This document shows, piece by piece, positions 1 through 64,000 of a DNA stretch of 64,000 bases. Source of the DNA: Kaistia hirudinis (lineage in GTDB: Bacteria > Pseudomonadota > Alphaproteobacteria > Rhizobiales > Kaistiaceae); the NCBI RefSeq assembly GCF_014196455.1, contig NZ_JACIDS010000001.1, positions 248,001 through 312,000 of the forward strand. Direction: 5' to 3'. Numbering within the stretch: the first letter of the stretch is position 1; each line of letters begins with the position of its first letter. The notes beneath the pieces are model-generated. The model was not told the origin of the DNA and searched no databases. It saw only the letters and a program-made list of their open reading frames with translations. A program made the position numbers and the translations under genes.

Positions 1-2
1 AC

Positions 3-554
3 GAGTACCAGCCGGTGCTCAAGAAGCTCCGCGTCCAGAGCTGGGCGGATTTCTCCGAGGCCGTGCATCGCGGCGCCGCCGCCGGCCGCCTCGCCGGCAC
101 GGTGACGTCGCGCCAGGAGCGCAAGACCAAGACCGGCAACCGCATGGGCATCGTGCAATTCTCCGATCCCACGGGCCAGTTCGAGGCGATCCTCTTTTCC
201 GAGGCGCTGAACGAGTTCCGCGACCTGCTGGAGCCCGGGCAGTCGGTCATGGTCCAGGTCGCGGCCGAGGATAGGCCGGAAGGCATCAGCCTCCGCATCG
301 CCTCGGTGAAGCCGCTCGACCAGGTCGATGCCGGCCTCAAGCAGCTCCGCGTCTTCCTGCGCGGCGAGGAACCGCTCCGCAGCATCGAACGCCAGCTTTC
401 ACGCGGCGGCGACGGCGACGTGTCGCTCGTCCTGCTGCTGGAGGAGGGCCGGCGCGAGGTCGAAGTGCAACTCCCCGGCCGCTACCAGCTCTCCCCGCAG
501 ATCGCGAGCGCGCTCCGGACGGTCGGCGGCATCGTGCAGGTGGAGCTGGTCTGA
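3..554 (+). CDS. dnaE: DNA polymerase III subunit alpha, C-terminal end (partial)
   Basis: This is the last 183 residues of the replicative polymerase catalytic subunit; the gene enters from the left edge, so no start is visible. The piece covers the OB-fold nucleic-acid-binding domain (KTGNRMGIVQFSDPTGQFEA, then a strand-rich segment ending in SLRIASVKPLDQ) and the short C-terminal tail ending GGIVQVELV, which matches the usual end of alphaproteobacterial DnaE. The polymerase and PHP domains lie outside the window. The reading frame is open from base 3 and ends in TGA. Identification rests on the OB-fold segment and the tail only. Confidence 0.88.
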   Translation, partial: EYQPVLKKLRVQSWADFSEAVHRGAAAGRLAGTVTSRQERKTKTGNRMGIVQFSDPTGQFEAILFSEALNEFRDLLEPGQSVMVQVAAEDRPEGISLRIASVKPLDQVDAGLKQLRVFLRGEEPLRSIERQLSRGGDGDVSLVLLLEEGRREVEVQLPGRYQLSPQIASALRTVGGIVQVELV

Positions 555-616
555 GGGCAGGGGCTGTCTGCCTACCGTGGCTGCTATCGCATCTGCGATG
601 CAGAGGCTGCGGCCCT

Positions 617-783
617 TCCTTCACCTCCCCCTAAGGGGGAGACCGACGGCCGCAGGCTGGCGGGAGAGGGTTTAGGGAAGGCTCAGAACAAGGCGCTGAT
701 CCGTCGCGGCAGAAGCTGATAGCCCGTAAACCCTCACCCGGCGCTTCGCGCCGACCTCTCCCTCAGGGAGAGGTGAAGAGGGG
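617..783. repeat. Facing pair of intergenic palindromic elements
   Basis: Two copies of a short GC-rich element face each other: about 617-675 (tcacctccccctaaggggga ... ggcgggagagggttt) and about 730-783 (ccctcacccggcgcttcgcg ... ctccctcagggagaggtga). Each carries its own small palindrome, and the outer halves complement each other, so the whole could fold as a large hairpin just after dnaE. The layout is that of the REP/RIME-like palindromes scattered between genes in Rhizobiales. No gene is seen between dnaE and the tandem array at 885. Confidence 0.6.
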
Positions 784-884
784 AGGACGCGCGCAGTCCG
801 CTCTGACTGTTTCGCTGTATCCCGCTCTATGTGCCGATGTCAGTTTCAGCCGTGTCGATCCGCAGGCCGCTCTCACGCCGCACC

Positions 885-1969
885 GCCGTCATCCCGGCGA
901 GTGCCGGGGTCCATACAGCCTGAGGCGATAGACGGCTTGCGCCCCGGCTGAATGGATGCCGGCTTCCGCCGGCATGACGGCATTTTGTCCTGAAACGCCG
1001 TCGCCGTTTCCAGCCAACCAGACCCCTCCCCGAAACCGCTTCGCGGTTTTGACCCTCCCTCAAGGGGAGGGTTCAAGGAAAGGGGCGTTCGCTGCGGCTC
1101 GGCTTTGCCTTGCCGTCATCGCAACGCCACCGCCGTCATTCCGGCGGAAGCCGGGATCCATACAGCGTGAGGCGATAGACGGCTTGCGCCCCGGCTGAAT
1201 GGATGCCAGCTCCGCCCTGGATGCCGGCATTTTGTGCTGACGCGCCGTCGCCGTTTCCAGCCAACCAGACCCCTCCCCAAAACCGCTATGCGGTTTTGAC
1301 CCTCAATCAAGGGGAGGGTTCAAGGCGAGGGGCGTTCGCTGCAGCTCGGCTTTGCTTTGCCGTCATCGCAACGCCACCGCCGTCATCCCGGCGGAAGCCG
1401 GGATCCATGCAGCCTGAGGCGACAGACGGCTTGCGCCCCGGCGGAATGGATGCCGGCTTCCGCCTGCATGACGGCATTTTGTCCTGAGACGTCGTCGCCG
1501 TTTCCAGCCGACCAGACCCCTCCCCAAAACCGCTTTGCGGTTTTGACCCTCAATCAAGGGGAGGGTTCAAGGCGAGGGGCGTTCGCTGCAGCTCGGCTTT
1601 GCTTTGCCGTCATCGCAACCCCTCCGGCGTCATCCCGGCGGAAGCCGGGATCCATGCAGCCTGAGGCGACAGACGGCTTGCGCCCCGGCGGAATGGATGC
1701 CGGCTTCCGCCTGCATGACGGCATTTTGTCCTGAGACGTCGTCGCCGTTTCCAGCCGACCAGACCCCTCCCCAAAACCGCTTTGCGGTTTTGACCCTCCC
1801 TCAAGGGGAGGGTTCAAGGAAAGGGGCGTTCGCCGCGGCGCGGCTTTGCTTTGCCGTCATCGCAACCCCTCCGGCGTCATCCCGGCGAAAGCCGGGATCC
1901 ATGCAGCCTGAGGCGATAGACGACTTGCGCCCCGGCTGAATGGATGCCGGCTTTCGCCGGCATGACGGC
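885..1969. repeat. 247-bp tandem repeat array, about 4.4 copies
   Basis: The marker ccatacag/ccatgcag occurs at 911, 1158, 1405, 1652 and 1899, exactly 247 bases apart each time. Each unit has two parts. The first is a long imperfect inverted repeat: cgtcatcccggcggaagccg on one arm, and atggatgccggcttccgcc with catgacggc on the other. The second is a hairpin-bearing segment (cccctccccaaaaccgcttt gcggttttgaccctc, then caaggggaggg). Units 3 and 4 are the most alike; units 1, 2 and 5 have diverged. Short ORFs recur in register on both strands but follow the repeat and are not genes. The rest of 555-2141 holds no supported gene. Confidence 0.9.
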
Positions 1970-2141
1970 GTCATTTGGGGTTGGCCGGAGTTCTACGCCC
2001 GGAACCTGCATACGCCCATTTAGTCTCGCCGGCCTCCGTTCGGGACCGGGAACTGGGCTGTGCAGGCCGGCCCGCCGAGCGGTCTCGGCCCCTGCGGCGG
2101 CGCCTCTCGGTCCGCTATCCGGTCGCCCCCGCATCCCCCGC

Positions 2142-2735
2142 TCAATAATGCGATGGCAACAGTTCGGCGAAGGCGTACAGGCCGAGGGGGATGTAGAGGA
2201 GCGTTGCGGCGATCTGGATGGGGCGGGGGCTGGCGAAGGCGATGAGCGGCAGCAGGCAGAGGGCGAAGTTCAGTGCCTCCGCCAGCGTCAGGACGTCCAT
2301 GTTCCAGAACAGGGCGTTGGCGAGGATGGCGAGGGCGTTGAACGCCGCGATGGGGATGAGCGCCCAGCGCCCGTCCGCCTCGAAATGCCGGCGAAGGTTC
2401 GTGCCCTCCTCGATTTCGGCCGGCGGCAGGACGAGGGCGGCGGCGAGGAAGAGCGCCAGCACGAGCGCGACGATCAGCAGGAAGTTCGGGAAGGTCCAGC
2501 TCCGCATGGCGGTCGCCAGTTCCTCCATGCTCCACCAGAAGGCGAGCTGCTGGAGGAAAATGAAGAGGGCCCAGGCCATCGGAACCCAGTCGAGGATGGC
2601 GCGCCTGCGGGCGCGGAACACCGCGACGGCCGAGGCGAGGAGCCTTGCGACACCGAGGCCGAGGATCATCGAGAAGACGGTCGATATCCAGCGGAACGTA
2701 TCCAAGCGGTCGGCTCCCCATGCGCGGCGGGGCAA
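2142..2735 (-). CDS. Integral membrane protein of unknown function
   Basis: A 197-residue protein dominated by hydrophobic stretches: ISTVFSMILGLGVARLLASAV (about residues 17-37), WVPMAWALFIFLQQLAFWW, FLLIVALVLALFLAAALVL, IPIAAFNALAILANALFW and FALCLLPLIAFA. Five or six membrane helices are likely, and a charged loop (PPAEIEEGTNLRRHFEADGR) separates the two halves. I recognise no catalytic motif and do not assign a function. It stands alone, antisense to its neighbours, between the tandem repeat array and queA. The hydrophobic pattern makes it a real gene rather than a shadow of the longer ORFs that overlap it. Confidence 0.6.
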   Translation of the reverse strand: MPRRAWGADRLDTFRWISTVFSMILGLGVARLLASAVAVFRARRRAILDWVPMAWALFIFLQQLAFWWSMEELATAMRSWTFPNFLLIVALVLALFLAAALVLPPAEIEEGTNLRRHFEADGRWALIPIAAFNALAILANALFWNMDVLTLAEALNFALCLLPLIAFASPRPIQIAATLLYIPLGLYAFAELLPSHY

Positions 2736-2925
2736 GCATAGCGGATCGGGAAGGCGGGCGGCAGTCGCCCGCGCGCCCTCCGCGCGGGGCGTCGTTCGTA
2801 GCGCATTGGAGCCGCGCAGGCGGCCCGGCTCCCGCTTTTCGCATCGGAGCCATCCTGAAAACCGGATTCCCCTTTGCGGCCTGATGCTCTAGTAGGGGGC
2901 GCCGAACCCGGCGGACGGAAACTCC

Positions 2926-4008
2926 ATGCGCGTCGACCTTTTCGATTTCGAGCTCCCCGAGGAGCGGATCGCGCTGCGCCCCGCGCGGCCGCGCGATGCC
3001 GCGCGCCTGCTCGTCGTGCGCCCCGGCGCTGCGCCCGAAGATCGCATCGTCCGCGATCTGCCGGATCTGCTCGGCCCCGGCGATGCGCTCGTCTTCAACG
3101 ATACGCGCGTCATCCCGGCCCAGCTCTTCGGCGAGCGCGTGCGCGACGGCGTCGCCGCGCGCATCGGCGTCACGCTGCATCTGCGCGAGAGCGGCAGCCG
3201 CTGGCGCGCCTTCGTGCGGCCGGCGAAGAAGATCGCGGCCGGCGAGCGGATCCTGTTCGGCGAGAGCGCCGATCGCGCCTGCCTGCTGGCCGGGCTCGCT
3301 GCCACCGTGACCGAGAAGGGCGAGGCCGGCGAGGTCGTGCTCGACTTCGACCTTTCGGGTCCCGCGCTCGACGAGGCGATCGCCAGCGTCGGCCATATTC
3401 CGCTGCCGCCCTATATCGCCTCGAAGCGCGCGGAGGATGGCGAGGATCGGCGCGACTACCAGACCATCTATGCCCGCGAGGATGGCGCCGTCGCCGCGCC
3501 GACCGCCGGGCTGCATTTCACGCCGGAGCTGTTCGCGCGGCTCGACGCGCTCGACGTCTCCCGCCATTTCGTGACGCTGCATGTCGGGGCAGGGACCTTC
3601 CTGCCGGTGAAGGCCGACGATACAGCCGAGCACAAGATGCATGCCGAGCGCGGCGAGGTGACCGCCGAGACGGCCGAGGCGCTGAATGCGGTGCGCGCGC
3701 GGGGCGGGCGGGTCGTGGCGGTCGGGACGACGTCGCTGCGCCTCCTCGAAAGTGCGACGGGCGAGGACCGGGTCATCCGCCCGTTCCATGATGCGACGCG
3801 CATCTTCATCACGCCCGGCTATCGCTTCCGCGCCGTCGACGCGCTGATGACGAATTTCCATCTGCCGCGCTCGACCCTCTTCATGCTCGTCTCCGCCTTT
3901 TCGGGGCTCGAGACGATGCGCGCGGCCTATGCGCATGCGATCGCGACCGGCTATCGCTTCTATTCCTACGGCGATGCGTCGCTGCTGTTTCCCGAGAGTG
4001 CCGAATGA
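2926..4008 (+). CDS. queA: tRNA preQ1(34) S-adenosylmethionine ribosyltransferase-isomerase QueA
   Basis: QueA moves the ribosyl part of S-adenosylmethionine onto preQ1 in position 34 of tRNA, giving epoxyqueuosine. At 360 residues it has the normal family length. Visible family motifs are the N-terminal [32 protein letters not shown] (about 58-69), GHIPLPPYI (about 156-164), APTAGLHFT (about 191-199) and [11 protein letters not shown]. The start ATG matches the conserved family N-terminus. The last four bases overlap the start of tgt (ATGA), so the two are translated as a pair in the order of the queuosine pathway reversed: Tgt acts first, QueA second. Confidence 0.96.
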
Positions 4009-5135
4009 CCGAGAAATTCACTTTCACGCTGCACGCCACCGACGGCATGGCGCGCCGCGGCACGGTCTCGATGCCGCGGGGCGATATCCGCACGCCGGCC
4101 TTCATGCCGGTCGGCACGGCGGGAACGGTCAAGGCGATGTATCCGGGCCAGGTGCGCGAGCTCGGCTCCGACATCATCCTCGGCAACACCTATCACCTGA
4201 TGCTGCGCCCCGGCGCGGAGCGGGTGGCCAAGCTCGGCGGGCTGCATGTCTTCGCCAACTGGCCGCATCCGATCCTGACCGATTCCGGCGGCTTCCAGGT
4301 CATGTCGCTGGCGCAGCTCAGAAAGCTCGACGAGAACGGCGTTACCTTCCAGAGCCATATCGACGGCCGCCGCTACGAGCTGACGCCGGAGCGCTCGATC
4401 GAGATCCAGGGCCTGCTCGACAGCGACATCCAGATGCAGCTCGACGAATGCGTCGCGCTGCCCTCCTCGGAAGCGGAGATCGAGCGGGCGATGCGCCTGT
4501 CGCTGCGCTGGGCGGAGCGTTCCAAGGCGGCGTTCGGCGAGCAGCCGGGCAAGGCCGTCTTCGGCATCGTGCAGGGCGGCGATGTTCCGCGCCTCCGCAT
4601 TGCCTCTGCCGAGGCCCTGCGCGACATGGACTTCAAGGGCTATTCGATTGGCGGCCTCGCGGTCGGCGAGCCACAGCATGTCATGCTGGAGATCCTGTCG
4701 ATCACTACGCCAGTGCTTCCCGCCGAGAAGCCGCGCTATCTGATGGGCGTCGGCACGCCGGACGACATCCTCGAATCGGTCGCGCGCGGCGTCGACATGT
4801 TCGATTGCGTCATGCCGACCCGTGCCGGAAGGCATGGCCTCGCCTTCACTCGCTTCGGCAAGGTCAATCTGAAGAATGCCCGCCATGCCGAGGATCACCG
4901 TCCGCTCGACGAGGCATCCGACTGTCCGGCCAGCCGCGACTATTCGCGCGCCTATCTGCATCACCTGTTCAAGGCGAACGAGACGCTGGCGGCGATGCTG
5001 CTCACCTGGAACAACCTCGCCTATTACCAGCAGCTGATGGCCGGCATACGCGGCGCGATCGACGAGCGCCGGTTCGAGGATTTCCGCCTCGCCACCAAGG
5101 CCGGCTGGGCGCGCGGCGACATCGCGCCGCTCTGA
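4005..5135 (+). CDS. tgt: tRNA-guanine(34) transglycosylase
   Basis: Tgt swaps guanine 34 for preQ1 in tRNAs for Asp, Asn, His and Tyr. The 376-residue protein shows [27 protein letters not shown] with the active-site Asp at about 93, [17 protein letters not shown], and [13 protein letters not shown] with the nucleophile Asp at about 267. One feature differs from the E. coli enzyme: the zinc site, CDCYTC there, reads SDCPAS here (about 305-310), so only one of three ligand cysteines remains, followed by [11 protein letters not shown]. Start and frame are fixed by the ATGA overlap with queA. Confidence 0.96.
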
Positions 5136-5235
5136 GACGTGTCGATTTCGCCAATGGCGGCGCGCGGGCGAGATTGGCGGCGACCGGCGCGAGGCCCTAT
5201 AAGGGGCGCGACCGGCGCAGTGAAGGAGTGACCCG

Positions 5236-5472
5236 ATGAAGGCTCTGTTCGTGCAGATCAAATGCGAGCTCGGCCGCGCCTATGACGTCGCGTCCGCCAT
5301 CGCCGATGCGGAGATCGCCTCGGAGATCTATTCGACAGCCGGCGAGTTCGACCTTCTCGTGAAGTTCTATCTCGAAGACCATGTCGATCCAGGACATTTC
5401 GTGACCGCGTCGGTGCAGCGCTTCGACGGAATCCGCGATACGCGCACCATCATGACGTTCCGCGCCTTCTAG
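5236..5472 (+). CDS. Lrp/AsnC-type ligand-binding (RAM) domain protein
   Basis: A 78-residue stand-alone RAM/AsnC ligand-binding domain without a DNA-binding part. It reads KALFVQIKCELGRAYDVASA, then EIYSTAGEFDLLVKFYL, and ends IRDTRTIMTFRAF; the TAGEFDLLVK and R-T-I/T-M-TF features are typical of the family. Such proteins form ring oligomers that bind small ligands, often amino acids. A Shine-Dalgarno-like aaggag lies seven bases before the ATG. It lies 100 bases after tgt. Its stop codon overlaps the stop of the converging gene on the other strand (the ctag palindrome at 5469-5472). Confidence 0.85.
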   Translation: MKALFVQIKCELGRAYDVASAIADAEIASEIYSTAGEFDLLVKFYLEDHVDPGHFVTASVQRFDGIRDTRTIMTFRAF

Positions 5473-6473
5473 AAGCCTCTCGAAAGAGCCCGTTCCAGCC
5501 GTTCGAAACCGCCTTCCGGCGGGATGCCGATGCGGATGCGTGTCGGGTCCTCGGCGAAGATCCGCGTCCAGATCCCCTGCCGCGCAAGGGCGAGGTGCAG
5601 CGCTGCAGCGTCCTGCGTGATCACCGAGCGGAAGAGATCCGTCCCTTCGATCGTGACGTAACCAACTGATTGCAAAAGCGAATCGAGACGCGCACGTTCC
5701 GTCGCGAGCCGCGTCCGCGTCGCCGCCTGCCAGGCCGTATCGGCGAGCGCCAGCCGGCCGGCCGCGATCGCGGGACCCGAGACCGGCCAGTCGCCGAGCA
5801 GCCTTTCAAGCGGTCCCAGCAACTCCCTGTCTCCGATCACGAAGCCGAGTCGTAGTCCGGCCAGCCCATAGAACTTGCCGAATGAGCGCAGGACGATGGT
5901 CCGCGGGCCGATCATCGGCACGACGCTCGCCTCCGGCGCGAGGTCGCAGAAGGCCTCGTCGACGATCAGTGTGTGCCGTTCGCCGATGCTCGCCAGCGTC
6001 TCCGGCGCGACGGTTCGGCCGTCGGGATTGTTCGGGTTGGCGAGGACGATAATGCTAGCTGCATCAATCGCTTGACTGAGATCCGCAACGCGCTTGAACG
6101 CGTGTCCCGCCGCGTCCCAGGCCTCGGCATGGCCGGAATAGGTCGGCGACAGGATCGCGACGGGCCCGCGCGGGAACAGGAGCGGAATCAGCCGCAGCGC
6201 AAGATCGCTGCCGGGAACGGGGAGCACCACCGCATCCGCGGGCGCCGCATAGGCACGCCGCGCCACCGCGAGCAAGTCGCGGAGCGCCGCCGGATCGGGC
6301 AGGCGGAGGAGGTCGTCGGGTGCGAAAGGCGGCAGCGGGAAGGCGTGCGGATTGATCCCGGTCGAAAGATCGAGCCAGTCGTCCAGTGGGATGCCATGGA
6401 GCCGCGCCGCATCGACCAGTCCGCCGCCATGCCGCGGCTGCGGGCCGGGGGCAGGCGATGATCGATCCGCCAT
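5469..6473 (-). CDS. cobD: Threonine-phosphate decarboxylase (PLP-dependent, cobalamin pathway)
   Basis: A 334-residue fold-type I PLP enzyme, expected to decarboxylate L-threonine-O-3-phosphate to the aminopropanol phosphate linker of cobalamin (CobC in Pseudomonas naming, CobD in Salmonella). Seen: DLSTGINPHAFP (about 35-46), NPNNPDG (146-152), VDEAFCDL (171-178) and the PLP lysine in SFGKFYGLAGLRLGF (K200). The start at 6473 is chosen because the longer reading frame would run through tRNA-Cys. No other cobalamin gene is near, so the pathway role is inferred from the family; a histidinol-phosphate aminotransferase-like role is the main alternative. Confidence 0.82.
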   Translation of the reverse strand: MADRSSPAPGPQPRHGGGLVDAARLHGIPLDDWLDLSTGINPHAFPLPPFAPDDLLRLPDPAALRDLLAVARRAYAAPADAVVLPVPGSDLALRLIPLLFPRGPVAILSPTYSGHAEAWDAAGHAFKRVADLSQAIDAASIIVLANPNNPDGRTVAPETLASIGERHTLIVDEAFCDLAPEASVVPMIGPRTIVLRSFGKFYGLAGLRLGFVIGDRELLGPLERLLGDWPVSGPAIAAGRLALADTAWQAATRTRLATERARLDSLLQSVGYVTIEGTDLFRSVITQDAAALHLALARQGIWTRIFAEDPTRIRIGIPPEGGFERLERALSRGF

Positions 6474-6496
6474 GGTCTGGCTCACGGGAGGGAGAT

Positions 6497-6570
6497 TGGA
6501 GGCCTCGCCCGGAATCGAACCGGGATGCAAGGATTTGCAGTCCTCTGCGTAACCATTCCGCCACGAGGCC
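6497..6570 (-). tRNA. tRNA-Cys (GCA)
   Basis: On the minus strand a 74-nt cloverleaf reads from GGCCTCG at 6570 to CGAGGCC at 6501, which pair as a seven-base acceptor stem. The anticodon loop is CTGCAAA (anticodon GCA) on the stem GAGGA/TCCTT (four of five bases paired), and the T-arm is CCCGGTTCGATTCCGGG. The discriminator base is U, as expected for Cys, and the 3' CCA is encoded (6499-6497). It lies 23 bases upstream of the start of the threonine-phosphate decarboxylase gene, on the same strand. Confidence 0.95.
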
Positions 6571-6748
6571 CTCGGGCTGCGGATGTAGAGGGAAGGGGCG
6601 CCCTGAGGCAAGTCTTTTCTCGCGTCGTCCCCAGGCTGCACAGATGAAAGCGGGCTGCGTCGCCGCAGCGCGGCGCTCGCGTCTTGTCACCCCGCGGACA
6701 GACCGGTAAGGATCAGGAAAACTCGTTTCCGACGTGAGGTTTCCGAGC

Positions 6749-7417
6749 ATGGTCGATTTCGCCACGGCGCGCACCACGATGGTGGACTGCCAGATCCGCA
6801 CGGTGGACGTGACCGACTATGACGTCCTCGACGCCTTCTCCGCCGTGCCGCGCGAGGCCTTCGTTCCCGAGGCTCTGAAGCCGCTGGCCTATATCGACGG
6901 CGACCTGCTGCTGACCGGCCCCGGCGAAACGCCGCGCTATCTGACGGAAGCCGGTCCGCTCGCCAAGCTCGTCCAGCTCGCCGACATCCTGCCGCAGGAC
7001 AAGGTGCTCGTCGTGGGCACCGCCACCGGCTATTCGGCGGCGATTCTCTCGCGGCTCGCCGCTTCGGTGACGGCGCTCGAGGAGAATGCCGCGCTCGCCG
7101 AACGCGCGCGCGCCATCCTGCCGGAACTCGGCGTCTCGAATGTCGAAATCGTCACCGGACCGCTGGCGGCCGGCTGGAAAGCCGGGGCGCCTTACGACGT
7201 GATCGTGCTCGAAGGCGCGATCGACGTGCTGCCGGATGCGCTGGCCGCGCAACTCGCCGAGGGCGGGCGAATCGTTACCGTCGTCGGCTCGCGCGGCCTA
7301 GCCGCAAAGGGCACGATCTACACGCGTTCCGGTGGCTCCGTGAGCGGTCGCCCTGCGTTCAACACCCATGTGCAGCCCTTGCCGGGCTTCGCGGCGCCGG
7401 CCGGGTTCGTGTTCTAA
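6749..7417 (+). CDS. Protein-L-isoaspartate O-methyltransferase family protein
   Basis: A 222-residue SAM-dependent methyltransferase of the PCMT family. It starts VDFATARTTMVDCQIRTVDV, the usual opening of the alphaproteobacterial branch, which is why the ATG at 6749 is preferred to the upstream GTG at 6734. The SAM-binding motif reads VLVVGTATGYSAAILSRLA, with the acidic ribose-contact motif VTALEENAALAERA after it. True repair enzymes usually have GTGSGYQ here, so the substrate may differ. It lies directly before the TolC-type gene, an arrangement common in the order. Function beyond methyl transfer is not clear. Confidence 0.85.
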   Translation: MVDFATARTTMVDCQIRTVDVTDYDVLDAFSAVPREAFVPEALKPLAYIDGDLLLTGPGETPRYLTEAGPLAKLVQLADILPQDKVLVVGTATGYSAAILSRLAASVTALEENAALAERARAILPELGVSNVEIVTGPLAAGWKAGAPYDVIVLEGAIDVLPDALAAQLAEGGRIVTVVGSRGLAAKGTIYTRSGGSVSGRPAFNTHVQPLPGFAAPAGFVF

Positions 7418-7619
7418 TTAGCGCGTAAAATCAAAGTGATAGCGTTTCGGGCCTACGGCGTATCGTATCGCCCTATGTGGCTTTAGGGCCGCATCGAACA
7501 CTTTATCAACGGTTTCATGGGTCGTGCCATTTGACGGTCATGGCCCCCTGCGTATCTTAATCGCGTTAGGTTCGGTGGTGGACGTCCGGTAGGGGGGCGT
7601 CGCCTCGCAACGTCGAGGT

Positions 7620-8987
7620 TTGACATTGTCTTTTTCCCGGGTCTTCTTGACTTCTGCGGCCTTCGCCGCGGTTCTGGTGGCCGCCCCTGCCGTTCGCGCG
7701 GATACGCTGAATGAAGCGCTCGCGCTGACCTACAGCAATAATCCGACGCTGAACGCGCAGCGCGCGGCCTTGCGTGCGACCGATGAAGGCGTGCCGCAGG
7801 CCCTGTCGGGCTATCGGCCCGTTGTTTCGGGCACGGCGTCGATCGGCTATTCGTCCCTCAACACGTCTGCGGGTGCGGTCAATCTGAACCCTCGGTCGGT
7901 CGGCATCACGGTCGAGCAGCCTCTGTTCCGGGGCTTTCAGACCCAGAACAATGTGAAGCAGGCGGAGTCGTCGGTTCTGGCCGGCCGTGAAGTGCTCCGC
8001 TCGACCGAGCAGGATGTCTTCCTCGACGCCGTGTCCGCCTACACCAATGTGTTGCAGACGCAGGCGATCCTGAAGCTGCGCGAGCAGAACATCACCTTCC
8101 TGCAGGAGCAGCAGCGCGCCGCGGCTGATCGCCTGAAGGTCGGCGAGGGCACGCGCACCGATCTGGCGCAGACCGAGGCAAGCCTCAGCGAAGGCCAGAC
8201 GAATTACGACGTCGCCGTCGCCAATCTCAATTCGGCCAACGCGACCTATCTGCAGATCATCGGCGTCAAGCCGAAGAATCTCGTGATTCCGACTTTCAGC
8301 AATCGCGTTCTGCCGAAGTCGGTTGATGCTGCCATCCAGGTTGGCCAGAAGAACCACCCGGCCATTCTGGCTGCCGGCTACAATGTCGATACGGCCGCCT
8401 TCAACGTGAAGTCGATCGAGGGCCAGCTCCTGCCCAGCGTTTCGCTGCAGGGTTCGGCATCGCACTCGGACGAAACGTCGACCGGTAATTCCTGGGCCAA
8501 TTCGGCGACGATCACCGCGCAGATGACGGTTCCGATCTACGAGGGCGGCGTCGTCTACTCGCAGGCCCGGCAGGCCAAGGAAATCCTCGGCCAGCGTCGC
8601 ATCCAGCTCGACAGCACGCGCGATCAGGTCCGCTCCGCGGTCGATTCGGCCTGGGGGCAGCTTCAGGCGGCGACCGCCGCGATCGTGTCGGCGCAGGCGC
8701 AGATCAAGGCTGCCGAACTCGCTCTTTCGGGCGTGATCGAGGAGCAGAAGGTCGGCCAGCGCACCACGCTCGACGTGCTCAATCAGCAGCAGACGCTGAT
8801 CCAGGCGCGCGAGACGCTGGTCATCGCCCAGCGCTCGCAGATCGTTGCGGCCTACACTCTGCTTTCCGCGATGGGCGGGCTGTCTTCGAGCAAGCTCGGC
8901 CTCAAGGTCGCCACCTACAAGCCCCAGCAGCATTACAACGCCGTCCGCGACAAGTGGATTGGCCTGCGTACGCCCGACGGACGCTGA
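7620..8987 (+). CDS. tolC: TolC family outer membrane efflux protein
   Basis: A 455-residue outer membrane channel of the TolC family, the exit duct for type I secretion and RND efflux pumps. It has a signal peptide (FLTSAAFAAVLVAAPAVRA, cleavage before DTLNEAL), then the two repeated OEP domains: LNEALALTYSNNPTLNAQRA at the N-terminus, EQPLFRGFQTQNNVKQAESS, and the second repeat with YEGGVVYSQARQAKEI and GVIEEQKVGQRTTLDVLNQQ. No ATG fits; translation probably begins at TTG 7620 or TTG 7626 just before the signal sequence. No pump partner is adjacent. The 202 bases before it hold only the presumed promoter. Confidence 0.92.
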   Translation: MTLSFSRVFLTSAAFAAVLVAAPAVRADTLNEALALTYSNNPTLNAQRAALRATDEGVPQALSGYRPVVSGTASIGYSSLNTSAGAVNLNPRSVGITVEQPLFRGFQTQNNVKQAESSVLAGREVLRSTEQDVFLDAVSAYTNVLQTQAILKLREQNITFLQEQQRAAADRLKVGEGTRTDLAQTEASLSEGQTNYDVAVANLNSANATYLQIIGVKPKNLVIPTFSNRVLPKSVDAAIQVGQKNHPAILAAGYNVDTAAFNVKSIEGQLLPSVSLQGSASHSDETSTGNSWANSATITAQMTVPIYEGGVVYSQARQAKEILGQRRIQLDSTRDQVRSAVDSAWGQLQAATAAIVSAQAQIKAAELALSGVIEEQKVGQRTTLDVLNQQQTLIQARETLVIAQRSQIVAAYTLLSAMGGLSSSKLGLKVATYKPQQHYNAVRDKWIGLRTPDGR

Positions 8988-9110
8988 GTCGCGAGAGGCT
9001 TCGGGGGAAATCCGGTTCCACGGCTTTCCCCCGGCAGCGAATTCGCTACTCTGACGCGGAATCGCGCGGAAGTCGTGCGATTCGAACGCGTTGTGAGTTT
9101 CGGGGTGGCA

Positions 9111-9725
9111 ATGGCCAAGCTCAGTCAGGCGCAAGAGCCGTCGATGGAAGAGATCCTTGCTTCGATCCGGCGGATCATAACGGAAGACGATTCCGAGCAC
9201 GCTGCTTCGGTGCCGCCGCCTGCCGCGCCGAACCTCTCGACCGAGGCGATCGACGCACTTTTTGCCGTGCGCCCCTCCGAGCCACCGCTGGCGAGCCGTC
9301 CCGAGACCCGGGTGCCCGAAACGAGAGCAGCGGTCGCCGCCGCGCCATCTTCGCCGCCGTCGCGCCCGGCTGCCCCTCTGACTGCGGCTGTTCAGCCTCG
9401 GACGCCGGCGACCGTGCGGGTCGAGCCGGCCCCGTCGCGCGCTGAGCATCGCTCCGTCGCGACACCGCCCCCGGCTTCGGTCCGCCACGAGGAGCCGGCA
9501 CCGGCGCGTCCGTTGCTGTCGCCGGGGGCCGATGCGGCGATCCATGCGGCGTTCGGCAGTCTTTCCGGGGCCGCGCCCGCGGCGCCCGGATCGGCGCGCA
9601 CGCTCGAGGACATCACCAAGGAACTGCTACGGCCGATGCTGAAGGCCTGGCTCGATTCGAACCTGCCGCCTCTGGTCGAGCGGCTGGTGCGCGACGAGAT
9701 CGAGCGGGTTTCGCGCGGTCGTTGA
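9111..9725 (+). CDS. popZ: PopZ family (DUF2497) polar organising protein
   Basis: A 204-residue protein with the three-part layout of PopZ: a short N-terminal helix (QEPSMEEILASIRRIITEDD, about 6-25), a long low-complexity middle rich in Pro, Ala and Arg (about 30-150), and a conserved C-terminal helical block (LEDITKELLRPMLKAWLDSN, then LPPLVERLVRDEIERVSRG). In Caulobacter and Agrobacterium the tail forms the polar scaffold and the head binds client proteins such as ParB. The start ATG at 9111 follows ggggtggca. It is directly upstream of valS, as in many Hyphomicrobiales. Confidence 0.88.
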   Translation: MAKLSQAQEPSMEEILASIRRIITEDDSEHAASVPPPAAPNLSTEAIDALFAVRPSEPPLASRPETRVPETRAAVAAAPSSPPSRPAAPLTAAVQPRTPATVRVEPAPSRAEHRSVATPPPASVRHEEPAPARPLLSPGADAAIHAAFGSLSGAAPAAPGSARTLEDITKELLRPMLKAWLDSNLPPLVERLVRDEIERVSRGR

Positions 9726-9954
9726 TCGCGATCGACGCGTAAACGCCGTCGGCGCTTCGCGAGACCGCGTGTGCATGCCTTCCGTGCGGCCGTTGATCCC
9801 TTCAAAATGCTGCCGGTCGTCTGCGCAGGCCGCTCGCGGGGCGCTTCCCGCCGCGCCCGTCGGCGCGATGCCGGTTCACCCGGTCATCGCCGGTTGACTT
9901 GGCTTCGGCCATCCGATTTACAGCAGCCAACCATATTCTTATCCGGAAACGGTC

Positions 9955-12825
9955 ATGCTCGAGAAGAACTACGACGCCGCCAGCGTCGAGCCGCGCATTT
10001 TCGACAGCTGGGGCGAGGCCGGGGTGTTCAAGGCCGGCGCGGGCGCCGCGCCCGGTGCCGAGACGTATGCCATCGTCATCCCGCCGCCGAATGTCACCGG
10101 CTCGCTCCATATGGGCCACGCGCTCAATAACACGCTGCAGGACGTGCTGGTCCGCTTCGAGCGCATGCGCGGCAAGGACGTGCTCTGGCAGATCGGCCTC
10201 GATCATGCCGGCATCGCCACGCAGATGGTCGTCGAGCGGCAGATGGCCGAACGTCAGGAGCCGAACCGGCGCGTGATCGGCCGCGAGGCCTTCGTCGACA
10301 AGGTCTGGAGCTGGAAGGCCGAGTCCGGCGGCACGATCGTCGGTCAGCTGAAGCGCCTCGGCGCCTCGGCCGATTGGTCGCGCGAGCGCTTCACCATGGA
10401 TGAGGGCCTGTCGCGCGCCGTCCTCAAGGTGTTCGTCCAGCTCTATCGCGAAGGGCTGATCTACAAGGACAAACGCCTCGTCAATTGGGACCCGAAATTC
10501 GAGACCGCGATCTCGGATCTTGAGGTCATCCAGGTCGAGACGAAGGGTCATCTCTGGCATTTCCGCTATCCGCTGGCGGATGGGGTGACCTATGAGCATC
10601 CTTACAAGTTCGATCCGGACGGCGCGAAGACCGACTGGAAGCCGTCGGACGGCGAGCCGGACGGCTATGAGACGCGCGACTATATCGTCGTCGCGACGAC
10701 GCGCCCGGAGACCATGCTCGGCGACACGGCGGTCGCGGTCCATCCGCAGGACCCGCGCTATCACGCGCTCGTCGGCAAGCATGCCGTGCTGCCGCCGGTC
10801 GGCCGCCGCATTCCGATCGTCGCCGACGACTATTCCGATCCCGAGAAGGGCACCGGCGCGGTCAAGATCACGCCGGCGCACGACTTCAACGATTTCGAAG
10901 TCGGACGTCGTCACGATCTCGATGCGATCAGCATTCTCGACAAGCGCGCGGCCGTCACGATCCTCGACAATGAGGCGTTCCTCGCTTCCGCCGAGTCGAA
11001 CGCTGCCCGCCAGGCGCTCTGGCAGCAGCTCGAGGGGCTCGACCGCTTCGAGGCGCGTGCGCTGATCGTCAAGGTGATGGAGGAAGGCGGCTTCCTCGAT
11101 CGTATCGAGGCGCACACGCATATGGTCCCGCATGGGGACCGTGGCGGCGTGCCGATCGAGCCGGCCCTGACCGACCAGTGGTATGTCGATGCAAAGACGC
11201 TCGCCGAGCCGGCGATCGCCTCGGTGCGCGAGGGCCGCAGCGTCTTCTTCCCGCGCAATTGGGAGAAGACCTATTTCGAGTGGATGGAGAACATCCAGCC
11301 CTGGTGCATCTCGCGCCAGCTGTGGTGGGGCCATCAGATCCCGGCCTGGTACGGGCCGGACGGCAAGTACTTCGTCGCGGAGACGGAGGAAGAGGCCGTC
11401 GCCGAGGCGCTCGCCTATTACGTCGTCGAAGGCTTCATCGACGACGAGAAGGCGCGGGCCTATGCGGCCGATCCGATCGCGCGCGGCGATTTCATCGTTC
11501 GCGACGAGGATGTGCTCGATACTTGGTTCTCCTCCGCCCTGTGGCCGTTCTCGACGCTCGGCTGGCCCGATGCGACGCCGGAGCTCGCGCGCTATTATCC
11601 GACCAGCGTGCTCCTGACCGGCTTCGACATCATCTTCTTCTGGGTCGCCCGGATGATGATGATGGGCTTGCATTTCATGAAGGACGCGGACGGCAACCCG
11701 GTCGAGCCCTTCAAGGACATCTATATCCACGCCCTCGTCCGCGACGAGAAGGGCGCCAAGATGTCGAAGTCCAAGGGCAACGTCATTGATCCGCTGGAGC
11801 TGATCGACCAGTATGGCGCCGACGCGCTGCGCTTCACGCTGGCCGCGATGGCGGCGCAGGGGCGCGACATCAAGCTCGCCACCAGCCGTGTCGAGGGCTA
11901 CCGCAACTTCACGACCAAGCTGTGGAATGCCGCGCGCTTCGCCGAGATGAACGGTGCGGTGCGCGTTGCCGGCTTCGACCCGTCCGCGGCCGAGGAGCGC
12001 CTCAACCGCTGGATCGCGACGGAGACGACGCGCACGGCGCGCGCCGTGACCGAGGCGATCGAAGCCTATCGCTTCAACGATGCGGCCGGCGCGATCTATC
12101 GCTTCGTCTGGAACACGTTCTGCGACTGGTACCTCGAACTGGTGAAGCCGGTGCTGAACGGCGGATCCGAGGCAGCGATCGCCGAGACCCGTGCGACGAT
12201 CGCCTGGACGCTCGACCAGATCGTCACGCTGCTGCACCCGTTCATGCCCTTCATCACCGAGGAGCTGTGGGGCCGCACGGGCGAGACGGGACCGGCGCGC
12301 GAGACGCTGCTGGCGCTAACGCGCTGGCCAGCGCTCACCTTCGAGGACGAGGAGGCCGCCGCCGAGATCAACTGGCTGGTCGATCTGATCTCGTCCGTCC
12401 GCTCGGTGCGTTCCGAAGTCAATGTGCCGCCGGGGGCCATGGTGCCGCTGGTCGTGGTCGGCGCATCGGACGTGACGCGCGCGCGGCTCGCGACGCATGA
12501 CGCGCTGGTTCGCCGTCTTGCCCGCGCCGAGGCGATCACCCACGCCGAGACGCCGCCCAAGGGCGCCGTGCAGGCCGTGCTGGGCGAGGCGACGATCGCC
12601 CTGCCGCTCGCCGGCGTCATCGATATCGCGGCCGAGCGTGCGCGCCTCGCCAAGGAGCGCGACAAGGCGGTCAAGGAATCCGCCAAGATCGAGGCTAAGC
12701 TCGGCAACGAGCAATTCGTCAGCCGGGCTCCGGAAGAGGTCATCGAGGAGCAGCGCGAGCGGCTCGCCGAGGCGAAGGAACTGACGGCCAAGTTCGAGGC
12801 GGCGCTGGAGCGGCTGAAGGACTAG
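9955..12825 (+). CDS. valS: Valine--tRNA ligase
   Basis: A 956-residue class Ia aminoacyl-tRNA synthetase charging tRNA-Val. The HIGH-type motif is [17 protein letters not shown] (HMGH at 52-55) and the KMSKS motif is [10 protein letters not shown] (about 602-606). The editing domain is marked by [17 protein letters not shown], and the C-terminal coiled-coil arm by [20 protein letters not shown] to the end. Length and domain order are normal. The start ATG follows a 229-base gap after popZ in which I see no further gene. Confidence 0.97.
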
Positions 12826-12896
12826 AATTCCGCCAAACCAGCGCCGGATGGAGGGGCGGCGAGGGTGTTCTGTCGCTGCGCCTCCCGGAGGCCGCC

Positions 12897-13700
12897 ATGC
12901 CGAGCCAGAGTGAGCAAGGAGAGACGTTCCGGCAGTTGCATCGGAAGTCTCAACCGCTTGTCGTGCCCAATGCCTATGACGCCGGCACGGCGCGGCTTCT
13001 CGCTGGTCTCGGCTTCGAGGCGCTGGCGACGACCAGTTCGGGACTGGCCTTCTCGCTCGGCCGCTCTGATGGCGTGAATGCCGTCAGCCGTGACGAGACG
13101 ATCGCAAACGCGCGCAGCATCTGCGCCGCGTCGGCTCTGCCCGTCACCGCTGATCTGGAACGCTGCTTTTCGGAGCAGCCGGAGGGCATCGCCGAGACGA
13201 TCCGGCTCGCCGCGGAGGCCGGGCTGGTGGGCGGGTCGATCGAGGATGCGACTGGCGATCCCGCGGCGCCTATCTATGATCTTTCGCGCGCCGTCGAGCG
13301 GGTTCACGCCGCGGTCGAGGCCGCGCGGGCGCTGCCTTTCGCCTTCACTTTGACGGCGCGGGCCGAGAATTTCCTGCACGGACGCGCCGATCTCGACGAC
13401 ACGCTGCGCCGGCTCCAGGCGTTCGAACGGGCCGGCGCCGATGTGCTCTATGCGCCGCTGGTGCCCTCCGACGCGATCGGCCTCGTGGTGTCCTCCCTGA
13501 CCAGGCCGGTCAATGTGCTCGTCAGTTCCGGCAATGCCGATCTGACCTATGACGAACTCGCTGCTTTAGGCGTCGCCAGAATCAGCATTGGCGGCGCGCT
13601 GGCGCGCGTTGCGCTCAGCGCGGTCACGCGAGCCGCACAGGAGATCAGAACGTCCGGAACCTTCTCCTATGGGAAGGGACTGAAGCCCTTTCCGTTCTGA
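12897..13700 (+). CDS. Isocitrate lyase/PEP mutase superfamily protein
   Basis: A 267-residue TIM-barrel protein of the PEP mutase/isocitrate lyase superfamily. Seen: VVPNAYDAGTARLLAGLGFE, TTSSGLAFSLGR, then VTADLE, where metal-binding acidic residues occur in the family, and GLVGGSIEDAT. The family includes 2-methylisocitrate lyase, oxaloacetate hydrolase and phosphonopyruvate enzymes; the catalytic Cys loop of isocitrate lyases (KKCGH) is not visible, so a carbon-carbon lyase or hydrolase on a small 2-oxo acid is the most that can be said. It converges on gltA, with a shared hairpin terminator between them. Confidence 0.75.
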   Translation: MPSQSEQGETFRQLHRKSQPLVVPNAYDAGTARLLAGLGFEALATTSSGLAFSLGRSDGVNAVSRDETIANARSICAASALPVTADLERCFSEQPEGIAETIRLAAEAGLVGGSIEDATGDPAAPIYDLSRAVERVHAAVEAARALPFAFTLTARAENFLHGRADLDDTLRRLQAFERAGADVLYAPLVPSDAIGLVVSSLTRPVNVLVSSGNADLTYDELAALGVARISIGGALARVALSAVTRAAQEIRTSGTFSYGKGLKPFPF

Positions 13701-13764
13701 TCGATCGGCCGGCGGTCCGATCTCCGGATCCGCGACATCGCATTCACTGGAAACCAAAAGAAGA

Positions 13765-13784
13765 GGGGCGCCGTGAGGCGCCCC
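13765..13784 (-). terminator. Rho-independent terminator for gltA (possibly bidirectional)
   Basis: An eight-base perfect stem ggggcgcc/ggcgcccc with a gtga loop. Read on the minus strand it is followed by ctcttcttttgg, a U-rich tail, and it lies 30 bases after the gltA stop, so it should end gltA transcription. On the plus strand the tail is not T-rich, so it is a weaker terminator for the converging lyase gene. Confidence 0.8.
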
Positions 13785-13813
13785 TGGATAGTCTTGAGAC
13801 CTGCGAGCAGCGC

Positions 13814-15106
<1,293 letters not shown>

Positions 15107-15468
15107 ACGGCCAACCCCTTGTGACAAAAGCGAAACAGCGGTCGCGTGATAACCCGCGGGTCGACCTTCACAACGGCCCGACGGCGCTGTTGAGGAATGG
15201 ATTTGCACCTGCCTATCCGATTTATTGCAGCGCGGCAAGCAGGGCAGGGCAGGGGCTTTCATAAGGGGTTCGAACGAAATCGATCAGACCCTGACGACCC
15301 GTTCTCGAGCACCTCTGCCGCGCCCTACGCAGTGAGGCGCGCGAGATTCCCGTGAATCCGGCTTCCATGCTGCAGGGCGTCATGCTAATGACCCGCGCCA
15401 ACCTCATTCTTAGTCCCGCGACTCGTCGAAGGCCTCATAGACCTTCGGCCGGTCCTTTGCATTCTTGA

Positions 15469-16974
<1,506 letters not shown>

Positions 16975-16980
16975 GGTCGC

Positions 16981-17385
16981 ATGCTCAAGACAGCCATACT
17001 CTGGCCCGCAATCGCGCAGGCGGCACTGATCGTCGTCGCCTACGCCTATCTCTTCCGCGCCCGGCTCGGCGCCATCGGGCGCGGCGCGGTCACCTCCACG
17101 GACTTCGCGCCGGGCGACGAGCCGCCGGAATCGGCGGCGGGCCGGCGCCACATCGCCAATCAGTTCGAGCTGCCGGCCCTCTTCTTTGCCGTCATCACCT
17201 ATCTCTTCCTGATCGATGGCGTGTCGTTCCTGGAGGTCGTGCTCGCCTGGATCTTCGTCGCGACGCGCGTTCTCCATACGATCGGCAGTCTCCTTGGCCC
17301 GCTGGTGCTGCGGCATGTCGCTTTCGCTGCCGGGTTCTTCGTGCTCGTCGCACTCTGGGTGGACCTCGCGATCCGCATTCTGTAA
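16981..17385 (+). CDS. MAPEG family membrane protein
   Basis: A 134-residue protein with four predicted membrane helices and the MAPEG pattern: an N-terminal helix (LWPAIAQAALIVVAYAYLFR), the family stretch GRRHIANQFELPALFFAVI, a third helix with VLAWIFVATRVLHTIGSLL and a final helix VAFAAGFFVLVALWVDLA. Eukaryotic MAPEG members handle glutathione and leukotrienes; the bacterial role is unknown. It begins six bases after guaB, so it is probably co-transcribed. Confidence 0.8.
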   Translation: MLKTAILWPAIAQAALIVVAYAYLFRARLGAIGRGAVTSTDFAPGDEPPESAAGRRHIANQFELPALFFAVITYLFLIDGVSFLEVVLAWIFVATRVLHTIGSLLGPLVLRHVAFAAGFFVLVALWVDLAIRIL

Positions 17386-17418
17386 TGCCTGCGGCTCGGG
17401 AGCCTGGGAGCATCGTCC

Positions 17419-17787
17419 ATGGATCTGTCGCTTCTCGCCGTCGCGGCGCGGCTTGTCGTCGGTCTGATGTTTGTCGTCATCGGCCTGCGGCTGCTGCTCG
17501 GCCGCTCGCTCGTCGCGGCGCTGCTGGCGACCAAGCGCATCCCGGCGCCTGCCTTCGTGGCGCTCGCGGGCGGCGTGATCGAGATCCTGCTCGGCCTTCT
17601 GATGATCGCCGGCGTCATGCCCGCCTATGTGGCAATCGCCATGGCGGTCTTCGTCGTCGTGGCGACCATCATGGTGCATGATTTCTGGCACCTGAAGGGC
17701 CAGCGCCGCGCGCTCGAAATCAATACGGTGCTGACGCATATGCTGGTAGTGGGCGGGCTGCTGTGCATGGCGGCCTATCCGTGGTGA
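17419..17787 (+). CDS. DoxX family membrane protein
   Basis: A 122-residue four-helix membrane protein: LAVAARLVVGLMFVVIGLRL, then a short polar loop (ATKRIPAPAFVALAGGVIEI), a third helix MPAYVAIAMAVFVVVATIMV, HDFWHLKG and a last helix. The spacing and the HDFW-like polar motif between helices three and four fit DoxX/SURF4-type proteins, linked to redox or thiosulfate metabolism in other bacteria. It lies 33 bases after the MAPEG gene and 28 bases before the rRNA methyltransferase; all are probably on the guaB transcript. Confidence 0.72.
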   Translation: MDLSLLAVAARLVVGLMFVVIGLRLLLGRSLVAALLATKRIPAPAFVALAGGVIEILLGLLMIAGVMPAYVAIAMAVFVVVATIMVHDFWHLKGQRRALEINTVLTHMLVVGGLLCMAAYPW

Positions 17788-17815
17788 GCCCTTTCCTGCT
17801 CGGAGGCGTCCTGCC

Positions 17816-19129
17816 GTGATTCCCGTCGCCCGCATTTCCGCGGCCATCGAAGTCCTCGACGACATCATCGGTCGTCGCCGTCCCGCGGCCGACGCGCTCA
17901 AGGATTGGGGCCTGTCGCACCGCTTTGCCGGATCGAAGGACCGTCGCGCCATTGGCGATCTCGTCTTCGACGCGCTCCGCCACAAGAGCTCGTCCGGCTT
18001 CGCGGCCGGTGGCGAGGACGGGCGGGCGATGGTGCTCGGCTTGCTCCGCCTGCACCGCGGACTGTCGGTGGCAGAGGTCGAGGCGCGCATTGCGGGCGAT
18101 CGTTTCGCGCCCGCGCCGCTCAGCGCCGAAGAGCGCGCCGCGCTTTCGGAGGATCGGATCGCGTCGGCGCCGCAATGGGTGCAGGGCGACTATCCCGAAT
18201 GGCTGGCGCCCAATCTGAGCCGTGTCTTCGGCGATAGCGTCGTCGAGGAGATGCAGGCGCTTGCCGAGTCGGCCCCGCTGGACCTTCGCGTCAACACGCT
18301 GAAGGCCGAGCCGGACCATGCGGCGCGCGAACTCGCTTCCGAACTCGGGCGTCAGGCGGAGCGTCCGGCGCTCTCGCCGCTCTGCCTTCGCCTGCCGCTC
18401 GAGCCCGAGCGCGGCGAGCCGCATATCGCATCGACGGAAACCTTCCTTCGCGGCCATATCGAGATCCAGGATCTCGGCAGCCAGCTCGCCTCGGAATTCG
18501 CGGGAGCGCGTGCCGGCATGCAGGTGCTGGATCTTTGCGCCGGCGGCGGCGGCAAGACGCTGGCGCTTGCGGCGGCCATGGGCAATCACGGCCAGATCTT
18601 CGCCCATGATTCCGATCGTCGTCGTCTTGCACCGATTCACGACCGTCTGGCGCGGGCAGGGGTCCGCAACGTCCAGGTACGCACGCCGCGTCCTGCGACC
18701 GATGTGCTCGACGATCTCGAACACCGCATGGATCTCGTCCTCGTCGATGCGCCCTGCACCGGCACGGGAACCTGGCGCCGCAACCCCGACGCCAAATGGC
18801 GGATCCGGCCGAGCAGCCTTGCCGATCGTAATCGCGACCAGGATCTCGTCCTCGAGACGGCGGCGCGCTACGTCAAGACGAGCGGCCGGCTCGTCTACAT
18901 CACCTGCTCGGTGCTCGAGGAGGAGAACTCCGACCGCGTCTCGGCCTTCCTCGCCGCGCATTCCGGATTCGAGCCAGTGCCGCCCGGCGAGATCGTCGAC
19001 GCCTTCGAGCGCGAGGCGATGATCACGGTCGGTGCCGCGGTGCGCCGGCTCGATCTCGGCCTGATGATGACGCCGCGGATGTCGGGCACGGACGGCTTCT
19101 TCGTTTCCGTCCTCAAGCGGCGGGTCTGA
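17816..19129 (+). CDS. RsmB/NOP family class I SAM-dependent RNA methyltransferase
   Basis: A 437-residue m5C RNA methyltransferase, probably acting on 16S rRNA. Residues 1-150 form the NusB-like RNA-binding domain (LSHRFAGSKDRRAIGDLVFD). The SAM site is VLDLCAGGGGKTLALAAAMG, the first catalytic-region motif is DAPCTGTGTWRRNPDAKWR and the second is ITCSVLEEEN with the usual TCS cysteine. Translation starts at GTG 17816 behind a good cggagg site. The exact target base is not evident; RsmB itself methylates C967 in E. coli. Confidence 0.88.
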   Translation: MIPVARISAAIEVLDDIIGRRRPAADALKDWGLSHRFAGSKDRRAIGDLVFDALRHKSSSGFAAGGEDGRAMVLGLLRLHRGLSVAEVEARIAGDRFAPAPLSAEERAALSEDRIASAPQWVQGDYPEWLAPNLSRVFGDSVVEEMQALAESAPLDLRVNTLKAEPDHAARELASELGRQAERPALSPLCLRLPLEPERGEPHIASTETFLRGHIEIQDLGSQLASEFAGARAGMQVLDLCAGGGGKTLALAAAMGNHGQIFAHDSDRRRLAPIHDRLARAGVRNVQVRTPRPATDVLDDLEHRMDLVLVDAPCTGTGTWRRNPDAKWRIRPSSLADRNRDQDLVLETAARYVKTSGRLVYITCSVLEEENSDRVSAFLAAHSGFEPVPPGEIVDAFEREAMITVGAAVRRLDLGLMMTPRMSGTDGFFVSVLKRRV

Positions 19130-19241
19130 CCGGCCCGGCTGTGACCCGCGTCACCGGGCAGCACCCCTTCGCCTCGACAGCGCGGTTGGGCGCCGATAGA
19201 ACGGGCGCGCTTCCATTGCCAATTTCAAGGAGTTGCAATTC

Positions 19242-19511
19242 ATGCGCGGCCTCGTCCGACTGATCGTCCTTCTCGTCGTCATCGTCGGCGGCTACTGGGC
19301 CTATTACGTGTTCGCCGCGGCCGATCCCAACGACAAGTTCGGCGTCATGATCAACGAGAACCTGCCGCTCTCGGCGCGCGAATATGCCTGCAAGACGCTG
19401 AAGGACCGCTTCGGCGACATCAACGCCCCGAAGGGCTGCGGCGAGTTCGCCGCCTGGGCGCCGAAGCCCGTCACCCCGGCCGCCGACACGGCGACCCCGG
19501 CCGCCAACTGA
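19242..19511 (+). CDS. Small single-helix membrane-anchored or secreted protein
   Basis: An 89-residue protein: one N-terminal hydrophobic helix (LVRLIVLLVVIVGGYWAYYV), then a soluble part (NENLPLSAREYACKTLKDRF, GCGEFAAWAPKP) and a Pro/Ala-rich tail. Two cysteines (in YACKTL and KGCGEF) could form a disulfide in the periplasm. The ATG at 19242 is preferred because aaggag lies eight bases before it; a TTG at 19233 would overlap that site. I do not recognise the family. The next 250 bases up to guaA show no gene. Confidence 0.7.
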   Translation: MRGLVRLIVLLVVIVGGYWAYYVFAAADPNDKFGVMINENLPLSAREYACKTLKDRFGDINAPKGCGEFAAWAPKPVTPAADTATPAAN

Positions 19512-19761
19512 GCGAGGGCAGGGGCGCGGCTTCAACCGGGACGTCTGTCTCGCCAGGCGAGGCGCCCCGCCCTTCCTTGACTTCCGCGCTTGCGAGCGCC
19601 TTCCGATCGAGGCGGGACACAGCCGGGCCGCCCGCCTCGCAACCTCCGCGTCACGGGGGTATTGCCCGGGGCGATCGTTTGACGTGACGACCAGCGGCAT
19701 TGCGATTCCGGCCGCAATCCCTTAACGGGAGGCCTTTCCTCCCAAGGCCGGACCCCATTCG

Positions 19762-21324
19762 ATGCACGACACCATCCTCATCGTCGATTTCGGCTCCCAG
19801 GTCACGCAGCTCATCGCGCGTCGGCTCCGCGAGACGGGCGTCTATTGCGAGATCCACCCGTTCCAGAAGGCGGCGGAAGCGTTCGAGCGGCTGCGTCCGA
19901 AGGGCGTCATCCTCTCCGGCAGCCCGGCCAGCACGGCCGATATCGAAGCGCCCTCCGCTCCCGATCAGATCTTCGCCGCCGGCGTGCCCGTCCTCGGCAT
20001 CTGCTATGGCGAGCAGACCATGAGCGCGCAGCTCGGCGGCAAGGTCGAGATCGGCCATCACCGCGAGTTCGGCCGCGCCTTCGTCGAGATCAAGCGCGCG
20101 TCGCCCTTGTTCGAAGGCGTCTGGGAACCGGGTACGCGCCATCAGGTCTGGATGAGCCATGGCGACAAGATCACGGCGATCCCCGACGGCTTCGAGGTCA
20201 TCGCCGTGTCGGATGGCGCCCCCTTTGCGGCGATCGCCGACGAGAAGCGCCGCCTCTATGGCGTCCAGTTCCACCCTGAGGTGCTGCATACGCCCGATGG
20301 CGGCAAGCTGCTCGCCAATTTCGTGCACCGCGTCGTCGGCCTGACCTCCGACTGGACCATGTCGGCCTATCGCGAGGAGATGATCGCGAAGATCAGGGCG
20401 CAGGTTGGCAAGGGCCGCGTGCTGTGCGCTCTGTCCGGCGGCGTCGATTCCGCGGTCGCTGCCGTGCTGATCCATGAGGCGATCGGTGACCAGCTCACTT
20501 GCGTCTATGTCGATCACGGCCTGATGCGTCTTGGCGAGAGCGAGCAGGTCGTCTCGCTCTTCCGCGAGCACTTCAACATCCCGCTCGTCCATGTCGATGC
20601 GGCCGACCTCTTCATCGGCGAGCTTGAGGGCGTTTCCGACCCCGAGACGAAGCGGAAGATCATCGGCCGCCTGTTCATCGAGGTGTTCGAGCGCGAGGCG
20701 AAGAAGATCGCCGCCGACGGGCGCGGCGCGCCGGAATTCCTGGCGCAGGGCACGCTTTATCCCGACGTCATCGAGAGCGTTTCCTTCTCGGGCGGCCCCT
20801 CGGTCACGATCAAGTCGCACCACAATGTCGGCGGCCTGCCGGCGCGCATGAATATGAAGCTGGTGGAGCCGCTGCGCGAGCTCTTCAAGGACGAGGTGAG
20901 GGCGCTCGGCCGCGAACTCGGCCTGCCCGATTTCTTCGTCGGCCGCCACCCGTTCCCGGGCCCCGGCCTCGCGATCCGCTGCCCCGGCGGCATCACCCGC
21001 GACAAGCTCGATATCCTCAGGAAGGCCGACGCGATCTATCTCGACGAGATCCGCAAGGCCGGCCTCTACGACACGATCTGGCAGGCCTTCGCCGTGCTGC
21101 TTCCGGTCCAGACCGTGGGCGTGATGGGCGACGGACGCACCTACGACTTCGTCTGCGCGCTGCGCGCCGTCACCTCCGTCGACGGCATGACCGCCGACTT
21201 CTACCACTTCGACATGAGCTTCCTGGCGGACGCCGCGACGCGCATCATCAACGAAGTCAAAGGCATCAACCGCGTCGTCTACGACGTGACCAGCAAGCCG
21301 CCCGGGACGATCGAGTGGGAATGA
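19762..21324 (+). CDS. guaA: GMP synthase (glutamine-hydrolysing)
   Basis: A 520-residue enzyme aminating XMP to GMP. The glutamine amidotransferase domain has the nucleophile Cys81 in [16 protein letters not shown] and the His/Glu pair in VQFHPEV; the ATP pyrophosphatase domain has the P-loop [14 protein letters not shown] (about 222-235); the dimerisation domain carries [12 protein letters not shown] and ends PPGTIEWE, the normal terminus. The last 12 bases, including the stop, are repeated at 57120, so the gene end serves as the attachment site of the following island without damage to the protein. Confidence 0.97.
21313..21324 (+). repeat. Candidate attL: 12-bp repeat at the guaA 3' end
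   Basis: The bases gagtgggaatga span the last codons and stop of guaA. The same 12 bases recur in direct orientation at 57120-57131, 35.8 kb away. A tyrosine integrase gene begins 319 bases to the right. The 3' end of guaA is a known integration hot spot for genomic islands in many bacteria, with core sites over the stop codon, so this is the natural left junction. Confidence 0.8.
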
Positions 21325-21439
21325 TTTTTGCCCATCCGGGCGTATCCAAAAACACGCTATGATGCGACATAAGTGACTGAAATATATAAATAAAGATCTC
21401 AGAATCTTTCGGCGTCTATCGCTGGGTTAGCCTCCGGAA

Positions 21440-21716
21440 TGACGGTATGGCTGACGGTATGGCGCATCTTGTCTCAGTCCAAAATCGCATATACCGTCAG
21501 GGCCAAGAGAGCTTCTGACGGTATATTTTTTGGCGTAACGCGCTGTAAAAACAGGCAAAATATCCGATCAGAAGGGCCACTTATGGCCTGACGGTATAAT
21601 TGGGCGCTCTCCGGCATGTTTTGACCAATCTGGAGGGTGTGGATGTTGACCGACGCCGCCATTAAGGCTCTGAAACCGAAAGATAAATTATACAAGATCG
21701 TGGACCGTGACGGTAT
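21440..21716. repeat. Cluster of (c)tgacggtat motifs, candidate integrase arm sites
   Basis: The motif tgacggtat, mostly as ctgacggtat, occurs at 21440, 21451, 21515 and 21588 on the plus strand, once inverted (ataccgtcag, 21491), and once more inside the integrase start region (21708). The only other copy noticed lies at 57048, 63 bases before the right-end repeat. A cluster between the attachment core and the integrase gene plus a copy at the far end is the layout expected for arm-type integrase or excisionase sites. The 312-base gap 21325-21636 holds no gene. Confidence 0.68.
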
Positions 21717-22899
21717 GTATGTCGTGGTCCAACCCTCGGGCGCGATCGTGTTTCGCCTGGACTACCGGCTGAACGGCCGCCGGGAGACGTTGACGCTGGG
21801 GCGCTACGGTCCCGCTGGGCTTTCCCTGGCTCGGGCGCGTGAGAAGGTGGTCGATGCCCGCCGGGCCATTTCGGAAGGCCGCTCGCCGGCGCAGGAGAAG
21901 CAGCGCGAGAAGCGCCGCCTCCAGGAGGCCAAGAGCTTCGGCCAGTTCGGTGAGCGCTGGCTTCAGGAAGCGCGAATGGCGGACAGCACGCGCGCCATGC
22001 GTCGATCAATCTTCGAGCGCGACATTCTTCCAGCGTTTCGCAACCGGCTGCTGCCGGAGATCCTGCCGGAGGATTTGCGCGGGCTGTGCGCGAAGGTGAA
22101 GGAGCGTGGAGCTCCGGCAACGGCGGTCCACGTCAGGGACATCGTGAAGCTCGTGTTCGCCTTCGCTATCCTGCACGGCGAGAAGGTCGCTAATCCGGCT
22201 GACGAAGTTGGCCCGGCGTCGATCGCGACCTTCGTGCCGAAGGACCGATCCCTGTCTCCGGCGGAGATCCGCATCATGCTCGGCCAGATCGAGCATGTGG
22301 CGACGCTGCCGACGATTCGGCTCGGGATAAAGCTGATCCTGCTGTCGATGGTACGAAAGAGTGAATTGCAGGACGCGGTTTGGGATGAGGTCGATTTCGA
22401 GAACGCCGTCTGGTCGATTCCCAAGGAGCGAATGAAGCGCTCGAAAGCGCACAACGTCTATCTGTCTCAGCAGATGCTCGACATCTTCATCGCTCTCAAG
22501 ACCTGCGCCGGCAATTCCAAATACGTCCTGCCGTCGCGCTATGACGCCGACGCGCCTATGTCGCGGGCGACGTTCAACCGGATCACCACGGCGGTGGTGG
22601 AGCGGGCCAAGAAGGAAGGGCTGCCGCTGGAGTCCTTTACGGTTCACGATCTCCGGCGCACCGGCTCGACCCTGCTGAACGAGCTGGGCTTCAACAGCGA
22701 CTGGATCGAGAAGTGTCTGGCGCATGAGGACGGGCGATCCTCACGGGGCATCTACAACAAGGCGGAATACGAGCATCAGCGCCGGCATATGATGCAGGAA
22801 TGGTCCAACCTGGTCGACGCCTGGGTTGCCGGCCAAAAATACACGCCGACCCTCTATCCGCCGACGATGGACCTGCTTACGCCCGAGCCGGATGTTTGA
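21643..22899 (+). CDS. Tyrosine-type site-specific integrase
   Basis: A 418-residue integrase of the P4-like group. The N-terminal arm-binding domain (DUF4102 type) reads LTDAAIKALKPKDKLYKIVD and YRLNGRRETLTLGRYGPAGL; the SAM-like core-binding domain follows at about 95-180; the catalytic domain shows Arg238 (SMVRKSEL), HDLRR at 335-339, His361 (CLAHEDGRSS) and the nucleophile Tyr371 (GIYNKAEY). All catalytic residues are present, so it should be active. The ATG at 21643 follows ggaggg better than the GTG at 21637. Its position beside guaA points to guaA as its target. Confidence 0.93.
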   Translation: MLTDAAIKALKPKDKLYKIVDRDGMYVVVQPSGAIVFRLDYRLNGRRETLTLGRYGPAGLSLARAREKVVDARRAISEGRSPAQEKQREKRRLQEAKSFGQFGERWLQEARMADSTRAMRRSIFERDILPAFRNRLLPEILPEDLRGLCAKVKERGAPATAVHVRDIVKLVFAFAILHGEKVANPADEVGPASIATFVPKDRSLSPAEIRIMLGQIEHVATLPTIRLGIKLILLSMVRKSELQDAVWDEVDFENAVWSIPKERMKRSKAHNVYLSQQMLDIFIALKTCAGNSKYVLPSRYDADAPMSRATFNRITTAVVERAKKEGLPLESFTVHDLRRTGSTLLNELGFNSDWIEKCLAHEDGRSSRGIYNKAEYEHQRRHMMQEWSNLVDAWVAGQKYTPTLYPPTMDLLTPEPDV

Positions 22900-23161
22900 T
22901 GGGGCGGGTCTTGCGGAGCTGGACGTCCGGAATGGGCGCGCGCTTCACCGCCTTGGCGCGTGAAGCTCGGCGCCGTTCTTCTAACCAGGCTTCGACCTCG
23001 GACAGATCCCAGACCACGCAGCGGGACGTGAGATAGAAGCGCTGGGGAAATTCGCCGCGCTGTTCCATGTCATAGATCGTGGTGTCGGCGAGAGGGACCA
23101 TTTCCCGGAGTTCATGCCGCCGGATGGTCCGCGTCACGGCAGTTTGTGCCTGTGGCTTCAT
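22877..23161 (-). CDS. AlpA-like helix-turn-helix regulator
   Basis: A 94-residue protein with an AlpA/MerR-type HTH: RRHELREMVPLADTTIYDME, then RGEFPQRFYLTSRCVVWDLS and EVEAWLEERRRAS, the standard AlpA pattern (regulators of island integrases in P4-like elements), followed by a basic tail (KAVKRAPIPDVQLRK). It converges on the integrase gene and overlaps its 3' end by 23 bases. Probable role: controlling integrase expression or excision directionality of the island. The 144 bases to the next gene are empty. Confidence 0.82.
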   Translation of the reverse strand: MKPQAQTAVTRTIRRHELREMVPLADTTIYDMEQRGEFPQRFYLTSRCVVWDLSEVEAWLEERRRASRAKAVKRAPIPDVQLRKTRPIKHPARA

Positions 23162-23305
23162 CTGAAAGTCCTTCTTCCATCTGCTTGGATGGATAGAAGG
23201 CGATAGACGACGCTGAATGGAAGCTAGAATTGATGGTAGTAGAACTGCATCGCGTTCTAGCGTGCAAATCGGACGGGTAGCGCTTGATCCCGCGTTCTCG
23301 TCAAT

Positions 23306-24067
23306 TCAGGCGGGGTGGATGATCTTGGTTTCAATTAATGCGTGCAGGTGGTCACGCAAACGGGACGGGATATGACCGCCAACGACGAGGACGCCTGCTT
23401 CCATGTTTTTTTCGAGCGCATGGCCGGTCAGATTCGCGCTCGTCAGGAAAGCCATGGCATCGTCGGCGACGGCGACCTTCGCGTGAACCCGGCCGTTGGT
23501 GAAAGGGTGTGGGCGATCCGTCCAGGCATACAATTTGGCTGATGGAACGGCGCCTCTCATCGTCGCTACCGGATCGACGAGGAGGCTACCGCCCTGGGTC
23601 AGGGAGGCCTCGACGAGAATCCTCACCTCGACTCCTCGAAGGGCCGCTGCGTTGATCGCGGCTATGACCGAGGGAACGTCATAGGCAACGAAGCTTACGA
23701 TGAAGAGCTCTTTGGTAGCCTGCTGGATGACATCCAGAAGCACCTGTTCGGTACGGCGCGGCGCGACGAATGGTGTCATTGGCCCGGTCCAGACCAATTC
23801 GACGGCGCAGTCTCGTTGCGTGCGCTCTCGAGCATGGGCGGCGCCCATCAGCATCCCAGCGACGAGCTCTCCTGATAACTTCGCGGCCTGCCACGTCCCG
23901 ATGAGCGACGCCAATGCCGCCCGGGCTGCCGGCGTACCGACGACTTTTTGGAGGTCTTGTTCTCGCCCCGGCGGCAGACCGTCTCGCAGCCGTGACGCTA
24001 TCGCGTCGATTTTCGAGGGCGGCAGCAAGGCCACGAGTTCGGTGACTGCATCCAGGAGCGGTTCCAT
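23306..24067 (-). CDS. drmC: DISARM protein DrmC (phospholipase D-like)
   Basis: A 253-residue protein of the phospholipase D superfamily. Seen: TKELFIVSFVAYDVPSVIAA, RGVEVRILVEASLTQGGSL and one complete HKD motif in GRVHAKVAVADDAMAFLTSA, followed by NLTGHALEKNMEAGVLV. DrmC is one of three genes (drmABC) shared by all DISARM phage-defence systems; it was reported as dispensable for protection in one system. It is the last gene of this operon. The start at 24067 shares one base with the drmB stop (TGATG). Confidence 0.87.
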   Translation of the reverse strand: MEPLLDAVTELVALLPPSKIDAIASRLRDGLPPGREQDLQKVVGTPAARAALASLIGTWQAAKLSGELVAGMLMGAAHARERTQRDCAVELVWTGPMTPFVAPRRTEQVLLDVIQQATKELFIVSFVAYDVPSVIAAINAAALRGVEVRILVEASLTQGGSLLVDPVATMRGAVPSAKLYAWTDRPHPFTNGRVHAKVAVADDAMAFLTSANLTGHALEKNMEAGVLVVGGHIPSRLRDHLHALIETKIIHPA

Positions 24068-25908
24068 CAGCTCCCCCGGAAGAACGCGGCGTTTGGATTT
24101 TCGAGCGTCGGAACCACCAACGCACGGTCCAAATGCCGATTTCCCCGTTCGCAAGACGTTTCCGACACGAAGGAGCAAGCGTGGCAAGCGGCTCCATGCA
24201 GCGATTGATCTTTACTGGGATCGTGTTCGGAGCACAGGGGATCGGAGGCGCAGACATGCGCTCGATCCAGTGCCTGGCGAAGCAGCCTTCCGAGATTTTC
24301 GGGCTTGCCCAATTCAACGAGACCACCGAGCGTTCCATCGGAATCGGCCGCCGCCGTGTAGATCAGGAAGCCGGCCTGGTCCTTCCCTCCTTCCACCTCC
24401 GCGTATATCCGTTCGCGGATGCTGGCGGCATTGTACCCACATTCGAGGGCCAACTCCCTGACCAGCATATGCGCCAGGGTATGGAGCATGACGTATCGCG
24501 CTCCGGGATAGCCCTCTCGCGGATCGAGATTCCGCTTTTGACGCCATCCACGATGACCAACGCGCAAGCGCGCATCGACCTCTTTGACCGCATCCTCATC
24601 GGCCCAGGCTTTCAGAGCATTGGCATCGAAGCGGATGAAAATGCCTTCGCCGTGAACCTGCGTCGCCGGCGCCCAATCGGGAGCCGAACGCCCCAGCGGA
24701 GCGCGAGGCGCCGCATCGTCACCCGATCCTTCGTCCGGGGACTCGACGCGGGTGAAACCGAGCAAGGCATTCACCTCGCGCAGCCGCTCCAGAAGCAGGA
24801 CGCGCGTGATCGCGGTCTCGAAGCCTTTCGGAACCCCGACCTTTTTGCTCATGAAATGCGGGTAGTCGGTCGGCGGATCGTCGGCCGTAAGAACTTGCCA
24901 CTCCGGCTCCTTGAGGTCGCTCGGGCCGATGTCCGCGCCTCCGTTCCGGTGGGCTTCGATGGCGGCCCAAATCTGCTCGCTGGTGAACTGCTCGATGCCG
25001 GGGAGCTGAGCCGTTTTCTTCAGCGTCTTGACCACGAAACCGACCTCATCGGCCGAGGAAACGTCCTCGAAGAAGGTCCAGCCGTCGCCGACGAGCTGCG
25101 CCAAGGGGCTGCCCGTTTGAGGAATGGCGAGGACCGACAACGTGACTGGGAACCAGCCATTGGTCGCGCCGAGCAGGATCGCCCGCGGATCTTCAGGGCA
25201 GTCATCGTCGAAACGATCGATGTGGGGATGCCGCCCGCGACATGCTGGCAGGTTGTCTCTACCGGCCTGACCGAAGGCTTGGGCCATGTTCTTCGATGCG
25301 CCACAAGCATCGCATTTGACCCAGAGATTCTCGGTTTGCAGCGATGCGCCGCTTTCGAAGAACCGCAGCGTCCCACGGCAATTGGATGGGCCACCGTGAA
25401 CGAACCAATGCCACGAGAAATCGTCCAAGTGTCCTGCGCGGCAGGCCATCAGGAAACGAGCCGGCACGGCATCGGCGTCTCGGGCTTTTTGATCGTTGTT
25501 CGATCCGCGACATCCCTCATGGACAAAGCGCGTCAATTCCGGCCGGTAGCGGTTTTCTTTCAGCTTGAACAAGCCGGCGTCGAACGGCGACAGCAAACCG
25601 CATTTCACGCAACGCAGCCATCGGGGAAACGGCTTCACCGGAACACCGATCAGCGCTGCGGGCGAAAACGGATCGACGACATCCCGGTCGCCGAGCGGCG
25701 GCATACGCAGAGATTCCACTTGGGGGCCGAGAACGCTTCGGACGTTCGCCAGCAGCCGCGCCTCCTGGATGGGCTGGCATCGATCCCTTTCCCAGCGATC
25801 GATACCCATGGTGACGACCGAGAGGTTGGGTAGATCGATCAAAGCGCCGGGGCCGTAAGTCCACAAAAGCTGGCTTGGACGGATTTCGCCTACGGGCGTT
25901 TTGCTCAT
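24067..25908 (-). CDS. drmB: DISARM protein DrmB (DUF1998)
   Basis: A 613-residue protein. The N-terminus PVGEIRPSQLLWTYGPGALI is characteristic of DrmB. The C-terminal DUF1998 domain starts near HTLAHMLVRELALECGYNAA (about residue 470) and contains a possible metal site (CASDPLC ... HGAACHACSF ... SCERGNRHLD), as in DUF1998 proteins that work with DUF1998-type helicases. In DISARM, DrmA and DrmB form a complex that binds DNA and acts against unmethylated phage DNA. Four bases overlap drmA (ATGA) and one base overlaps drmC. Confidence 0.92.
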   Translation of the reverse strand: MSKTPVGEIRPSQLLWTYGPGALIDLPNLSVVTMGIDRWERDRCQPIQEARLLANVRSVLGPQVESLRMPPLGDRDVVDPFSPAALIGVPVKPFPRWLRCVKCGLLSPFDAGLFKLKENRYRPELTRFVHEGCRGSNNDQKARDADAVPARFLMACRAGHLDDFSWHWFVHGGPSNCRGTLRFFESGASLQTENLWVKCDACGASKNMAQAFGQAGRDNLPACRGRHPHIDRFDDDCPEDPRAILLGATNGWFPVTLSVLAIPQTGSPLAQLVGDGWTFFEDVSSADEVGFVVKTLKKTAQLPGIEQFTSEQIWAAIEAHRNGGADIGPSDLKEPEWQVLTADDPPTDYPHFMSKKVGVPKGFETAITRVLLLERLREVNALLGFTRVESPDEGSGDDAAPRAPLGRSAPDWAPATQVHGEGIFIRFDANALKAWADEDAVKEVDARLRVGHRGWRQKRNLDPREGYPGARYVMLHTLAHMLVRELALECGYNAASIRERIYAEVEGGKDQAGFLIYTAAADSDGTLGGLVELGKPENLGRLLRQALDRAHVCASDPLCSEHDPSKDQSLHGAACHACSFVSETSCERGNRHLDRALVVPTLENPNAAFFRGS

Positions 25909-28900
25909 GCTTCACCCCCATCGGCCGGAGCGACGCGGGCTCGCCATGCAGGATCATTCGTCGAGCGCGAGTCTTCCATCACCAACCTCACGCCGGGCTC
26001 GACCTCCCGCATCGACATCGGAACGGTCCAATCCGTCCAAGGCTTCACGCCCGGCGTTTCCAGCAGGGGATAGGCCGTCGGGCCAGCCCCGTATTTCTGA
26101 TAGACGAGCGTGCGACCTCCGACGCCGGCCTCTTTGGCCCAATCGTCGGCGCGATGCTTCAGCTCTTGTTCGGTGAGCGCCTTCTTCGCCGAGTCCTCCG
26201 TGACCTCCCAGGTTCGTTCGGACACGAGGCCGATCGTCGTCGTCATCTCCGGCCGACTCGGGCTGTTCATCGCGCCCGCGCCCGTATTCGGCGCGAAGGG
26301 ATCGTAGGTATTCCGCATGATCGACAGCATGGCCCCCGTGAGGCCGCGATCCAGCGCTCGCGGAGAGAATGGCGTCACGGATTGAGCTTCGACGTGTTGA
26401 TAGAAGGTCGCGTGGTAGTGCTCGAACGTCTCGTAGTGGGAGAGGTCGCGCGGGCGTGCCCAGGTGAGCACGGTGGCGACCAAGCCCGGCGGCGAGCGCC
26501 CGACGCGACTGGTTGCCTGGATATACTCCGCCGTTCCTTTCGGCTGGCCATTGACGACCATCACGCCGAGACGGTTCACGTCCACCCCGACCGACAGCAT
26601 GTTGGTGGCCAAGACGACGTCGATCGGGCGCGGATCGCCGGGAGCCCGGTTCTCGACCCATACGCCCGTCTTGGGGTCGAGCGACCCATTGAACGGTATT
26701 TCGAGCTGATCGAGGTAGCGCGGGATGTCGTGGCTGGAGACGCGAGAGGTGAGTTCCCGGACGTCATCGACGCGACGTTGCGACAGCCCCGGGCGATCGA
26801 CCAAGCTCATGTTCACGCGGAAAGAGCGGGTTTGCACGTCGTCCTCGGCGAGGCGTTTCATTCCGCCCAACTCGCGTAGTGAATTGAAGTAACCGACGAG
26901 CGTCAGGTAGGGGTCGGCGACCGGACCGAAGCGATCGAAGAGGGCTTGTGCGGCGGTGAGGAAGGCCGTGTAGGTTCGGATCAAAACGGCGGGCCGGGAA
27001 CTGCCGGGCGCGCAGATACCCATGTAGCGGCGGCCAGGCTTCTCATCGATGGCGCGCTGAACCGAAAAGAAATTGTCCTCGACGTCGAGGCCGGTGGGCG
27101 GAAAGACCGATATGCGCCGCATGAATACATTGCGCACCTGATCTTCGGCACGTCGAACGGTCGCGGTCGATGCAACGACCTTCGGCCGAACTTTCGTGTC
27201 GCCGAGAAGCCAAGAACTCAGCTCGTCGACGGCGCTCTCGTAGAGGCCGACCATGGTGCCGAGCGGCCCGCTGATGAGGTGAAACTCGTCCTGGATGATG
27301 AGATCGGGAGGCCGGACGGCGGCGCGCACCGGCTTCACCCTCGCGGCGGAATGAGCGCCACGCGCGCGATGCCCGGTGCCGCAATCGTGTCCCGGCCAGA
27401 GTAAGCCGTGACGCTCGCATTCTTCATCGACCCGGCCGAAAAGAGTTCGTACCTCCGGCCGCCAGGCCATCATGGCGAACTTGTCGACGGTGGCGATCAT
27501 CATGGTCGGCGGGCGATGATAGATTTCCTCGTCGACCACCTTTACGGGCAGGCCGGGATGCGGGCGGCCGCTGGAGCCGGCCCGCGAAAATTCGCAGGCG
27601 CCGAGTTTGTCGCCGCAATGGATGAGGGTTCGGCCGACTATCCGGTCGACCTCGATGTCGCGGCCCGCCGAGATTTCGGAACCGCACCAGGGGCAGCTCG
27701 TCAATTGCGCCGGCGAAGCGATACCGGATCTGTTCCGATCGCCGTTCCGTAGCGCCTCGATCGCTTGGTGGGCATCATCGGTTCGGCCCGGCGTCACCCG
27801 ATTGCCAACCCACAGCCCCAGCGAGAAGGGCTCCTTGCCCCAGAGCTTCTCGTCGGCGCGACGGATCACTTCCATTGCGCATAAGAGGGCCGCAGCGCGC
27901 TGAAACTGTTGCAGGGTCAGCAGGCGCAGCGTGTACCGCATGATGACGGCCAGACCACGGGAGGCATCGAGGCCGCCGAGGTCGTCCTTCAATCGGCGCA
28001 TCGCCATGGCGAAGGCCGCCACGCCCAAATAGGCTTCGGTCTTGCCGCCGCCCGTCGGGAACCAGAGGAGATCGGCGAAGGCTTCCGCAGGCTTCGTCCG
28101 ATCGAGATGCGCCGGATCGGCGAGGGACGGCACCGACAACAGGAGGAAGGCTAACTGGAACGGGCGCCAAGACCGATTCCTCGGGATGTCGACCTGCGCG
28201 ACGTCGGCCGTCTCGCCGCGCCTGCGTTTGAGCGCATAGAGGCTCCGCACACGCTGGAGCGCCATCGACCTGTTGGCGAAGCGGAACGCCGATAGCGCCG
28301 CACCGTCGGAAAAGAGCGTGTCCATTCCCTCGCGCAGGCGGCGCAAGGTCTCTTCGCAGCGGGCGATCACGTCCTGCCCAGGATCATCGAAACCCGTGAT
28401 CTCGGCTTTCAGCCGCGTCCTCTGTTCACCGATCCAGACGGCATAGTCGTCGACCAGGCACGACAGGGCATCGCGCAATTGCTGCGGCTCCATCTCCGCG
28501 AGGCGGCCCATGTCGAGCCACCCTTCATTGACCATCAGGCGCATGGCCGGGCGGTCGTCCGGGTCGAGGCCCGGCGTTTCGGTGACGGCGACCTCATAGC
28601 GCGGGATGATTTCCGTGCGGAGGTGTGAAGCCTTCGCGGAATCACCCGGCGTCGCGTCGGCATGGACGGAGACGCCGTGGCCCACGGCGAACTCCAGCCG
28701 GTTACGATAGATCAGGGCTAGGCGATCGCGCTCCGGGTCATCGACGACGATTTCGTTGGAAGGGCGCCGTCTGAAGATCGACGGATCTGCCGCGCTTTCC
28801 GGCGCGGCCACAGAGATTTCCGGCTGAAATAGCCAAGCGCGATCCTTGTTGTCGTCGGGCTCCAGTTGGCCGTTCACGAGGAACAGGGTGACGAGGCGCT

Positions 28901-29885
28901 CCCCTTGGGCGTTCGTTCGGATCGTCCCTTGAAGCCGGACTTCGGGCTGGTCCCGATCCGGCGTCGCGGGGCGTATCGGCCCGTCCTTCAGCGGCAGGGA
29001 AACCACCCCACCGCACGGGATGCGCCGCCACACCCTGACCTTGGTTTCCTCCTCCCGGCCGGTTGCCCGGTTCTTGCGGGTCTTGATGACATCGTGCTCA
29101 TCGCTCGGGACGCGCTCGTAGCGTCCCCAACGGACATCAGCGGCCAGCGACTCCATGCCCGGCGCGACGCAGAAGGTGAGCCCCATGCTCGACGGCATGA
29201 GCGACTGATTGTTCGTGGTGTCAATTTCGTCGAGGGCGTCGTCTTCCGGCTCCACCCGACCGGAGACGCTGGCGAACTCGGCGCCGGGTTCGTGGACGGG
29301 CGCCGCCCGCTCATCCTCGATGTCGCGAATTTCATCCGCGCCGGCCGCAGGCTCGATGGCGACGGTATCCGTGTCGCCCGGCCGTCGAGGCGCGAGCTTG
29401 CCGACAAGGTAGCGGTCACGGACGCTCATGTCCTTGATAAGCTCGTGCGGCCCGCCGGCCGGGCCGAGAAGATCGTCGCGGACGGCTATTTCGAGCAGAT
29501 CGCGCACATAGGCGACGTCCTGGACGAGCGGAACATCGGCGATCGAAATGCCGTCCAGTGCGAAAATGCCCGTCAGATCTTCCGGCCGGAGCCGCGCGAT
29601 CGGGCCGGTCGGCAGCGTCAAGCCGAGGCCGGACACAGTGCCCGACGCGCGGAACGTATGCACATGATCGAAATAGATCGTAGTGGTGTCGAGATCACCG
29701 CGGATACGCAAAATCCGTCCGGCCCATGTCAGCGTGCCATCGGCTTCGGCAGCGACGATCCAGTGCCCTTCATCGACCGCCGAAAAGGTCGAACGCTCGC
29801 CGTTCAATCGAGCTACGCAAGGGCCGAGCCTAGTCGGTTCTTTGGCCAGCCAACTCTGCACGTCTGGATCAGTGGTCAAGGTCAT
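25905..29885 (-). CDS. drmA: DISARM helicase DrmA
   Basis: A 1326-residue superfamily 2 helicase. The P-loop is LLWFPTGGGKTEAYLGVAAF (GGGKT around 612-616), the DExH box is PDLIIQDEFHLISGPLG (around 865), and motif VI is EYIQATSRVGRSPPGL (around 1125). Between P-loop and DExH lies a Cys cluster (CPWCGSEI ... CGDKLGACEF) that could bind zinc. The first 500 residues carry a long variable region. DrmA is the motor of the DrmAB complex and the best marker of DISARM. The gene begins 21 bases after the upstream methyltransferase-like gene and overlaps drmB by four bases. Confidence 0.94.
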   Translation of the reverse strand: MTLTTDPDVQSWLAKEPTRLGPCVARLNGERSTFSAVDEGHWIVAAEADGTLTWAGRILRIRGDLDTTTIYFDHVHTFRASGTVSGLGLTLPTGPIARLRPEDLTGIFALDGISIADVPLVQDVAYVRDLLEIAVRDDLLGPAGGPHELIKDMSVRDRYLVGKLAPRRPGDTDTVAIEPAAGADEIRDIEDERAAPVHEPGAEFASVSGRVEPEDDALDEIDTTNNQSLMPSSMGLTFCVAPGMESLAADVRWGRYERVPSDEHDVIKTRKNRATGREEETKVRVWRRIPCGGVVSLPLKDGPIRPATPDRDQPEVRLQGTIRTNAQGERLVTLFLVNGQLEPDDNKDRAWLFQPEISVAAPESAADPSIFRRRPSNEIVVDDPERDRLALIYRNRLEFAVGHGVSVHADATPGDSAKASHLRTEIIPRYEVAVTETPGLDPDDRPAMRLMVNEGWLDMGRLAEMEPQQLRDALSCLVDDYAVWIGEQRTRLKAEITGFDDPGQDVIARCEETLRRLREGMDTLFSDGAALSAFRFANRSMALQRVRSLYALKRRRGETADVAQVDIPRNRSWRPFQLAFLLLSVPSLADPAHLDRTKPAEAFADLLWFPTGGGKTEAYLGVAAFAMAMRRLKDDLGGLDASRGLAVIMRYTLRLLTLQQFQRAAALLCAMEVIRRADEKLWGKEPFSLGLWVGNRVTPGRTDDAHQAIEALRNGDRNRSGIASPAQLTSCPWCGSEISAGRDIEVDRIVGRTLIHCGDKLGACEFSRAGSSGRPHPGLPVKVVDEEIYHRPPTMMIATVDKFAMMAWRPEVRTLFGRVDEECERHGLLWPGHDCGTGHRARGAHSAARVKPVRAAVRPPDLIIQDEFHLISGPLGTMVGLYESAVDELSSWLLGDTKVRPKVVASTATVRRAEDQVRNVFMRRISVFPPTGLDVEDNFFSVQRAIDEKPGRRYMGICAPGSSRPAVLIRTYTAFLTAAQALFDRFGPVADPYLTLVGYFNSLRELGGMKRLAEDDVQTRSFRVNMSLVDRPGLSQRRVDDVRELTSRVSSHDIPRYLDQLEIPFNGSLDPKTGVWVENRAPGDPRPIDVVLATNMLSVGVDVNRLGVMVVNGQPKGTAEYIQATSRVGRSPPGLVATVLTWARPRDLSHYETFEHYHATFYQHVEAQSVTPFSPRALDRGLTGAMLSIMRNTYDPFAPNTGAGAMNSPSRPEMTTTIGLVSERTWEVTEDSAKKALTEQELKHRADDWAKEAGVGGRTLVYQKYGAGPTAYPLLETPGVKPWTDWTVPMSMREVEPGVRLVMEDSRSTNDPAWRARVAPADGGEA

Positions 29886-29906
29886 GCGTCGCCCCCGAAT
29901 GAATCT

Positions 29907-30902
29907 CTACAGCTCGACGCGCGAGAAGTGTGGATAGATGCGGTAGAATTTCTTGAAGACCGTGATGGGATCTTCGCCCATGTCGGATTTGGGTAGTTTG
30001 AAGGCCATCTTCGCCCCAACTTCGTCGTTCGACTCCATCGTCAATCGCTCCAGCGTCGAAAGGGCGGGCAGGTCGAGACGATGGGGGGCATCCGGCGTGG
30101 AATTGAATTCCCACCCCTTCACGAGATCTCCAACAACGGCATCATCGGCAGCGCAAACTACGAGTGCTGCCGTCACCATTGCTTGGCCGTCTTTGTAGTA
30201 CGTGGCCAGCGCCCACACGATCTGCCGATCACGGAAGTTGAGCGCTTCCTTTTCGACCGCCAGCTTGAGAACGCGGAGCACGCTAAAGCCGAAGCGCTTT
30301 TGCGTCATATCCTCAGCGGATAGCCCACTCGGGAAGAGCTGCCCAACCCGCTCCTTGAAACGAGCAAGTCGCCATTCCTGTACGGTTGGCTTTTCCTTGC
30401 GATCGCCCGAGGCCGCACCGTCAATCTCGACAGAGACCTCATTGGCCTCCGGCTTCCCGAGAGACTCAGGGTTTGCGTTGAGCGTTACCCGAAGCACGCT
30501 GCCGAGCGGAACGGCGCCGATCGTCCGCGCGAAGCGTTCGATCTGCGTGGTGATGCCCCTCGGCTCGGTGTAGTCGAACCACACGATCGCGGGCACCTCG
30601 AAATCGATCCCGTCCAGGTAATCTTCGAGCGTTTTATGGACGCATTCGATCGACGCGACCGGGCGATTGAAGAGCTGGCGCTTGTGGACTTCCTCCTCGG
30701 TCTCGACGCAGGTCATCCGTTCGAGGCCGAGCCGGGCATGGACCAATCTGAAGTCTTCCAGAAAGGGGCCGCCGAGACCGACATAGTGGTATTTCTCCAG
30801 CGATAACGCTGGAGCCAACCGCATCAGTAGTGAGAGGAACAGTTCCCGATCGACGGCCTTGTTGGGCCTCAGCCGGTAGGGAAGCGAAGATCCGGCGCTC
30901 AT
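29907..30902 (-). CDS. Putative SAM-dependent methyltransferase in the DISARM operon
   Basis: A 331-residue protein not among the classical DISARM subunits. The N-terminal half looks like a Rossmann-type methyltransferase: PYRLRPNKAVDRELFLSLL, YHYVGLGGPFLEDFRLVHAR (glycine-rich turn after a beta strand, about 39-57), MTCVETEEEVHKRQLF (acidic end of strand 2) and VWFDYTEPRG (108-116) where a catalytic or SAM-contact motif would stand. It resembles the proteins filed as putative O-methyltransferase in defence loci, but I recognise it only by pattern. It starts three bases after the GHKL ATPase stop, so the two are probably one functional module. Confidence 0.55.
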   Translation of the reverse strand: MSAGSSLPYRLRPNKAVDRELFLSLLMRLAPALSLEKYHYVGLGGPFLEDFRLVHARLGLERMTCVETEEEVHKRQLFNRPVASIECVHKTLEDYLDGIDFEVPAIVWFDYTEPRGITTQIERFARTIGAVPLGSVLRVTLNANPESLGKPEANEVSVEIDGAASGDRKEKPTVQEWRLARFKERVGQLFPSGLSAEDMTQKRFGFSVLRVLKLAVEKEALNFRDRQIVWALATYYKDGQAMVTAALVVCAADDAVVGDLVKGWEFNSTPDAPHRLDLPALSTLERLTMESNDEVGAKMAFKLPKSDMGEDPITVFKKFYRIYPHFSRVEL

Positions 30903-30905
30903 GTC

Positions 30906-32321
30906 TCAGCCGTCCTGCTTCTGGGCCTTGGCGAGTGTCAGCTCGAAGCATTTCTCACCCACGATTCCCGGCTTTTCGTCGTCGATGTCGAACAGCATCT
31001 TGGAGACGAGCCGAATTTCCTCGGCGGGACGTGAGAACACGACCTTCCTCGACGACGGTGTTTTGCCCGGTGGTTCGGGTAGCACCTTCGCCTTTTGCGG
31101 ATTGAACTCAATTTGGCTGTCGCTCTTCTTGATGGTGCTGCGCGCAGCGACCGATGCGATCGCCTTCCCCAAAGAGAGCGGCTTCGCATCCTCCCAGTAG
31201 TTCGACTGATCGGCGCGCGGGTGGTTCTTCCACTGGTTGGTGTAGGAAATCCAGACCCGCATACCCTCCTTCATCTTCACCAGAGACTCGAGCCAGACGT
31301 TCGATGAGGTGTCGAGCGCGCGCTTGGTCGTCGTCACCGGCAACTTGTCGGCGCGCTTGGACCGGAACTCGACGATGCCGGTGAGGATGGCGAACTGCGG
31401 ATGGTACAGCGGAATGCCATCGCCCCAGCCGGTGAGGCGGCTCTTGTCGCCGACGATCACCGCGCGGTCGTTGCAGAGGACCGTCCAGCCAGCGGTCGCC
31501 GACGAGCGATCGCGCTCGAAGCCCGAGTCGTCATCATCGTCGTTGCCGAGGCTGCGTCCGGTGTTCAAGCCGACCGTGATCGAAACCAGCACGTCGTCGA
31601 TGGTCTTCTGAAAAACGAACGGCGCCGGCCCATCGTCGCGCTCCGACACCAGCACCTCGACGAGCACCGGCTCCACGGGTTTACCGTTGAGATCGACCTT
31701 AAGGCCCCACTGGAGGAACATCGTGAAATGTTCGGCAATGGCCGTGCGGACTTCGTTTTCGAATGCCTCGTTGGCGAAGTGTCTGGAGACGCCCTCGTAT
31801 AGTTCATCCACACGGATCACTGTGCCGGGCTCGGCGAGCTTCTCGCTGGCTTCCGTCGGCTCGTTGATCGGTAGTGGGTCCCATCCCTTGGCTTCAAGCC
31901 AGGCAGAAGTGATCGGCACCTCGAAGGTGTCGTCGCCATAACGGGTCCGCACCAGCGCCTCGCGGCCCATCTTGAAGATGGCGCGTTTCATGCCGACGCC
32001 ATACATGCCGATGGTCTCGGTCTCGGAGTCACGTTCGTCGTCTGGTTCGCGGCCCATCTTGAAGGCGTAGTTCTTGGCGACCTCGCGCGGGATGCCTCCG
32101 CAATTGTCTTCGATCGAGAAGTGGTCGGCGGCGAGTTCAATCTTCACGAAATGCTGCGCGTAATCGACATTGCCGCCGTCCGCCAACCGGAGCGCACCAT
32201 CGAGACAATTGTCGAGAAGATCGAGGATCGCGTCGGCGAGATTGATGTCGCGCGTCAGCATCGACACGAAGAACCGTTTGGTCGGGCTGGCCTGCGCCTG
32301 ATCGTTGGTGGGTTTCGTCAT
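30906..32321 (-). CDS. GHKL (Hsp90/MORC-like) ATP-binding protein in the DISARM operon
   Basis: A 471-residue protein with a Bergerat ATP-binding fold. The N box is ADAILDLLDNCLDGALR (about 29-45), the G1 box is IEDNCGGIPREVAKNYAF (70-87) and the G2 box is TIGMYGVGMKRAIFKMG (103-119). The following domain (IRVDELYEGVSRHFANEAFE onward) resembles the transducer region of MORC/Hsp90-type ATPases, which act as ATP-driven dimer clamps, often on DNA. No histidine kinase dimerisation domain is seen. It lies between drmMI (60-base gap) and the methyltransferase-like gene. It is not a standard DISARM component; its role there is inferred only from position. Confidence 0.8.
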   Translation of the reverse strand: MTKPTNDQAQASPTKRFFVSMLTRDINLADAILDLLDNCLDGALRLADGGNVDYAQHFVKIELAADHFSIEDNCGGIPREVAKNYAFKMGREPDDERDSETETIGMYGVGMKRAIFKMGREALVRTRYGDDTFEVPITSAWLEAKGWDPLPINEPTEASEKLAEPGTVIRVDELYEGVSRHFANEAFENEVRTAIAEHFTMFLQWGLKVDLNGKPVEPVLVEVLVSERDDGPAPFVFQKTIDDVLVSITVGLNTGRSLGNDDDDDSGFERDRSSATAGWTVLCNDRAVIVGDKSRLTGWGDGIPLYHPQFAILTGIVEFRSKRADKLPVTTTKRALDTSSNVWLESLVKMKEGMRVWISYTNQWKNHPRADQSNYWEDAKPLSLGKAIASVAARSTIKKSDSQIEFNPQKAKVLPEPPGKTPSSRKVVFSRPAEEIRLVSKMLFDIDDEKPGIVGEKCFELTLAKAQKQDG

Positions 32322-32381
32322 TGGCAGGCTCTCTCTTTGAGACGTGCGAATACGTTGAGATCAGTCGCGATGTCAGTGGTT

Positions 32382-35300
32382 TCAGTCATCGACGGCCTCC
32401 GCTTTGACGGCGCCGGGATTGAACAGATCGCCAACATCTCTGATTGAGCGCTTCCTGCCAGACGCAGATTTCTTTTCTGCTTTGTGTGAACCCGCTTTTA
32501 CCTCTTGCGCGTGGCGCTGGCGGTTCAGCTCTGACAACCGCCTCAGCACTTCTGCGCGTGCCGCCTCCGAGATGGTGAAGCGGACACGATCGCTCTCTGG
32601 AAGGTATGGAACTTCATGGAAACCATGCTGTAGATCAAGATCGTTCCAGCCGTAAGCGCTTACGACAGCGGCATCCATTGCTATGCGCAGATCACGAAAG
32701 GTACCTATTTCTTGATCACGTTCAGTGGGATTGTGAAATATGTTGTAAGCAGCGGTAATTCCAATCTGCCGAGATGTCAGAATATCTTTTCTGAAATTGT
32801 GATATTCTTTTCCAATCGAGTCGACATCACTATTATGTCCAATAATAAACGGAAAAGTTTCAAATGAATCGGTCAGGGTGTATCGAAGGGTATCTCCGAG
32901 ACTTGAGCTTGCCTGTCGTGCCCACGAATCGTGGATTGAGCTTTGCAAGCAGGCAAAGTCCTGCCAATTCTCCACATTCAAAATTCCAAGAGAGTGTTGG
33001 AATATCTGAAGTGAATCCACCTGAGAAATAGCAAGATATTTTGTGTGTAAGCACAAAACAAAGGTCGATTTGTTCTTGCGAATTGCCTTATAAAGTGCTG
33101 GCCGCTTATCTCCATGATGCCACCAATAAATGCGATGGGCATCGCGCCGAACCGTATCGCGCTGAGGTTTGACCAGATCCCGTACTATCTTCAAAGGCTC
33201 CGGGTATTTTTCTTCGCATTCCGAGAGGGAGCGATCTCGAAAATCAATTGCCCAACGACTGGCCTCTTGCGTTGGGTTGGTATTTATATCGCTGCCGCCA
33301 ATATATCGTAGGATAACGTCGGAATTATTCGGATTTATCTGAATGAGATTGGCAGCTTCCTCCCCGGAGAGGACGAAACCATTTCCAACCAGCACGGAGC
33401 CTTGGAAGCTGCGCCCTTTGTTCGCAAGTAATGGCTTCGGATCTGTCCATCCTGATTGAACTTCAAGTGATGACGAAATTCCGGCGACGCTAGTTTCGTC
33501 GAGAAGAAATCCACCTTGCCAGGCGTCCTTTTGGACGACTACCAGTGCGGTAACTACTGCGGCGCTACCTGGCCAACGAAAGGATGAGCGCGCATAGCGA
33601 ATATGATGTGAACCGTCGGCGATAATGCTGGCTAGACCTGTTCTGCCGGTGTCCCCTTCGCCGATGGACTTGGTGGCAATGAGGCCAAAAGCCCCGCCGG
33701 GTCGCGTGATTTGATTAGCTCTAAGAAAGAAAAAGGCGCACAAATCCGCGTTCAAGCTGGCATGGGGCCAAGTTGTCGTGAATGCACGCAAGCTGCCATC
33801 ACCAAGGGCAGCTCTCATCCGCCGACCGCCTAGGAATGGTGGATTGCCAATAATGGCATCAAATCCACTTTCATCGCCCAAAAAAACCTCCGGGAATTCG
33901 AGTGGCCAATGGATGGGGCGTCGTGCAGCCCTGTCGGGTGCGTCGTTTGCAAGGTCAGCCGTTGCCTGCCGCAGCAAGCGAATCCTGGCATTTGCATCGC
34001 CGCCTGCGGCCTCGTCGGCCATGGTCGCCAGTGTCGTAATTCTTACGGAGCGATCATCGGTCAGGACGAGACCAATAAGGGCGTCGGCGATCAGCCCCGG
34101 CAGAGCGAGTTCGCTACGCGATTGAGCGTCGAGCGCTGCCATCGCCTCGACATCGCCGATGTCGCGGATGGGAATCGAGCGAAGCTGGCTGCGAAGCGCG
34201 AGCGCCTTGTCGACGGCCGACCGGATCGTCCGGCCGAAAAGGCGAAGCTGCGCCTTGCCCTTTGGCTTCATTTCCAGCTCAATGAGTTGGCCGAGATCGT
34301 GGATGCCGAGCAGGCTATCGCCGCTGCGCAGGCTGTGATCCAGGAAGCCGAAAGGTCGCCCCTTGGCGAGCGTCGTCAGCCATAGCGACAGCTTGGCGAG
34401 TTCGACCGCGAGCGGGTTTTTGTCGACGCCGTATAGGCAGCGTTCGGCGATCAGGCGGCGCGCGAGGATGGCGCGCTCCTCGGTGTCGCGCGCCAGCGGC
34501 TCGAAACCGGCCGTGTCATCCACAGGACGGATGCGGCCTTCGTCGTCGATCCGCCCGCCCGCCGCTTCCATGTTGGACCAGGCTTCGACAAGTCGGTCGG
34601 CGAGCCAGCGGCAAGCCTGCACGAGGAACGCGCCCGATCCCATCGCGGGATCGCAGACCTTGAGGTCGAGGAGTTCGTCGGCGCTCTTGAGCTTCCAATC
34701 CTCGCGCGCCGCGCCTTCGGCCGGGCCGCGATAGACGATCGGCGTCAGCGTTTCTTCGACGATCTTCTCGGTCAGGCTCTTGGGTGTGTAGTGTGTCCCG
34801 CTCTCGCGCCGGTCGGCGCCGAGGACGACGACGAAAGCGCCGGCGTGATGGACCAGAGGGTATCCCCACGGGTCCGTCCGCAAGAGTTCGGCAAAGGGTA
34901 GGATGCGGTCGCGCAGGGCCACATCACCACGGCAGACGGTGAGCAACCGTGCCGCCACGCGCTCGTCCGGTTCCCGGCCGATGGCGTTGCGAATGGCGGG
35001 CTCGGAACGCTCGCTCCGCTCCTTCAGGAGATCGACGATCCTGGCGGCGCCGTCGAGGCGCGCGGACTCGATCTCACCGAGCGCGACGCGCGCATTCTTG
35101 GCCTTGGTCGATCCGTCGAGTTCGAGCGTCACGTCATCGACGCGCTGGACCGTGCGTTCGAGGAGTCCCTCATAGACGTGACCGATCTGTTCCACGTCGA
35201 GCGCGCGGTAGGACAGCGTGCGGCCCTCGAAGGTCTGGATCGCTTCCAGCAGGAGCAAGACCGTCCGGTCGTCGATCGGCAGGGGCTCGGCGGGATCGCT

Positions 35301-36425
35301 CCGCCAGTTCGTGCCCTTCTTGCGGCCTTCGAGGAAAGGATAGCGATCCGGGTCGAAGAGCGAGCCGCCCATCGCCGGCAGTCGCAGCAGCGAATGGTCG
35401 ATACCGCCATAGACGCCACGGAACAGGGCGAGCAGCCGCGACCATGCCGAGCGGCGGCGTTCGAGTATCTCCTCGGTGTCGGCGCGCAACTGCATCCGCA
35501 GGCTGGAGAGCGCGTAGAAGGCGTCGTAGCGGGGATCGCCGAGAAGGAGCAGGCCGCGCTCTTCCGCCGCCAGCAGGAAGACGAGCCGCATCATGACCGT
35601 GAGGCCGGCCTCGTAGAGTTCCTTAGGATCGACGTCGTGCAGCAGGTCCCGGTTGCGGTCCTGGTCGGCGCGGTCGAGGGATTGGACCAGCACTTCCACC
35701 GCGCGACGGACCTGTTCGCCGAGCGCGTCGGTCACGTCATCCTGATGCTTCAGCGACCGCTCGAACAGCGCCGGCAGCCTTTCGGCTTCGGGGCCGAAGA
35801 AGCGACGAACCCCGAGCAGGCTGACGAAGGCGCGGAGCGTTTCGGGCTCTTGGCCCCAGAGGCGGGCATACCAACTGGCGAAGCTCGCGACCGCGCCGGC
35901 TGGCGCATGAACGAGCATCCAGCGTTCGCCGTTGGTTACGAGACCGATCGGGCATCCGACGGCGCGAAGCAGCGACACCATGCGGTCGCCCGGAGTCGTC
36001 GCCAGCCCGTCATAATTCCGGGTGGCGTCGAGATCGGTGTCGGGATCGTAGAGCTGGACGAGCAACAGCGGGGCGTCGTCTTGGGTCGGATTGACGATCG
36101 CGAGGTCGGGCGCGATCGTGACGCCGTGCTCGGGCAGCGACACCTTCAGCCGCTCCGGCAAAGTCGCCGCCTGGCGCAAAACCTGATCGTCGACCTCCAG
36201 GGCGCTCTGGAGAACCTCGTCGATCCACGCCGAATGGATCGCCGTCAGGTCAGCATCGACCGCATCGACCGCATCGCGCCATTCGTCATAGGCAGCGCGC
36301 AGCCGCTGCGGGCGGCCGGAAATCAAGGCTTCCAATCCCTGGGGAAGCACGTCGCGCAGCACGGGCACCGCGAGGAACGGTCCCGACACCTCGATGAGGT
36401 TGAGCCAGTCGTGGTTGGTGCTCAT
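32382..36425 (-). CDS. drmMI: DISARM adenine-specific DNA methyltransferase DrmMI
   Basis: A 1347-residue Eco57I/PglX-like N6-adenine methylase that marks host DNA. SAM motif I is DPAMGSGAFLVQACRWLAD (around 595); catalytic motif IV is FDAIIGNPPFLGGRRM (NPPF around 860). The first 450 residues are the large N-terminal region typical of the family. Past the catalytic part, about 32650-33800, the DNA is clearly richer in A and T than the rest; this part should hold the target-recognition domain. ATG at 36425 shares one base with the drmD stop (TGATG); a TTG just before it is less likely. Confidence 0.92.
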   Translation of the reverse strand: MSTNHDWLNLIEVSGPFLAVPVLRDVLPQGLEALISGRPQRLRAAYDEWRDAVDAVDADLTAIHSAWIDEVLQSALEVDDQVLRQAATLPERLKVSLPEHGVTIAPDLAIVNPTQDDAPLLLVQLYDPDTDLDATRNYDGLATTPGDRMVSLLRAVGCPIGLVTNGERWMLVHAPAGAVASFASWYARLWGQEPETLRAFVSLLGVRRFFGPEAERLPALFERSLKHQDDVTDALGEQVRRAVEVLVQSLDRADQDRNRDLLHDVDPKELYEAGLTVMMRLVFLLAAEERGLLLLGDPRYDAFYALSSLRMQLRADTEEILERRRSAWSRLLALFRGVYGGIDHSLLRLPAMGGSLFDPDRYPFLEGRKKGTNWRSDPAEPLPIDDRTVLLLLEAIQTFEGRTLSYRALDVEQIGHVYEGLLERTVQRVDDVTLELDGSTKAKNARVALGEIESARLDGAARIVDLLKERSERSEPAIRNAIGREPDERVAARLLTVCRGDVALRDRILPFAELLRTDPWGYPLVHHAGAFVVVLGADRRESGTHYTPKSLTEKIVEETLTPIVYRGPAEGAAREDWKLKSADELLDLKVCDPAMGSGAFLVQACRWLADRLVEAWSNMEAAGGRIDDEGRIRPVDDTAGFEPLARDTEERAILARRLIAERCLYGVDKNPLAVELAKLSLWLTTLAKGRPFGFLDHSLRSGDSLLGIHDLGQLIELEMKPKGKAQLRLFGRTIRSAVDKALALRSQLRSIPIRDIGDVEAMAALDAQSRSELALPGLIADALIGLVLTDDRSVRITTLATMADEAAGGDANARIRLLRQATADLANDAPDRAARRPIHWPLEFPEVFLGDESGFDAIIGNPPFLGGRRMRAALGDGSLRAFTTTWPHASLNADLCAFFFLRANQITRPGGAFGLIATKSIGEGDTGRTGLASIIADGSHHIRYARSSFRWPGSAAVVTALVVVQKDAWQGGFLLDETSVAGISSSLEVQSGWTDPKPLLANKGRSFQGSVLVGNGFVLSGEEAANLIQINPNNSDVILRYIGGSDINTNPTQEASRWAIDFRDRSLSECEEKYPEPLKIVRDLVKPQRDTVRRDAHRIYWWHHGDKRPALYKAIRKNKSTFVLCLHTKYLAISQVDSLQIFQHSLGILNVENWQDFACLQSSIHDSWARQASSSLGDTLRYTLTDSFETFPFIIGHNSDVDSIGKEYHNFRKDILTSRQIGITAAYNIFHNPTERDQEIGTFRDLRIAMDAAVVSAYGWNDLDLQHGFHEVPYLPESDRVRFTISEAARAEVLRRLSELNRQRHAQEVKAGSHKAEKKSASGRKRSIRDVGDLFNPGAVKAEAVDD

Positions 36426-39400
36426 CAAGGCTGCCCCTTCGTCAAGGACTCGGGCACGAGCAGGATGACCGCGACGGGAAAAGTGTGGTCCCGGACATTG
36501 GAATACCTGTTCTCGATGGCGCGCACCTCTTGCTCCCGTTCCAGCGGAATACGGGCGAGGCGCGCTTCGAGAGCCGCGTGATCGCGTCGGAGCTGGGTGC
36601 GCTCGTCCTCGGAGAAGAGCGAGAGCTGTTGCGGCTCGCGGTCGGCGACGAGTTCGGCCCGCAGGGCCTTGTCGAGATCGTCGAGCACCTGCCGGATATC
36701 GTCGCTCTCCCGTTCCTTACGGGTGTCGATCGAATTGGACAGGAAGCGCAGGCGGTCCTTGGAGCGTGCATCGACCGATCCCAACACTGAGTCACGCTGC
36801 TTATCGAAGCGCGTGCGCAGCGCCGCGAAGGTCGTATCAGGCAAGACGGCGGGGGAGGAATCCTGGAGCCATCGACGCACCTCTGTCACGCGGTCTTCGC
36901 GGCGGAAGCCGGTGTCACGCAGATAACCGCCGGCCTCGGTGAGTTCCTCGTGCAGGCGATGATGGCTGCCGCCGGTGATGACCAATCGAGAAACCACGAT
37001 GACGGCAGGGCCTTCGATCTGGCCGTCGGGTAAAGACCGGGCGGAGACGCGGTGAATCTTCTTCACGTCGTCCCGCGCCCAGATTTCGGCGCGCAACAGG
37101 CGCAGGCTCATCTGGACGAGAGGGTGATTGAGATGCACCAGGACGACGTCATCGCGCCCCTTCGCCACATCATGGTCGAACGTGATGGGGCGGACCTTCT
37201 TCGTATAGGGATGCTCCAGACCTTCCAGGCACCGCGTCCATGAACCGGACAGCGCCGGCATGGTGAAGACGGTTCCATCTGGAGCCCCCGGCAGAGACGT
37301 GGCCCCGAGGTCCGGTTTGTCCGAAAGACGCAGTGCCGCTCTCACGGCTCGTTCGATGTGATCGGGCGTGAGATTTTGCTCGCGCTTGGTCTCGGCGAGG
37401 CGTTCGTGCAGCTTCGCGACCCGATCCCGGAGATCGCGTTCGGCTCTGACGAAGCGCCGCGATTTTTCCATGCGGGCTTCGGCCAGCCGGGTATCCAGGT
37501 CGCGCCGACGCCCCTCGATCAGGTCCGGGAGCTGTGGGGCGATGACCGGGTTGACGCTCCCCATGTCGGCCCGCATGGCGTCGAGCTTCCGAAGCGCTCG
37601 CAGGATGTCCTGTCCGTGATCGCCTTCGTCATCAACCGGATGCCAAATGACCACCTCGCTGGAGCGTTGGCCGTGACGGTCGATGCGCCCGTTCCGCTGC
37701 TCCATCACGTTAGGATTGTATGGAATTTCCAGATGGATCATCAGGTGGCAGTGGTTCTGAAGGTCGATGCCTTCGGATGCCGCGTCGGTCGCCAGCAGGA
37801 TTCTGACTGGCGATTCCGAAGGGTTGGCCTGGAACGCCGCCTTCACGGCCTCACGTTCATCGTGATCCATGCCGCCATAGATCAACGCCAGCCGATCGCC
37901 GCCGAAGCCGTGCGACACGAGCGTCTCTTGCATCCACTGCTGCGTCGTCCGGTATTCGGTGAACAGGATGACCCGCTCATTCGTCCATTCGCCGCCCTCC
38001 TGGAGATGCTCGACCAGCCACTCCAATATCGCGCGCGCCTTAGAATCCGCCCTGCGTGATGCTTGCTGCGCCCAGGAGCGCAGGCGTTCCAGCATCCGCC
38101 GCTCTTGCTCACTGGGCGGCCGGATGTGTTTGCCGGCTTCGCTGAGCGCGTCGTCTTCCGCCGCCTCGCGCAATGCGTCGTCGGCATAGTCTTCTTCGGC
38201 CTTCGATATGGCGCGGCGAAGGATGCGATCATCCAGCTTGCGCCTGGTCTGGTCGGCCGACGAACGACCTTCGATCGTCGCAATGTGCTTTTCCAGCGTC
38301 GCCGCGAACGCGGCGGGCGACGATGCGAGGCGCTTGCGCAGCAATTGGTGGACGAAGCGATCGACCGCTCGGGCGCCCCCCTCGCCATTCTCGCGTGACG
38401 ATATGTAATCGCCGAGAAGATGCCGGATCTGCCTCTCGTCATCTTCATACTTGATGGGGAGCCCTTCGAGACGCCGCACCGGGTAAAGTCGCTTGCCGTT
38501 CGCATCCACCAAGTCGCTTTTCAGCCGCCGCACCATGACCCGAGCGCGCTGGGGCTCGCTTGGCAGTACGTTTCGGGCGAAGCGTTGGTCGTCGAGCAGT
38601 TCGAGCAGAGCGGTGAACGACTCGGTGTAGCCGTCATGGGGCGTGGCGGTGAGAAACAGCTTGTGCTGGAAATGCGGCGCGAGCAGTCGCACCAAACGGG
38701 TTCGGAGGCTCTCGACCGCATAGTGCCCGACCGTGGGCGCGATGTTGTGCGCTTCGTCGATGACCAGCAGATCGAATTTTCGAGGATGGGTGACGGTGGG
38801 CGGCAGCGCGTCCCGGAACAGGCGCAGCCCTTCGCCTTGCTTCACCCAATCCATCGACGTGATGAGGAGAGGAAACGACGTCCACGGATTGGCGTGCAGG
38901 CCGCGTTCACGGCGTAGGCGCTTGACGAACTCGGTATCGACGATGCGGAAGTCGAGACCGAATTTCTCCTGCATCTCCGTGCGCCACTTCTCCTGAAGGG
39001 ACGCTGGGCACAACACCAACACAGTGCGGGCACGATGGCGCAGGAGCATTTCCTGGATCACCAGGCCGGCTTCGATCGTCTTTCCGAGGCCGACGTCATC
39101 CGCGATGAGCAGGCTGGTACGGGCCATGTCGATGGCTCGCACCAATGGATCGAGCTGGAAGTCCTCGATGCTGACGCCGCTGCGGAAAGGAGCCTGAAGA
39201 TAGGCCCTGTCGGCGTTGGTGGCGGCGCCCCATCGGACGGCATCAAGGAACGCCTGTAGGGAGGCCGGATCGTCCAAGCCGGTGATGCGCGGCAGGCCGG
39301 CTCGCTCAATGACGTGCGCGCCGGGCTCCAACTCCCAAAGGACTTCGATTTCCTCCCCGAGGGCGTCTTCGTCGATCGACGTCAATCGGATGAGGTGACG

Positions 39401-39544
39401 TTTGGGAACGCCCGGCGCGGTCGATCCACCATCGACCTCCGATACGATCCATTGCCGTCGGCGTGCTTCGACCAACTGACCGGGCTCTGGAATCGTGTGA
39501 TGAGCGATCTGAGCCGCCGCGCTGCTCGCATTCCCGACGATCAT
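36425..39544 (-). CDS. drmD: DISARM SNF2-like helicase DrmD
   Basis: A 1039-residue SNF2-family ATPase. Motif I: ADDVGLGKTIEAGLVIQEML (about 148-167); Ia: VLVLCPASLQEKWRTEM; II: LVIDEAHNIAPT (about 260); III: LFLTATPHDGY; V-VI: DAASEGIDLQNHCHLMI and MEQRNGRIDRHGQRSSE (about 615). The C-terminal 350 residues are a helical region of unknown role. DrmD defines class 1 DISARM together with DrmMI. The four-base ATGA overlap with vsr upstream and the one-base overlap with drmMI show tight translational coupling. Confidence 0.93.
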   Translation of the reverse strand: MIVGNASSAAAQIAHHTIPEPGQLVEARRRQWIVSEVDGGSTAPGVPKRHLIRLTSIDEDALGEEIEVLWELEPGAHVIERAGLPRITGLDDPASLQAFLDAVRWGAATNADRAYLQAPFRSGVSIEDFQLDPLVRAIDMARTSLLIADDVGLGKTIEAGLVIQEMLLRHRARTVLVLCPASLQEKWRTEMQEKFGLDFRIVDTEFVKRLRRERGLHANPWTSFPLLITSMDWVKQGEGLRLFRDALPPTVTHPRKFDLLVIDEAHNIAPTVGHYAVESLRTRLVRLLAPHFQHKLFLTATPHDGYTESFTALLELLDDQRFARNVLPSEPQRARVMVRRLKSDLVDANGKRLYPVRRLEGLPIKYEDDERQIRHLLGDYISSRENGEGGARAVDRFVHQLLRKRLASSPAAFAATLEKHIATIEGRSSADQTRRKLDDRILRRAISKAEEDYADDALREAAEDDALSEAGKHIRPPSEQERRMLERLRSWAQQASRRADSKARAILEWLVEHLQEGGEWTNERVILFTEYRTTQQWMQETLVSHGFGGDRLALIYGGMDHDEREAVKAAFQANPSESPVRILLATDAASEGIDLQNHCHLMIHLEIPYNPNVMEQRNGRIDRHGQRSSEVVIWHPVDDEGDHGQDILRALRKLDAMRADMGSVNPVIAPQLPDLIEGRRRDLDTRLAEARMEKSRRFVRAERDLRDRVAKLHERLAETKREQNLTPDHIERAVRAALRLSDKPDLGATSLPGAPDGTVFTMPALSGSWTRCLEGLEHPYTKKVRPITFDHDVAKGRDDVVLVHLNHPLVQMSLRLLRAEIWARDDVKKIHRVSARSLPDGQIEGPAVIVVSRLVITGGSHHRLHEELTEAGGYLRDTGFRREDRVTEVRRWLQDSSPAVLPDTTFAALRTRFDKQRDSVLGSVDARSKDRLRFLSNSIDTRKERESDDIRQVLDDLDKALRAELVADREPQQLSLFSEDERTQLRRDHAALEARLARIPLEREQEVRAIENRYSNVRDHTFPVAVILLVPESLTKGQP

Positions 39545-39966
39545 TGCAGCCCGCCCCCACCTCGAACGACGTTTTCGATGCGTTCGGCCGCTTCGCCGGC
39601 GCGCTCATGCGCCCATACGCGAATGACACGCCAACCCGAAGCACTGAGGCGTCGATCGGTATCCGCATCTCGGGCGCGATTGGCTTCGATTTTATCACGC
39701 CAAAATTGCGCGTTGCTCTTCGGCCAGGAGGCGTGCTCCGGGCATCCATGCCAGAAGCAGCCATCGACGAAGACGGCGACCCTGATGCGGGGAAACACGA
39801 TGTCGGCGACGCGCCTCGGCTTGGTCAGCAGCGGGACTTGCAAACGATAGCGTAGCCCTCGGGCATGCAGTTCCTTGCGCAGCGAGAGTTCGGCGTCGGT
39901 GCCCTTCTGCCGCACTCGAGCCATGCGAAGGCTCGCCTCATGCGACGAGGGACTTACGCGCGACAT
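39541..39966 (-). CDS. vsr: Very short patch repair endonuclease Vsr
   Basis: A 141-residue Vsr-type endonuclease, which nicks 5' of T in T:G mismatches made when 5-methylcytosine deaminates. Seen: LRKELHARGLRYRLQVPL, VADIVFPRIRVAVFVDGCFW, HGCPEHASWPKSNAQFWRDK and GWRVIRVWAHE. The catalytic Asp and His residues of the family fall in VFVDGCFWHGCPEH. Start is uncertain: ATG 39966 overlaps the end of the methylase gene by 29 bases; ATG 39924 would start just after it. Pairing with a C5-cytosine methylase is the normal context. Confidence 0.9.
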   Translation of the reverse strand: MSRVSPSSHEASLRMARVRQKGTDAELSLRKELHARGLRYRLQVPLLTKPRRVADIVFPRIRVAVFVDGCFWHGCPEHASWPKSNAQFWRDKIEANRARDADTDRRLSASGWRVIRVWAHERAGEAAERIENVVRGGGGLQ

Positions 39967-41029
39967 CCGCGGTGCCTCCCTTCGCCTGATCCTTCTGCGT
40001 TCCAACACCGAGATGCGTCACGATGCTCTGTCCGATCGCCTCGCCGAGAGCGACAGGGACCGCATTGCCGATCATCCGGCCCAACGCTTTGAAATGGGTG
40101 GGGCCATCATCTGCCACGAAGGCGTACTTCTTCGGAAAACCTTGCAGGATCGCCCCCTCCCGCAAGGAGATCGCTCGATCCTGCTCGGGATGACCGAAGC
40201 GGCCGTTGCCGAAACCATAGAATTGCGTGGTGATCGTCGGAGACGGATCTTCCCAAGTCATGCGCCCATAGACGCCCGGATAGGTGCGGCCCGTTTCTCG
40301 CCGATGGCATTCGGCGACCAGCCGCTCGGGCCAATCACGCCAAGTCCCGCCGGGACGGGAAGCTCGAATACGCTCCAGGTTCAAATCCGAAAGTCTGGAT
40401 GAAACATGGAAGGCGTCGTCGTCGTGGACGCTTCCCGCTCCGATGGCGGGCAATTTTCCGATCGCGTCTTTGACGGTTCGCGGTTTCTTGTGGGTCGGCG
40501 AGATCAGCTCGATGGGGCCAATCAGGCTCGCCAGGATGACCATACGCCGTCTGGTCTGAGGCAGCCCGTATTGGGTGCAATCCACGACGTTCTTCCAGAC
40601 TTTATAGCCCAGCCGTTGGAGGGTGGCGACGAAGTCGTCGAAGACGGCATGCTTTTCGACCAGGGGCACGTTCTCCATGGTCACGATGTCTGGGCGAACG
40701 GATTTAATGAGGCGCGCGAATTGATAGAGCAGGGGCCAGCGCGGGCTGGTGAGGGTGTCGTAGCGCTGGGAGTAGGTCGAGAACGGTTGGCATGGGGCGC
40801 AGCCAGCGAGAATCCTTATCTTCGCATCGCCATACAGCTTGTTCAGATCTGACGGTTTTACGCTCTTGATGTCCTTGGTGAGGAAGCGCGCGCCGTTATT
40901 GGCCTCGTATGGGTAGCGGCACGCCGTATCGACATCGATCCCCGCGACGACCGGGACGCCTGCTCGGATCAGGCCATGCGTCAAACCGCCAGCACCACAA
41001 AACAGGTCGATACACGCCACCTCGCTCAT
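39938..41029 (-). CDS. dcm: DNA C5-cytosine methyltransferase
   Basis: A 363-residue m5C methylase. Motif I: CIDLFCGAGGLTHGL (6-20); motif IV with the catalytic Cys: GCAPCQPFSTYSQRYD (PCQ around 78-80); motif VI: MENVPLV (around 119); motif VIII: QYGLPQTRRRMVILAS; motifs IX-X near the end: RMIGNAVPVALGEAIGQS. The target-recognition part is short. Cytosine methylases of this kind (DrmMII) belong to class 2 DISARM, while this operon otherwise has the class 1 set. Four bases overlap the HTH gene upstream (ATGA) and it overlaps vsr. Confidence 0.93.
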   Translation of the reverse strand: MSEVACIDLFCGAGGLTHGLIRAGVPVVAGIDVDTACRYPYEANNGARFLTKDIKSVKPSDLNKLYGDAKIRILAGCAPCQPFSTYSQRYDTLTSPRWPLLYQFARLIKSVRPDIVTMENVPLVEKHAVFDDFVATLQRLGYKVWKNVVDCTQYGLPQTRRRMVILASLIGPIELISPTHKKPRTVKDAIGKLPAIGAGSVHDDDAFHVSSRLSDLNLERIRASRPGGTWRDWPERLVAECHRRETGRTYPGVYGRMTWEDPSPTITTQFYGFGNGRFGHPEQDRAISLREGAILQGFPKKYAFVADDGPTHFKALGRMIGNAVPVALGEAIGQSIVTHLGVGTQKDQAKGGTADVARKSLVA

Positions 41030-41268
41030 TTCTTCCCCCTCGTGGCGCGCTTCTCCAGTTCTTGCGCATCCCTCACAGAATGTTCGTCGCCCTCGTCAGA
41101 TGCTTTTCCGGCCCTCACCCATGTATCGACTTCGTCCGACTTGAATTTCCAAAGTCTCCCGACCTTGTGGGCAGGCATTTCTCTTTTTGCTATCCAGCCA
41201 TAGATCGTATCTTTACTTACCCCCAGGTAGCTGGCGATTTCCTCGACGGACATCCAGCGATCAGACAT
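41026..41268 (-). CDS. Excisionase-type helix-turn-helix protein, first gene of the DISARM operon
   Basis: An 80-residue DNA-binding protein: DRWMSVEEIASYLGVSKDTI, YGWIAKREMPAHKVGRLWKF and KSDEVDTWVR form the complete HTH_17/excisionase winged-helix pattern, followed by a charged tail. It is the first gene of the operon and is translationally coupled to the cytosine methylase. With the helical-period repeats 67-105 bases upstream of its start, an autoregulator of the operon is the most likely role; an excisionase for the island is the alternative. Confidence 0.83.
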   Translation of the reverse strand: MSDRWMSVEEIASYLGVSKDTIYGWIAKREMPAHKVGRLWKFKSDEVDTWVRAGKASDEGDEHSVRDAQELEKRATRGKK

Positions 41269-41334
41269 AAACCGCCCTTTCTCCGATCGAAGCGGGTCGT
41301 GCAGATTATTCCACGGATGCGGGGACGAGTAAAC

Positions 41335-41373
41335 CCGATTTAGTCCGGTTTAGCCTGATTTGCCCGGTTTTGA
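41335..41373 (-). promoter_or_regulatory. Four phased repeats upstream of the DISARM operon
   Basis: Four imperfect copies of a nonamer, ccgatttag, ccggtttag, ctgatttgc and ccggttttg, start at 41335, 41345, 41355 and 41364, so they recur every 9-10 bases, one helical turn. They end 105 bases and begin 67 bases upstream of the first operon start (41268). Such phasing puts all copies on one face of the helix, as in a cooperative operator. The remainder of 41269-41725 holds no gene; it must contain promoters for both the DISARM operon and the sigma-factor gene. Confidence 0.5.
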
Positions 41374-41725
41374 CCGCTTCCGGGGGCGTTGCCGGCGGAT
41401 GGTTTCTTCCTGCTGCTCGCGCTCGACCGAGGCGCCGCACGATCTGCTACTTTCAGTCACCGGAGATGGAAGGTCGTAGGCCGCGCTGAACGGAGCGTCC
41501 TTCAGGCGTGATAATCTGACGGTGATGTAGCGCGCAGGTCAACGAATCCGGAGAAAAGAGGGCTTCACGATCGAGTTGCGCCGTTGAGAAGTCGATCGGG
41601 TAATCCCGGCTCGGGTCGTCCTGATCCCCCTATATAGGGGGATTGCCCAACTAACGATCAACCTCCTCTATCTCCTGCTGGGCATGCCCCGCGCGGACAC
41701 CGCGTGACGGAAGAAGGGGTATTTT

Positions 41726-42274
41726 ATGATTGAGGACATCCAATGCCTCCAGCGGAACAGTGTCGCCGATAGTCAAACGGGGGACTCGGCCCTCGCTGAA
41801 ATCTATCGAACTCACGCGCCCGGGCTGCTGCGTTTCCTAGCTCGCCACGCCGAGCGGCAGGACCTTGGTGATCTCGTCAACGAAAGCTTTGTTCGTTTTG
41901 CCACTGCCCCGGCCAAATGTGCCAGCAAGGTGGAGAACCCTGGAGCCTATCTCCAGCGCATTGCCAGAAACTTGTTGCGAGATCGTGCCAGAATAGCCGT
42001 GCGGCGCTCGTTCGCCCGCCATGTCTCAGTCGACGACGTTCCAATTGCAGGCGACGACCCGGTGGCGCAGCTCGAGGCTCGCGACCAGATCGACCGAGTG
42101 CAGAAGGCCTTGAGCCGTTTCAATCCCAAAACACGAGCGGTATTTCTGGCGCGTCGGCTCGATGGACTCAGCCACAAAGAAATCGCTGCGCGGACTGGAT
42201 TGAGCGGAAAGGGGGTTGAATACCATATGGCCAAGGCGATCCGCCCTCTTGATCGGATACGAAGGCATGGCTGA
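41726..42274 (+). CDS. ECF-type RNA polymerase sigma factor
   Basis: A 182-residue sigma-70 family protein with only regions 2 and 4. Region 2: EIYRTHAPGLLRFLARHAER, DLVNESFVRFA and YLQRIARNLLRDRARIAVRR; region 4: LSRFNPKTRAVFLARRLDGL, SHKEIAARTGLSGKGVEYHM. No anti-sigma gene is adjacent. The SD agaagggg precedes the ATG. Sigma factors of this size next to Trb-type conjugation genes are common in alphaproteobacterial conjugative elements. It begins a three-gene plus-strand group with the LuxR-type and nucleotidyltransferase-like genes. Confidence 0.87.
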   Translation: MIEDIQCLQRNSVADSQTGDSALAEIYRTHAPGLLRFLARHAERQDLGDLVNESFVRFATAPAKCASKVENPGAYLQRIARNLLRDRARIAVRRSFARHVSVDDVPIAGDDPVAQLEARDQIDRVQKALSRFNPKTRAVFLARRLDGLSHKEIAARTGLSGKGVEYHMAKAIRPLDRIRRHG

Positions 42275-42326
42275 GATTAGATAAATTTGGTAATCTTCTC
42301 CGGCGAGTTCAGGAGAAAGGCGATAC

Positions 42327-43085
42327 GTGGGACGTCGTGTAGATCATGCCAGACTGAAGGATTTCGAGGAAGTCCATAAGGCCTGCGCTAAGGTCATCAC
42401 GACCGGGCAGCTGTCGTCCGTGATCGACGCCGCGATCCGTCAATTTGGGTTTCGTTGGTTCGCGCTCGTGCATGATGGTCATTTGTACAAGCAGCGGCCT
42501 GAGCAACTAATGATTACAAACTACCCGGCATCGTGGGTGGACGAGGTGATCAGCGACCGACTGTACATGCATGATCCCGTCCATATCGCGAGCGCGCGTA
42601 GCGCCTTTGGGTTGTGTTGGGAACGTATTGCCGATGTCATCGCTCCGACCCGTCGGCAGCTATCGGTTCTGACGCGAGGACGTGATCATGGACTGGTTTC
42701 TGGTTTTACAATCCCGTTTCGGATACCCGGCGAACGAGGGGCATTCTTCACCGTTGCTCGAAAAAGGGACAGACCGTTTTCGAATGTGGAAATGATGACC
42801 GCACAGCTCGTCGCCGGAGTAGCGTTTCAGAGAGGGCGGGAGCTGGTCGGGGGGATAGAGGTGACGATACCCTCGGTGTCTCTCAGCCCTCGGCAAGTCC
42901 AATGCCTCGAATTAATCGCCGAGGGAAAAACAGATTGGGAAATCGGGACGATTCTTGGTCTTAGCCAAAATACGATCCATGAATATATCGAGGAAGCCCG
43001 CCGCCGATACCAGGTGAAAACGCGGAGCCAATTGGTGCTCGCCGCTGCCCGTGATGGGAAAATCAGCTTCAATCATATAAAATGA
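42327..43085 (+). CDS. LuxR family regulator with autoinducer-binding-like domain
   Basis: A 252-residue LuxR-type regulator. The N-terminal part fits an autoinducer-binding domain: FRWFALVHDGHLYKQRPEQL, NYPASWVDEVISDRLYMHDP (the W and D/P positions of the AHL pocket), and FTIPFRIPGERGAFFTVARK. The C-terminal HTH reads LSPRQVQCLELIAEGKTDWE, IGTILGLSQNTIHEYIEEAR. No LuxI-type synthase is visible in the window, so it is a LuxR solo, possibly sensing host or neighbour signals. GTG start at 42327 behind aggag. It follows the sigma factor by 52 bases. Confidence 0.85.
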   Translation: MGRRVDHARLKDFEEVHKACAKVITTGQLSSVIDAAIRQFGFRWFALVHDGHLYKQRPEQLMITNYPASWVDEVISDRLYMHDPVHIASARSAFGLCWERIADVIAPTRRQLSVLTRGRDHGLVSGFTIPFRIPGERGAFFTVARKRDRPFSNVEMMTAQLVAGVAFQRGRELVGGIEVTIPSVSLSPRQVQCLELIAEGKTDWEIGTILGLSQNTIHEYIEEARRRYQVKTRSQLVLAAARDGKISFNHIK

Positions 43086-43293
43086 GATTTTGCGCACGTT
43101 TTCGGTTGTCACGCGACGATCATGGCCGCGTTGCCGCTGACTGCGTAGCCTAAGCACATGGTAAAGTTGCGTTTGGCAATCCCTCTGCCTGGAGGGATTG
43201 CCGAAGCCGTGCGCAAGCTACTCTATTCCCACCAAATTTCGCCGATTCCGCGCCGGCGATGGCTATCGAGGAATGGAAGTAGGAGTTAAAGCC

Positions 43294-43815
43294 ATGTCTG
43301 CACACGACCAAGTCATCCAAGATGTCTATGCCCGTGAGGTCGTCATGGCGCGCGTTGGGCATCTGATACGCAGGAAACAACAGGAAATCGAGCGCATCAC
43401 GCGTATCCTGCGCAATTCAGTGCCTTTTGAAGAAGCGACTGCTCCAGTTGAAGGAAAGATACAAAAGATCGTTCTTATTGGCCCCTATGCTCGGCGTACC
43501 TGGTACGAGGATCGAGCCTCGCTCTACTTCTCGGATTACGAATTCTGGGTCATTGTAAACCACCCGCACTTTGCGAGCGATGTCCACTGGTCCGAGGTCA
43601 AGGCCGTCCTCGATTGTGAACTCGGGAATCGTTGCGCCGTATCCCTGACAGTATTTTCGAAGGCCGACATCAAGAGCGCGAAGGCGGCAAGAGACCATTT
43701 CGTTCTCGATCGGCTTGAAGCTGGGATCGTTCTCTTCAAGATGTCGCGGGATGCCCCGTTGCTGGATACATCAGCACGTACCGCTGCAATCGACCCCAGT
43801 GCTCGCGAAGCCTGA
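43294..43815 (+). CDS. Nucleotidyltransferase-like protein
   Basis: A 173-residue protein with a helical N-terminus (QVIQDVYAREVVMARVGHLI) and a core resembling the MNT/Pol-beta fold: KIVLIGPYARRTWYEDRASL, then YFSDYEFWVIVNH. Active members have GSxARG and DxD; here the first reads GPYARR and the second SDYEFW, so catalytic acids are doubtful and the protein may be an inactive or divergent member. ATG 43294 is chosen for its aggag site. It is 208 bases after the LuxR gene. Similar proteins accompany conjugative elements of sphingomonads and rhizobia; the role is unknown. Confidence 0.55.
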   Translation: MSAHDQVIQDVYAREVVMARVGHLIRRKQQEIERITRILRNSVPFEEATAPVEGKIQKIVLIGPYARRTWYEDRASLYFSDYEFWVIVNHPHFASDVHWSEVKAVLDCELGNRCAVSLTVFSKADIKSAKAARDHFVLDRLEAGIVLFKMSRDAPLLDTSARTAAIDPSAREA

Positions 43816-43972
43816 TCGCGCAGGATCGCTCGACGGGAGTCTGCGTCGCTGCCCCTGATGATCGAACCAGTTTTCTTCCGGCGCGTCGGTGTTGGGGCAA
43901 CGGGTCGCGTTGGCGGCGGGCAGAACGCTCGGCGATCGTGCGTGCAGCGATCGAAACGAGATGCAACATCTC

Positions 43973-44887
43973 ATGATCGAATTCCGCCAAATCCGATATT
44001 TCCTTTCAGCGGCCGAACACGGGAGTTTTCGCAAGGCAGCTTTGGCCCTTGGTATCCAAGAGTCGGCGGTTAGTCGCCGAATCCGAGATCTCGAAGACCA
44101 TCTTGGCGCTTCTCTCTTTCAACGGCACAGCGGCGGCGTCTTCTTGACATTGGCCGGACAGCAGTTCCTGCGCCGCGCGCGTAAGGCGCTTCGGCAAATT
44201 GGCCAAGGCGCCAAGGACGTCGCGGCGATCGGCCGTTCCGAAGACGGCTGCATCAAGGTGGGTATCTTCTCCTCGCTCGCCTCTGGCTTTCTCTCGGACC
44301 TGCTGCGGGCGTTCGACAAGGCTCATGCGCGCGTGCGGATCGAGTTTATCGACGGCGATCCGGCGGACCACGTGGCGGCAATCCGGCAGTTTCGGCTCGA
44401 CGTGGCATTCATCACAGGAACGTCAGAGTGGTCTGACTGCGAGACCGACCAATTATGGTCGGAACGGGTATTTGTCGTCCTCCCATGCGATCATCCCCAT
44501 TGCGGTAAGCGGGAACTCAACTGGCATGACTTGGCGGGCGAACGGTTCATTGTGAGCGATTCAGCGCCCGGACCCGAGATTCACGATTACCTTGTTCAAC
44601 GCCTCGCGGATCTCGGCCATCACCCTGAAATACACGCACAGTGCGTTGGTAGGGACAATCTCCTGTCGCTTGTCGCGGTGGGTCGAGGCTTGACGCTTAC
44701 CAGTGAGGCAACAACGGTCGCCCAAATCCCCGGTATCACCTACCGGCCTGTCGCGAACGAGCTTCTTCCATTTTGCGCGGTGTGGTCGCCGCGGAACGAT
44801 AATCCCGCATGTCGGCGATTGCTCAGCCTCGCGCGGTCAATGGCTCGGATGAATTGTGGGGCGAGGTCAGCCCCCTTCCAGCTTTGA
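43973..44887 (+). CDS. LysR family transcriptional regulator
   Basis: A 304-residue LysR-type regulator: N-terminal wHTH (FRQIRYFLSAAEHGSFRKAA, LALGIQESAVSRRIRDLEDH, LGASLFQRHSGGVFLT) and a periplasmic-binding-protein-like effector domain (IKVGIFSSLASGFLSDLLRA, FRLDVAFITGTSEW, GRGLTLTSEATTV). Start 43973 fits the family; 43961 is possible. It converges on the DUF2274 gene and overlaps it by 21 bases. A LysR gene just beyond the trbI-DUF2274 end is the standard position in Trb-type elements of this group, so it is probably a leftover regulator of the transfer genes. Confidence 0.9.
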   Translation: MIEFRQIRYFLSAAEHGSFRKAALALGIQESAVSRRIRDLEDHLGASLFQRHSGGVFLTLAGQQFLRRARKALRQIGQGAKDVAAIGRSEDGCIKVGIFSSLASGFLSDLLRAFDKAHARVRIEFIDGDPADHVAAIRQFRLDVAFITGTSEWSDCETDQLWSERVFVVLPCDHPHCGKRELNWHDLAGERFIVSDSAPGPEIHDYLVQRLADLGHHPEIHAQCVGRDNLLSLVAVGRGLTLTSEATTVAQIPGITYRPVANELLPFCAVWSPRNDNPACRRLLSLARSMARMNCGARSAPFQL

Positions 44888-45109
44888 ATTTCCTGCAGGA
44901 CGCTTTGCCTTCGCAAAGCCTCGATCTGTCGCAATGAATCGCTCCAGCATGGGAACGATCAGGCGCACCGGATCGGTCGCGGGCTGTCCCGTCTCACGGC
45001 CGAGAATTTCCGCATAGGCGGTGAGATCGCGATGGAGGCCAGCAGGCAGTTCCACCGTGATCTTGACGGGCTTGTCGTCGACGATCGGCCCCAATTTCAA
45101 CTTCGCCAT
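44867..45109 (-). CDS. DUF2274 protein, last gene of the trb cluster
   Basis: An 80-residue protein: KLKLGPIVDDKPVKITVELP, AGLHRDLTAYAEILGRETGQ, DPVRLIVPMLERFIATDRGF. The opening KLKLGPI and the ribbon-helix-helix-like KITVELPAGLHRDL are typical of the DUF2274 family, which normally follows trbI in conjugative elements. It begins two bases past the stop of the trbE-trbI fusion, the spacing expected after trbI. It is the intact distal end of the trb operon; its function is unknown, DNA binding being plausible. Confidence 0.85.
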   Translation of the reverse strand: MAKLKLGPIVDDKPVKITVELPAGLHRDLTAYAEILGRETGQPATDPVRLIVPMLERFIATDRGFAKAKRPAGNSKLEGG

Positions 45110-45110
45110 G

Positions 45111-45875
45111 TCAGCCTCCGTAGGGTTCGAGAACGAGGTCGCGCGTGACGATGACGCGAACGGGGAATCCGGTGACGGTGAGAACGCGCAGATGTGCCTG
45201 CCCAAGGCGCGGCTCCAGACCGCCGGTGAGCGGCTGATCGGCGAGCAGCGCGTCGAGATACATCGGCGTTTCGGGAACGCGGACGCGATGCCGGTGCGTC
45301 GAAACGCATCCATGCAGGTAGGTCAGCGTTTCGCCGTCATTGAGCCAGCGGCATTCGGGCATGAAGGCTTCGATGAGGCGCAGAAGCCGGTCGGTGCGGT
45401 CGGTGAAGCCACCCAGAGCCTCGTGCGGATCGAGGCCCCTCTGTTCACGGCCCTCATAGAGCCAGCTTTCTGCACGGGCGGCATCCTCGGCCGGCGGCAG
45501 GTAGGTGAAGGTGAGGAAGTAGCTGGACTCGAAATGCGCTCCAGCTTCCTCGAAACCGGCCTTGCGCTCGGCGTCGACCAACGCCGATGCGGCATCCGGA
45601 AAATGGCTGTCGGGATAGTGGTTCGAGGGATGGCGCTGCGCTTCCACGAAAATCGCCCAGCCTGAGCCGAGACGACGGAAGGCGTTGTTGAGCCGGCCAG
45701 CGACCGCGACCAGCTCCGCCGCGACTGCGGAATCCAGGTCGGGACCGCGAAAGCGCGCCGAGCGCTGGAAGCTCCCGTCCTTGTTGAGCACGAGACCTGA
45801 GCCGACCAGCGCCACCCAGGGCAGAAAGTCGGCGAGCCGGCTGTTACGATCGCGATATTCGGCGAGGTTCATCAT
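45111..45875 (-). pseudogene. trbE head fused in frame to trbI tail
   Basis: The 254-residue product has two origins. Residues about 1-236 are the N-terminal domain of TrbE, the VirB4-type transfer ATPase (FLPWVALVGSGLVLNKDGSF, HGCVSTHRHRV, PMYLDALLADQPLTGGLEPR, LGQAHLRVLTVTGF). The last about 18 residues, FPVRVIVTRDLVLEPYGG, are the C-terminus of TrbI (VirB10). The ATPase domain of TrbE (about 560 residues) and all of trbJ, trbL, trbF, trbG and most of trbI are missing, so one deletion with its ends at about 45160-45172 explains both. The product cannot drive conjugation. Start at 45875 or 45872. Confidence 0.85.
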
Positions 45876-45888
45876 CGGCGCGTCCTCG

Positions 45889-46161
45889 TCAGACCGTGAG
45901 GTGCGCGGGAATGCGCAGGTGACGGCGGCCGACATCGACGAAGAGCGGATCGCGCTTGGCCGCCCACACCGCCGCGAAGTGGCCGATGGCCCAGATCGCA
46001 AGACCGACCAGCCAGAGCCGCAGGCCGAGGCCGACGGCGCCAGCGAGTGTTCCGTTCATGATCGCGATGGCGCGCGGTGCGCCGCCGAGCAGGATCGGCT
46101 CGGTCAGTGCCCGATGGACCGGCACGGTGAAGCCCGGCACGTCGTCGGCCGCGTCCGCCAT
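45889..46161 (-). CDS. trbD: Conjugal transfer protein TrbD
   Basis: A 90-residue membrane protein (VirB3-like) of the mating-pair apparatus: VPVHRALTEPILLGGAPRAI, then two hydrophobic helices (MNGTLAGAVGLGL, WLVGLAIWAIGHFAAVWAAK) and DPLFVDVGRRHLRIPAHLTV. It is complete. Its start shares one base with the trbC stop (TGATG), and it lies 13 bases before trbE, so the local order trbB-trbC-trbD-trbE is kept although both outer genes are broken. Confidence 0.9.
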   Translation of the reverse strand: MADAADDVPGFTVPVHRALTEPILLGGAPRAIAIMNGTLAGAVGLGLRLWLVGLAIWAIGHFAAVWAAKRDPLFVDVGRRHLRIPAHLTV

Positions 46162-46493
46162 CAGACCAGCGCCCCGCCGCCAAACGAGAAGAAGGAGAGG
46201 AAGAAGCTCGATGCGGCAAAGGCGATCGACAGACCAAACACGATCTGGATCAGCCGGCGGAAGCCGCCCGACGTGTCGCCGAAGGCCAGCGTCAGTCCGG
46301 TGGTGATAATGATGATGACGGCGACGATCTTGGCGACCGGACCTTCGATCGATTGAAGGATTTGCTGGAGCGGCTGCTCCCACGGCATTGATGAGCCGGA
46401 GGCATGGGCGGGCGCCGCCACGCTCACGGAGAGCATGGCGACGGACAGGGTCACGACGACGCGATGGCGCGCGCGGAGCAGACGTTGGATCAC
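46161..46493 (-). CDS. trbC: Conjugal transfer pilin TrbC
   Basis: A 110-residue prepilin (VirB2-like). Signal sequence (VVVTLSVAMLSVSVAAPAHA, cleavage near ASGSS), then PWEQPLQQILQSIEGPVAKI and two hydrophobic helices (VAVIIIITTGLTLAFG, LIQIVFGLSIAFAASSFFLS). It is complete. Start is GTG at 46493, overlapping the trbB remnant stop (GTGA), which is the normal trbB-trbC coupling. Confidence 0.9.
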   Translation of the reverse strand: MIQRLLRARHRVVVTLSVAMLSVSVAAPAHASGSSMPWEQPLQQILQSIEGPVAKIVAVIIIITTGLTLAFGDTSGGFRRLIQIVFGLSIAFAASSFFLSFFSFGGGALV

Positions 46494-46695
46494 GGGGTTT
46501 CTCCTTCGGGGCTGGGGCTGAGAAAGGCCGCGCCGTCGTCCTCGGAAGCCCAGGCGCTGACGGCGGGCGTGACGCGGTAATCACCGTCCGGGCCGAGGCC
46601 TTCGACGCGCGTGAGCTCGGAGAGGCGACGGGCGGAGCCGCGGCCAGAAAGGACGGCCACGAGGTCGATCGTCTCGGCGATCAGGGCGCGCGGCC
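46490..46695 (-). pseudogene. trbB 3' remnant
   Basis: This reading frame encodes the C-terminal end of TrbB, the VirB11-type transfer ATPase: ALIAETIDLVAVLSGRGSAR, RLSELTRVEGLGPDGDYRVT, then an acidic tail ending SPSPEGETP. About 260 residues, including the Walker A and catalytic regions, are missing. Upstream, at about 46690-46705, the sequence passes directly into the 3' part of parB in a different frame. No start codon or ribosome site belongs to it; it is what remains after a deletion joining parB and trbB. Confidence 0.82.
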
Positions 46696-48587
46696 CGCTC
46701 GCCCGCGCCCTCGCGCACGGCTTCGAGGATACGGGCCTTGGTGACGCGGCCGAGATAGTTGCCGACCGTCGGCCTCCAGCCCGCCGCCACCATGTCGAGG
46801 CCGGTGGCTCGCGCCAGCCGGTCGGCCTGCGAGAGGCGCACGTCCAGCCCATGTTGGCTGACGCCCGATCCGCTGTAGGGATTGGGTCGCTCGAACAGGG
46901 CGTTCACGCCGTAGCTGACGCAATGGGCGAGCAGATCGAGGCGCGTGCCGGGGTCGAGCAGGGAGAGCCAGTCCCACAGGGCCTGGTCGTCGTCGGGAAC
47001 GTGATCGCCCCAGCGCTCGTGTCGCTCGGCGACCTCGCGCGCGGGCGTGCTGTCCTTCAACTCCTCGGATTGTGCCGAGAAGAAGATATGATTGACGCGG
47101 GCCTCGAGGCAGCCGGCCGGTGCGGTGCGCCGGAAGGTGTCGCTGACCAGCTTGTGCAGCAGCATGGTCATGGCGACGTCGGGATGTTCCGCAACCGCGT
47201 TGCGCAGAGCGAGGGTGCGATGCGCGGTCAGCTCGATGACGAGGCGCTCGGGCAACGGCTTGATGCCGTCCTCCTCATCGTCCTCCGGCTCCGCGGGCTG
47301 GCCGCCGATGGTGATGACGGCGCGTTGAACGGCGGGCGCGGCCTGCTGGCCAGCTTCACCGTCAACCTCCTGCGCATCTTTGCCTTCGGTCTCGACGGGA
47401 CGTTCATCCTCGGGACGGACATAGCCGCGATCCACCGACAGCGAGCCGTCGGCATCGAGGCTGATGAAGACGCCGGCGACGGCGATGTCGGCCGGATCGT
47501 AGATCGTCGGGCGCTGCTCGAAGGCGTCGAGGGCCTGTTCGATCTCGCCGAGACGTGCGTCGATCTCGTCCGGCAACTCGTCGGCTTCGGCATATTCGGC
47601 TTCGAGCCGGTCGTATTCGTCGCGCAGCGCTTCGCGGGTGGCGCTCTCCTCCTCGGTCAGGCCGACCGTGACGCCAGCCAGTTCGCGAAGCCCATGCTGG
47701 TGGCCGTAGGGAAAGCTCAAGGCGGCCTCGACCCATTTCCAGCCTCCGCTCGCGATCTCGTCGGCAACGATCTTCAGCTTCTCGGCCACCAGGCGGTCGA
47801 GCAGGGCCGGATCTTGCAGCCATCCGCCATCGTCCGACTGGAACAGGTCGCGCAGCACGATGCCGCCGGCCGCCTCATAAGCCTCGACGCCGATGAAGAC
47901 GGCCCTTTTGTCGGAGGCGCGTACCGAGGTCTCGGTCAGCATCCGGCGGATCTGATAGGGCTCCTTCTGCCAGCTATCCTTGACTGCCTCCCAGACCTGT
48001 TCCTGACGGGCATGGTCCGAGCTGACGGTGAAGGCCATGAGCTGTTCGAGCGTCATGCCATCCTCGGCATAGATCTCGAGCAAAGTCGGCGAGACGGACG
48101 CGAGGCGCAGGCGCTGCTTCACGACATTGATGCCGACGAAGAAGGCGGCGGCGATGGCTTCCTCGGTCATGCCCTTGTCGCGCATGGCCTGGAAGGCGCG
48201 GAACTGGTCGAGCGGATGCAGCGGCGCGCGCTCCATGTTCTCGACCAGCGAGACCTCGTCGACCAGGATGTCGCTGTTGGCGTCGCCGACGACGCAGGGC
48301 ACCGGCGCGGTCTTGGCCAGGCGCTTCTGCTTCGCGAGCAGTTCGAGGGCACGATAGCGGCGGCCACCGGCGGGCACCTCGAACATGCCGCTCTCGGCGC
48401 CATCGGCGTCGAGGACGGGACGGACATGGAGGCTCTGGATGAGACCGCGCCGGGCGATGGACTCGGCCAGCTCCTCGATCGAGACGCCGGCCTTGACGCG
48501 CCGAACATTGGACTGGCTCAGCACCAGCTTGTTGAAGGGGATGTCGCGCGCCGACGACAGGGTGATCTTCTGAATGGCAGTCGCCAT
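46581..48587 (-). CDS. ParB/RepB/Spo0J family partition protein, C-terminally truncated
   Basis: A 668-residue ParB-like protein of the kind found on alphaproteobacterial conjugative elements. The N-terminal ParB nuclease/CTPase-like domain shows LVLSQSNVRRVKAGVSIEEL, VPAGGRRYRALELLAK and VSLVENMERAPLHPLDQFRA; a KorB-like HTH region follows (GMTEEAIAAAFFVGINVVKQ); the middle is acidic. The C-terminus is odd: after TKARILEAVREGAGERAA the frame runs into Arg/Pro-rich nonsense read from the trbB remnant in the wrong frame. The natural tail is therefore lost; the DNA-binding part is intact. Start 48587 follows gcggag. Confidence 0.85.
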   Translation of the reverse strand: MATAIQKITLSSARDIPFNKLVLSQSNVRRVKAGVSIEELAESIARRGLIQSLHVRPVLDADGAESGMFEVPAGGRRYRALELLAKQKRLAKTAPVPCVVGDANSDILVDEVSLVENMERAPLHPLDQFRAFQAMRDKGMTEEAIAAAFFVGINVVKQRLRLASVSPTLLEIYAEDGMTLEQLMAFTVSSDHARQEQVWEAVKDSWQKEPYQIRRMLTETSVRASDKRAVFIGVEAYEAAGGIVLRDLFQSDDGGWLQDPALLDRLVAEKLKIVADEIASGGWKWVEAALSFPYGHQHGLRELAGVTVGLTEEESATREALRDEYDRLEAEYAEADELPDEIDARLGEIEQALDAFEQRPTIYDPADIAVAGVFISLDADGSLSVDRGYVRPEDERPVETEGKDAQEVDGEAGQQAAPAVQRAVITIGGQPAEPEDDEEDGIKPLPERLVIELTAHRTLALRNAVAEHPDVAMTMLLHKLVSDTFRRTAPAGCLEARVNHIFFSAQSEELKDSTPAREVAERHERWGDHVPDDDQALWDWLSLLDPGTRLDLLAHCVSYGVNALFERPNPYSGSGVSQHGLDVRLSQADRLARATGLDMVAAGWRPTVGNYLGRVTKARILEAVREGAGERAARPDRRDDRPRGRPFWPRLRPSPLRAHARRRPRPGR

Positions 48588-48598
48588 GTTCGTTACTC

Positions 48599-48675
48599 CG
48601 CGACGGGCGGCCGGGAGCCTCTCTCTCGACCTCCAACCCGTCACGAAGCGAAGCGCCGCCCTCTCACTCTCGGAG
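48599..48675 (-). promoter_or_regulatory. parB leader with hairpin over the ribosome binding site
   Basis: On the minus strand, the 5' leader contains cgtgacggg (48645-48637) and cccgtcgcg (48607-48599), which pair over nine bases with one G-U pair. The second arm runs into gcggag, the parB ribosome site, so folding would partly hide it. The same leader, with the same two arms and flanking words (gagagtgagag, gagagagag), precedes ardC. Confidence 0.55.
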
Positions 48676-48746
48676 GGCAGCGCCAGGCGGGCGGAAAGGC
48701 GTAAAGCCGGCAGCCCGCTTCTCCGCCTTTCCGGTTTTCAGGATCG

Positions 48747-49697
48747 TCACGCCGCCTGCCGCTGGTCGTCGGCCGCATCGACATCGGCGCCCGGCTGGAA
48801 CCCCAGGAGCCAGTCGGCCGCCTTGCTGGCCTGGGAAGCGGCGCGGACGATGGCGCGATTGTCCTCGCGCAGCACCTCGAGCCAGGAGCCGATATAGTCG
48901 GCATGGCGGACGGTGGGCGTGATGCCGAGCGAGGCGCAGCAGAAAGCCGCGTTGATCTCGGCGACCAGCTCCTCGAAGGCGTATTTCTTCGAGCCGAAGG
49001 AACCCGAGAAATCGCGGTTCAGGCGCGAGGGGTGGCCCGTGGCGTGCCCGAGCTCGTGCAGGGCCGTGCGGTGCCAGTTGATCGGCTCGAAATACGCCTG
49101 CGGCGGCGGCACCTGCACATAGTCATGCGACGGGACATAGAAAGCGCGGTCGCCGCCGATGCGGAAGTCGATGCCGGTCGCCCGGATCAGGGCCTCGACC
49201 TGCGGTTTGATGAGTCCGGGCGGCGGCGGTGGAGCCACAATGGCGACATCCTCCGGTAGGCCGTCACATTGCGCCGCATTGAACACCGTGAACCGTTTGA
49301 GGAACGGGATCGCGGCGGCTTCCTCGCCGGTCTCGCGGGCGCGGCGCTTCTCGTCCTCTGGCGTGAAACGGTCGGCATAGACGACGGTGGTGCCGCGTTC
49401 GCCCCGTCGGACATTGCCACCGAGCGACAGGGCCTGGCGGAAGGTGAGCCAGCTCTGGCCGGGAAAGCCGTGCTGGATCACCGCGCCCCAGAGGATCAGC
49501 ACATTGATCCCCGAATAATGCCGCCCGGTCGCGGCGTTCCTCGGCATGGCGAGGGGCGCCTTGGCCGTGGCCGTGCCCCAGGGCTGGACCCAGGGGAAGC
49601 GGCCTGCCTCCAGCTCGGCGATGATCTTGCTGGTAATGTCGTCGTATAGGCTCGCCCGGTCGGCGCCGGCACGCCCGTTGCGGTCATTCCTGAACAT
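48747..49697 (-). CDS. ArdC-like antirestriction protein (zincin-type)
   Basis: A 316-residue protein in two parts. The N-terminal ssDNA-binding ArdC domain shows LYDDITSKIIAELEAGRFPW, VQPWGTA and LILWGAVIQHGFPGQSWLTF; the C-terminal metallopeptidase-like domain has HELGHATGHPSRL (HELGH at 214-218) and FEELVAEINAAFCCASLG, whose Glu completes a zinc site. ArdC proteins protect incoming conjugative DNA from host restriction. Complete and probably functional. It lies 160 bases upstream of parB on the same strand and shares its leader type. Confidence 0.9.
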   Translation of the reverse strand: MFRNDRNGRAGADRASLYDDITSKIIAELEAGRFPWVQPWGTATAKAPLAMPRNAATGRHYSGINVLILWGAVIQHGFPGQSWLTFRQALSLGGNVRRGERGTTVVYADRFTPEDEKRRARETGEEAAAIPFLKRFTVFNAAQCDGLPEDVAIVAPPPPPGLIKPQVEALIRATGIDFRIGGDRAFYVPSHDYVQVPPPQAYFEPINWHRTALHELGHATGHPSRLNRDFSGSFGSKKYAFEELVAEINAAFCCASLGITPTVRHADYIGSWLEVLREDNRAIVRAASQASKAADWLLGFQPGADVDAADDQRQAA

Positions 49698-49707
49698 CGC
49701 GGTTCTC

Positions 49708-49780
49708 CGCGACGGGCGCCGGAGACCTCTTCTCCAGCCCTCAACCCGTCACGGAAAACCCGGTCCGCACTCTCACTCTA
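49708..49780 (-). promoter_or_regulatory. ardC leader with hairpin like that of parB
   Basis: The minus-strand leader of ardC has cgtgacggg (49753-49745) and cccgtcgcg (49716-49708), the same nine-base pairing as before parB. The second arm again joins a gcggag ribosome site. The words gagagtgag (upstream) and gagaagagg (loop) correspond to those of the parB leader. The rest of 49781-49930 holds the promoter region of the divergent toxin-antitoxin operon and no gene. Confidence 0.55.
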
Positions 49781-49930
49781 CTGGGGGCGTTGCGGGGCTC
49801 TCCCCGCAGAAGGGGTCGGCCGAGACCCTGGCTCGGCCGCAGGGGAAGGCTTTCCCCGTATCCGCCTGTTCTCCTGGGCTTCCTTGAAAACTGTCAGAAA
49901 CTCGCATATGTTTCCGACAGGAGAAAGACG

Positions 49931-50524
49931 ATGACGCGGCTGACCGAACAGATTCTGTCACATGCGACGGGCCTGCCCGAAGGCGCTCCTGTGTCCGCCA
50001 AGAGCCTGCTGCACCTCGGAAATCGGGCGGCCGTGGATCAGGCGTTGTCGCGCCTGACGGAGCGTGGGCAGCTCATCCGCGCCGGTCGCGGCGTCTATCT
50101 GCGTCCTATTGCCAGCCGGTTCGGCACGCGCACGCCTTCGGTCGAGCAGGCCGTCGAAGCCCTTGCAACCCAAAGGGGAGAGATCATCGTCTCGAACGGC
50201 GCCGCCGCGGCGAACGCCCTTGGCTTGACGACGCAGGTGCCCGTCCGCTCGGTTTATCTGACCTCCGGGCGCAGCCGAAAGATGCACCTCGGCAAGCAGG
50301 TCGTGGAATTGCGGCACGCGCCGCGCTGGCAATTGGCCTTGGCCAACCGGCCGGCAGGAGAGGCCGTGCGGGCGCTGGCCTGGCTCGGCCCGGAGAAAGC
50401 AGAAACGGCGCTCAAGACGTTGAAGCGGAAGATGCCGCCCGGCGTGTTCGGCGAACTGGTCGCCGCCGCGCCGCAGCTTCCGACATGGCTCGCGCAGAGC
50501 GTCGGAAAGGCGGCGTATGGCTGA
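49931..50524 (+). CDS. AbiEi-type antitoxin (DUF6088 family)
   Basis: A 197-residue protein with an N-terminal winged helix (LTEQILSHATGLPEGAPVSA, AVDQALSRLTERGQLIRAGR, GVYLRPI) and an AbiEi-like domain (GEIIVSNGAAAANALGLTTQ, VYLTSGRSRKMHLGKQVVEL). Type IV antitoxins of this kind repress their own operon and counter the AbiEii toxin. ATG 49931 has aggagaaag before it. The eight-base overlap with the toxin gene shows they form one operon. Confidence 0.85.
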   Translation: MTRLTEQILSHATGLPEGAPVSAKSLLHLGNRAAVDQALSRLTERGQLIRAGRGVYLRPIASRFGTRTPSVEQAVEALATQRGEIIVSNGAAAANALGLTTQVPVRSVYLTSGRSRKMHLGKQVVELRHAPRWQLALANRPAGEAVRALAWLGPEKAETALKTLKRKMPPGVFGELVAAAPQLPTWLAQSVGKAAYG

Positions 50525-51533
50525 CGTCTTTCTCCAGCTTTCGGCCGAGGACCGGCGCGACGCGCTGGGTGTCGCGGCCGATCGTTCGGGCCGTCCCACC
50601 CATCTGCTCGAAAAGGATGTGTGGGTGGTGTGGGCGCTGGCGACCCTCTACGCCGCGCCGCTCGGCGAACATTTGGTGTTCAAGGGCGGTACGTCGCTGT
50701 CGAAAGCCTATCAGGTCATTCGCCGGTTTTCGGAGGACGTGGATCTGACCTACGACATTCGGGCGATCGCGCCCGATCTTGTCGGGGACAATGGCGAGGG
50801 GCTACCGAAAACTCGAAGCGAGGAAAAACGCTGGTCCAGCGAGGTCCGTCGGCGGTTGCCGGCCTGGGTCGCGGAAACCGTGCAGCCCGTGATCGCGAAC
50901 GCGCTGGCCGCCGAAGGTCTGGCGGCGGCCATCCGCGTCGAGGATGACAGGCTCTTCATCGACTATGAGGCGACCGCGGCCGGGTCAGGCTATGTCGCGC
51001 CCAGCGTCATGCTGGAGTTCGGCGCCCGCTCGACAGGCGAACCGGCGAGCCTGCGCGATGTCTCCTGCGACGCTGCCGGCCAGATCGACGGACTGGTATT
51101 CCCGACGGCGCGGCCGCGGGTCATGCACGCGGAGCGGACCTTCTGGGAGAAGGCGACCGCCATCCACGTCTTCTGCCTCCAGGAGCGACTACGCGGCGAC
51201 CGCTTCGCGCGACACTGGCACGATGTCGTCCGGCTGGATGAAGCCGGCTTCGCGGAAGCTGCTTTCGCCGATCGCGAACTGGCCAACGCTGTCGCTCGGC
51301 ACAAGTCGATGTTCTTCGCGGAGAAGGCCGCCGACCGCACGCCGATCGACTATGCAGCGGCCGTCAGCGGCGGCCTGCAGCTCGTGCCGGTCGGCTATGG
51401 CGCGAAGGCGCTGAAAGACGACTATGCCCGCATGGTCGAGGATGGGCTGCTCTTCGATGACGCAGAGCCGTTCGAGGCGCTCATGGCGCGATTTGCAGAT
51501 ATAGCCGCGCGAGCCAATCGCGTGGCCAGATGA
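50517..51533 (+). CDS. AbiEii-type nucleotidyltransferase toxin
   Basis: A 338-residue AbiEii/AbiGii-family nucleotidyltransferase: LLEKDVWVVWALATLYAAPL, VFKGGTSLSKAYQVIRRFSE and DVDLTYDI carry the GG-T-S and D-x-D motifs of the fold, followed by the family's RTFWEKATAIHVFC and HWHDVVRLDEAGF. Members transfer nucleotides to tRNA or other targets and halt growth, serving as abortive phage defence. All catalytic motifs are present. It overlaps the antitoxin gene by eight bases. Confidence 0.9.
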   Translation: MADVFLQLSAEDRRDALGVAADRSGRPTHLLEKDVWVVWALATLYAAPLGEHLVFKGGTSLSKAYQVIRRFSEDVDLTYDIRAIAPDLVGDNGEGLPKTRSEEKRWSSEVRRRLPAWVAETVQPVIANALAAEGLAAAIRVEDDRLFIDYEATAAGSGYVAPSVMLEFGARSTGEPASLRDVSCDAAGQIDGLVFPTARPRVMHAERTFWEKATAIHVFCLQERLRGDRFARHWHDVVRLDEAGFAEAAFADRELANAVARHKSMFFAEKAADRTPIDYAAAVSGGLQLVPVGYGAKALKDDYARMVEDGLLFDDAEPFEALMARFADIAARANRVAR

Positions 51534-51551
51534 GATTGGGGATGGGGGGAT

Positions 51552-52874
51552 ATGGGTGAGGGTGACGAAGGGCGAAAATTCCAGTTTCTGCGGAACGGCG
51601 ACGCTGAACCTTCAGATCTTGATTGGAACAAGGGGGCCGAGAGCGCTCGTCAGGCCATTTCGGAGGCGATGAGCGCCAAGAACATCGCATTCCTGCTCGG
51701 CGCTGGATGCTCGTCTTTGATGAAGGACGACAAAGAGCTTGGCATTTCCACGATGGCGCCTTTGGCGGAGGAGTTTTGCGGGGAAACGCTCAATGCACGC
51801 GCAGCAGGATTCTATGACGATCCACCGGCAGTAGGCGGGGCGCCTGCGCCTTGGCGGCTGACCAAGGGCGAACTCGACTATCTCGATGCGCTCGGGATCG
51901 ACTTAGCGAAGGATTACAGTCGTAACCTGGAACGCTTGATGGAGGTGTTGTTCGCGCAGCGGTTCGTGCTGCGCCATAGCGAGAACGCTGCTCTTCACCC
52001 CAATCGGGCGGTGCTCGATGGCATCATCAAAAAGGTCCAGGATTTCCTCTGGACCCGTGTCACCAAGGGGAGATTTGCCACGGATGGCGACACCACCGTG
52101 CGCGACCTCTACGAGCGGTTTTACAAGAAGCTGGTCTTGCGGGATCGGTCCTTGCCCCGGCCGTGGGTGTTCACGACCAACTACGATCATTTCAGCGAAC
52201 TGGCGATGGACCGCCTCGGCATTCCATATGCCAACGGCTTTTCCGGCGTGGTGGAACGCCGCTTCAATCCGGCCAGTTTTCGCTATGCCTTAGCCGAGCA
52301 GCTCGACGTCGCCAGCCGCAAATGGACCGCGGTCGACGCCTTCGTCTATCTCTGCAAATTGCATGGTTCGGTCACTTGGACCGAGGACGATCATGGCCTC
52401 TTCCCGATCAGGGAAGTCTGGCCGCCAGCGTCCGCGAACCAGATGATGATCTATCCGACGCCAGCGAAGCAGAACTCTTCGCTCGGTTCGCCCTACGCGG
52501 ATCTCTTCCGGGAATTTCAGTCGCGGATCGTGCGGGAGCAAAGCGTTCTCATCACGGCAGGCTACGCCTTCGGCGACGAGCACCTGAACAACATCATCTA
52601 TCAGGCTCTGACGATCCCGACCTTCCGCCTGGTGATCTTTGCGGCGCCCGACACGGACGGAGAGATCGCCAAGCTGCGGGCGCTGCGCGATCCACGGATA
52701 TGGATCATCGGTGGCGACGGCCCTGAAGCGGGGACGAGGGCGCACTACTTCAACATGGTCGTCGAGCATTTCATGCCGCAGCGCCCCAGTGACCGGATCG
52801 ACGATGCCGTTCGCAAGGTGTTGTCCGATTTGGCGCCGAAGAAGGACGACGAAATGAAGGATGCCGAGGCATGA
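51552..52874 (+). CDS. SIR2-like NADase, effector of a SIR2-HerA defence system
   Basis: A 440-residue protein of the SIR2_2 type. Seen: NIAFLLGAGCSSLMKDDKEL (GAGCS at 50-54, NAD-binding), WVFTTNYDHFSELAMDRLGI (TNYD around 208), the catalytic His in CKLHGSVTW (H271), and VLITAGYAFGDEHLNNIIYQ near the end. Such proteins deplete NAD when phage infection is sensed. The stop overlaps the HerA start by four bases (ATGA), the arrangement of the two-gene SIR2-HerA (Nezha) system. It follows the AbiE toxin by 18 bases but looks like a separate system. Confidence 0.9.
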   Translation: MGEGDEGRKFQFLRNGDAEPSDLDWNKGAESARQAISEAMSAKNIAFLLGAGCSSLMKDDKELGISTMAPLAEEFCGETLNARAAGFYDDPPAVGGAPAPWRLTKGELDYLDALGIDLAKDYSRNLERLMEVLFAQRFVLRHSENAALHPNRAVLDGIIKKVQDFLWTRVTKGRFATDGDTTVRDLYERFYKKLVLRDRSLPRPWVFTTNYDHFSELAMDRLGIPYANGFSGVVERRFNPASFRYALAEQLDVASRKWTAVDAFVYLCKLHGSVTWTEDDHGLFPIREVWPPASANQMMIYPTPAKQNSSLGSPYADLFREFQSRIVREQSVLITAGYAFGDEHLNNIIYQALTIPTFRLVIFAAPDTDGEIAKLRALRDPRIWIIGGDGPEAGTRAHYFNMVVEHFMPQRPSDRIDDAVRKVLSDLAPKKDDEMKDAEA

Positions 52875-54907
52875 GCCACGACGATCGCAAACGCGCGATC
52901 GGCAAAGTGGTCTCGGTCGCGGCCGACCGCTTTGTCGTCGAGATGCACGCCGGCACCGACAATTTCACGGTCGTCGGTTTCGATGACGTTCACTATGTGG
53001 CGCGGCTGGGATCATTCCTGATGATCCCGTCGCAGTCGGAATATGTAGTGGTCGAGGTTGTCGGCCTGCGTGAACGCGATGCCAGCACCCCCTCAGACAG
53101 GGGCGATTTCGACCGGGCCGGCTCTTCCAAATATCTGGACGTGGTGCCTGTCGGCATGTTGCCGATGCGCGGCGGCGCGTTCCGCTTCGGCGTGTCGGTT
53201 TTCCCGTCCCTCTATGCGGACGCACTCTATGCCCTGGACGGCGAACTCGATCGCATCTTCGAGACCGAGGCGGCCGTCGAGCTGTCAGTCGGCCCGGACG
53301 GCGGTGTCTGTCAACCAGAAGGGGCCACGCGCTACCGGGTTCTGCCAATCGGCAAGTCTGTGGTGTTCGAGGACTATGAGGTCAAAGTCCGTCTGAACGA
53401 GTTCTTCGGTGGCCACGTTGCCGTCCTGGGTAACACCGGCAGCGGCAAGTCATGCACGGTCGCCTCGGTATTGCAGTCTCTTTTCGACAAGCCGGACGAA
53501 CATCACGCCCGCGGAGCGACGTTCATCGTCTTCGACGTGAATGGCGAGTATCACGAGGCGCTTGCTCCTTTGGCAAAAGACGGCGGCATCGGCATCCATC
53601 GCGTAATCCTTGATGGGACGACCGCCGGCTTTCGGATGCCGCACTGGTTCCTGGAAATGGCAGAATGGGAACTGCTTTTGCAGGCGAGTGAGCGAACGCA
53701 ACTGCCAGTCCTTCGGACGGCGTTAGGCCTGACAAGTCTCTTTCATGCCAACACGCCAGACGCTCTGGCGCTGCGCGAGCACTTTGTCGCCACTTGCATC
53801 ATCGAGTGCTTTCGAGGTGCGGATGGCGACTCCCCAGTATCGAAATTTCAGCGCGTCGTTTCCCTTCTTCAGAAATATCCGACGACCGATCTGAATATGG
53901 CGTTGCTGAACCGCTTTAGTCCGAATTTTCAGTACGGAAATTTTTCCGGCAACAACCAAGCGGCATTTCTGGATGAAGTAAGGAAGAAGCTTCGGGAGGA
54001 TGCACCCTTACCGGCCTACAATCGGACGCCGTTCTCTTTCGATGAGCTGCACGAATGTCTGGACTTCGCGATCCTTTATGAGGAGGCCCACGGCAACCGC
54101 CAAATCCGAGATTACTGCTCGTCCATGGTCACGCGGCTCAGATCTCTCCAGGAGAGGACCGAGTATGCCTTTCTACGTCACGAAGGAGCTGACGTTGGCG
54201 CGGCTGTAAGCGATCTGGAATTCTTGACCAACATCGTTGGTCTGGAAAGGGGTGTTGGCGAAGCGTTCACCAAACGCAATCAAGTCATTATCATTGATCT
54301 GAATTCCGTCGAAGATGAAATCGTTGAGCTGGTCAGTGCGGTCATCGCACGCATGCTTTTTCGGTTCCTTCGCCATGCGGAACCAAGAAACCGCTTCCCG
54401 ATACACCTGCTCCTCGAAGAGGCTCATAGGTATGTTGCCTCTACACCCTCCCGGTTTTCCATCGACGCAACCAAGATATTCGAGCGCATCGCCAAGGAAG
54501 GGCGCAAGTACGGCATGTTCGTACTCCTGGCGTCCCAACGCCCGAGCGAGCTGTCCAAAACGGTTCTCAGCCAGTGCTCCAACTTCCTGGTTCACCGCAT
54601 CCAGAATCCCGACGATCTCTCCCAAATTCGCCAGATGACGCCGTTCATTTCGGAGTCGGTCCTGAAGCGGTTGCCGTCATTGCCTCGGCAGCACGCGCTG
54701 GTGTTCGGAACCTCGGTCAATTTGCCCACGACCTTCAAGGTGCGGGAGGCATCGCCGCGGCCGCGCAGCGACGATACCGCCGTGGTTGATTTGTGGTTCC
54801 ACGAAGAAGGTCGAGCCGCTGACATTCGCCTCGCCCCGGCCGATGCCGCTGCGGCTGGCGGGGAGCCGATGGCAGCAAACGAAGCGCCGGGCGATGACAT
54901 CTTCTGA
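52871..54907 (+). CDS. HerA-type hexameric ATPase (DUF87), partner of the SIR2 protein
   Basis: A 678-residue FtsK/HerA-superfamily ATPase. The N-terminal HAS-barrel region begins IGKVVSVAADRFVVEMHAGT; Walker A is VAVLGNTGSGKSCTVASVLQ (about 184-203); Walker B is FPIHLLLEEAHRYVAS (about 510); sensor and arginine regions are LLASQRPSELSKTVLSQCSN and FLVHRIQNPDDL. HerA hexamers form supercomplexes with SIR2 dodecamers or tetramers in the known system and supply ATPase or nuclease-coupled regulation. Overlaps the SIR2 gene by four bases and the next gene by 14. Confidence 0.93.
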   Translation: MSHDDRKRAIGKVVSVAADRFVVEMHAGTDNFTVVGFDDVHYVARLGSFLMIPSQSEYVVVEVVGLRERDASTPSDRGDFDRAGSSKYLDVVPVGMLPMRGGAFRFGVSVFPSLYADALYALDGELDRIFETEAAVELSVGPDGGVCQPEGATRYRVLPIGKSVVFEDYEVKVRLNEFFGGHVAVLGNTGSGKSCTVASVLQSLFDKPDEHHARGATFIVFDVNGEYHEALAPLAKDGGIGIHRVILDGTTAGFRMPHWFLEMAEWELLLQASERTQLPVLRTALGLTSLFHANTPDALALREHFVATCIIECFRGADGDSPVSKFQRVVSLLQKYPTTDLNMALLNRFSPNFQYGNFSGNNQAAFLDEVRKKLREDAPLPAYNRTPFSFDELHECLDFAILYEEAHGNRQIRDYCSSMVTRLRSLQERTEYAFLRHEGADVGAAVSDLEFLTNIVGLERGVGEAFTKRNQVIIIDLNSVEDEIVELVSAVIARMLFRFLRHAEPRNRFPIHLLLEEAHRYVASTPSRFSIDATKIFERIAKEGRKYGMFVLLASQRPSELSKTVLSQCSNFLVHRIQNPDDLSQIRQMTPFISESVLKRLPSLPRQHALVFGTSVNLPTTFKVREASPRPRSDDTAVVDLWFHEEGRAADIRLAPADAAAAGGEPMAANEAPGDDIF

Positions 54908-55787
54908 CCATCTGGAGACCCTGGCGCAGACATTGGAAGCTACGGGAGATTACCGGGTCATCCGGCGTCTCAAGCCGCGCTCTCGCACCATTCCGCCTCC
55001 CGGCACGCCGTTGCGCCTTGGCCTGGTGGTCGATGTGGAGACCACGGGGCTCGATCCTCAGCGCGACGAGATCATCGAGCTGGCCATGACGCCATTCAAC
55101 TACGGTTTGGATGGCATTATTTTCAGCGTGGGCGACAGCTTCCAAGGGCTGCGTCAGCCGAGTGAGCCGATCACGCCGGAAATCACCGCGATCACCGGCA
55201 TCACGAATGAACTGGTGGCCGGCCAGGTCATCGATCCCGCCGAGGTCGCCAAATTCGCGGCGCCGGCCTCGCTTGTCATCGCGCACAACGCGGCGTTCGA
55301 TCGCCGCTTCCTTGAACGCTTTTGCGATGTGTTCTCGACGAAGCCCTGGGCCTGCTCGTTCAGCCAGATCGACTGGGCAGCGGAAGGATTCGAGGGCGCG
55401 AAGCTCGCCTATCTCGCTCAGACCGCCGGCTTCTTCTATGACCGCCACCGCGCGATGCACGATTGTCTTGCGACGATCGAGCTGCTGGCGATGCGGTTGC
55501 CCCGATCCGGTGTTACGGGCCTTAGCCGCCTACTGGATGGCGCTCGTACTGTCGCCTGGCGCATCTGGGCGGAGAACTCGCCCTTCGACCTCAAGGATGT
55601 TCTCAAGGCGCGAGGATACCGCTGGAACGGCGATCCCGGCCCGCAGCCCCGCGCTTGGTATATCGACGTTCCCGAAGCCCAGCGCGAGGCCGAGCTGCGG
55701 TTCTTGAGAACGGAGATCTATCGGTATGAGGCCGACCCTCCCGTCCGGCGGATCGATGCCTATGATCGGTTTTCAGATCGCATCTAA
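54894..55787 (+). CDS. DEDDh 3'-5' exonuclease, third gene of the SIR2-HerA operon
   Basis: A 297-residue DnaQ-like exonuclease. Motif Exo I: LGLVVDVETTGLDPQRDEII (D47, E49); Exo II: SLVIAHNAAFDRRFLERFCD; Exo III: RHRAMHDCLATIELLAM with the His and Asp of the DEDDh group. The C-terminal 100 residues (AVARTVAWRIWAENSPFDLK-like region and GYRWNGDPGPQPRAWYIDVP) form a DUF that binds nothing known. ATG 54894 lies inside the end of the HerA gene, a 14-base overlap, so translation is coupled. It may degrade phage DNA with the SIR2-HerA pair; this is inferred from position. Confidence 0.87.
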   Translation: MTSSDHLETLAQTLEATGDYRVIRRLKPRSRTIPPPGTPLRLGLVVDVETTGLDPQRDEIIELAMTPFNYGLDGIIFSVGDSFQGLRQPSEPITPEITAITGITNELVAGQVIDPAEVAKFAAPASLVIAHNAAFDRRFLERFCDVFSTKPWACSFSQIDWAAEGFEGAKLAYLAQTAGFFYDRHRAMHDCLATIELLAMRLPRSGVTGLSRLLDGARTVAWRIWAENSPFDLKDVLKARGYRWNGDPGPQPRAWYIDVPEAQREAELRFLRTEIYRYEADPPVRRIDAYDRFSDRI

Positions 55788-55805
55788 GCGCTACCAAAGG
55801 TCGGG

Positions 55806-56243
55806 CTAACGCTTGCTCTGGTGGTATCCGTTGCCGCCCTCGACGTTTCCGACCGCCTTCAATAAATCTCCGATGGAGCGTCCGCCGATCCGGCAGGTGG
55901 CCACCACACGGTCGTAGGACTTATGGTTGGCGACGCACTCCGCGTTTCGGCCCATGGCAAGTCTTTCCAGCGCGGCCTTGGCAGCAGGGCCGGTGGGGGA
56001 GTGGAGTTCGGGCGCGTAGAAATCCTCCAGCCGGATCTCCACCCAGTTGGCTGGCCCTTGGCCCACGGCCAGGCACAGGGAGTCGCCGTCGCCGACATAG
56101 ACCACAGGACCGGAGAAGTGTGCGCCCCGGTGGAGATAGGGCGGCATCGGGCCGCGGTCGGGAATGGCCTTGCAGGGATCGGCCTTGGCCGCGGTCGCCG
56201 TCGTCAGCGCAGCCAGCAACGCCAGGCCGATTACGATGCGCAT
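55806..56243 (-). CDS. Secreted staphylococcal-nuclease-like protein
   Basis: A 145-residue protein with a signal peptide (IVIGLALLAALTTATAAKA, cut before DPCKAIP) and a short SNase-like OB-fold: PVVYVGDGDSLCLAVG, WVEIRLEDFYAPELHSPTGP, AAKAALERLAMG, and KSYDRVVATCRIGGRSIGDL. The Asp of GDGDS and the Asp of SYDRV correspond to SNase active-site positions, and the Arg of RLEDFYAPEL is present. Common near transfer genes of alphaproteobacterial elements. It converges on the exonuclease gene (18-base gap). Confidence 0.78.
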   Translation of the reverse strand: MRIVIGLALLAALTTATAAKADPCKAIPDRGPMPPYLHRGAHFSGPVVYVGDGDSLCLAVGQGPANWVEIRLEDFYAPELHSPTGPAAKAALERLAMGRNAECVANHKSYDRVVATCRIGGRSIGDLLKAVGNVEGGNGYHQSKR

Positions 56244-56281
56244 AGTCGTTTCTCATTTCCACTTTATGGGGCGCCGGAGGC

Positions 56282-56347
56282 TCATGCCGCTGCTTTCAGG
56301 CGCTTCTTGGCGAGCATTGCGCGGACGAACTTGTCCCCTTTCGCCAT
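56282..56347 (-). CDS. Possible 21-residue basic peptide
   Basis: A very short frame, MAKGDKFVRAMLAKKRLKAA plus one Ala, with eight Lys/Arg residues. It has a strong gaggaa ribosome site seven bases before ATG 56347 and ends in TGA, 39 bases before the nuclease gene on the same strand. A leader peptide or small basic protein is possible; the good ribosome site is the only evidence beyond the frame itself. Confidence 0.35.
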   Translation of the reverse strand: MAKGDKFVRAMLAKKRLKAAA

Positions 56348-56414
56348 AGGTATTTCCTCGTATCCTGCGTAAACGGCACTTTTCTTCATGTCTATAGAGG
56401 GGCGCGGTGAAGAT

Positions 56415-56861
56415 ATGGCATCCTCCTCGGACAATATTGACGCAAAGGACATCCGGAGCTTGGCGACGGACCTTCAGGCCTTGGCGGACTTCCTGCCCGT
56501 CTTTCGGCAGCCAGGGTTCCAGGCGGGGACATGGGCTGGCGGCGCAGAGACCGAACCGGGTGTTATCCAGATGCCGTATGTTTCCTACGATCCGGTCGTC
56601 GATTCCTTCCGCAAGGTCGCCTATGAGCATGGCTGGGTGAAGAAGGATTTTGCCTGGTCGGCATGGATGCAGTCCGACGAAGCAAGGTCCCTGCGGGCCG
56701 GGACCGCCATCCGCAGCGCTACGTCGGACCAACTCGGGCAGCTGCTGACGGTTTGCATCCGGCAGGACCGCTTCGTTGAAGGCGTCCTAATGGGTGCGTT
56801 TGAATCGGGGCTGATCCTGCGCATTGTCGAACGCGCCGCTGTACTTGCCGCGGCAGCCTGA
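56415..56861 (+). CDS. DUF6508-like protein
   Basis: A 148-residue soluble protein. LATDLQALADFLPVFRQPGF opens a helical region; TAIRSATSDQLGQLLTVCIR and QDRFVEGVLMGAFESGLILR, with the RQDRFxEGxLxxAFESG core, recall the DUF6508 family frequent on alphaproteobacterial plasmids and islands. Function unknown. ATG 56415 is preferred (ggtgaag before it); ATG 56388 would add nine residues and lacks a ribosome site. It is the last gene before the right end of the island. Confidence 0.6.
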   Translation: MASSSDNIDAKDIRSLATDLQALADFLPVFRQPGFQAGTWAGGAETEPGVIQMPYVSYDPVVDSFRKVAYEHGWVKKDFAWSAWMQSDEARSLRAGTAIRSATSDQLGQLLTVCIRQDRFVEGVLMGAFESGLILRIVERAAVLAAAA

Positions 56862-57131
56862 CGGCTTCCCAAAGTGACAATCGCTTGCCTTAGTGATAGC
56901 GTCACAGCGCAAAATCGGCGGAATGCACGGATCGAGTCGAATTGTTTCCTGCATCCCGTGCTTGACGATAGTCCCCGAAAGTTCGGTTTTTTGGGGTATC
57001 CCGAAAAAATCCAGCAATTTCAAAAGCCGGCCATTTTGGCGGAATGGCTGACGGTATATCGCGATCAAAAATATTTTTAACGGCGTGATTTCAAGGTGTT
57101 ATGGCAGCCATTGATAATAGAGTGGGAATGA
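56862..57131. other. Right end of the guaA island with candidate attR
   Basis: No gene is seen in 56862-57463. A hairpin (gtgac ... gtcac, 56874-56905) follows the DUF6508 gene. A single ctgacggtat motif, as clustered at the left end, lies at 57048-57057. The 12 bases gagtgggaatga at 57120-57131 repeat the guaA 3' end exactly and in the same orientation: the candidate attR. Sequence beyond (57132-57463) would follow guaA directly in an empty site; it shows no supported gene. Confidence 0.72.
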
Positions 57132-57463
57132 CGGGAAGTACAATAACGTGGAATAGGGTATTGAAGAATACCAACTCCGAAATGCCTATGCGGTAGCAAC
57201 CGATAGTTATCGGTCCGCCATGTCGGCACGGCTGCAGGTAAGCCGAAGTGGATGGTAAGCGGACGGTTTTCTCGCGCGCAGATAACAACCTTGGGCAGTA
57301 TCGCACCCTCTGCCAGTCAAAGAGATCCGGGCGCCAGCGCTATTGGCTGTTCGCTACCAATAGGGAGCGTCAAATGCCGTCTTGATTTCCAGAGAGGGCT
57401 TCGAACGCATGCATCTGCAATTTCCAAAGCTCAAGGAGCCTTTACGTCCGGGCGAGGCTCCAC

Positions 57464-58279
57464 TCAGCCCGGCAGGCCGAATTGCTGGCGCAGGATCTTG
57501 TCGAACATCCGCGCGGGCATGAGGCGACGTAACAGGCTGACCTGCTTCGCGACTTTGCCGACCGGATAGCGGAGCTGCTGGCGCTGTGCCGTGGCCGCCT
57601 GGAGCACAGCATCGGCCACCTCTTCCGGCGAAACCGCCGTCAGCAGGGCCTTCTTGTAGAAGTCATGCACCCAGGCACGGCCGGCATCGTAGTCCGCCAT
57701 CTTCGTGTCGGGCTCCAGCGCGCTCTGGTCGAAGTTGCCTTTCAACGTGCCGGGTTCGATCAATGACACGCGGACATTGAAAGCGCGGACTTCGTGATCG
57801 AGCGACTCCGAGTAGCCTTCGAGGGCGAACTTGCTCCCGGCGTAATGTGCCGAATACGGCGCCGGCAAGAAGCCTAGCGCGCTGCTCAGGTTGATAATCC
57901 GTCCCTGCCTACGCGCCCGCATCGACGGCAACACGGCGTTGACGACCCGGACGACACCGAACAGATTGACGTCGAACAGGCGCTGCACCTGCGCGGCCGA
58001 GGACTCCTCGGCGCCGCCGAACATGCCCAGACCGGCATTGTTGACGAGAACATCGATGCGCCCCGTGCGTTCGAGGACGGTCGAGACGAGGGACGCCACC
58101 GAGGCTTCGTCCGTAACGTCGCACGCCAGCATCGAAACCTGACCCAGGCGGTCCGCGTTCGGCTTGCGGCTGGTGCCAAAGACGGTGAAGCCGGCGCGCA
58201 CCAACCCCTCGGCGCTTGCTCGACCGATCCCGGACGATGCGCCCGTCACGAGGGCGGTTTTCTGGGAATTTGAGGGCAT
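57464..58279 (-). CDS. SDR family oxidoreductase
   Basis: A 271-residue classical short-chain dehydrogenase. Cofactor motif TALVTGASSGIGRASAEG, then NNAGLGMFG, the catalytic Ser in INLSSALGFLPAPYSAHYAGS and the YxxxK pair in HYAGSKFALEGY. The sequence GTSRKPNAD after strand 2 (Ser/Arg) suggests NADP. Substrate unknown. First of four oxidoreductase genes right of the island. Confidence 0.88.
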   Translation of the reverse strand: MPSNSQKTALVTGASSGIGRASAEGLVRAGFTVFGTSRKPNADRLGQVSMLACDVTDEASVASLVSTVLERTGRIDVLVNNAGLGMFGGAEESSAAQVQRLFDVNLFGVVRVVNAVLPSMRARRQGRIINLSSALGFLPAPYSAHYAGSKFALEGYSESLDHEVRAFNVRVSLIEPGTLKGNFDQSALEPDTKMADYDAGRAWVHDFYKKALLTAVSPEEVADAVLQAATAQRQQLRYPVGKVAKQVSLLRRLMPARMFDKILRQQFGLPG

Positions 58280-58389
58280 GCCTGCCGATCCTTTCGATGA
58301 AGAAGCGTATTCACGATCGCATCATTCGATATGGGCGGCAGACACGCGCCGCGGCGCCAATTGGAGCCCGGGCGAAAGCCGCGCCGCCG

Positions 58390-59397
58390 TCATTTCAGCG
58401 TTACGACGACTTTCCCTTTCGACCGTCCGGTGTCGATGTAGGTCAGCGCCTCATTGGTCGCTTCGAACGGGAAGACCCGGTCCATGATCGGACGGATGAT
58501 CCCGGCCTCGATCAGCGATGTAATCTCGCCCAACTGCCTACCGTCCGCCCGCATGAACAGGAAGGAATAGCCGACGTTCCGGGCCTTGGCCTTCCTTCGG
58601 ATGCCAGAGCTGAGAAGACGCATGACCTGACGCAGGAACCAGATCAGTCCCTGTTGCCGGGCGAACTGCGGGTCCGGCGGGCCGGAGATGGAGATCAGTT
58701 TGCCACCCGGCTTCAGAACGCTCAGGGACTTTTGGAGCGTGTCGCCGTCCAGGCTGTTGAGGACGACATCATAGCCAGACAGGACCTTGTCGAACCCCTG
58801 CTTCTTGTAGTCGATGACGACATCGGCGCCGAGGCTTTTGACGAGCTCGACATTGGCTGTACTTGTCGTGGTGGCGACAGTCGCTCCGAGATGCTTGGCC
58901 AATTGAATGGCGAATGTCCCGACTCCGCCCGAGCCGGCGTGGATGAGGACCTTCTGCCCTTTGCGCAGGCCCGCTCGCTCTACCAATGCCTGCCAGGCCG
59001 TCAAACCCACCAGGGGAACGGCGGCGGCCTCCGCCATGGTCAGATTTTTCGGCTTCAGTGCAAGGTCGGCCTCATTCACCGAGATCGCTTCCGCGAAGGT
59101 CCCGACGTGGCCATCGCGCGGACGGGCGTAGACCTCGTCACCCGGCTTGAAGCGGCGGACCTTCGATCCCACCCTGACCACGATTCCCGCCATGTCGTGT
59201 CCAAGGATGAACGGCGGGCGATACGGAAGGAGAGGTTTGAAAGCTCCGTCTCGGATCTTGGAATCCAGAGGATTGAGCCCGGCGGCACGGATCTCGACCA
59301 GGACATCGTCATCCCGCAATACCGGTTCCGGCATGTCGCCGAAGCGAAGGGTGCCACCTTTTTTGTACTTGTCGAGGATGAAGGCCTTCATGATCAT
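58390..59397 (-). CDS. MDR family NADPH:quinone oxidoreductase-like protein
   Basis: A 335-residue medium-chain dehydrogenase of the quinone oxidoreductase type. GroES-like part: RDDDVLVEIRAAGLNPLDSK, HDMAGIVVRVGSKVRRFKPG; Rossmann part: VLIHAGSGGVGTFAIQLAKH, GATVATTTS, LGADVVIDYKKQ. The zinc-ligand Cys/His set of alcohol dehydrogenases is absent, as in zinc-free reductases. It is 110 bases upstream of the SDR gene and on the same strand. Confidence 0.88.
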   Translation of the reverse strand: MIMKAFILDKYKKGGTLRFGDMPEPVLRDDDVLVEIRAAGLNPLDSKIRDGAFKPLLPYRPPFILGHDMAGIVVRVGSKVRRFKPGDEVYARPRDGHVGTFAEAISVNEADLALKPKNLTMAEAAAVPLVGLTAWQALVERAGLRKGQKVLIHAGSGGVGTFAIQLAKHLGATVATTTSTANVELVKSLGADVVIDYKKQGFDKVLSGYDVVLNSLDGDTLQKSLSVLKPGGKLISISGPPDPQFARQQGLIWFLRQVMRLLSSGIRRKAKARNVGYSFLFMRADGRQLGEITSLIEAGIIRPIMDRVFPFEATNEALTYIDTGRSKGKVVVTLK

Positions 59398-59457
59398 TCA
59401 CTCTCCAGGTAACTGCTGACGCCCACCTCCGATGGGAGATTGGCCGCGAGACTGTGC

Positions 59458-60246
59458 TCAGACTGCCGTCCGATAGCGCGCTGCTGCGTGCTCCTGGCCC
59501 GTGTTCGGCAGCATGGCCTGACGTGCTGCCTGAAAGGCGTTCCACTGCTCCACATCGGGCAGCGGCGGGATCGTGACCGGCTCGCGACGGTCGAAGCCAG
59601 CCAGCGCCGCATCGACGAGTTCATCGACCTCCATCACACCGGTCATGGTGTTGACGTCGGCGCCCGCGTGCTCCCAGATCTCGGTGCGCGTGGCGGCGGG
59701 AAGCACCGCCTGGACGTAGACGCCCTTCGGGCCGAGTTCGACGCTGAGCCCCTGCGACAGGAACAGCGCGAACGCCTTGGTCGCGCCATAGACGGTCATG
59801 GCGAATTCAGGTGCCAGTCCAACCACGGAGCCGATGTTGATGATCGCCCCTTCGCCAGCCTGCACGAAGCGAGGCGCAACGGCACTGGCGAGCCGCAGCA
59901 TGGCGGTGGTGTTGAGGGCGACAAGCCGGGCGACATCGTCCGTGGATTGCTCGATGAAACTGCCGCCAAGGGCCGTTCCGGCATTGTTGATGAGGATGCC
60001 GATGCGCGTATCGTCGCGCAGCCGCGTCTCCACCACAGCGAGATCGGCGGCCTCCGTCAGATCGGCCTGGATGATGTCGACCGCCACGCCGCTCTCCTGA
60101 CGCAGGCGCGTGGCAAGTGCCTCCATGCGCCTCCGGTCTCGCGCAACCAGCACGAGGTCGTGGCCGCGCCGTGCGAAGCGATCTGCATATGTGGCGCCGA
60201 TGCCGGTGGAGGCTCCGGTGATAAGGACTGAGGGATTGGCGGCCAT
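59458..60246 (-). CDS. SDR family oxidoreductase (TetR-linked)
   Basis: A 262-residue short-chain dehydrogenase: VLITGASTGIGATYADRFAR, LVLVARDRRRM (NADP type), NNAGTALGGS, INIGSVVGLAPEFAMTVYGA and YGATKAFALFLSQG. The start at 60246 leaves a typical N-terminus; the longer frame reads through the operator region. It is divergent from the TetR gene, with paired atcatgat palindromes between, so it is probably the target of that repressor. Confidence 0.88.
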   Translation of the reverse strand: MAANPSVLITGASTGIGATYADRFARRGHDLVLVARDRRRMEALATRLRQESGVAVDIIQADLTEAADLAVVETRLRDDTRIGILINNAGTALGGSFIEQSTDDVARLVALNTTAMLRLASAVAPRFVQAGEGAIINIGSVVGLAPEFAMTVYGATKAFALFLSQGLSVELGPKGVYVQAVLPAATRTEIWEHAGADVNTMTGVMEVDELVDAALAGFDRREPVTIPPLPDVEQWNAFQAARQAMLPNTGQEHAAARYRTAV

Positions 60247-60289
60247 GGGATTGCTCTCGGCTCTGTTGAAACCTATATTCATGATCGTC

Positions 60290-60325
60290 ATCATGATTGC
60301 GTAAATATGATGGCTATCATGATTG
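60290..60325. promoter_or_regulatory. Two atcatgattg repeats, candidate TetR operators
   Basis: The decamer atcatgattg, whose first eight bases are a perfect palindrome, occurs at 60290 and 60316, 26 bases apart. Both copies lie between the divergent SDR start (60246) and the TetR start (60355). A further atgat lies at 60281. This is the expected place for a repressor that controls both itself and the dehydrogenase. Confidence 0.5.
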
Positions 60326-60354
60326 TGTCAATGGGGCCGGTGGAGAAATTCGAG

Positions 60355-60918
60355 ATGAAGGTCAGCCGCGAGCAGATGGCGGAGAATCGGCGGCGTATAC
60401 TGGACGTCGCCAGCAGGCTGTTCCGCGAGAAGGGGTTCGACGCCGTCAGCGTGGCCGAAGTGATGAAGGCTGCCGGCCTCACGCACGGCGGCTTCTACGG
60501 ACATTTCAGTTCGAAGGATGACCTCGTCGCCGAGACCATTAGCTATGTTCTGTCCCGCGATGGAGATGGAGGCGTCGATCTTCGTGCGTACATGGATGAA
60601 TATCTTGCGCCTCGACATCGGGACAATGCTGCCGCCGGCTGCCCCACGGCAGGCCTCGCTGCCGATATCCGTCATCAAACACCGGCTGCCCGAGCAGCCA
60701 TGACGGCTGGGCTGCGGTCGCAAATCGAGCGTTTGGCGAAAGCTCTGCCAAATATCGATGCGGCGGACAGGCGTAGCGCGGCAATCGGAACCTGGGCTGC
60801 GATGGTAGGGGCGGTGATCCTTGCGCGCGCGGTCGACGACACCGAGCTCTCGGATGAGGTTCTGGAACAGACGCGCGTCTGGATCGAAGCTGCAATAGGC
60901 TCAGCGTCTGCCCGATAA
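60355..60918 (+). CDS. TetR/AcrR family transcriptional regulator
   Basis: A 187-residue TetR-type repressor. The DNA-binding head is NRRRILDVASRLFREKGFDA, VSVAEVMKAAGLTHGGFYGH, FSSKDDLVAET. The ligand domain includes CPTAGLAADIRHQTPAARAA, as in TetR members with a C-terminal domain of the YP_-type CPTA group often linked to reactive electrophiles or reductases. Start 60355 (KVSREQMAENRRRI) matches the usual family opening; upstream ATGs would lie in the operator repeats. Confidence 0.88.
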   Translation: MKVSREQMAENRRRILDVASRLFREKGFDAVSVAEVMKAAGLTHGGFYGHFSSKDDLVAETISYVLSRDGDGGVDLRAYMDEYLAPRHRDNAAAGCPTAGLAADIRHQTPAARAAMTAGLRSQIERLAKALPNIDAADRRSAAIGTWAAMVGAVILARAVDDTELSDEVLEQTRVWIEAAIGSASAR

Positions 60919-61303
60919 GTGCCGATGCGCCCCGCGGAGCGATCCGGCCCTTGCACGGGTCTCAGGCGTCTTGGCGACCGCCATGATCTTGCCGGCGCTG
61001 ACAGTACTTTTGGCCGTGATTTCGGTTCGGGCGACACGGCCGCCGGATTGTTCTCCGAATTTGCGTCGTTTCGATCTTTGCCATGCTCAATTTCCTGGGC
61101 TGCTGAGGTGATTGAGGACGATGGATGATGAAACGAGTAGGCAGTCCGGATTGAGGGGAGGCATTTTCGGCCGTGGTGTACACATCGGCGAGTCGGGCCT
61201 TATCGATGTAGGTCTCGCCATTGACCGCAGTCGCTCCAAAGCGGCCATTACAGGGTGACAGCGCCGGCCGAAAGATCAGCCGGCACTGCAGTCATTCTTT
61301 CCG
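60919..61303. other. Intergenic stretch without a supported gene
   Basis: 385 bases between the TetR gene and the convergent SDR gene. On the minus strand at about 61110-61250 a short open stretch (FGATAVNGETYIDKARLADV) looks protein-like but has no start and soon loses that character. It may be a decayed gene end. No RNA gene or repeat was noticed. Confidence 0.4.
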
Positions 61304-62131
61304 TCAGCCGTCGGTCGATAGGGTGACTGCCTTCCAATCCTCAATCTCATCTTGCAGGCGCTCAATCCTGGCCGACACAAACTTCAGAGCGTCGCTTCCA
61401 AGCAGAAGCTGCGGCGGTGGATTGTCCGAAGCGATCAGTGCCAGGACGGCCGCTGCCAACCTGGCGGGGTCCCCGAGTTGATGGCCGCTCTTTTCCTGAC
61501 GCGCCTGACGAATGGGATCGAACAGATGATCGTAGTCGGCAATCGACCTGTCGGTTCGAACCATCGAACGTCCCGCCCAGTCCGTCCGGAAAGACCCGGG
61601 GCAGAGCGCTGTCACGTGAACTCCGAAAGGAGCCATCTCCGAACGCATGACTTCGGATATGCCCTGAAGCGCGAATTTGCTGCCGCAGTAATAGGCGATC
61701 CCGGGCAAGGTGATCATTCCGCCCATGGACGTCACGTTGACGATGAAGCCACTACGCCGTGAGCGAAAACGGGGTAGGAACGCCTTGGCGACTGAAACGG
61801 CACCGAAGACATTGACGTCGAACTGCCGTCGCATTTCTTCGAGAGGCGACTCTTCAAGCACGCCCTCATGGCCGTATCCGGCGTTGTTGATGAGAACATC
61901 GACCGGGCCGTGTTCGTCTTCGACTTGTTCGGCGATACCCGCGATTCGATCGAAATCGGTGACGTCATGAAGCACCGCATGGGCGCTCGGCAGAAGCTCC
62001 TTGAGCCGTACTCTGGACGCTTCCGAGCGGACTGTGCCAATCACCGTATGCCCAGCGGCAACCGCAGCCTTCCCGATCGCGAGACCAAAGCCGGAATTCG
62101 CGCCGGTTATAAAGAGGGTTTTCTTGGTCAT
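61304..62131 (-). CDS. SDR family oxidoreductase
   Basis: A 275-residue short-chain dehydrogenase: TLFITGANSGFGLAIGKAAV, GTVRSEASR, NNAGYGHEG, VTSMGGMITLPGIAYYCGS and YYCGSKFALQGISEVM. The TGANSGFG motif and the long C-terminal part place it with the SDRs often annotated as oxidoreductase/short-chain reductases with NADP. Start 62131 fits the motif spacing; an alternative ATG lies at 62179. It is divergent from the AraC regulator (95-base gap). Confidence 0.87.
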   Translation of the reverse strand: MTKKTLFITGANSGFGLAIGKAAVAAGHTVIGTVRSEASRVRLKELLPSAHAVLHDVTDFDRIAGIAEQVEDEHGPVDVLINNAGYGHEGVLEESPLEEMRRQFDVNVFGAVSVAKAFLPRFRSRRSGFIVNVTSMGGMITLPGIAYYCGSKFALQGISEVMRSEMAPFGVHVTALCPGSFRTDWAGRSMVRTDRSIADYDHLFDPIRQARQEKSGHQLGDPARLAAAVLALIASDNPPPQLLLGSDALKFVSARIERLQDEIEDWKAVTLSTDG

Positions 62132-62226
62132 ATCTGCTACCTCGTATTGCTGACCATCGATTTGACCGATATTCTTCATCCGGTTCAAATTCGACGCCAA
62201 TTCGTCTGAAGCTCTTGCCATTTCCT

Positions 62227-63147
62227 ATGACAATGCAGCGAAACAAGGAGAGGCGGCGGGAGTTGCTCGACCTCGCCGGGTCGCTGGCGCCCCGGCAGGG
62301 ATACAATTCGACCGGACTTCGCGACGTCCGGCTCCTCAGGACGGAAGCTGTTCTGACGGATGTCCCCGTCCTCTACAAAGCCGGTGCGGTCTTCGTGTTG
62401 CAGGGCCGAAAGCAGGGCGTGCTGGGTGGCGAAGCCTATGTTTACGATGAAGACCACTACCTCGCGGTGGCGGTCCCCGCTCCCTTCCGCATGGAGTCTG
62501 CAGCGAGCCCTGAAAAGCCGCTTCTGGCTGTTTATGTCGAGTTCGACATGACTCTCGTTGCGGAGATCGTGTCAGCACTCGAAAGCCAGCAAACAAACAT
62601 CGCGACCCAGGCAAAGAGCCTGATATCCAGCCGGATGGAGCCTGAGATTGAAGATGTCGTCCTGCGCTTATTGAAGGCGCTCATGAGCCCTGCGGAAACG
62701 ACGGTACTTGGAAAAAGCATCCTGCGGGAACTGCATTACCGGATCCTCGTCGGTCCACAGGGATCAGCAATGGTCGCCGCGCTAAGCCAGAAGGGGATGT
62801 CCGGACGGACTACGCAAAGTCTCGCCCGCCTGAGCGAAAGCTTCTGCTCCGAGATTTCGATAGCGGCTCTAGCCGGTGATGCAGGTATGAGCGTCCCTTC
62901 CTATCACGCGCATTTCAAGGCGCTGACGGGAACCAGTCCGATGCAGTATGTGAAAGCGATGCGCCTTCATCAGGCGAGGGTCCTGCTGGCCCGGCAAGAC
63001 CGAACAATCGCCGAAGTCGCCCTCTCGGTAGGCTATGTCAGTCCCGCCCAGTTCAGCCGTGACTTCAAACGACATTTCCGCCGTACGGCAGCGGAAGAGG
63101 TGAGATGGGTTCGCCAACATCTCGGCGAGATACGCTCCGACCAATGA
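62227..63147 (+). CDS. AraC family transcriptional regulator
   Basis: A 306-residue regulator. The N-terminal AraC_N-type cupin domain covers about 1-170 (FVLQGRKQGVLGGEAYVYDE, HYLAVAVPAPFRMES); the two C-terminal HTH motifs are ISIAALAGDAGMSVPSYHAH and RTIAEVALSVGYVSPAQFSR, with the linking RLHQARVLL. Regulators of this subtype usually sit divergent to a reductase gene that they activate, as here with the SDR at 61304. Start 62227 or 62215. Confidence 0.9.
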   Translation: MTMQRNKERRRELLDLAGSLAPRQGYNSTGLRDVRLLRTEAVLTDVPVLYKAGAVFVLQGRKQGVLGGEAYVYDEDHYLAVAVPAPFRMESAASPEKPLLAVYVEFDMTLVAEIVSALESQQTNIATQAKSLISSRMEPEIEDVVLRLLKALMSPAETTVLGKSILRELHYRILVGPQGSAMVAALSQKGMSGRTTQSLARLSESFCSEISIAALAGDAGMSVPSYHAHFKALTGTSPMQYVKAMRLHQARVLLARQDRTIAEVALSVGYVSPAQFSRDFKRHFRRTAAEEVRWVRQHLGEIRSDQ

Positions 63148-63297
63148 AGCCAAGTCAGCCGTTGGCGTATTGCGGCCATCCCTGTGAGCATGGCGGATTT
63201 CAAACTTCGCAACTGCGGCATGGTCGAGGCGCGGCCTCAACAGCGCTAGCCCCCGAGATCCCGCCAAATGATATTGAAGGCTGTCCCCCAAGCCGGC

Positions 63298-63714
63298 CTA
63301 GGCCTCGGGGTTGAGGTTGAGGGCCGCCCTGGCAGTCGCGAGAGGCTGCTCGAACCATCCGACGGCGTTACGCACCCGATTGAGATCCAGATGCGCTGCG
63401 CCGGTAACAATCGAACTTGAGCCTTATCCCGCCGTTACGCTGCAGCAGGCGCACGAATTCTATGCCAACGCTGGCGCTTCTAGTCGCTCAGCGAACTCAA
63501 ACCTCCATGTGCGGCGGAGTTCGGCCGCTTTGTGCCGGCGGTTGTCTGACGCCTCCGAACGTTGCAGGTTTGGCATCGGAATTGGTCGCCCGTTGTCGTC
63601 GAGAGCAACAGCGTCTCTTTTCGTCGTCCTCAAGACGTCGCATCTCGTTGCAGGCGCACTGTCCGTCGCGACGAAATCACCCTTTATGATCTTATCTTGA
63701 GCCCCGAAGGCCCG
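63298..63714 (-). pseudogene. Degraded coding sequence (two fragments)
   Basis: On the minus strand two neighbouring open stretches read like protein but lack starts. One (63714 to the stop at 63460) contains GAQDKIIKGDFVATDSAPAT, RCDVLRTTKRDAVALDD, AELRRTWRFEFAERLEAPAL. The other (63423 to the stop at 63298) contains TGAAHLDLNRVRNAVGWFEQ, PLATARAALNLNPEA. A third frame between them is also protein-like (SVGIEFVRLLQRNGGIRLKF). I do not recognise the proteins; frameshifted relics of one or two genes are the best reading. The rest of 63148-63762 is empty. Confidence 0.35.
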
Positions 63715-63762
63715 TTACCCGAATTTTGGACTTCCAGTGATCGAAGAACATCCGTCAGCACG

Positions 63763-64000
63763 TCAGGCCGGGTTCTTCTTCAACATCGTGCCGCCTATCG
63801 CTATTGCACTCTGCTCGTCGGCGGCAAACCGTACGGAGAAGCCGAGCGCGTTGCTGACCGCAGTCGCCGCGGTCCGGGTGGCGCTGTTGAACGGGGAGGC
63901 GCCCTCGATCACGATCAGCCCGAGGCAATACTGCCTCATTCGGTCCTTTATCCGCTTGAAGAAGAGTGCTTTTCCCTTTCGCTCCTCGGGTGTCTCGTGA
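63763..64000 (-). CDS. C-terminal end of an unknown protein (partial)
   Basis: An open minus-strand frame enters from the right edge and ends in TGA at 63763, giving at least 78 residues: ETPEERKGKALFFKRIKDRM, RQYCLGLIVIEGASPFNSAT, RTAATAVSNALGFSVRFAAD, EQSAIAIGGTMLKKNPA. The alternation of a hydrophobic strand (LGLIVIEG) and helices suggests a folded alpha/beta domain. I do not recognise it. The plus-strand frame over the same bases is less protein-like. Confidence 0.5.
   Translation of the reverse strand, partial: HETPEERKGKALFFKRIKDRMRQYCLGLIVIEGASPFNSATRTAATAVSNALGFSVRFAADEQSAIAIGGTMLKKNPA

Follow-up and report, generated by a model that had tools for sequence, protein, structure and literature searches.

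A putative MORC-type ATPase and a predicted methyltransferase-fold partner form a two-gene unit shared by a class 1 DISARM lineage and stand-alone C5-methylase loci

The window analysed here, a 64,000-nucleotide stretch of DNA from Kaistia hirudinis, contains a complete class 1 DISARM operon together with drmMII and vsr, as identified with PADLOC and NCBIfam models. Class 1 DISARM, reportedly described by Ofir in 2018, is said to consist of drmD, drmMI, drmA, drmB and drmC. All genes of the operon lie on the (-) strand, in the transcription order drmMII, vsr, drmD, drmMI, GHKL, MT35, drmA, drmB, drmC. The C5-cytosine DNA methylase DrmMII (39938-41029; PADLOC, Pfam) is the sole PF00145 match in this genome. 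It is followed by the vsr endonuclease gene (39541-40008; TIGR00632, 115 bits, cut-off 97.85), the SNF2-like helicase gene drmD (36425-39544; NF038317, 1362 bits, cut-off 610) and drmMI, which encodes an MmeI/Eco57I-type adenine methylase (32382-36428; PADLOC PDLC02643, E 0; Pfam). At the other end are the drmA helicase gene (25905-29885; NF038325, 1440.7 bits, cut-off 950), drmB, encoding a DUF1998/MZB protein (24067-25908; NF038324, 756.1 bits, cut-off 240), and drmC, encoding a PLD-family protein (within 23306-24187; NF038319, 251.4 bits, cut-off 133, from residue 51), for which the open reading frame makes the ATG at 24067 the likelier start. A tyrosine integrase gene (21637-22899, (+) strand) and an AlpA-like regulator gene (22877-23161, (-) strand) probably represent one end of a mobile element carrying the operon.

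Between drmMI and drmA lie the genes for a GHKL ATPase (30906-32321, (-) strand; 471 aa, ATG start; Pfam PF13589) and for MT35, a Methyltransf_35 protein (29907-30902, (-) strand; 331 aa, ATG start; Pfam PF20553). The open reading frames confirm what the first-pass annotation had reported, namely that the two genes are 3 bases apart (30903-30905) at this junction. From the same (-) strand coordinates, the pair is flanked by spacers of 60 bases after drmMI (32322-32381) and 21 bases before drmA (29886-29906), unlike the remaining joins between drm genes in the window, which overlap. A Microvirga plasmid has the identical nine-gene set in identical order. Neither GHKL nor MT35 matched a model in PADLOC-DB 2023 (E<=0.01).

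The GHKL protein matches HATPase_c_3 (PF13589; E 6.8e-9, 36.3 bits, cut-off 25) and has the motifs DLLDN (N-box), DNCGG (G1), GMYGVGMK (G2) and an S5-type TTTK, with GWTVLCNDRAV as its MORC motif. The published prokaryotic MORC signature, GhXhhpXXRhl, occurs in 88/91 GHKL rows, 3 duplicate rows counted, and was not found in L015, L069 and L074 among the 91. Predicted ATP-binding residues (N38, D72, G76, G108, G110 and K112) are conserved in 67/67 sequences, and the general-base position is Asp (D34) in the same 67/67. MutL and MORC carry Glu at the catalytic position, and with Asp in its place ATP hydrolysis could be weak. When the AF2 model of the protein (pLDDT 82.8, pTM 0.76) was searched with Foldseek, Hsp90/TRAP1 ranked first by E-value, ahead of MORC; the match to the MORC3 ATPase cassette spanned about 425 columns (TM 0.49/0.53), and a putative S5-fold domain after the GHKL domain would fall within this whole-cassette match. 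Searching PDB sequences with its profile returned marginal matches only (endoplasmin, E 0.011; topoisomerase VI, 0.019; MORC2, 0.44), and Pfam identified no nuclease domain in the protein. The motifs and the Foldseek matches support its assignment as MORC-type by motif with a predicted Hsp90/MORC fold, in line with the Hsp90/MORC-like ATPase originally proposed.

MT35 matches PF20553 (Methyltransf_35, 'Putative O-methyltransferase'; E 8.6e-81, 272.1 bits, cut-off 27), as do 74/74 aligned MT35 proteins, the window's among them. Foldseek returned 602 PDB matches at E<=0.001 for its AF2 model (pLDDT 90.8, pTM 0.89); named methyltransferases account for nearly all of the 50 listed, and the top match is the tRNA methyltransferase Trm1 (3axs). 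The PDB sequence search with MT35 gave 0 matches, and its profile gave one at E 0.16. Invariant in 74/74 proteins are Y9, R12, K15, R19, Y40, D50, R75, W108, D110, T140, Y236 and D238, and position 67 is Glu or Asp in 74/74. The predicted Rossmann fold of MT35 is that of class I SAM methyltransferases, as suspected when the 331-residue protein was called methyltransferase-like, and its SAM binding and methyl transfer are putative. Viral contigs scanned with MT35 yielded 0 confirmed relatives. A viral fold search with MT35 matched assorted methyltransferases.

We compared 86 distinct GHKL loci (L013, L014, L016, L017, L020, L022 and L023-L102), leaving out L018, L019 and L021, whose sequences are identical to L101, L051 and L027, and L015, a miss whose GHKL is short (248 aa) and has no MT35 beside it. 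MT35 lies within 500 nt of GHKL on the same strand at 83/86 loci (25/25 in DISARM, 58/61 elsewhere), scoring as present the MT35 of L064, which is split by a frame break. Conversely, GHKL adjoins MT35 at 7/7 loci recovered by MT35-only searches of other genomes. The commonest join among the 83 loci is a 4-base overlap (34 loci), followed by a 3-base spacer (21 loci). The nine-gene match in Microvirga and the adjacency at 83/86 loci rule out chance neighbours.

Most of these loci are not DISARM operons. Outside DISARM are 61 of the 86 and within it 25, in a sample in which DISARM is over-represented because of 389 relatives only the 80 most similar to the window were retained, and in which the absence of DISARM genes is only partly visible at stand-alone loci that end near the pair (e.g., L040, L046, L048 and L050 on one side). 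A C5 methylase gene occurs within 10 kb at 54/61 stand-alone loci, and at 33/36 of those with at least 5 kb on either side, so that the modification methylase of a restriction-modification system is present. Of the seven loci with none found within 10 kb, six are cyanobacterial, four of which have little sequence on one side, and the seventh is L020. Outside DISARM, GHKL distances are correlated with methylase distances (0.62, 51 loci). Vsr was found within 10 kb at 28/61 stand-alone and 18/25 DISARM loci; it was not found in that range at 33/61 stand-alone loci, including 17/36 with at least 5 kb on both sides.

For Vsr-less loci we scanned 20 proteins for nuclease domains: 19 nearby genes, one or two per locus, at 13/17 loci (L020, L060, L064 and L069 were left out), and a recurrent L051 gene. 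Among these one or two genes per locus, no restriction-type nuclease family was found at 9/13 loci, and the other 4/13 have HNH_2, McrBC with type I R, Eco29kI or DUF559 nearby. One family of HNH_2-domain genes clusters at 5 distinct loci, and a dedicated nuclease partner for the stand-alone pair is possible. The pair belongs to a compact, mostly stand-alone C5-methylase system, with Vsr in about half, and the unit of C5 methylase, MORC ATPase, PF20553 protein and often Vsr occurs across many phyla.

Class 1 DISARM loci retrieved without the pair as bait do not contain it: it is present in 0/5 assessable loci of the phylum, our own excluded (L136 ends inside drmMI and is not among the five), and in 0/4 opened plasmid loci, Microvirga excluded (matches H9 and H10 are outside these four). 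With 61/86 loci outside DISARM and 0/9 of the bait-free class 1 loci bearing the pair, an invention specific to DISARM is rejected, and the first-pass proposal of a new DISARM accessory module is not supported in that form. The pair was not mostly found outside defence loci either, given the C5 methylase at 54 and Vsr at 28 of the 61 non-DISARM loci. In L134, drmMII-vsr-drmD-drmMI-drmA-drmB-drmC is retained and the pair is absent; it may have been lost, or a pair-less junction may have been regained by recombination. drmMI and drmA are joined by a 4-base overlap in pair-less L134 and L147, as are drmMI and GHKL in pair-bearing L013, L030, L038 and L039. Elsewhere the drmMI-drmA junction has other cargo: an HTH-ImmA/IrrE peptidase gene with a PIN-like gene (L138, L139), XisH-XisI (L148) or GIY-YIG (L149).

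Co-evolution was assessed over 26 DISARM operons with 2000 permutations; length limits reduced the 26 rows to 21 for DrmMII, 19 for Vsr, 23 for DrmD and 25 each for DrmMI and DrmC. Distances of GHKL and MT35 agree closely (rho 0.88; 0/2000 permutations as high), compared with 0.41 for GHKL and DrmA (0/2000 as high) and 0.26 for MT35 and DrmA (15/2000 as high). In 70% subsamples the GHKL-MT35 value was 0.78-0.92 versus 0.25-0.64 for GHKL-DrmA. The pair shows little agreement with drmD, drmMI and drmABC (rho 0.19-0.44), whereas DrmD (0.93), Vsr (0.82) and DrmMII (0.77) follow DrmA, and Vsr with GHKL reaches 0.36. We therefore reject an inseparable block of DrmMII-Vsr and GHKL-MT35 within DISARM, where DrmMII and Vsr track the backbone and the pair does not. 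In the DISARM lineage, methylase and Vsr (as drmMII-vsr) follow the backbone, and GHKL-MT35 at the drmMI-drmA junction is decoupled from it. The pair and drmMII need not correspond, since the drmMII of L047 is 86% identical to that of the window and its pair about 70%.

Phylogenetic trees (quick builds, with SH-aLRT support only) reveal one exchange of the whole pair. L045 has a beta-type DISARM backbone (clade support 100), yet L043, L044 and L045 form one clade in both the GHKL and the MT35 tree, and constraining L045 among the beta rows was rejected (p-AU 1.4e-12 for GHKL, 3.3e-6 for MT35). In L045 the pair was replaced as a whole by a pair from another lineage. A second exchange, in L033, was not established (p-AU 0.25 for GHKL, 0.04 for MT35), and the signal in the combined exchange test is carried by L045. 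The DISARM label changes 3 times on the GHKL tree, compared with a mean of 22.7 after shuffling (0/500 shuffles as low). The branch with all 26 DISARM rows excludes stand-alone L042, L048, L049 and L050, which carry drmMII-type methylases. DISARM-linked pairs are essentially one lineage. The adjacency, the co-evolution and the joint exchange in L045 establish GHKL and MT35 as a two-gene unit, as their spacing had first suggested, and one that can apparently be transferred between defence clusters. Together with the C5 methylase and often Vsr, it is best read as a compact 5mC-based self/non-self module captured by one class 1 DISARM lineage.

How the pair acts can be addressed with less confidence. 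We lean, at somewhat less than an even chance, towards a 5mC self-mark read by a GHKL clamp with an MT35 partner, a system that DISARM shares. In this scenario, DrmMII would place 5mC on self DNA and Vsr would repair T:G mismatches from 5mC deamination, while a GHKL dimer could form an ATP-gated clamp on DNA without the self mark. MT35, with SAM, would be the obligate partner of the clamp; it would act on the nucleic acid that the clamp holds, or else set the clamp state. In stand-alone loci, restriction (blocking) would fall to the pair, possibly with no nuclease, and within DISARM it would be a second sensor or blocker sharing the drmMII mark, beside the DrmAB helicase. A bolder form, to which we assign a low probability, is restriction without cutting, with GHKL-MT35 as a bacterial forerunner of MORC silencing: a clamp licensed by the SAM-dependent partner would lock or compact DNA lacking host 5mC, so that it could not be replicated or transcribed, the three-gene minimal form would need no nuclease, and DISARM would have adopted the silencer as a replaceable second arm.

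Other functions have to be weighed against the clamp model. The pair could be a dedicated DISARM accessory in which MT35, with the clamp, adds a third enzyme that modifies DNA to mark it as self. Its position inside the operon with short spacers, the conserved residues predicted on the pocket side of the methyltransferase fold and the match to Trm1, an enzyme that modifies nucleic acid, are compatible with this, but we consider it unlikely: of the 61/86 loci outside DISARM, 54 already have a C5 methylase nearby, pair-less L134 is a DISARM with both drmMI and drmMII, and a site-specific DNA methylase of 331 aa in which no target-recognition domain is evident would be unusual. Trm1 being a tRNA methyltransferase, MT35 might instead target tRNA, rRNA or another host molecule, and the pair might be a guard or abortive-infection cassette that fires upon interference with DISARM or the C5 methylase. 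The replacement of the pair as a unit in L045 and the differing cargo of L138, L139, L148 and L149 would suit a variable slot of this kind, whereas the proximity of a C5 methylase at 54/61 non-DISARM loci is a restriction-modification pattern and the distance correlation of 0.62 also argues against it; we regard this function as improbable.

It is also conceivable, although we think it quite unlikely, that GHKL is a MutL-like ATP-dependent activator of Vsr, with Vsr as the restriction enzyme and MT35 as a regulator. Vsr accompanies C5 methylases for 5mC deamination repair, and its presence beside one would be expected for that reason alone. Vsr is lacking within 10 kb at 33/61 stand-alone loci (17/36 of the well-flanked ones), and DISARM Vsr tracks DrmA (0.82), not GHKL (0.36). 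What speaks for an activator is that vsr adjoins drmMII in the window and lies within 10 kb at 18/25 DISARM and 28/61 stand-alone loci, along with the MutL-Vsr analogy drawn for MORC loci in Iyer et al. 2008 (PMC2292703).

These results connect DISARM with the MORC ATPases known from restriction loci, and they define a small unit, made up of a C5 methylase, a MORC ATPase, a PF20553 protein and often Vsr, for whose ATPase and PF20553 genes PADLOC-DB has no good match. Operons with the pair, with a replaced pair and without it are natural comparisons that make its contribution to DISARM directly testable. If it is true that the minimal form restricts without a nuclease, it would provide a bacterial model for MORC silencing in animals and plants.

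Iyer, Abhiman and Aravind reported MORC ATPases from restriction-modification loci in 2008 (PMC2292703). As far as the accessible part of that paper goes, the prokaryotic MORC and paraMORC loci resemble ours in the GHKL and S5 ATPase with the GhXhhpXXRhl signature, in having C5 methylases, Vsr and superfamily II helicases nearby, with the helicase absent from a minority, and in lateral mobility. That portion of the text differs in having neither an MT35-like methyltransferase-fold partner nor DISARM, which was named later, although its operon figure may draw such cases. In the open-access literature we found nothing in print on a link between the pair and DISARM or on the PF20553 partner, and the accessible portions of papers naming both DISARM and MORC draw no link between MORC ATPases and DISARM.

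Several other systems share individual features, judging from the available parts of the respective papers. HEF_HK/Response_reg_2 pairs (Bellieny-Rabelo 2021, PMC8011034) also consist of a GHKL protein with HATPase_c_3 and a neighbouring alpha/beta partner, often accompanied by C5 methylases, but the partner belongs to a family other than PF20553, and none of nine scanned window proteins matched PF19191 or PF19192 (E<=0.1). The GHKL-Shedu protein VcSduA (paraMORC3) of Vibrio cholerae likewise has a GHKL ATPase, required for anti-phage activity, and a clamp-like dimer model (PMC12137116); there a nuclease is fused, whereas the window GHKL has no Pfam nuclease domain and its partner has a predicted methyltransferase fold. 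The putative Z1-domain/nuclease/C5-methylase defence system (PMC9523054) includes a MORC-family protein at a C5-methylase defence locus, but its core genes are different and DISARM appears only as a benchmark. The YprA-family systems ARMADA, BRIGADE and TALON (PMC12458937) have DISARM-like backbones with varying accessory genes, and the accessible main text has 0 occurrences of GHKL and HSP90; unlike these systems, the window has DrmA and DrmB that pass DISARM models. Of class 1 DISARM (Bravo 2022, PMC9142583) the window has every core gene above model cut-offs. Like Serratia DISARM, it also has the C5 methylase drmMII, and to the class 1 plan it adds vsr and two genes at the drmMI-drmA junction.

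The two genes that the first-pass annotation placed between drmMI and drmA are present there as a GHKL ATPase of 471 aa (30906-32321, minus strand; PF13589, E 6.8e-9) and, after a spacer of three bases, a 331-aa protein (29907-30902, minus strand) that matches PF20553, 'Methyltransf_35, putative O-methyltransferase' (E 8.6e-81), referred to here as MT35. The pair is enclosed by a complete class 1 DISARM operon (drmMII, vsr, drmD, drmMI, the pair, drmA, drmB, drmC), which comprises the class 1 set plus an extra C5 methylase and a Vsr gene, and drmC is neighboured by a tyrosine integrase and an AlpA-like gene. An identical nine-gene set, with the order kept, occurs on Microvirga terrae plasmid pR24_2. 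No PADLOC-DB 2023 model matched either gene of the pair in the window, and the same models gave four marginal single-member matches only (best E 0.0035) against 67 GHKL and 74 MT35 proteins.

Within 19762-22899 (plus strand), a tyrosine integrase lies directly downstream of an ORF that we take to resemble the GMP synthase gene guaA, and this is probably the integration site of an island. An ArdC-type protein (48747-49697, minus strand; ArdcN E 1.6e-42, MPTase-PolyVal E 1.9e-52), a member of an anti-restriction factor family, is encoded some 8 kb away from the DISARM operon. An N-terminal fragment of a TrbE conjugation ATPase (45111-46001, minus strand; the first 240 of 815 model positions) adjoins a ParB-like gene (46581-48644), and the two are perhaps remnants of a conjugative element beside the operon.

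PF20553 is rare: at class level it was found in 2 of 289 genomes, at phylum level in 5 of 398 and at family level in 3 of 28, with the Kaistia genome counted in each. In all seven other genomes with PF20553 a GHKL gene directly adjoins MT35; six have a C5 methylase in the same stretch, and one is a DISARM locus. A GHKL profile scan of the genome collection returned 389 relatives, and the best 80 of these were kept. The neighbour counts that the first-pass annotation had proposed for the pair set 25 DISARM loci against 61 others (hereafter stand-alone). MT35 lies within 500 nt of GHKL on the same strand in 83 of these 86 distinct loci (25/25 DISARM, 58/61 stand-alone). A C5 methylase is found within 10 kb in 23/25 and 54/61, respectively, the two DISARM loci without one (L026 and L038) both ending early upstream, and Vsr in 18/25 and 28/61. 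Where at least 5 kb was available on both sides of a stand-alone locus, a methylase was within 10 kb in 33 of 36 and Vsr in 19 of 36. Given that the Kaistia genome has one C5-methylase match in total, drmMII itself, chance would not be expected to produce such neighbourhoods. The stand-alone gene orders vary, with methylase, GHKL and MT35 in line, or GHKL and MT35 tail to tail with methylase. Two cyanobacterial loci (L054 and L078) have GHKL-MT35 beside proton-antiporter-type genes, with no detectable C5 methylase within 10 kb.

Judged from sequence comparisons, the pair is a cassette decoupled from its DISARM operon. When pairwise protein distances were compared gene by gene across 26 DISARM operons, GHKL and MT35 agreed closely (rho 0.88; 0/2000 permutations as high), whereas agreement with DrmD, DrmMI, DrmA, DrmB and DrmC was lower (0.27-0.44 for GHKL, 0.19-0.31 for MT35). 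Agreement was also lower with DrmMII (GHKL 0.56, MT35 0.41) and Vsr (0.36 and 0.31). DrmMII (0.77), Vsr (0.82) and DrmD (0.93) do agree with DrmA. The weaker agreement with the backbone still exceeds chance (permutations as high: GHKL-DrmA 0/2000, MT35-DrmA 15/2000), and 70% subsamples gave 0.78-0.92 for GHKL-MT35 and 0.25-0.64 for GHKL-DrmA. In the clear case, operon L045, the backbone resembles that of L031 (DrmD 92, DrmA 85, DrmB 84% identity) and the pair resembles that of L044 (GHKL 85, MT35 90%); forcing L045 with the beta rows, the operons to which its backbone belongs, was rejected (p-AU 1.4e-12 for GHKL, 3.3e-6 for MT35). Operon L039 is suggestive of the same, as the best identities found with any other operon are 43-67% for the backbone genes, 79% for GHKL and 84% for MT35. 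Decoupling was not established for L033 (p-AU 0.25 for GHKL, 0.04 for MT35). Across 51 stand-alone loci, GHKL agreement was equal for MT35 (0.63) and the methylase (0.62).

On the GHKL tree (87 rows) the DISARM label requires 3 changes, compared with a shuffled mean of 22.7 (0/500 shuffles as low), and a branch with support 98 sets apart 28 rows, among them all 26 DISARM rows (counting the window). The other two rows in this branch, L040 and L046, are on contigs that end soon past the pair. Five stand-alone loci (L040, L042, L048, L049 and L050) have methylases of the DrmMII type, scoring 422 to 542 bits against the DrmMII of the window (other stand-alone loci, at most 93 bits); these are scattered among DISARM methylases on the methylase tree, and all except L040 fall outside the 28-row GHKL branch. 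The 26 pair-bearing operons also cluster on a 37-row DrmD+DrmA+DrmB tree, which shows clustering rather than frequency because pair-bearing rows were collected via the pair and pair-less rows without it. Nested within them (support 100) is the pair-less L134, ordered drmMII-vsr-drmD-drmMI-drmA-drmB-drmC, in which drmMI and drmA overlap by 4 bases. Without the pair as bait, 7 of the 398 genomes of the phylum, the Kaistia genome included, had a DrmD match above the cut-off; the pair was absent from all five assessable genomes among the other six, from three more DrmA loci in the class and from the four plasmid DISARMs opened besides that of Microvirga.

The drmMI-drmA junction looks like a cargo slot. 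In two class 1 DISARM loci it holds an HTH-ImmA/IrrE peptidase and a PIN-like gene (L138:16047-17684 and L139:14953-16599; the L138 peptidase was named by Pfam, the L139 peptidase and the PIN-like label were assigned by eye), and elsewhere it holds XisH-XisI (L148) or a GIY-YIG gene (L149). Between MT35 and drmA, L031 carries an AspBHI-type restriction endonuclease gene (12424-13629; AspBHI-N and Mrr catalytic domains by Pfam) and L037 a similar ORF (12429-13631). In a pair-less Deinococcus DISARM (L147), drmC is neighboured by Vsr, a C5 methylase and a GHKL protein of another kind (664 aa), which suggests that GHKL ATPases joined DISARM loci more than once; at L151:9547-13256 (Deinococcus sp. 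AJ005 p96k) such a 664-aa GHKL, together with C5 methylase and Vsr, directly adjoins a pair-less class 1 DISARM.

The methyltransferase-like character first assigned to the 331-residue protein is borne out by structure prediction. The confident AlphaFold2 model (pLDDT 90.8, pTM 0.89) has a predicted methyltransferase-type fold, its top PDB match being the tRNA methyltransferase Trm1 (3axs; E 1.8e-7, TM 0.44), with many other SAM methyltransferases ranking below it; by sequence, no relative of solved structure turned up in the PDB. Y9, R12, K15, R19, Y40, D50, R75, W108, D110, T140, Y236 and D238 are identical in 74/74 MT35 proteins. The GHKL model (pLDDT 82.8, pTM 0.76) matches Hsp90/TRAP1 best by E-value and, lower, SMCHD1, MORC3 (TM 0.49/0.53) and MORC2; its sequence profile gave marginal PDB matches only. 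Unchanged in all 67 aligned GHKL proteins are D34, D37, N38, D72, G75, G76, G105, Y107, G108, G110, K112 and T331-T332-K333. The Asp at position 34 occupies the site of the catalytic residue of MutL and MORC, which is Glu in both. The motif GhXhhpXXRhl, described as uniting eukaryotic and prokaryotic MORC proteins (Iyer et al. 2008, PMC2292703), is present in the window as GWTVLCNDRAV, and a pattern search found it in 88 of 91 rows.

We suspect that DrmMII would put a mark on self DNA, that the MORC ATPase may sense or clamp DNA without this mark, and that MT35 may be its SAM-dependent partner. The proposed activating substrate of DrmAB is unmethylated 5'-overhang DNA (PMC9142583), and in VcSduA, a GHKL-nuclease fusion, the ATPase is required for phage arrest (PMC12137116). 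A nuclease-free mode is possible, because among 13 sampled Vsr-less stand-alone loci the nearby genes scanned held no restriction-type nuclease family in nine (e.g., L049, flanked by a sulfatase and a HAD hydrolase, and L095, flanked by an integrase and a pyocin activator) and held one in four. An HNH_2-domain gene family recurs near 5 distinct loci. In the Vsr-less L096, the C5 methylase ORF begins with a 4-base overlap with an HhH-GPD glycosylase gene (8055-8810). Such glycosylases, like Vsr, fit the repair of deaminated 5mC, and this one could possibly substitute for Vsr.

In the open-access literature on DISARM with MORC, PF20553 or DISARM accessory genes, we found nothing on the GHKL-MT35 pair. 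The portions of the 2008 study consulted (PMC2292703) describe MORC and paraMORC ATPases in restriction-modification loci that also hold C5 methylases and Vsr, a minority of these loci without helicases, and contain no mention that we found of a methyltransferase-fold partner like MT35. Some stand-alone loci have a second, distinct GHKL near the C5 methylase (L053:8234-9874, which also bears a Hypoth_Ymh domain, L060:13755-15446, L082:13008-14753 and L094:1021-2853), an arrangement reminiscent of the co-occurrence reported for paraMORC1 in 2008.
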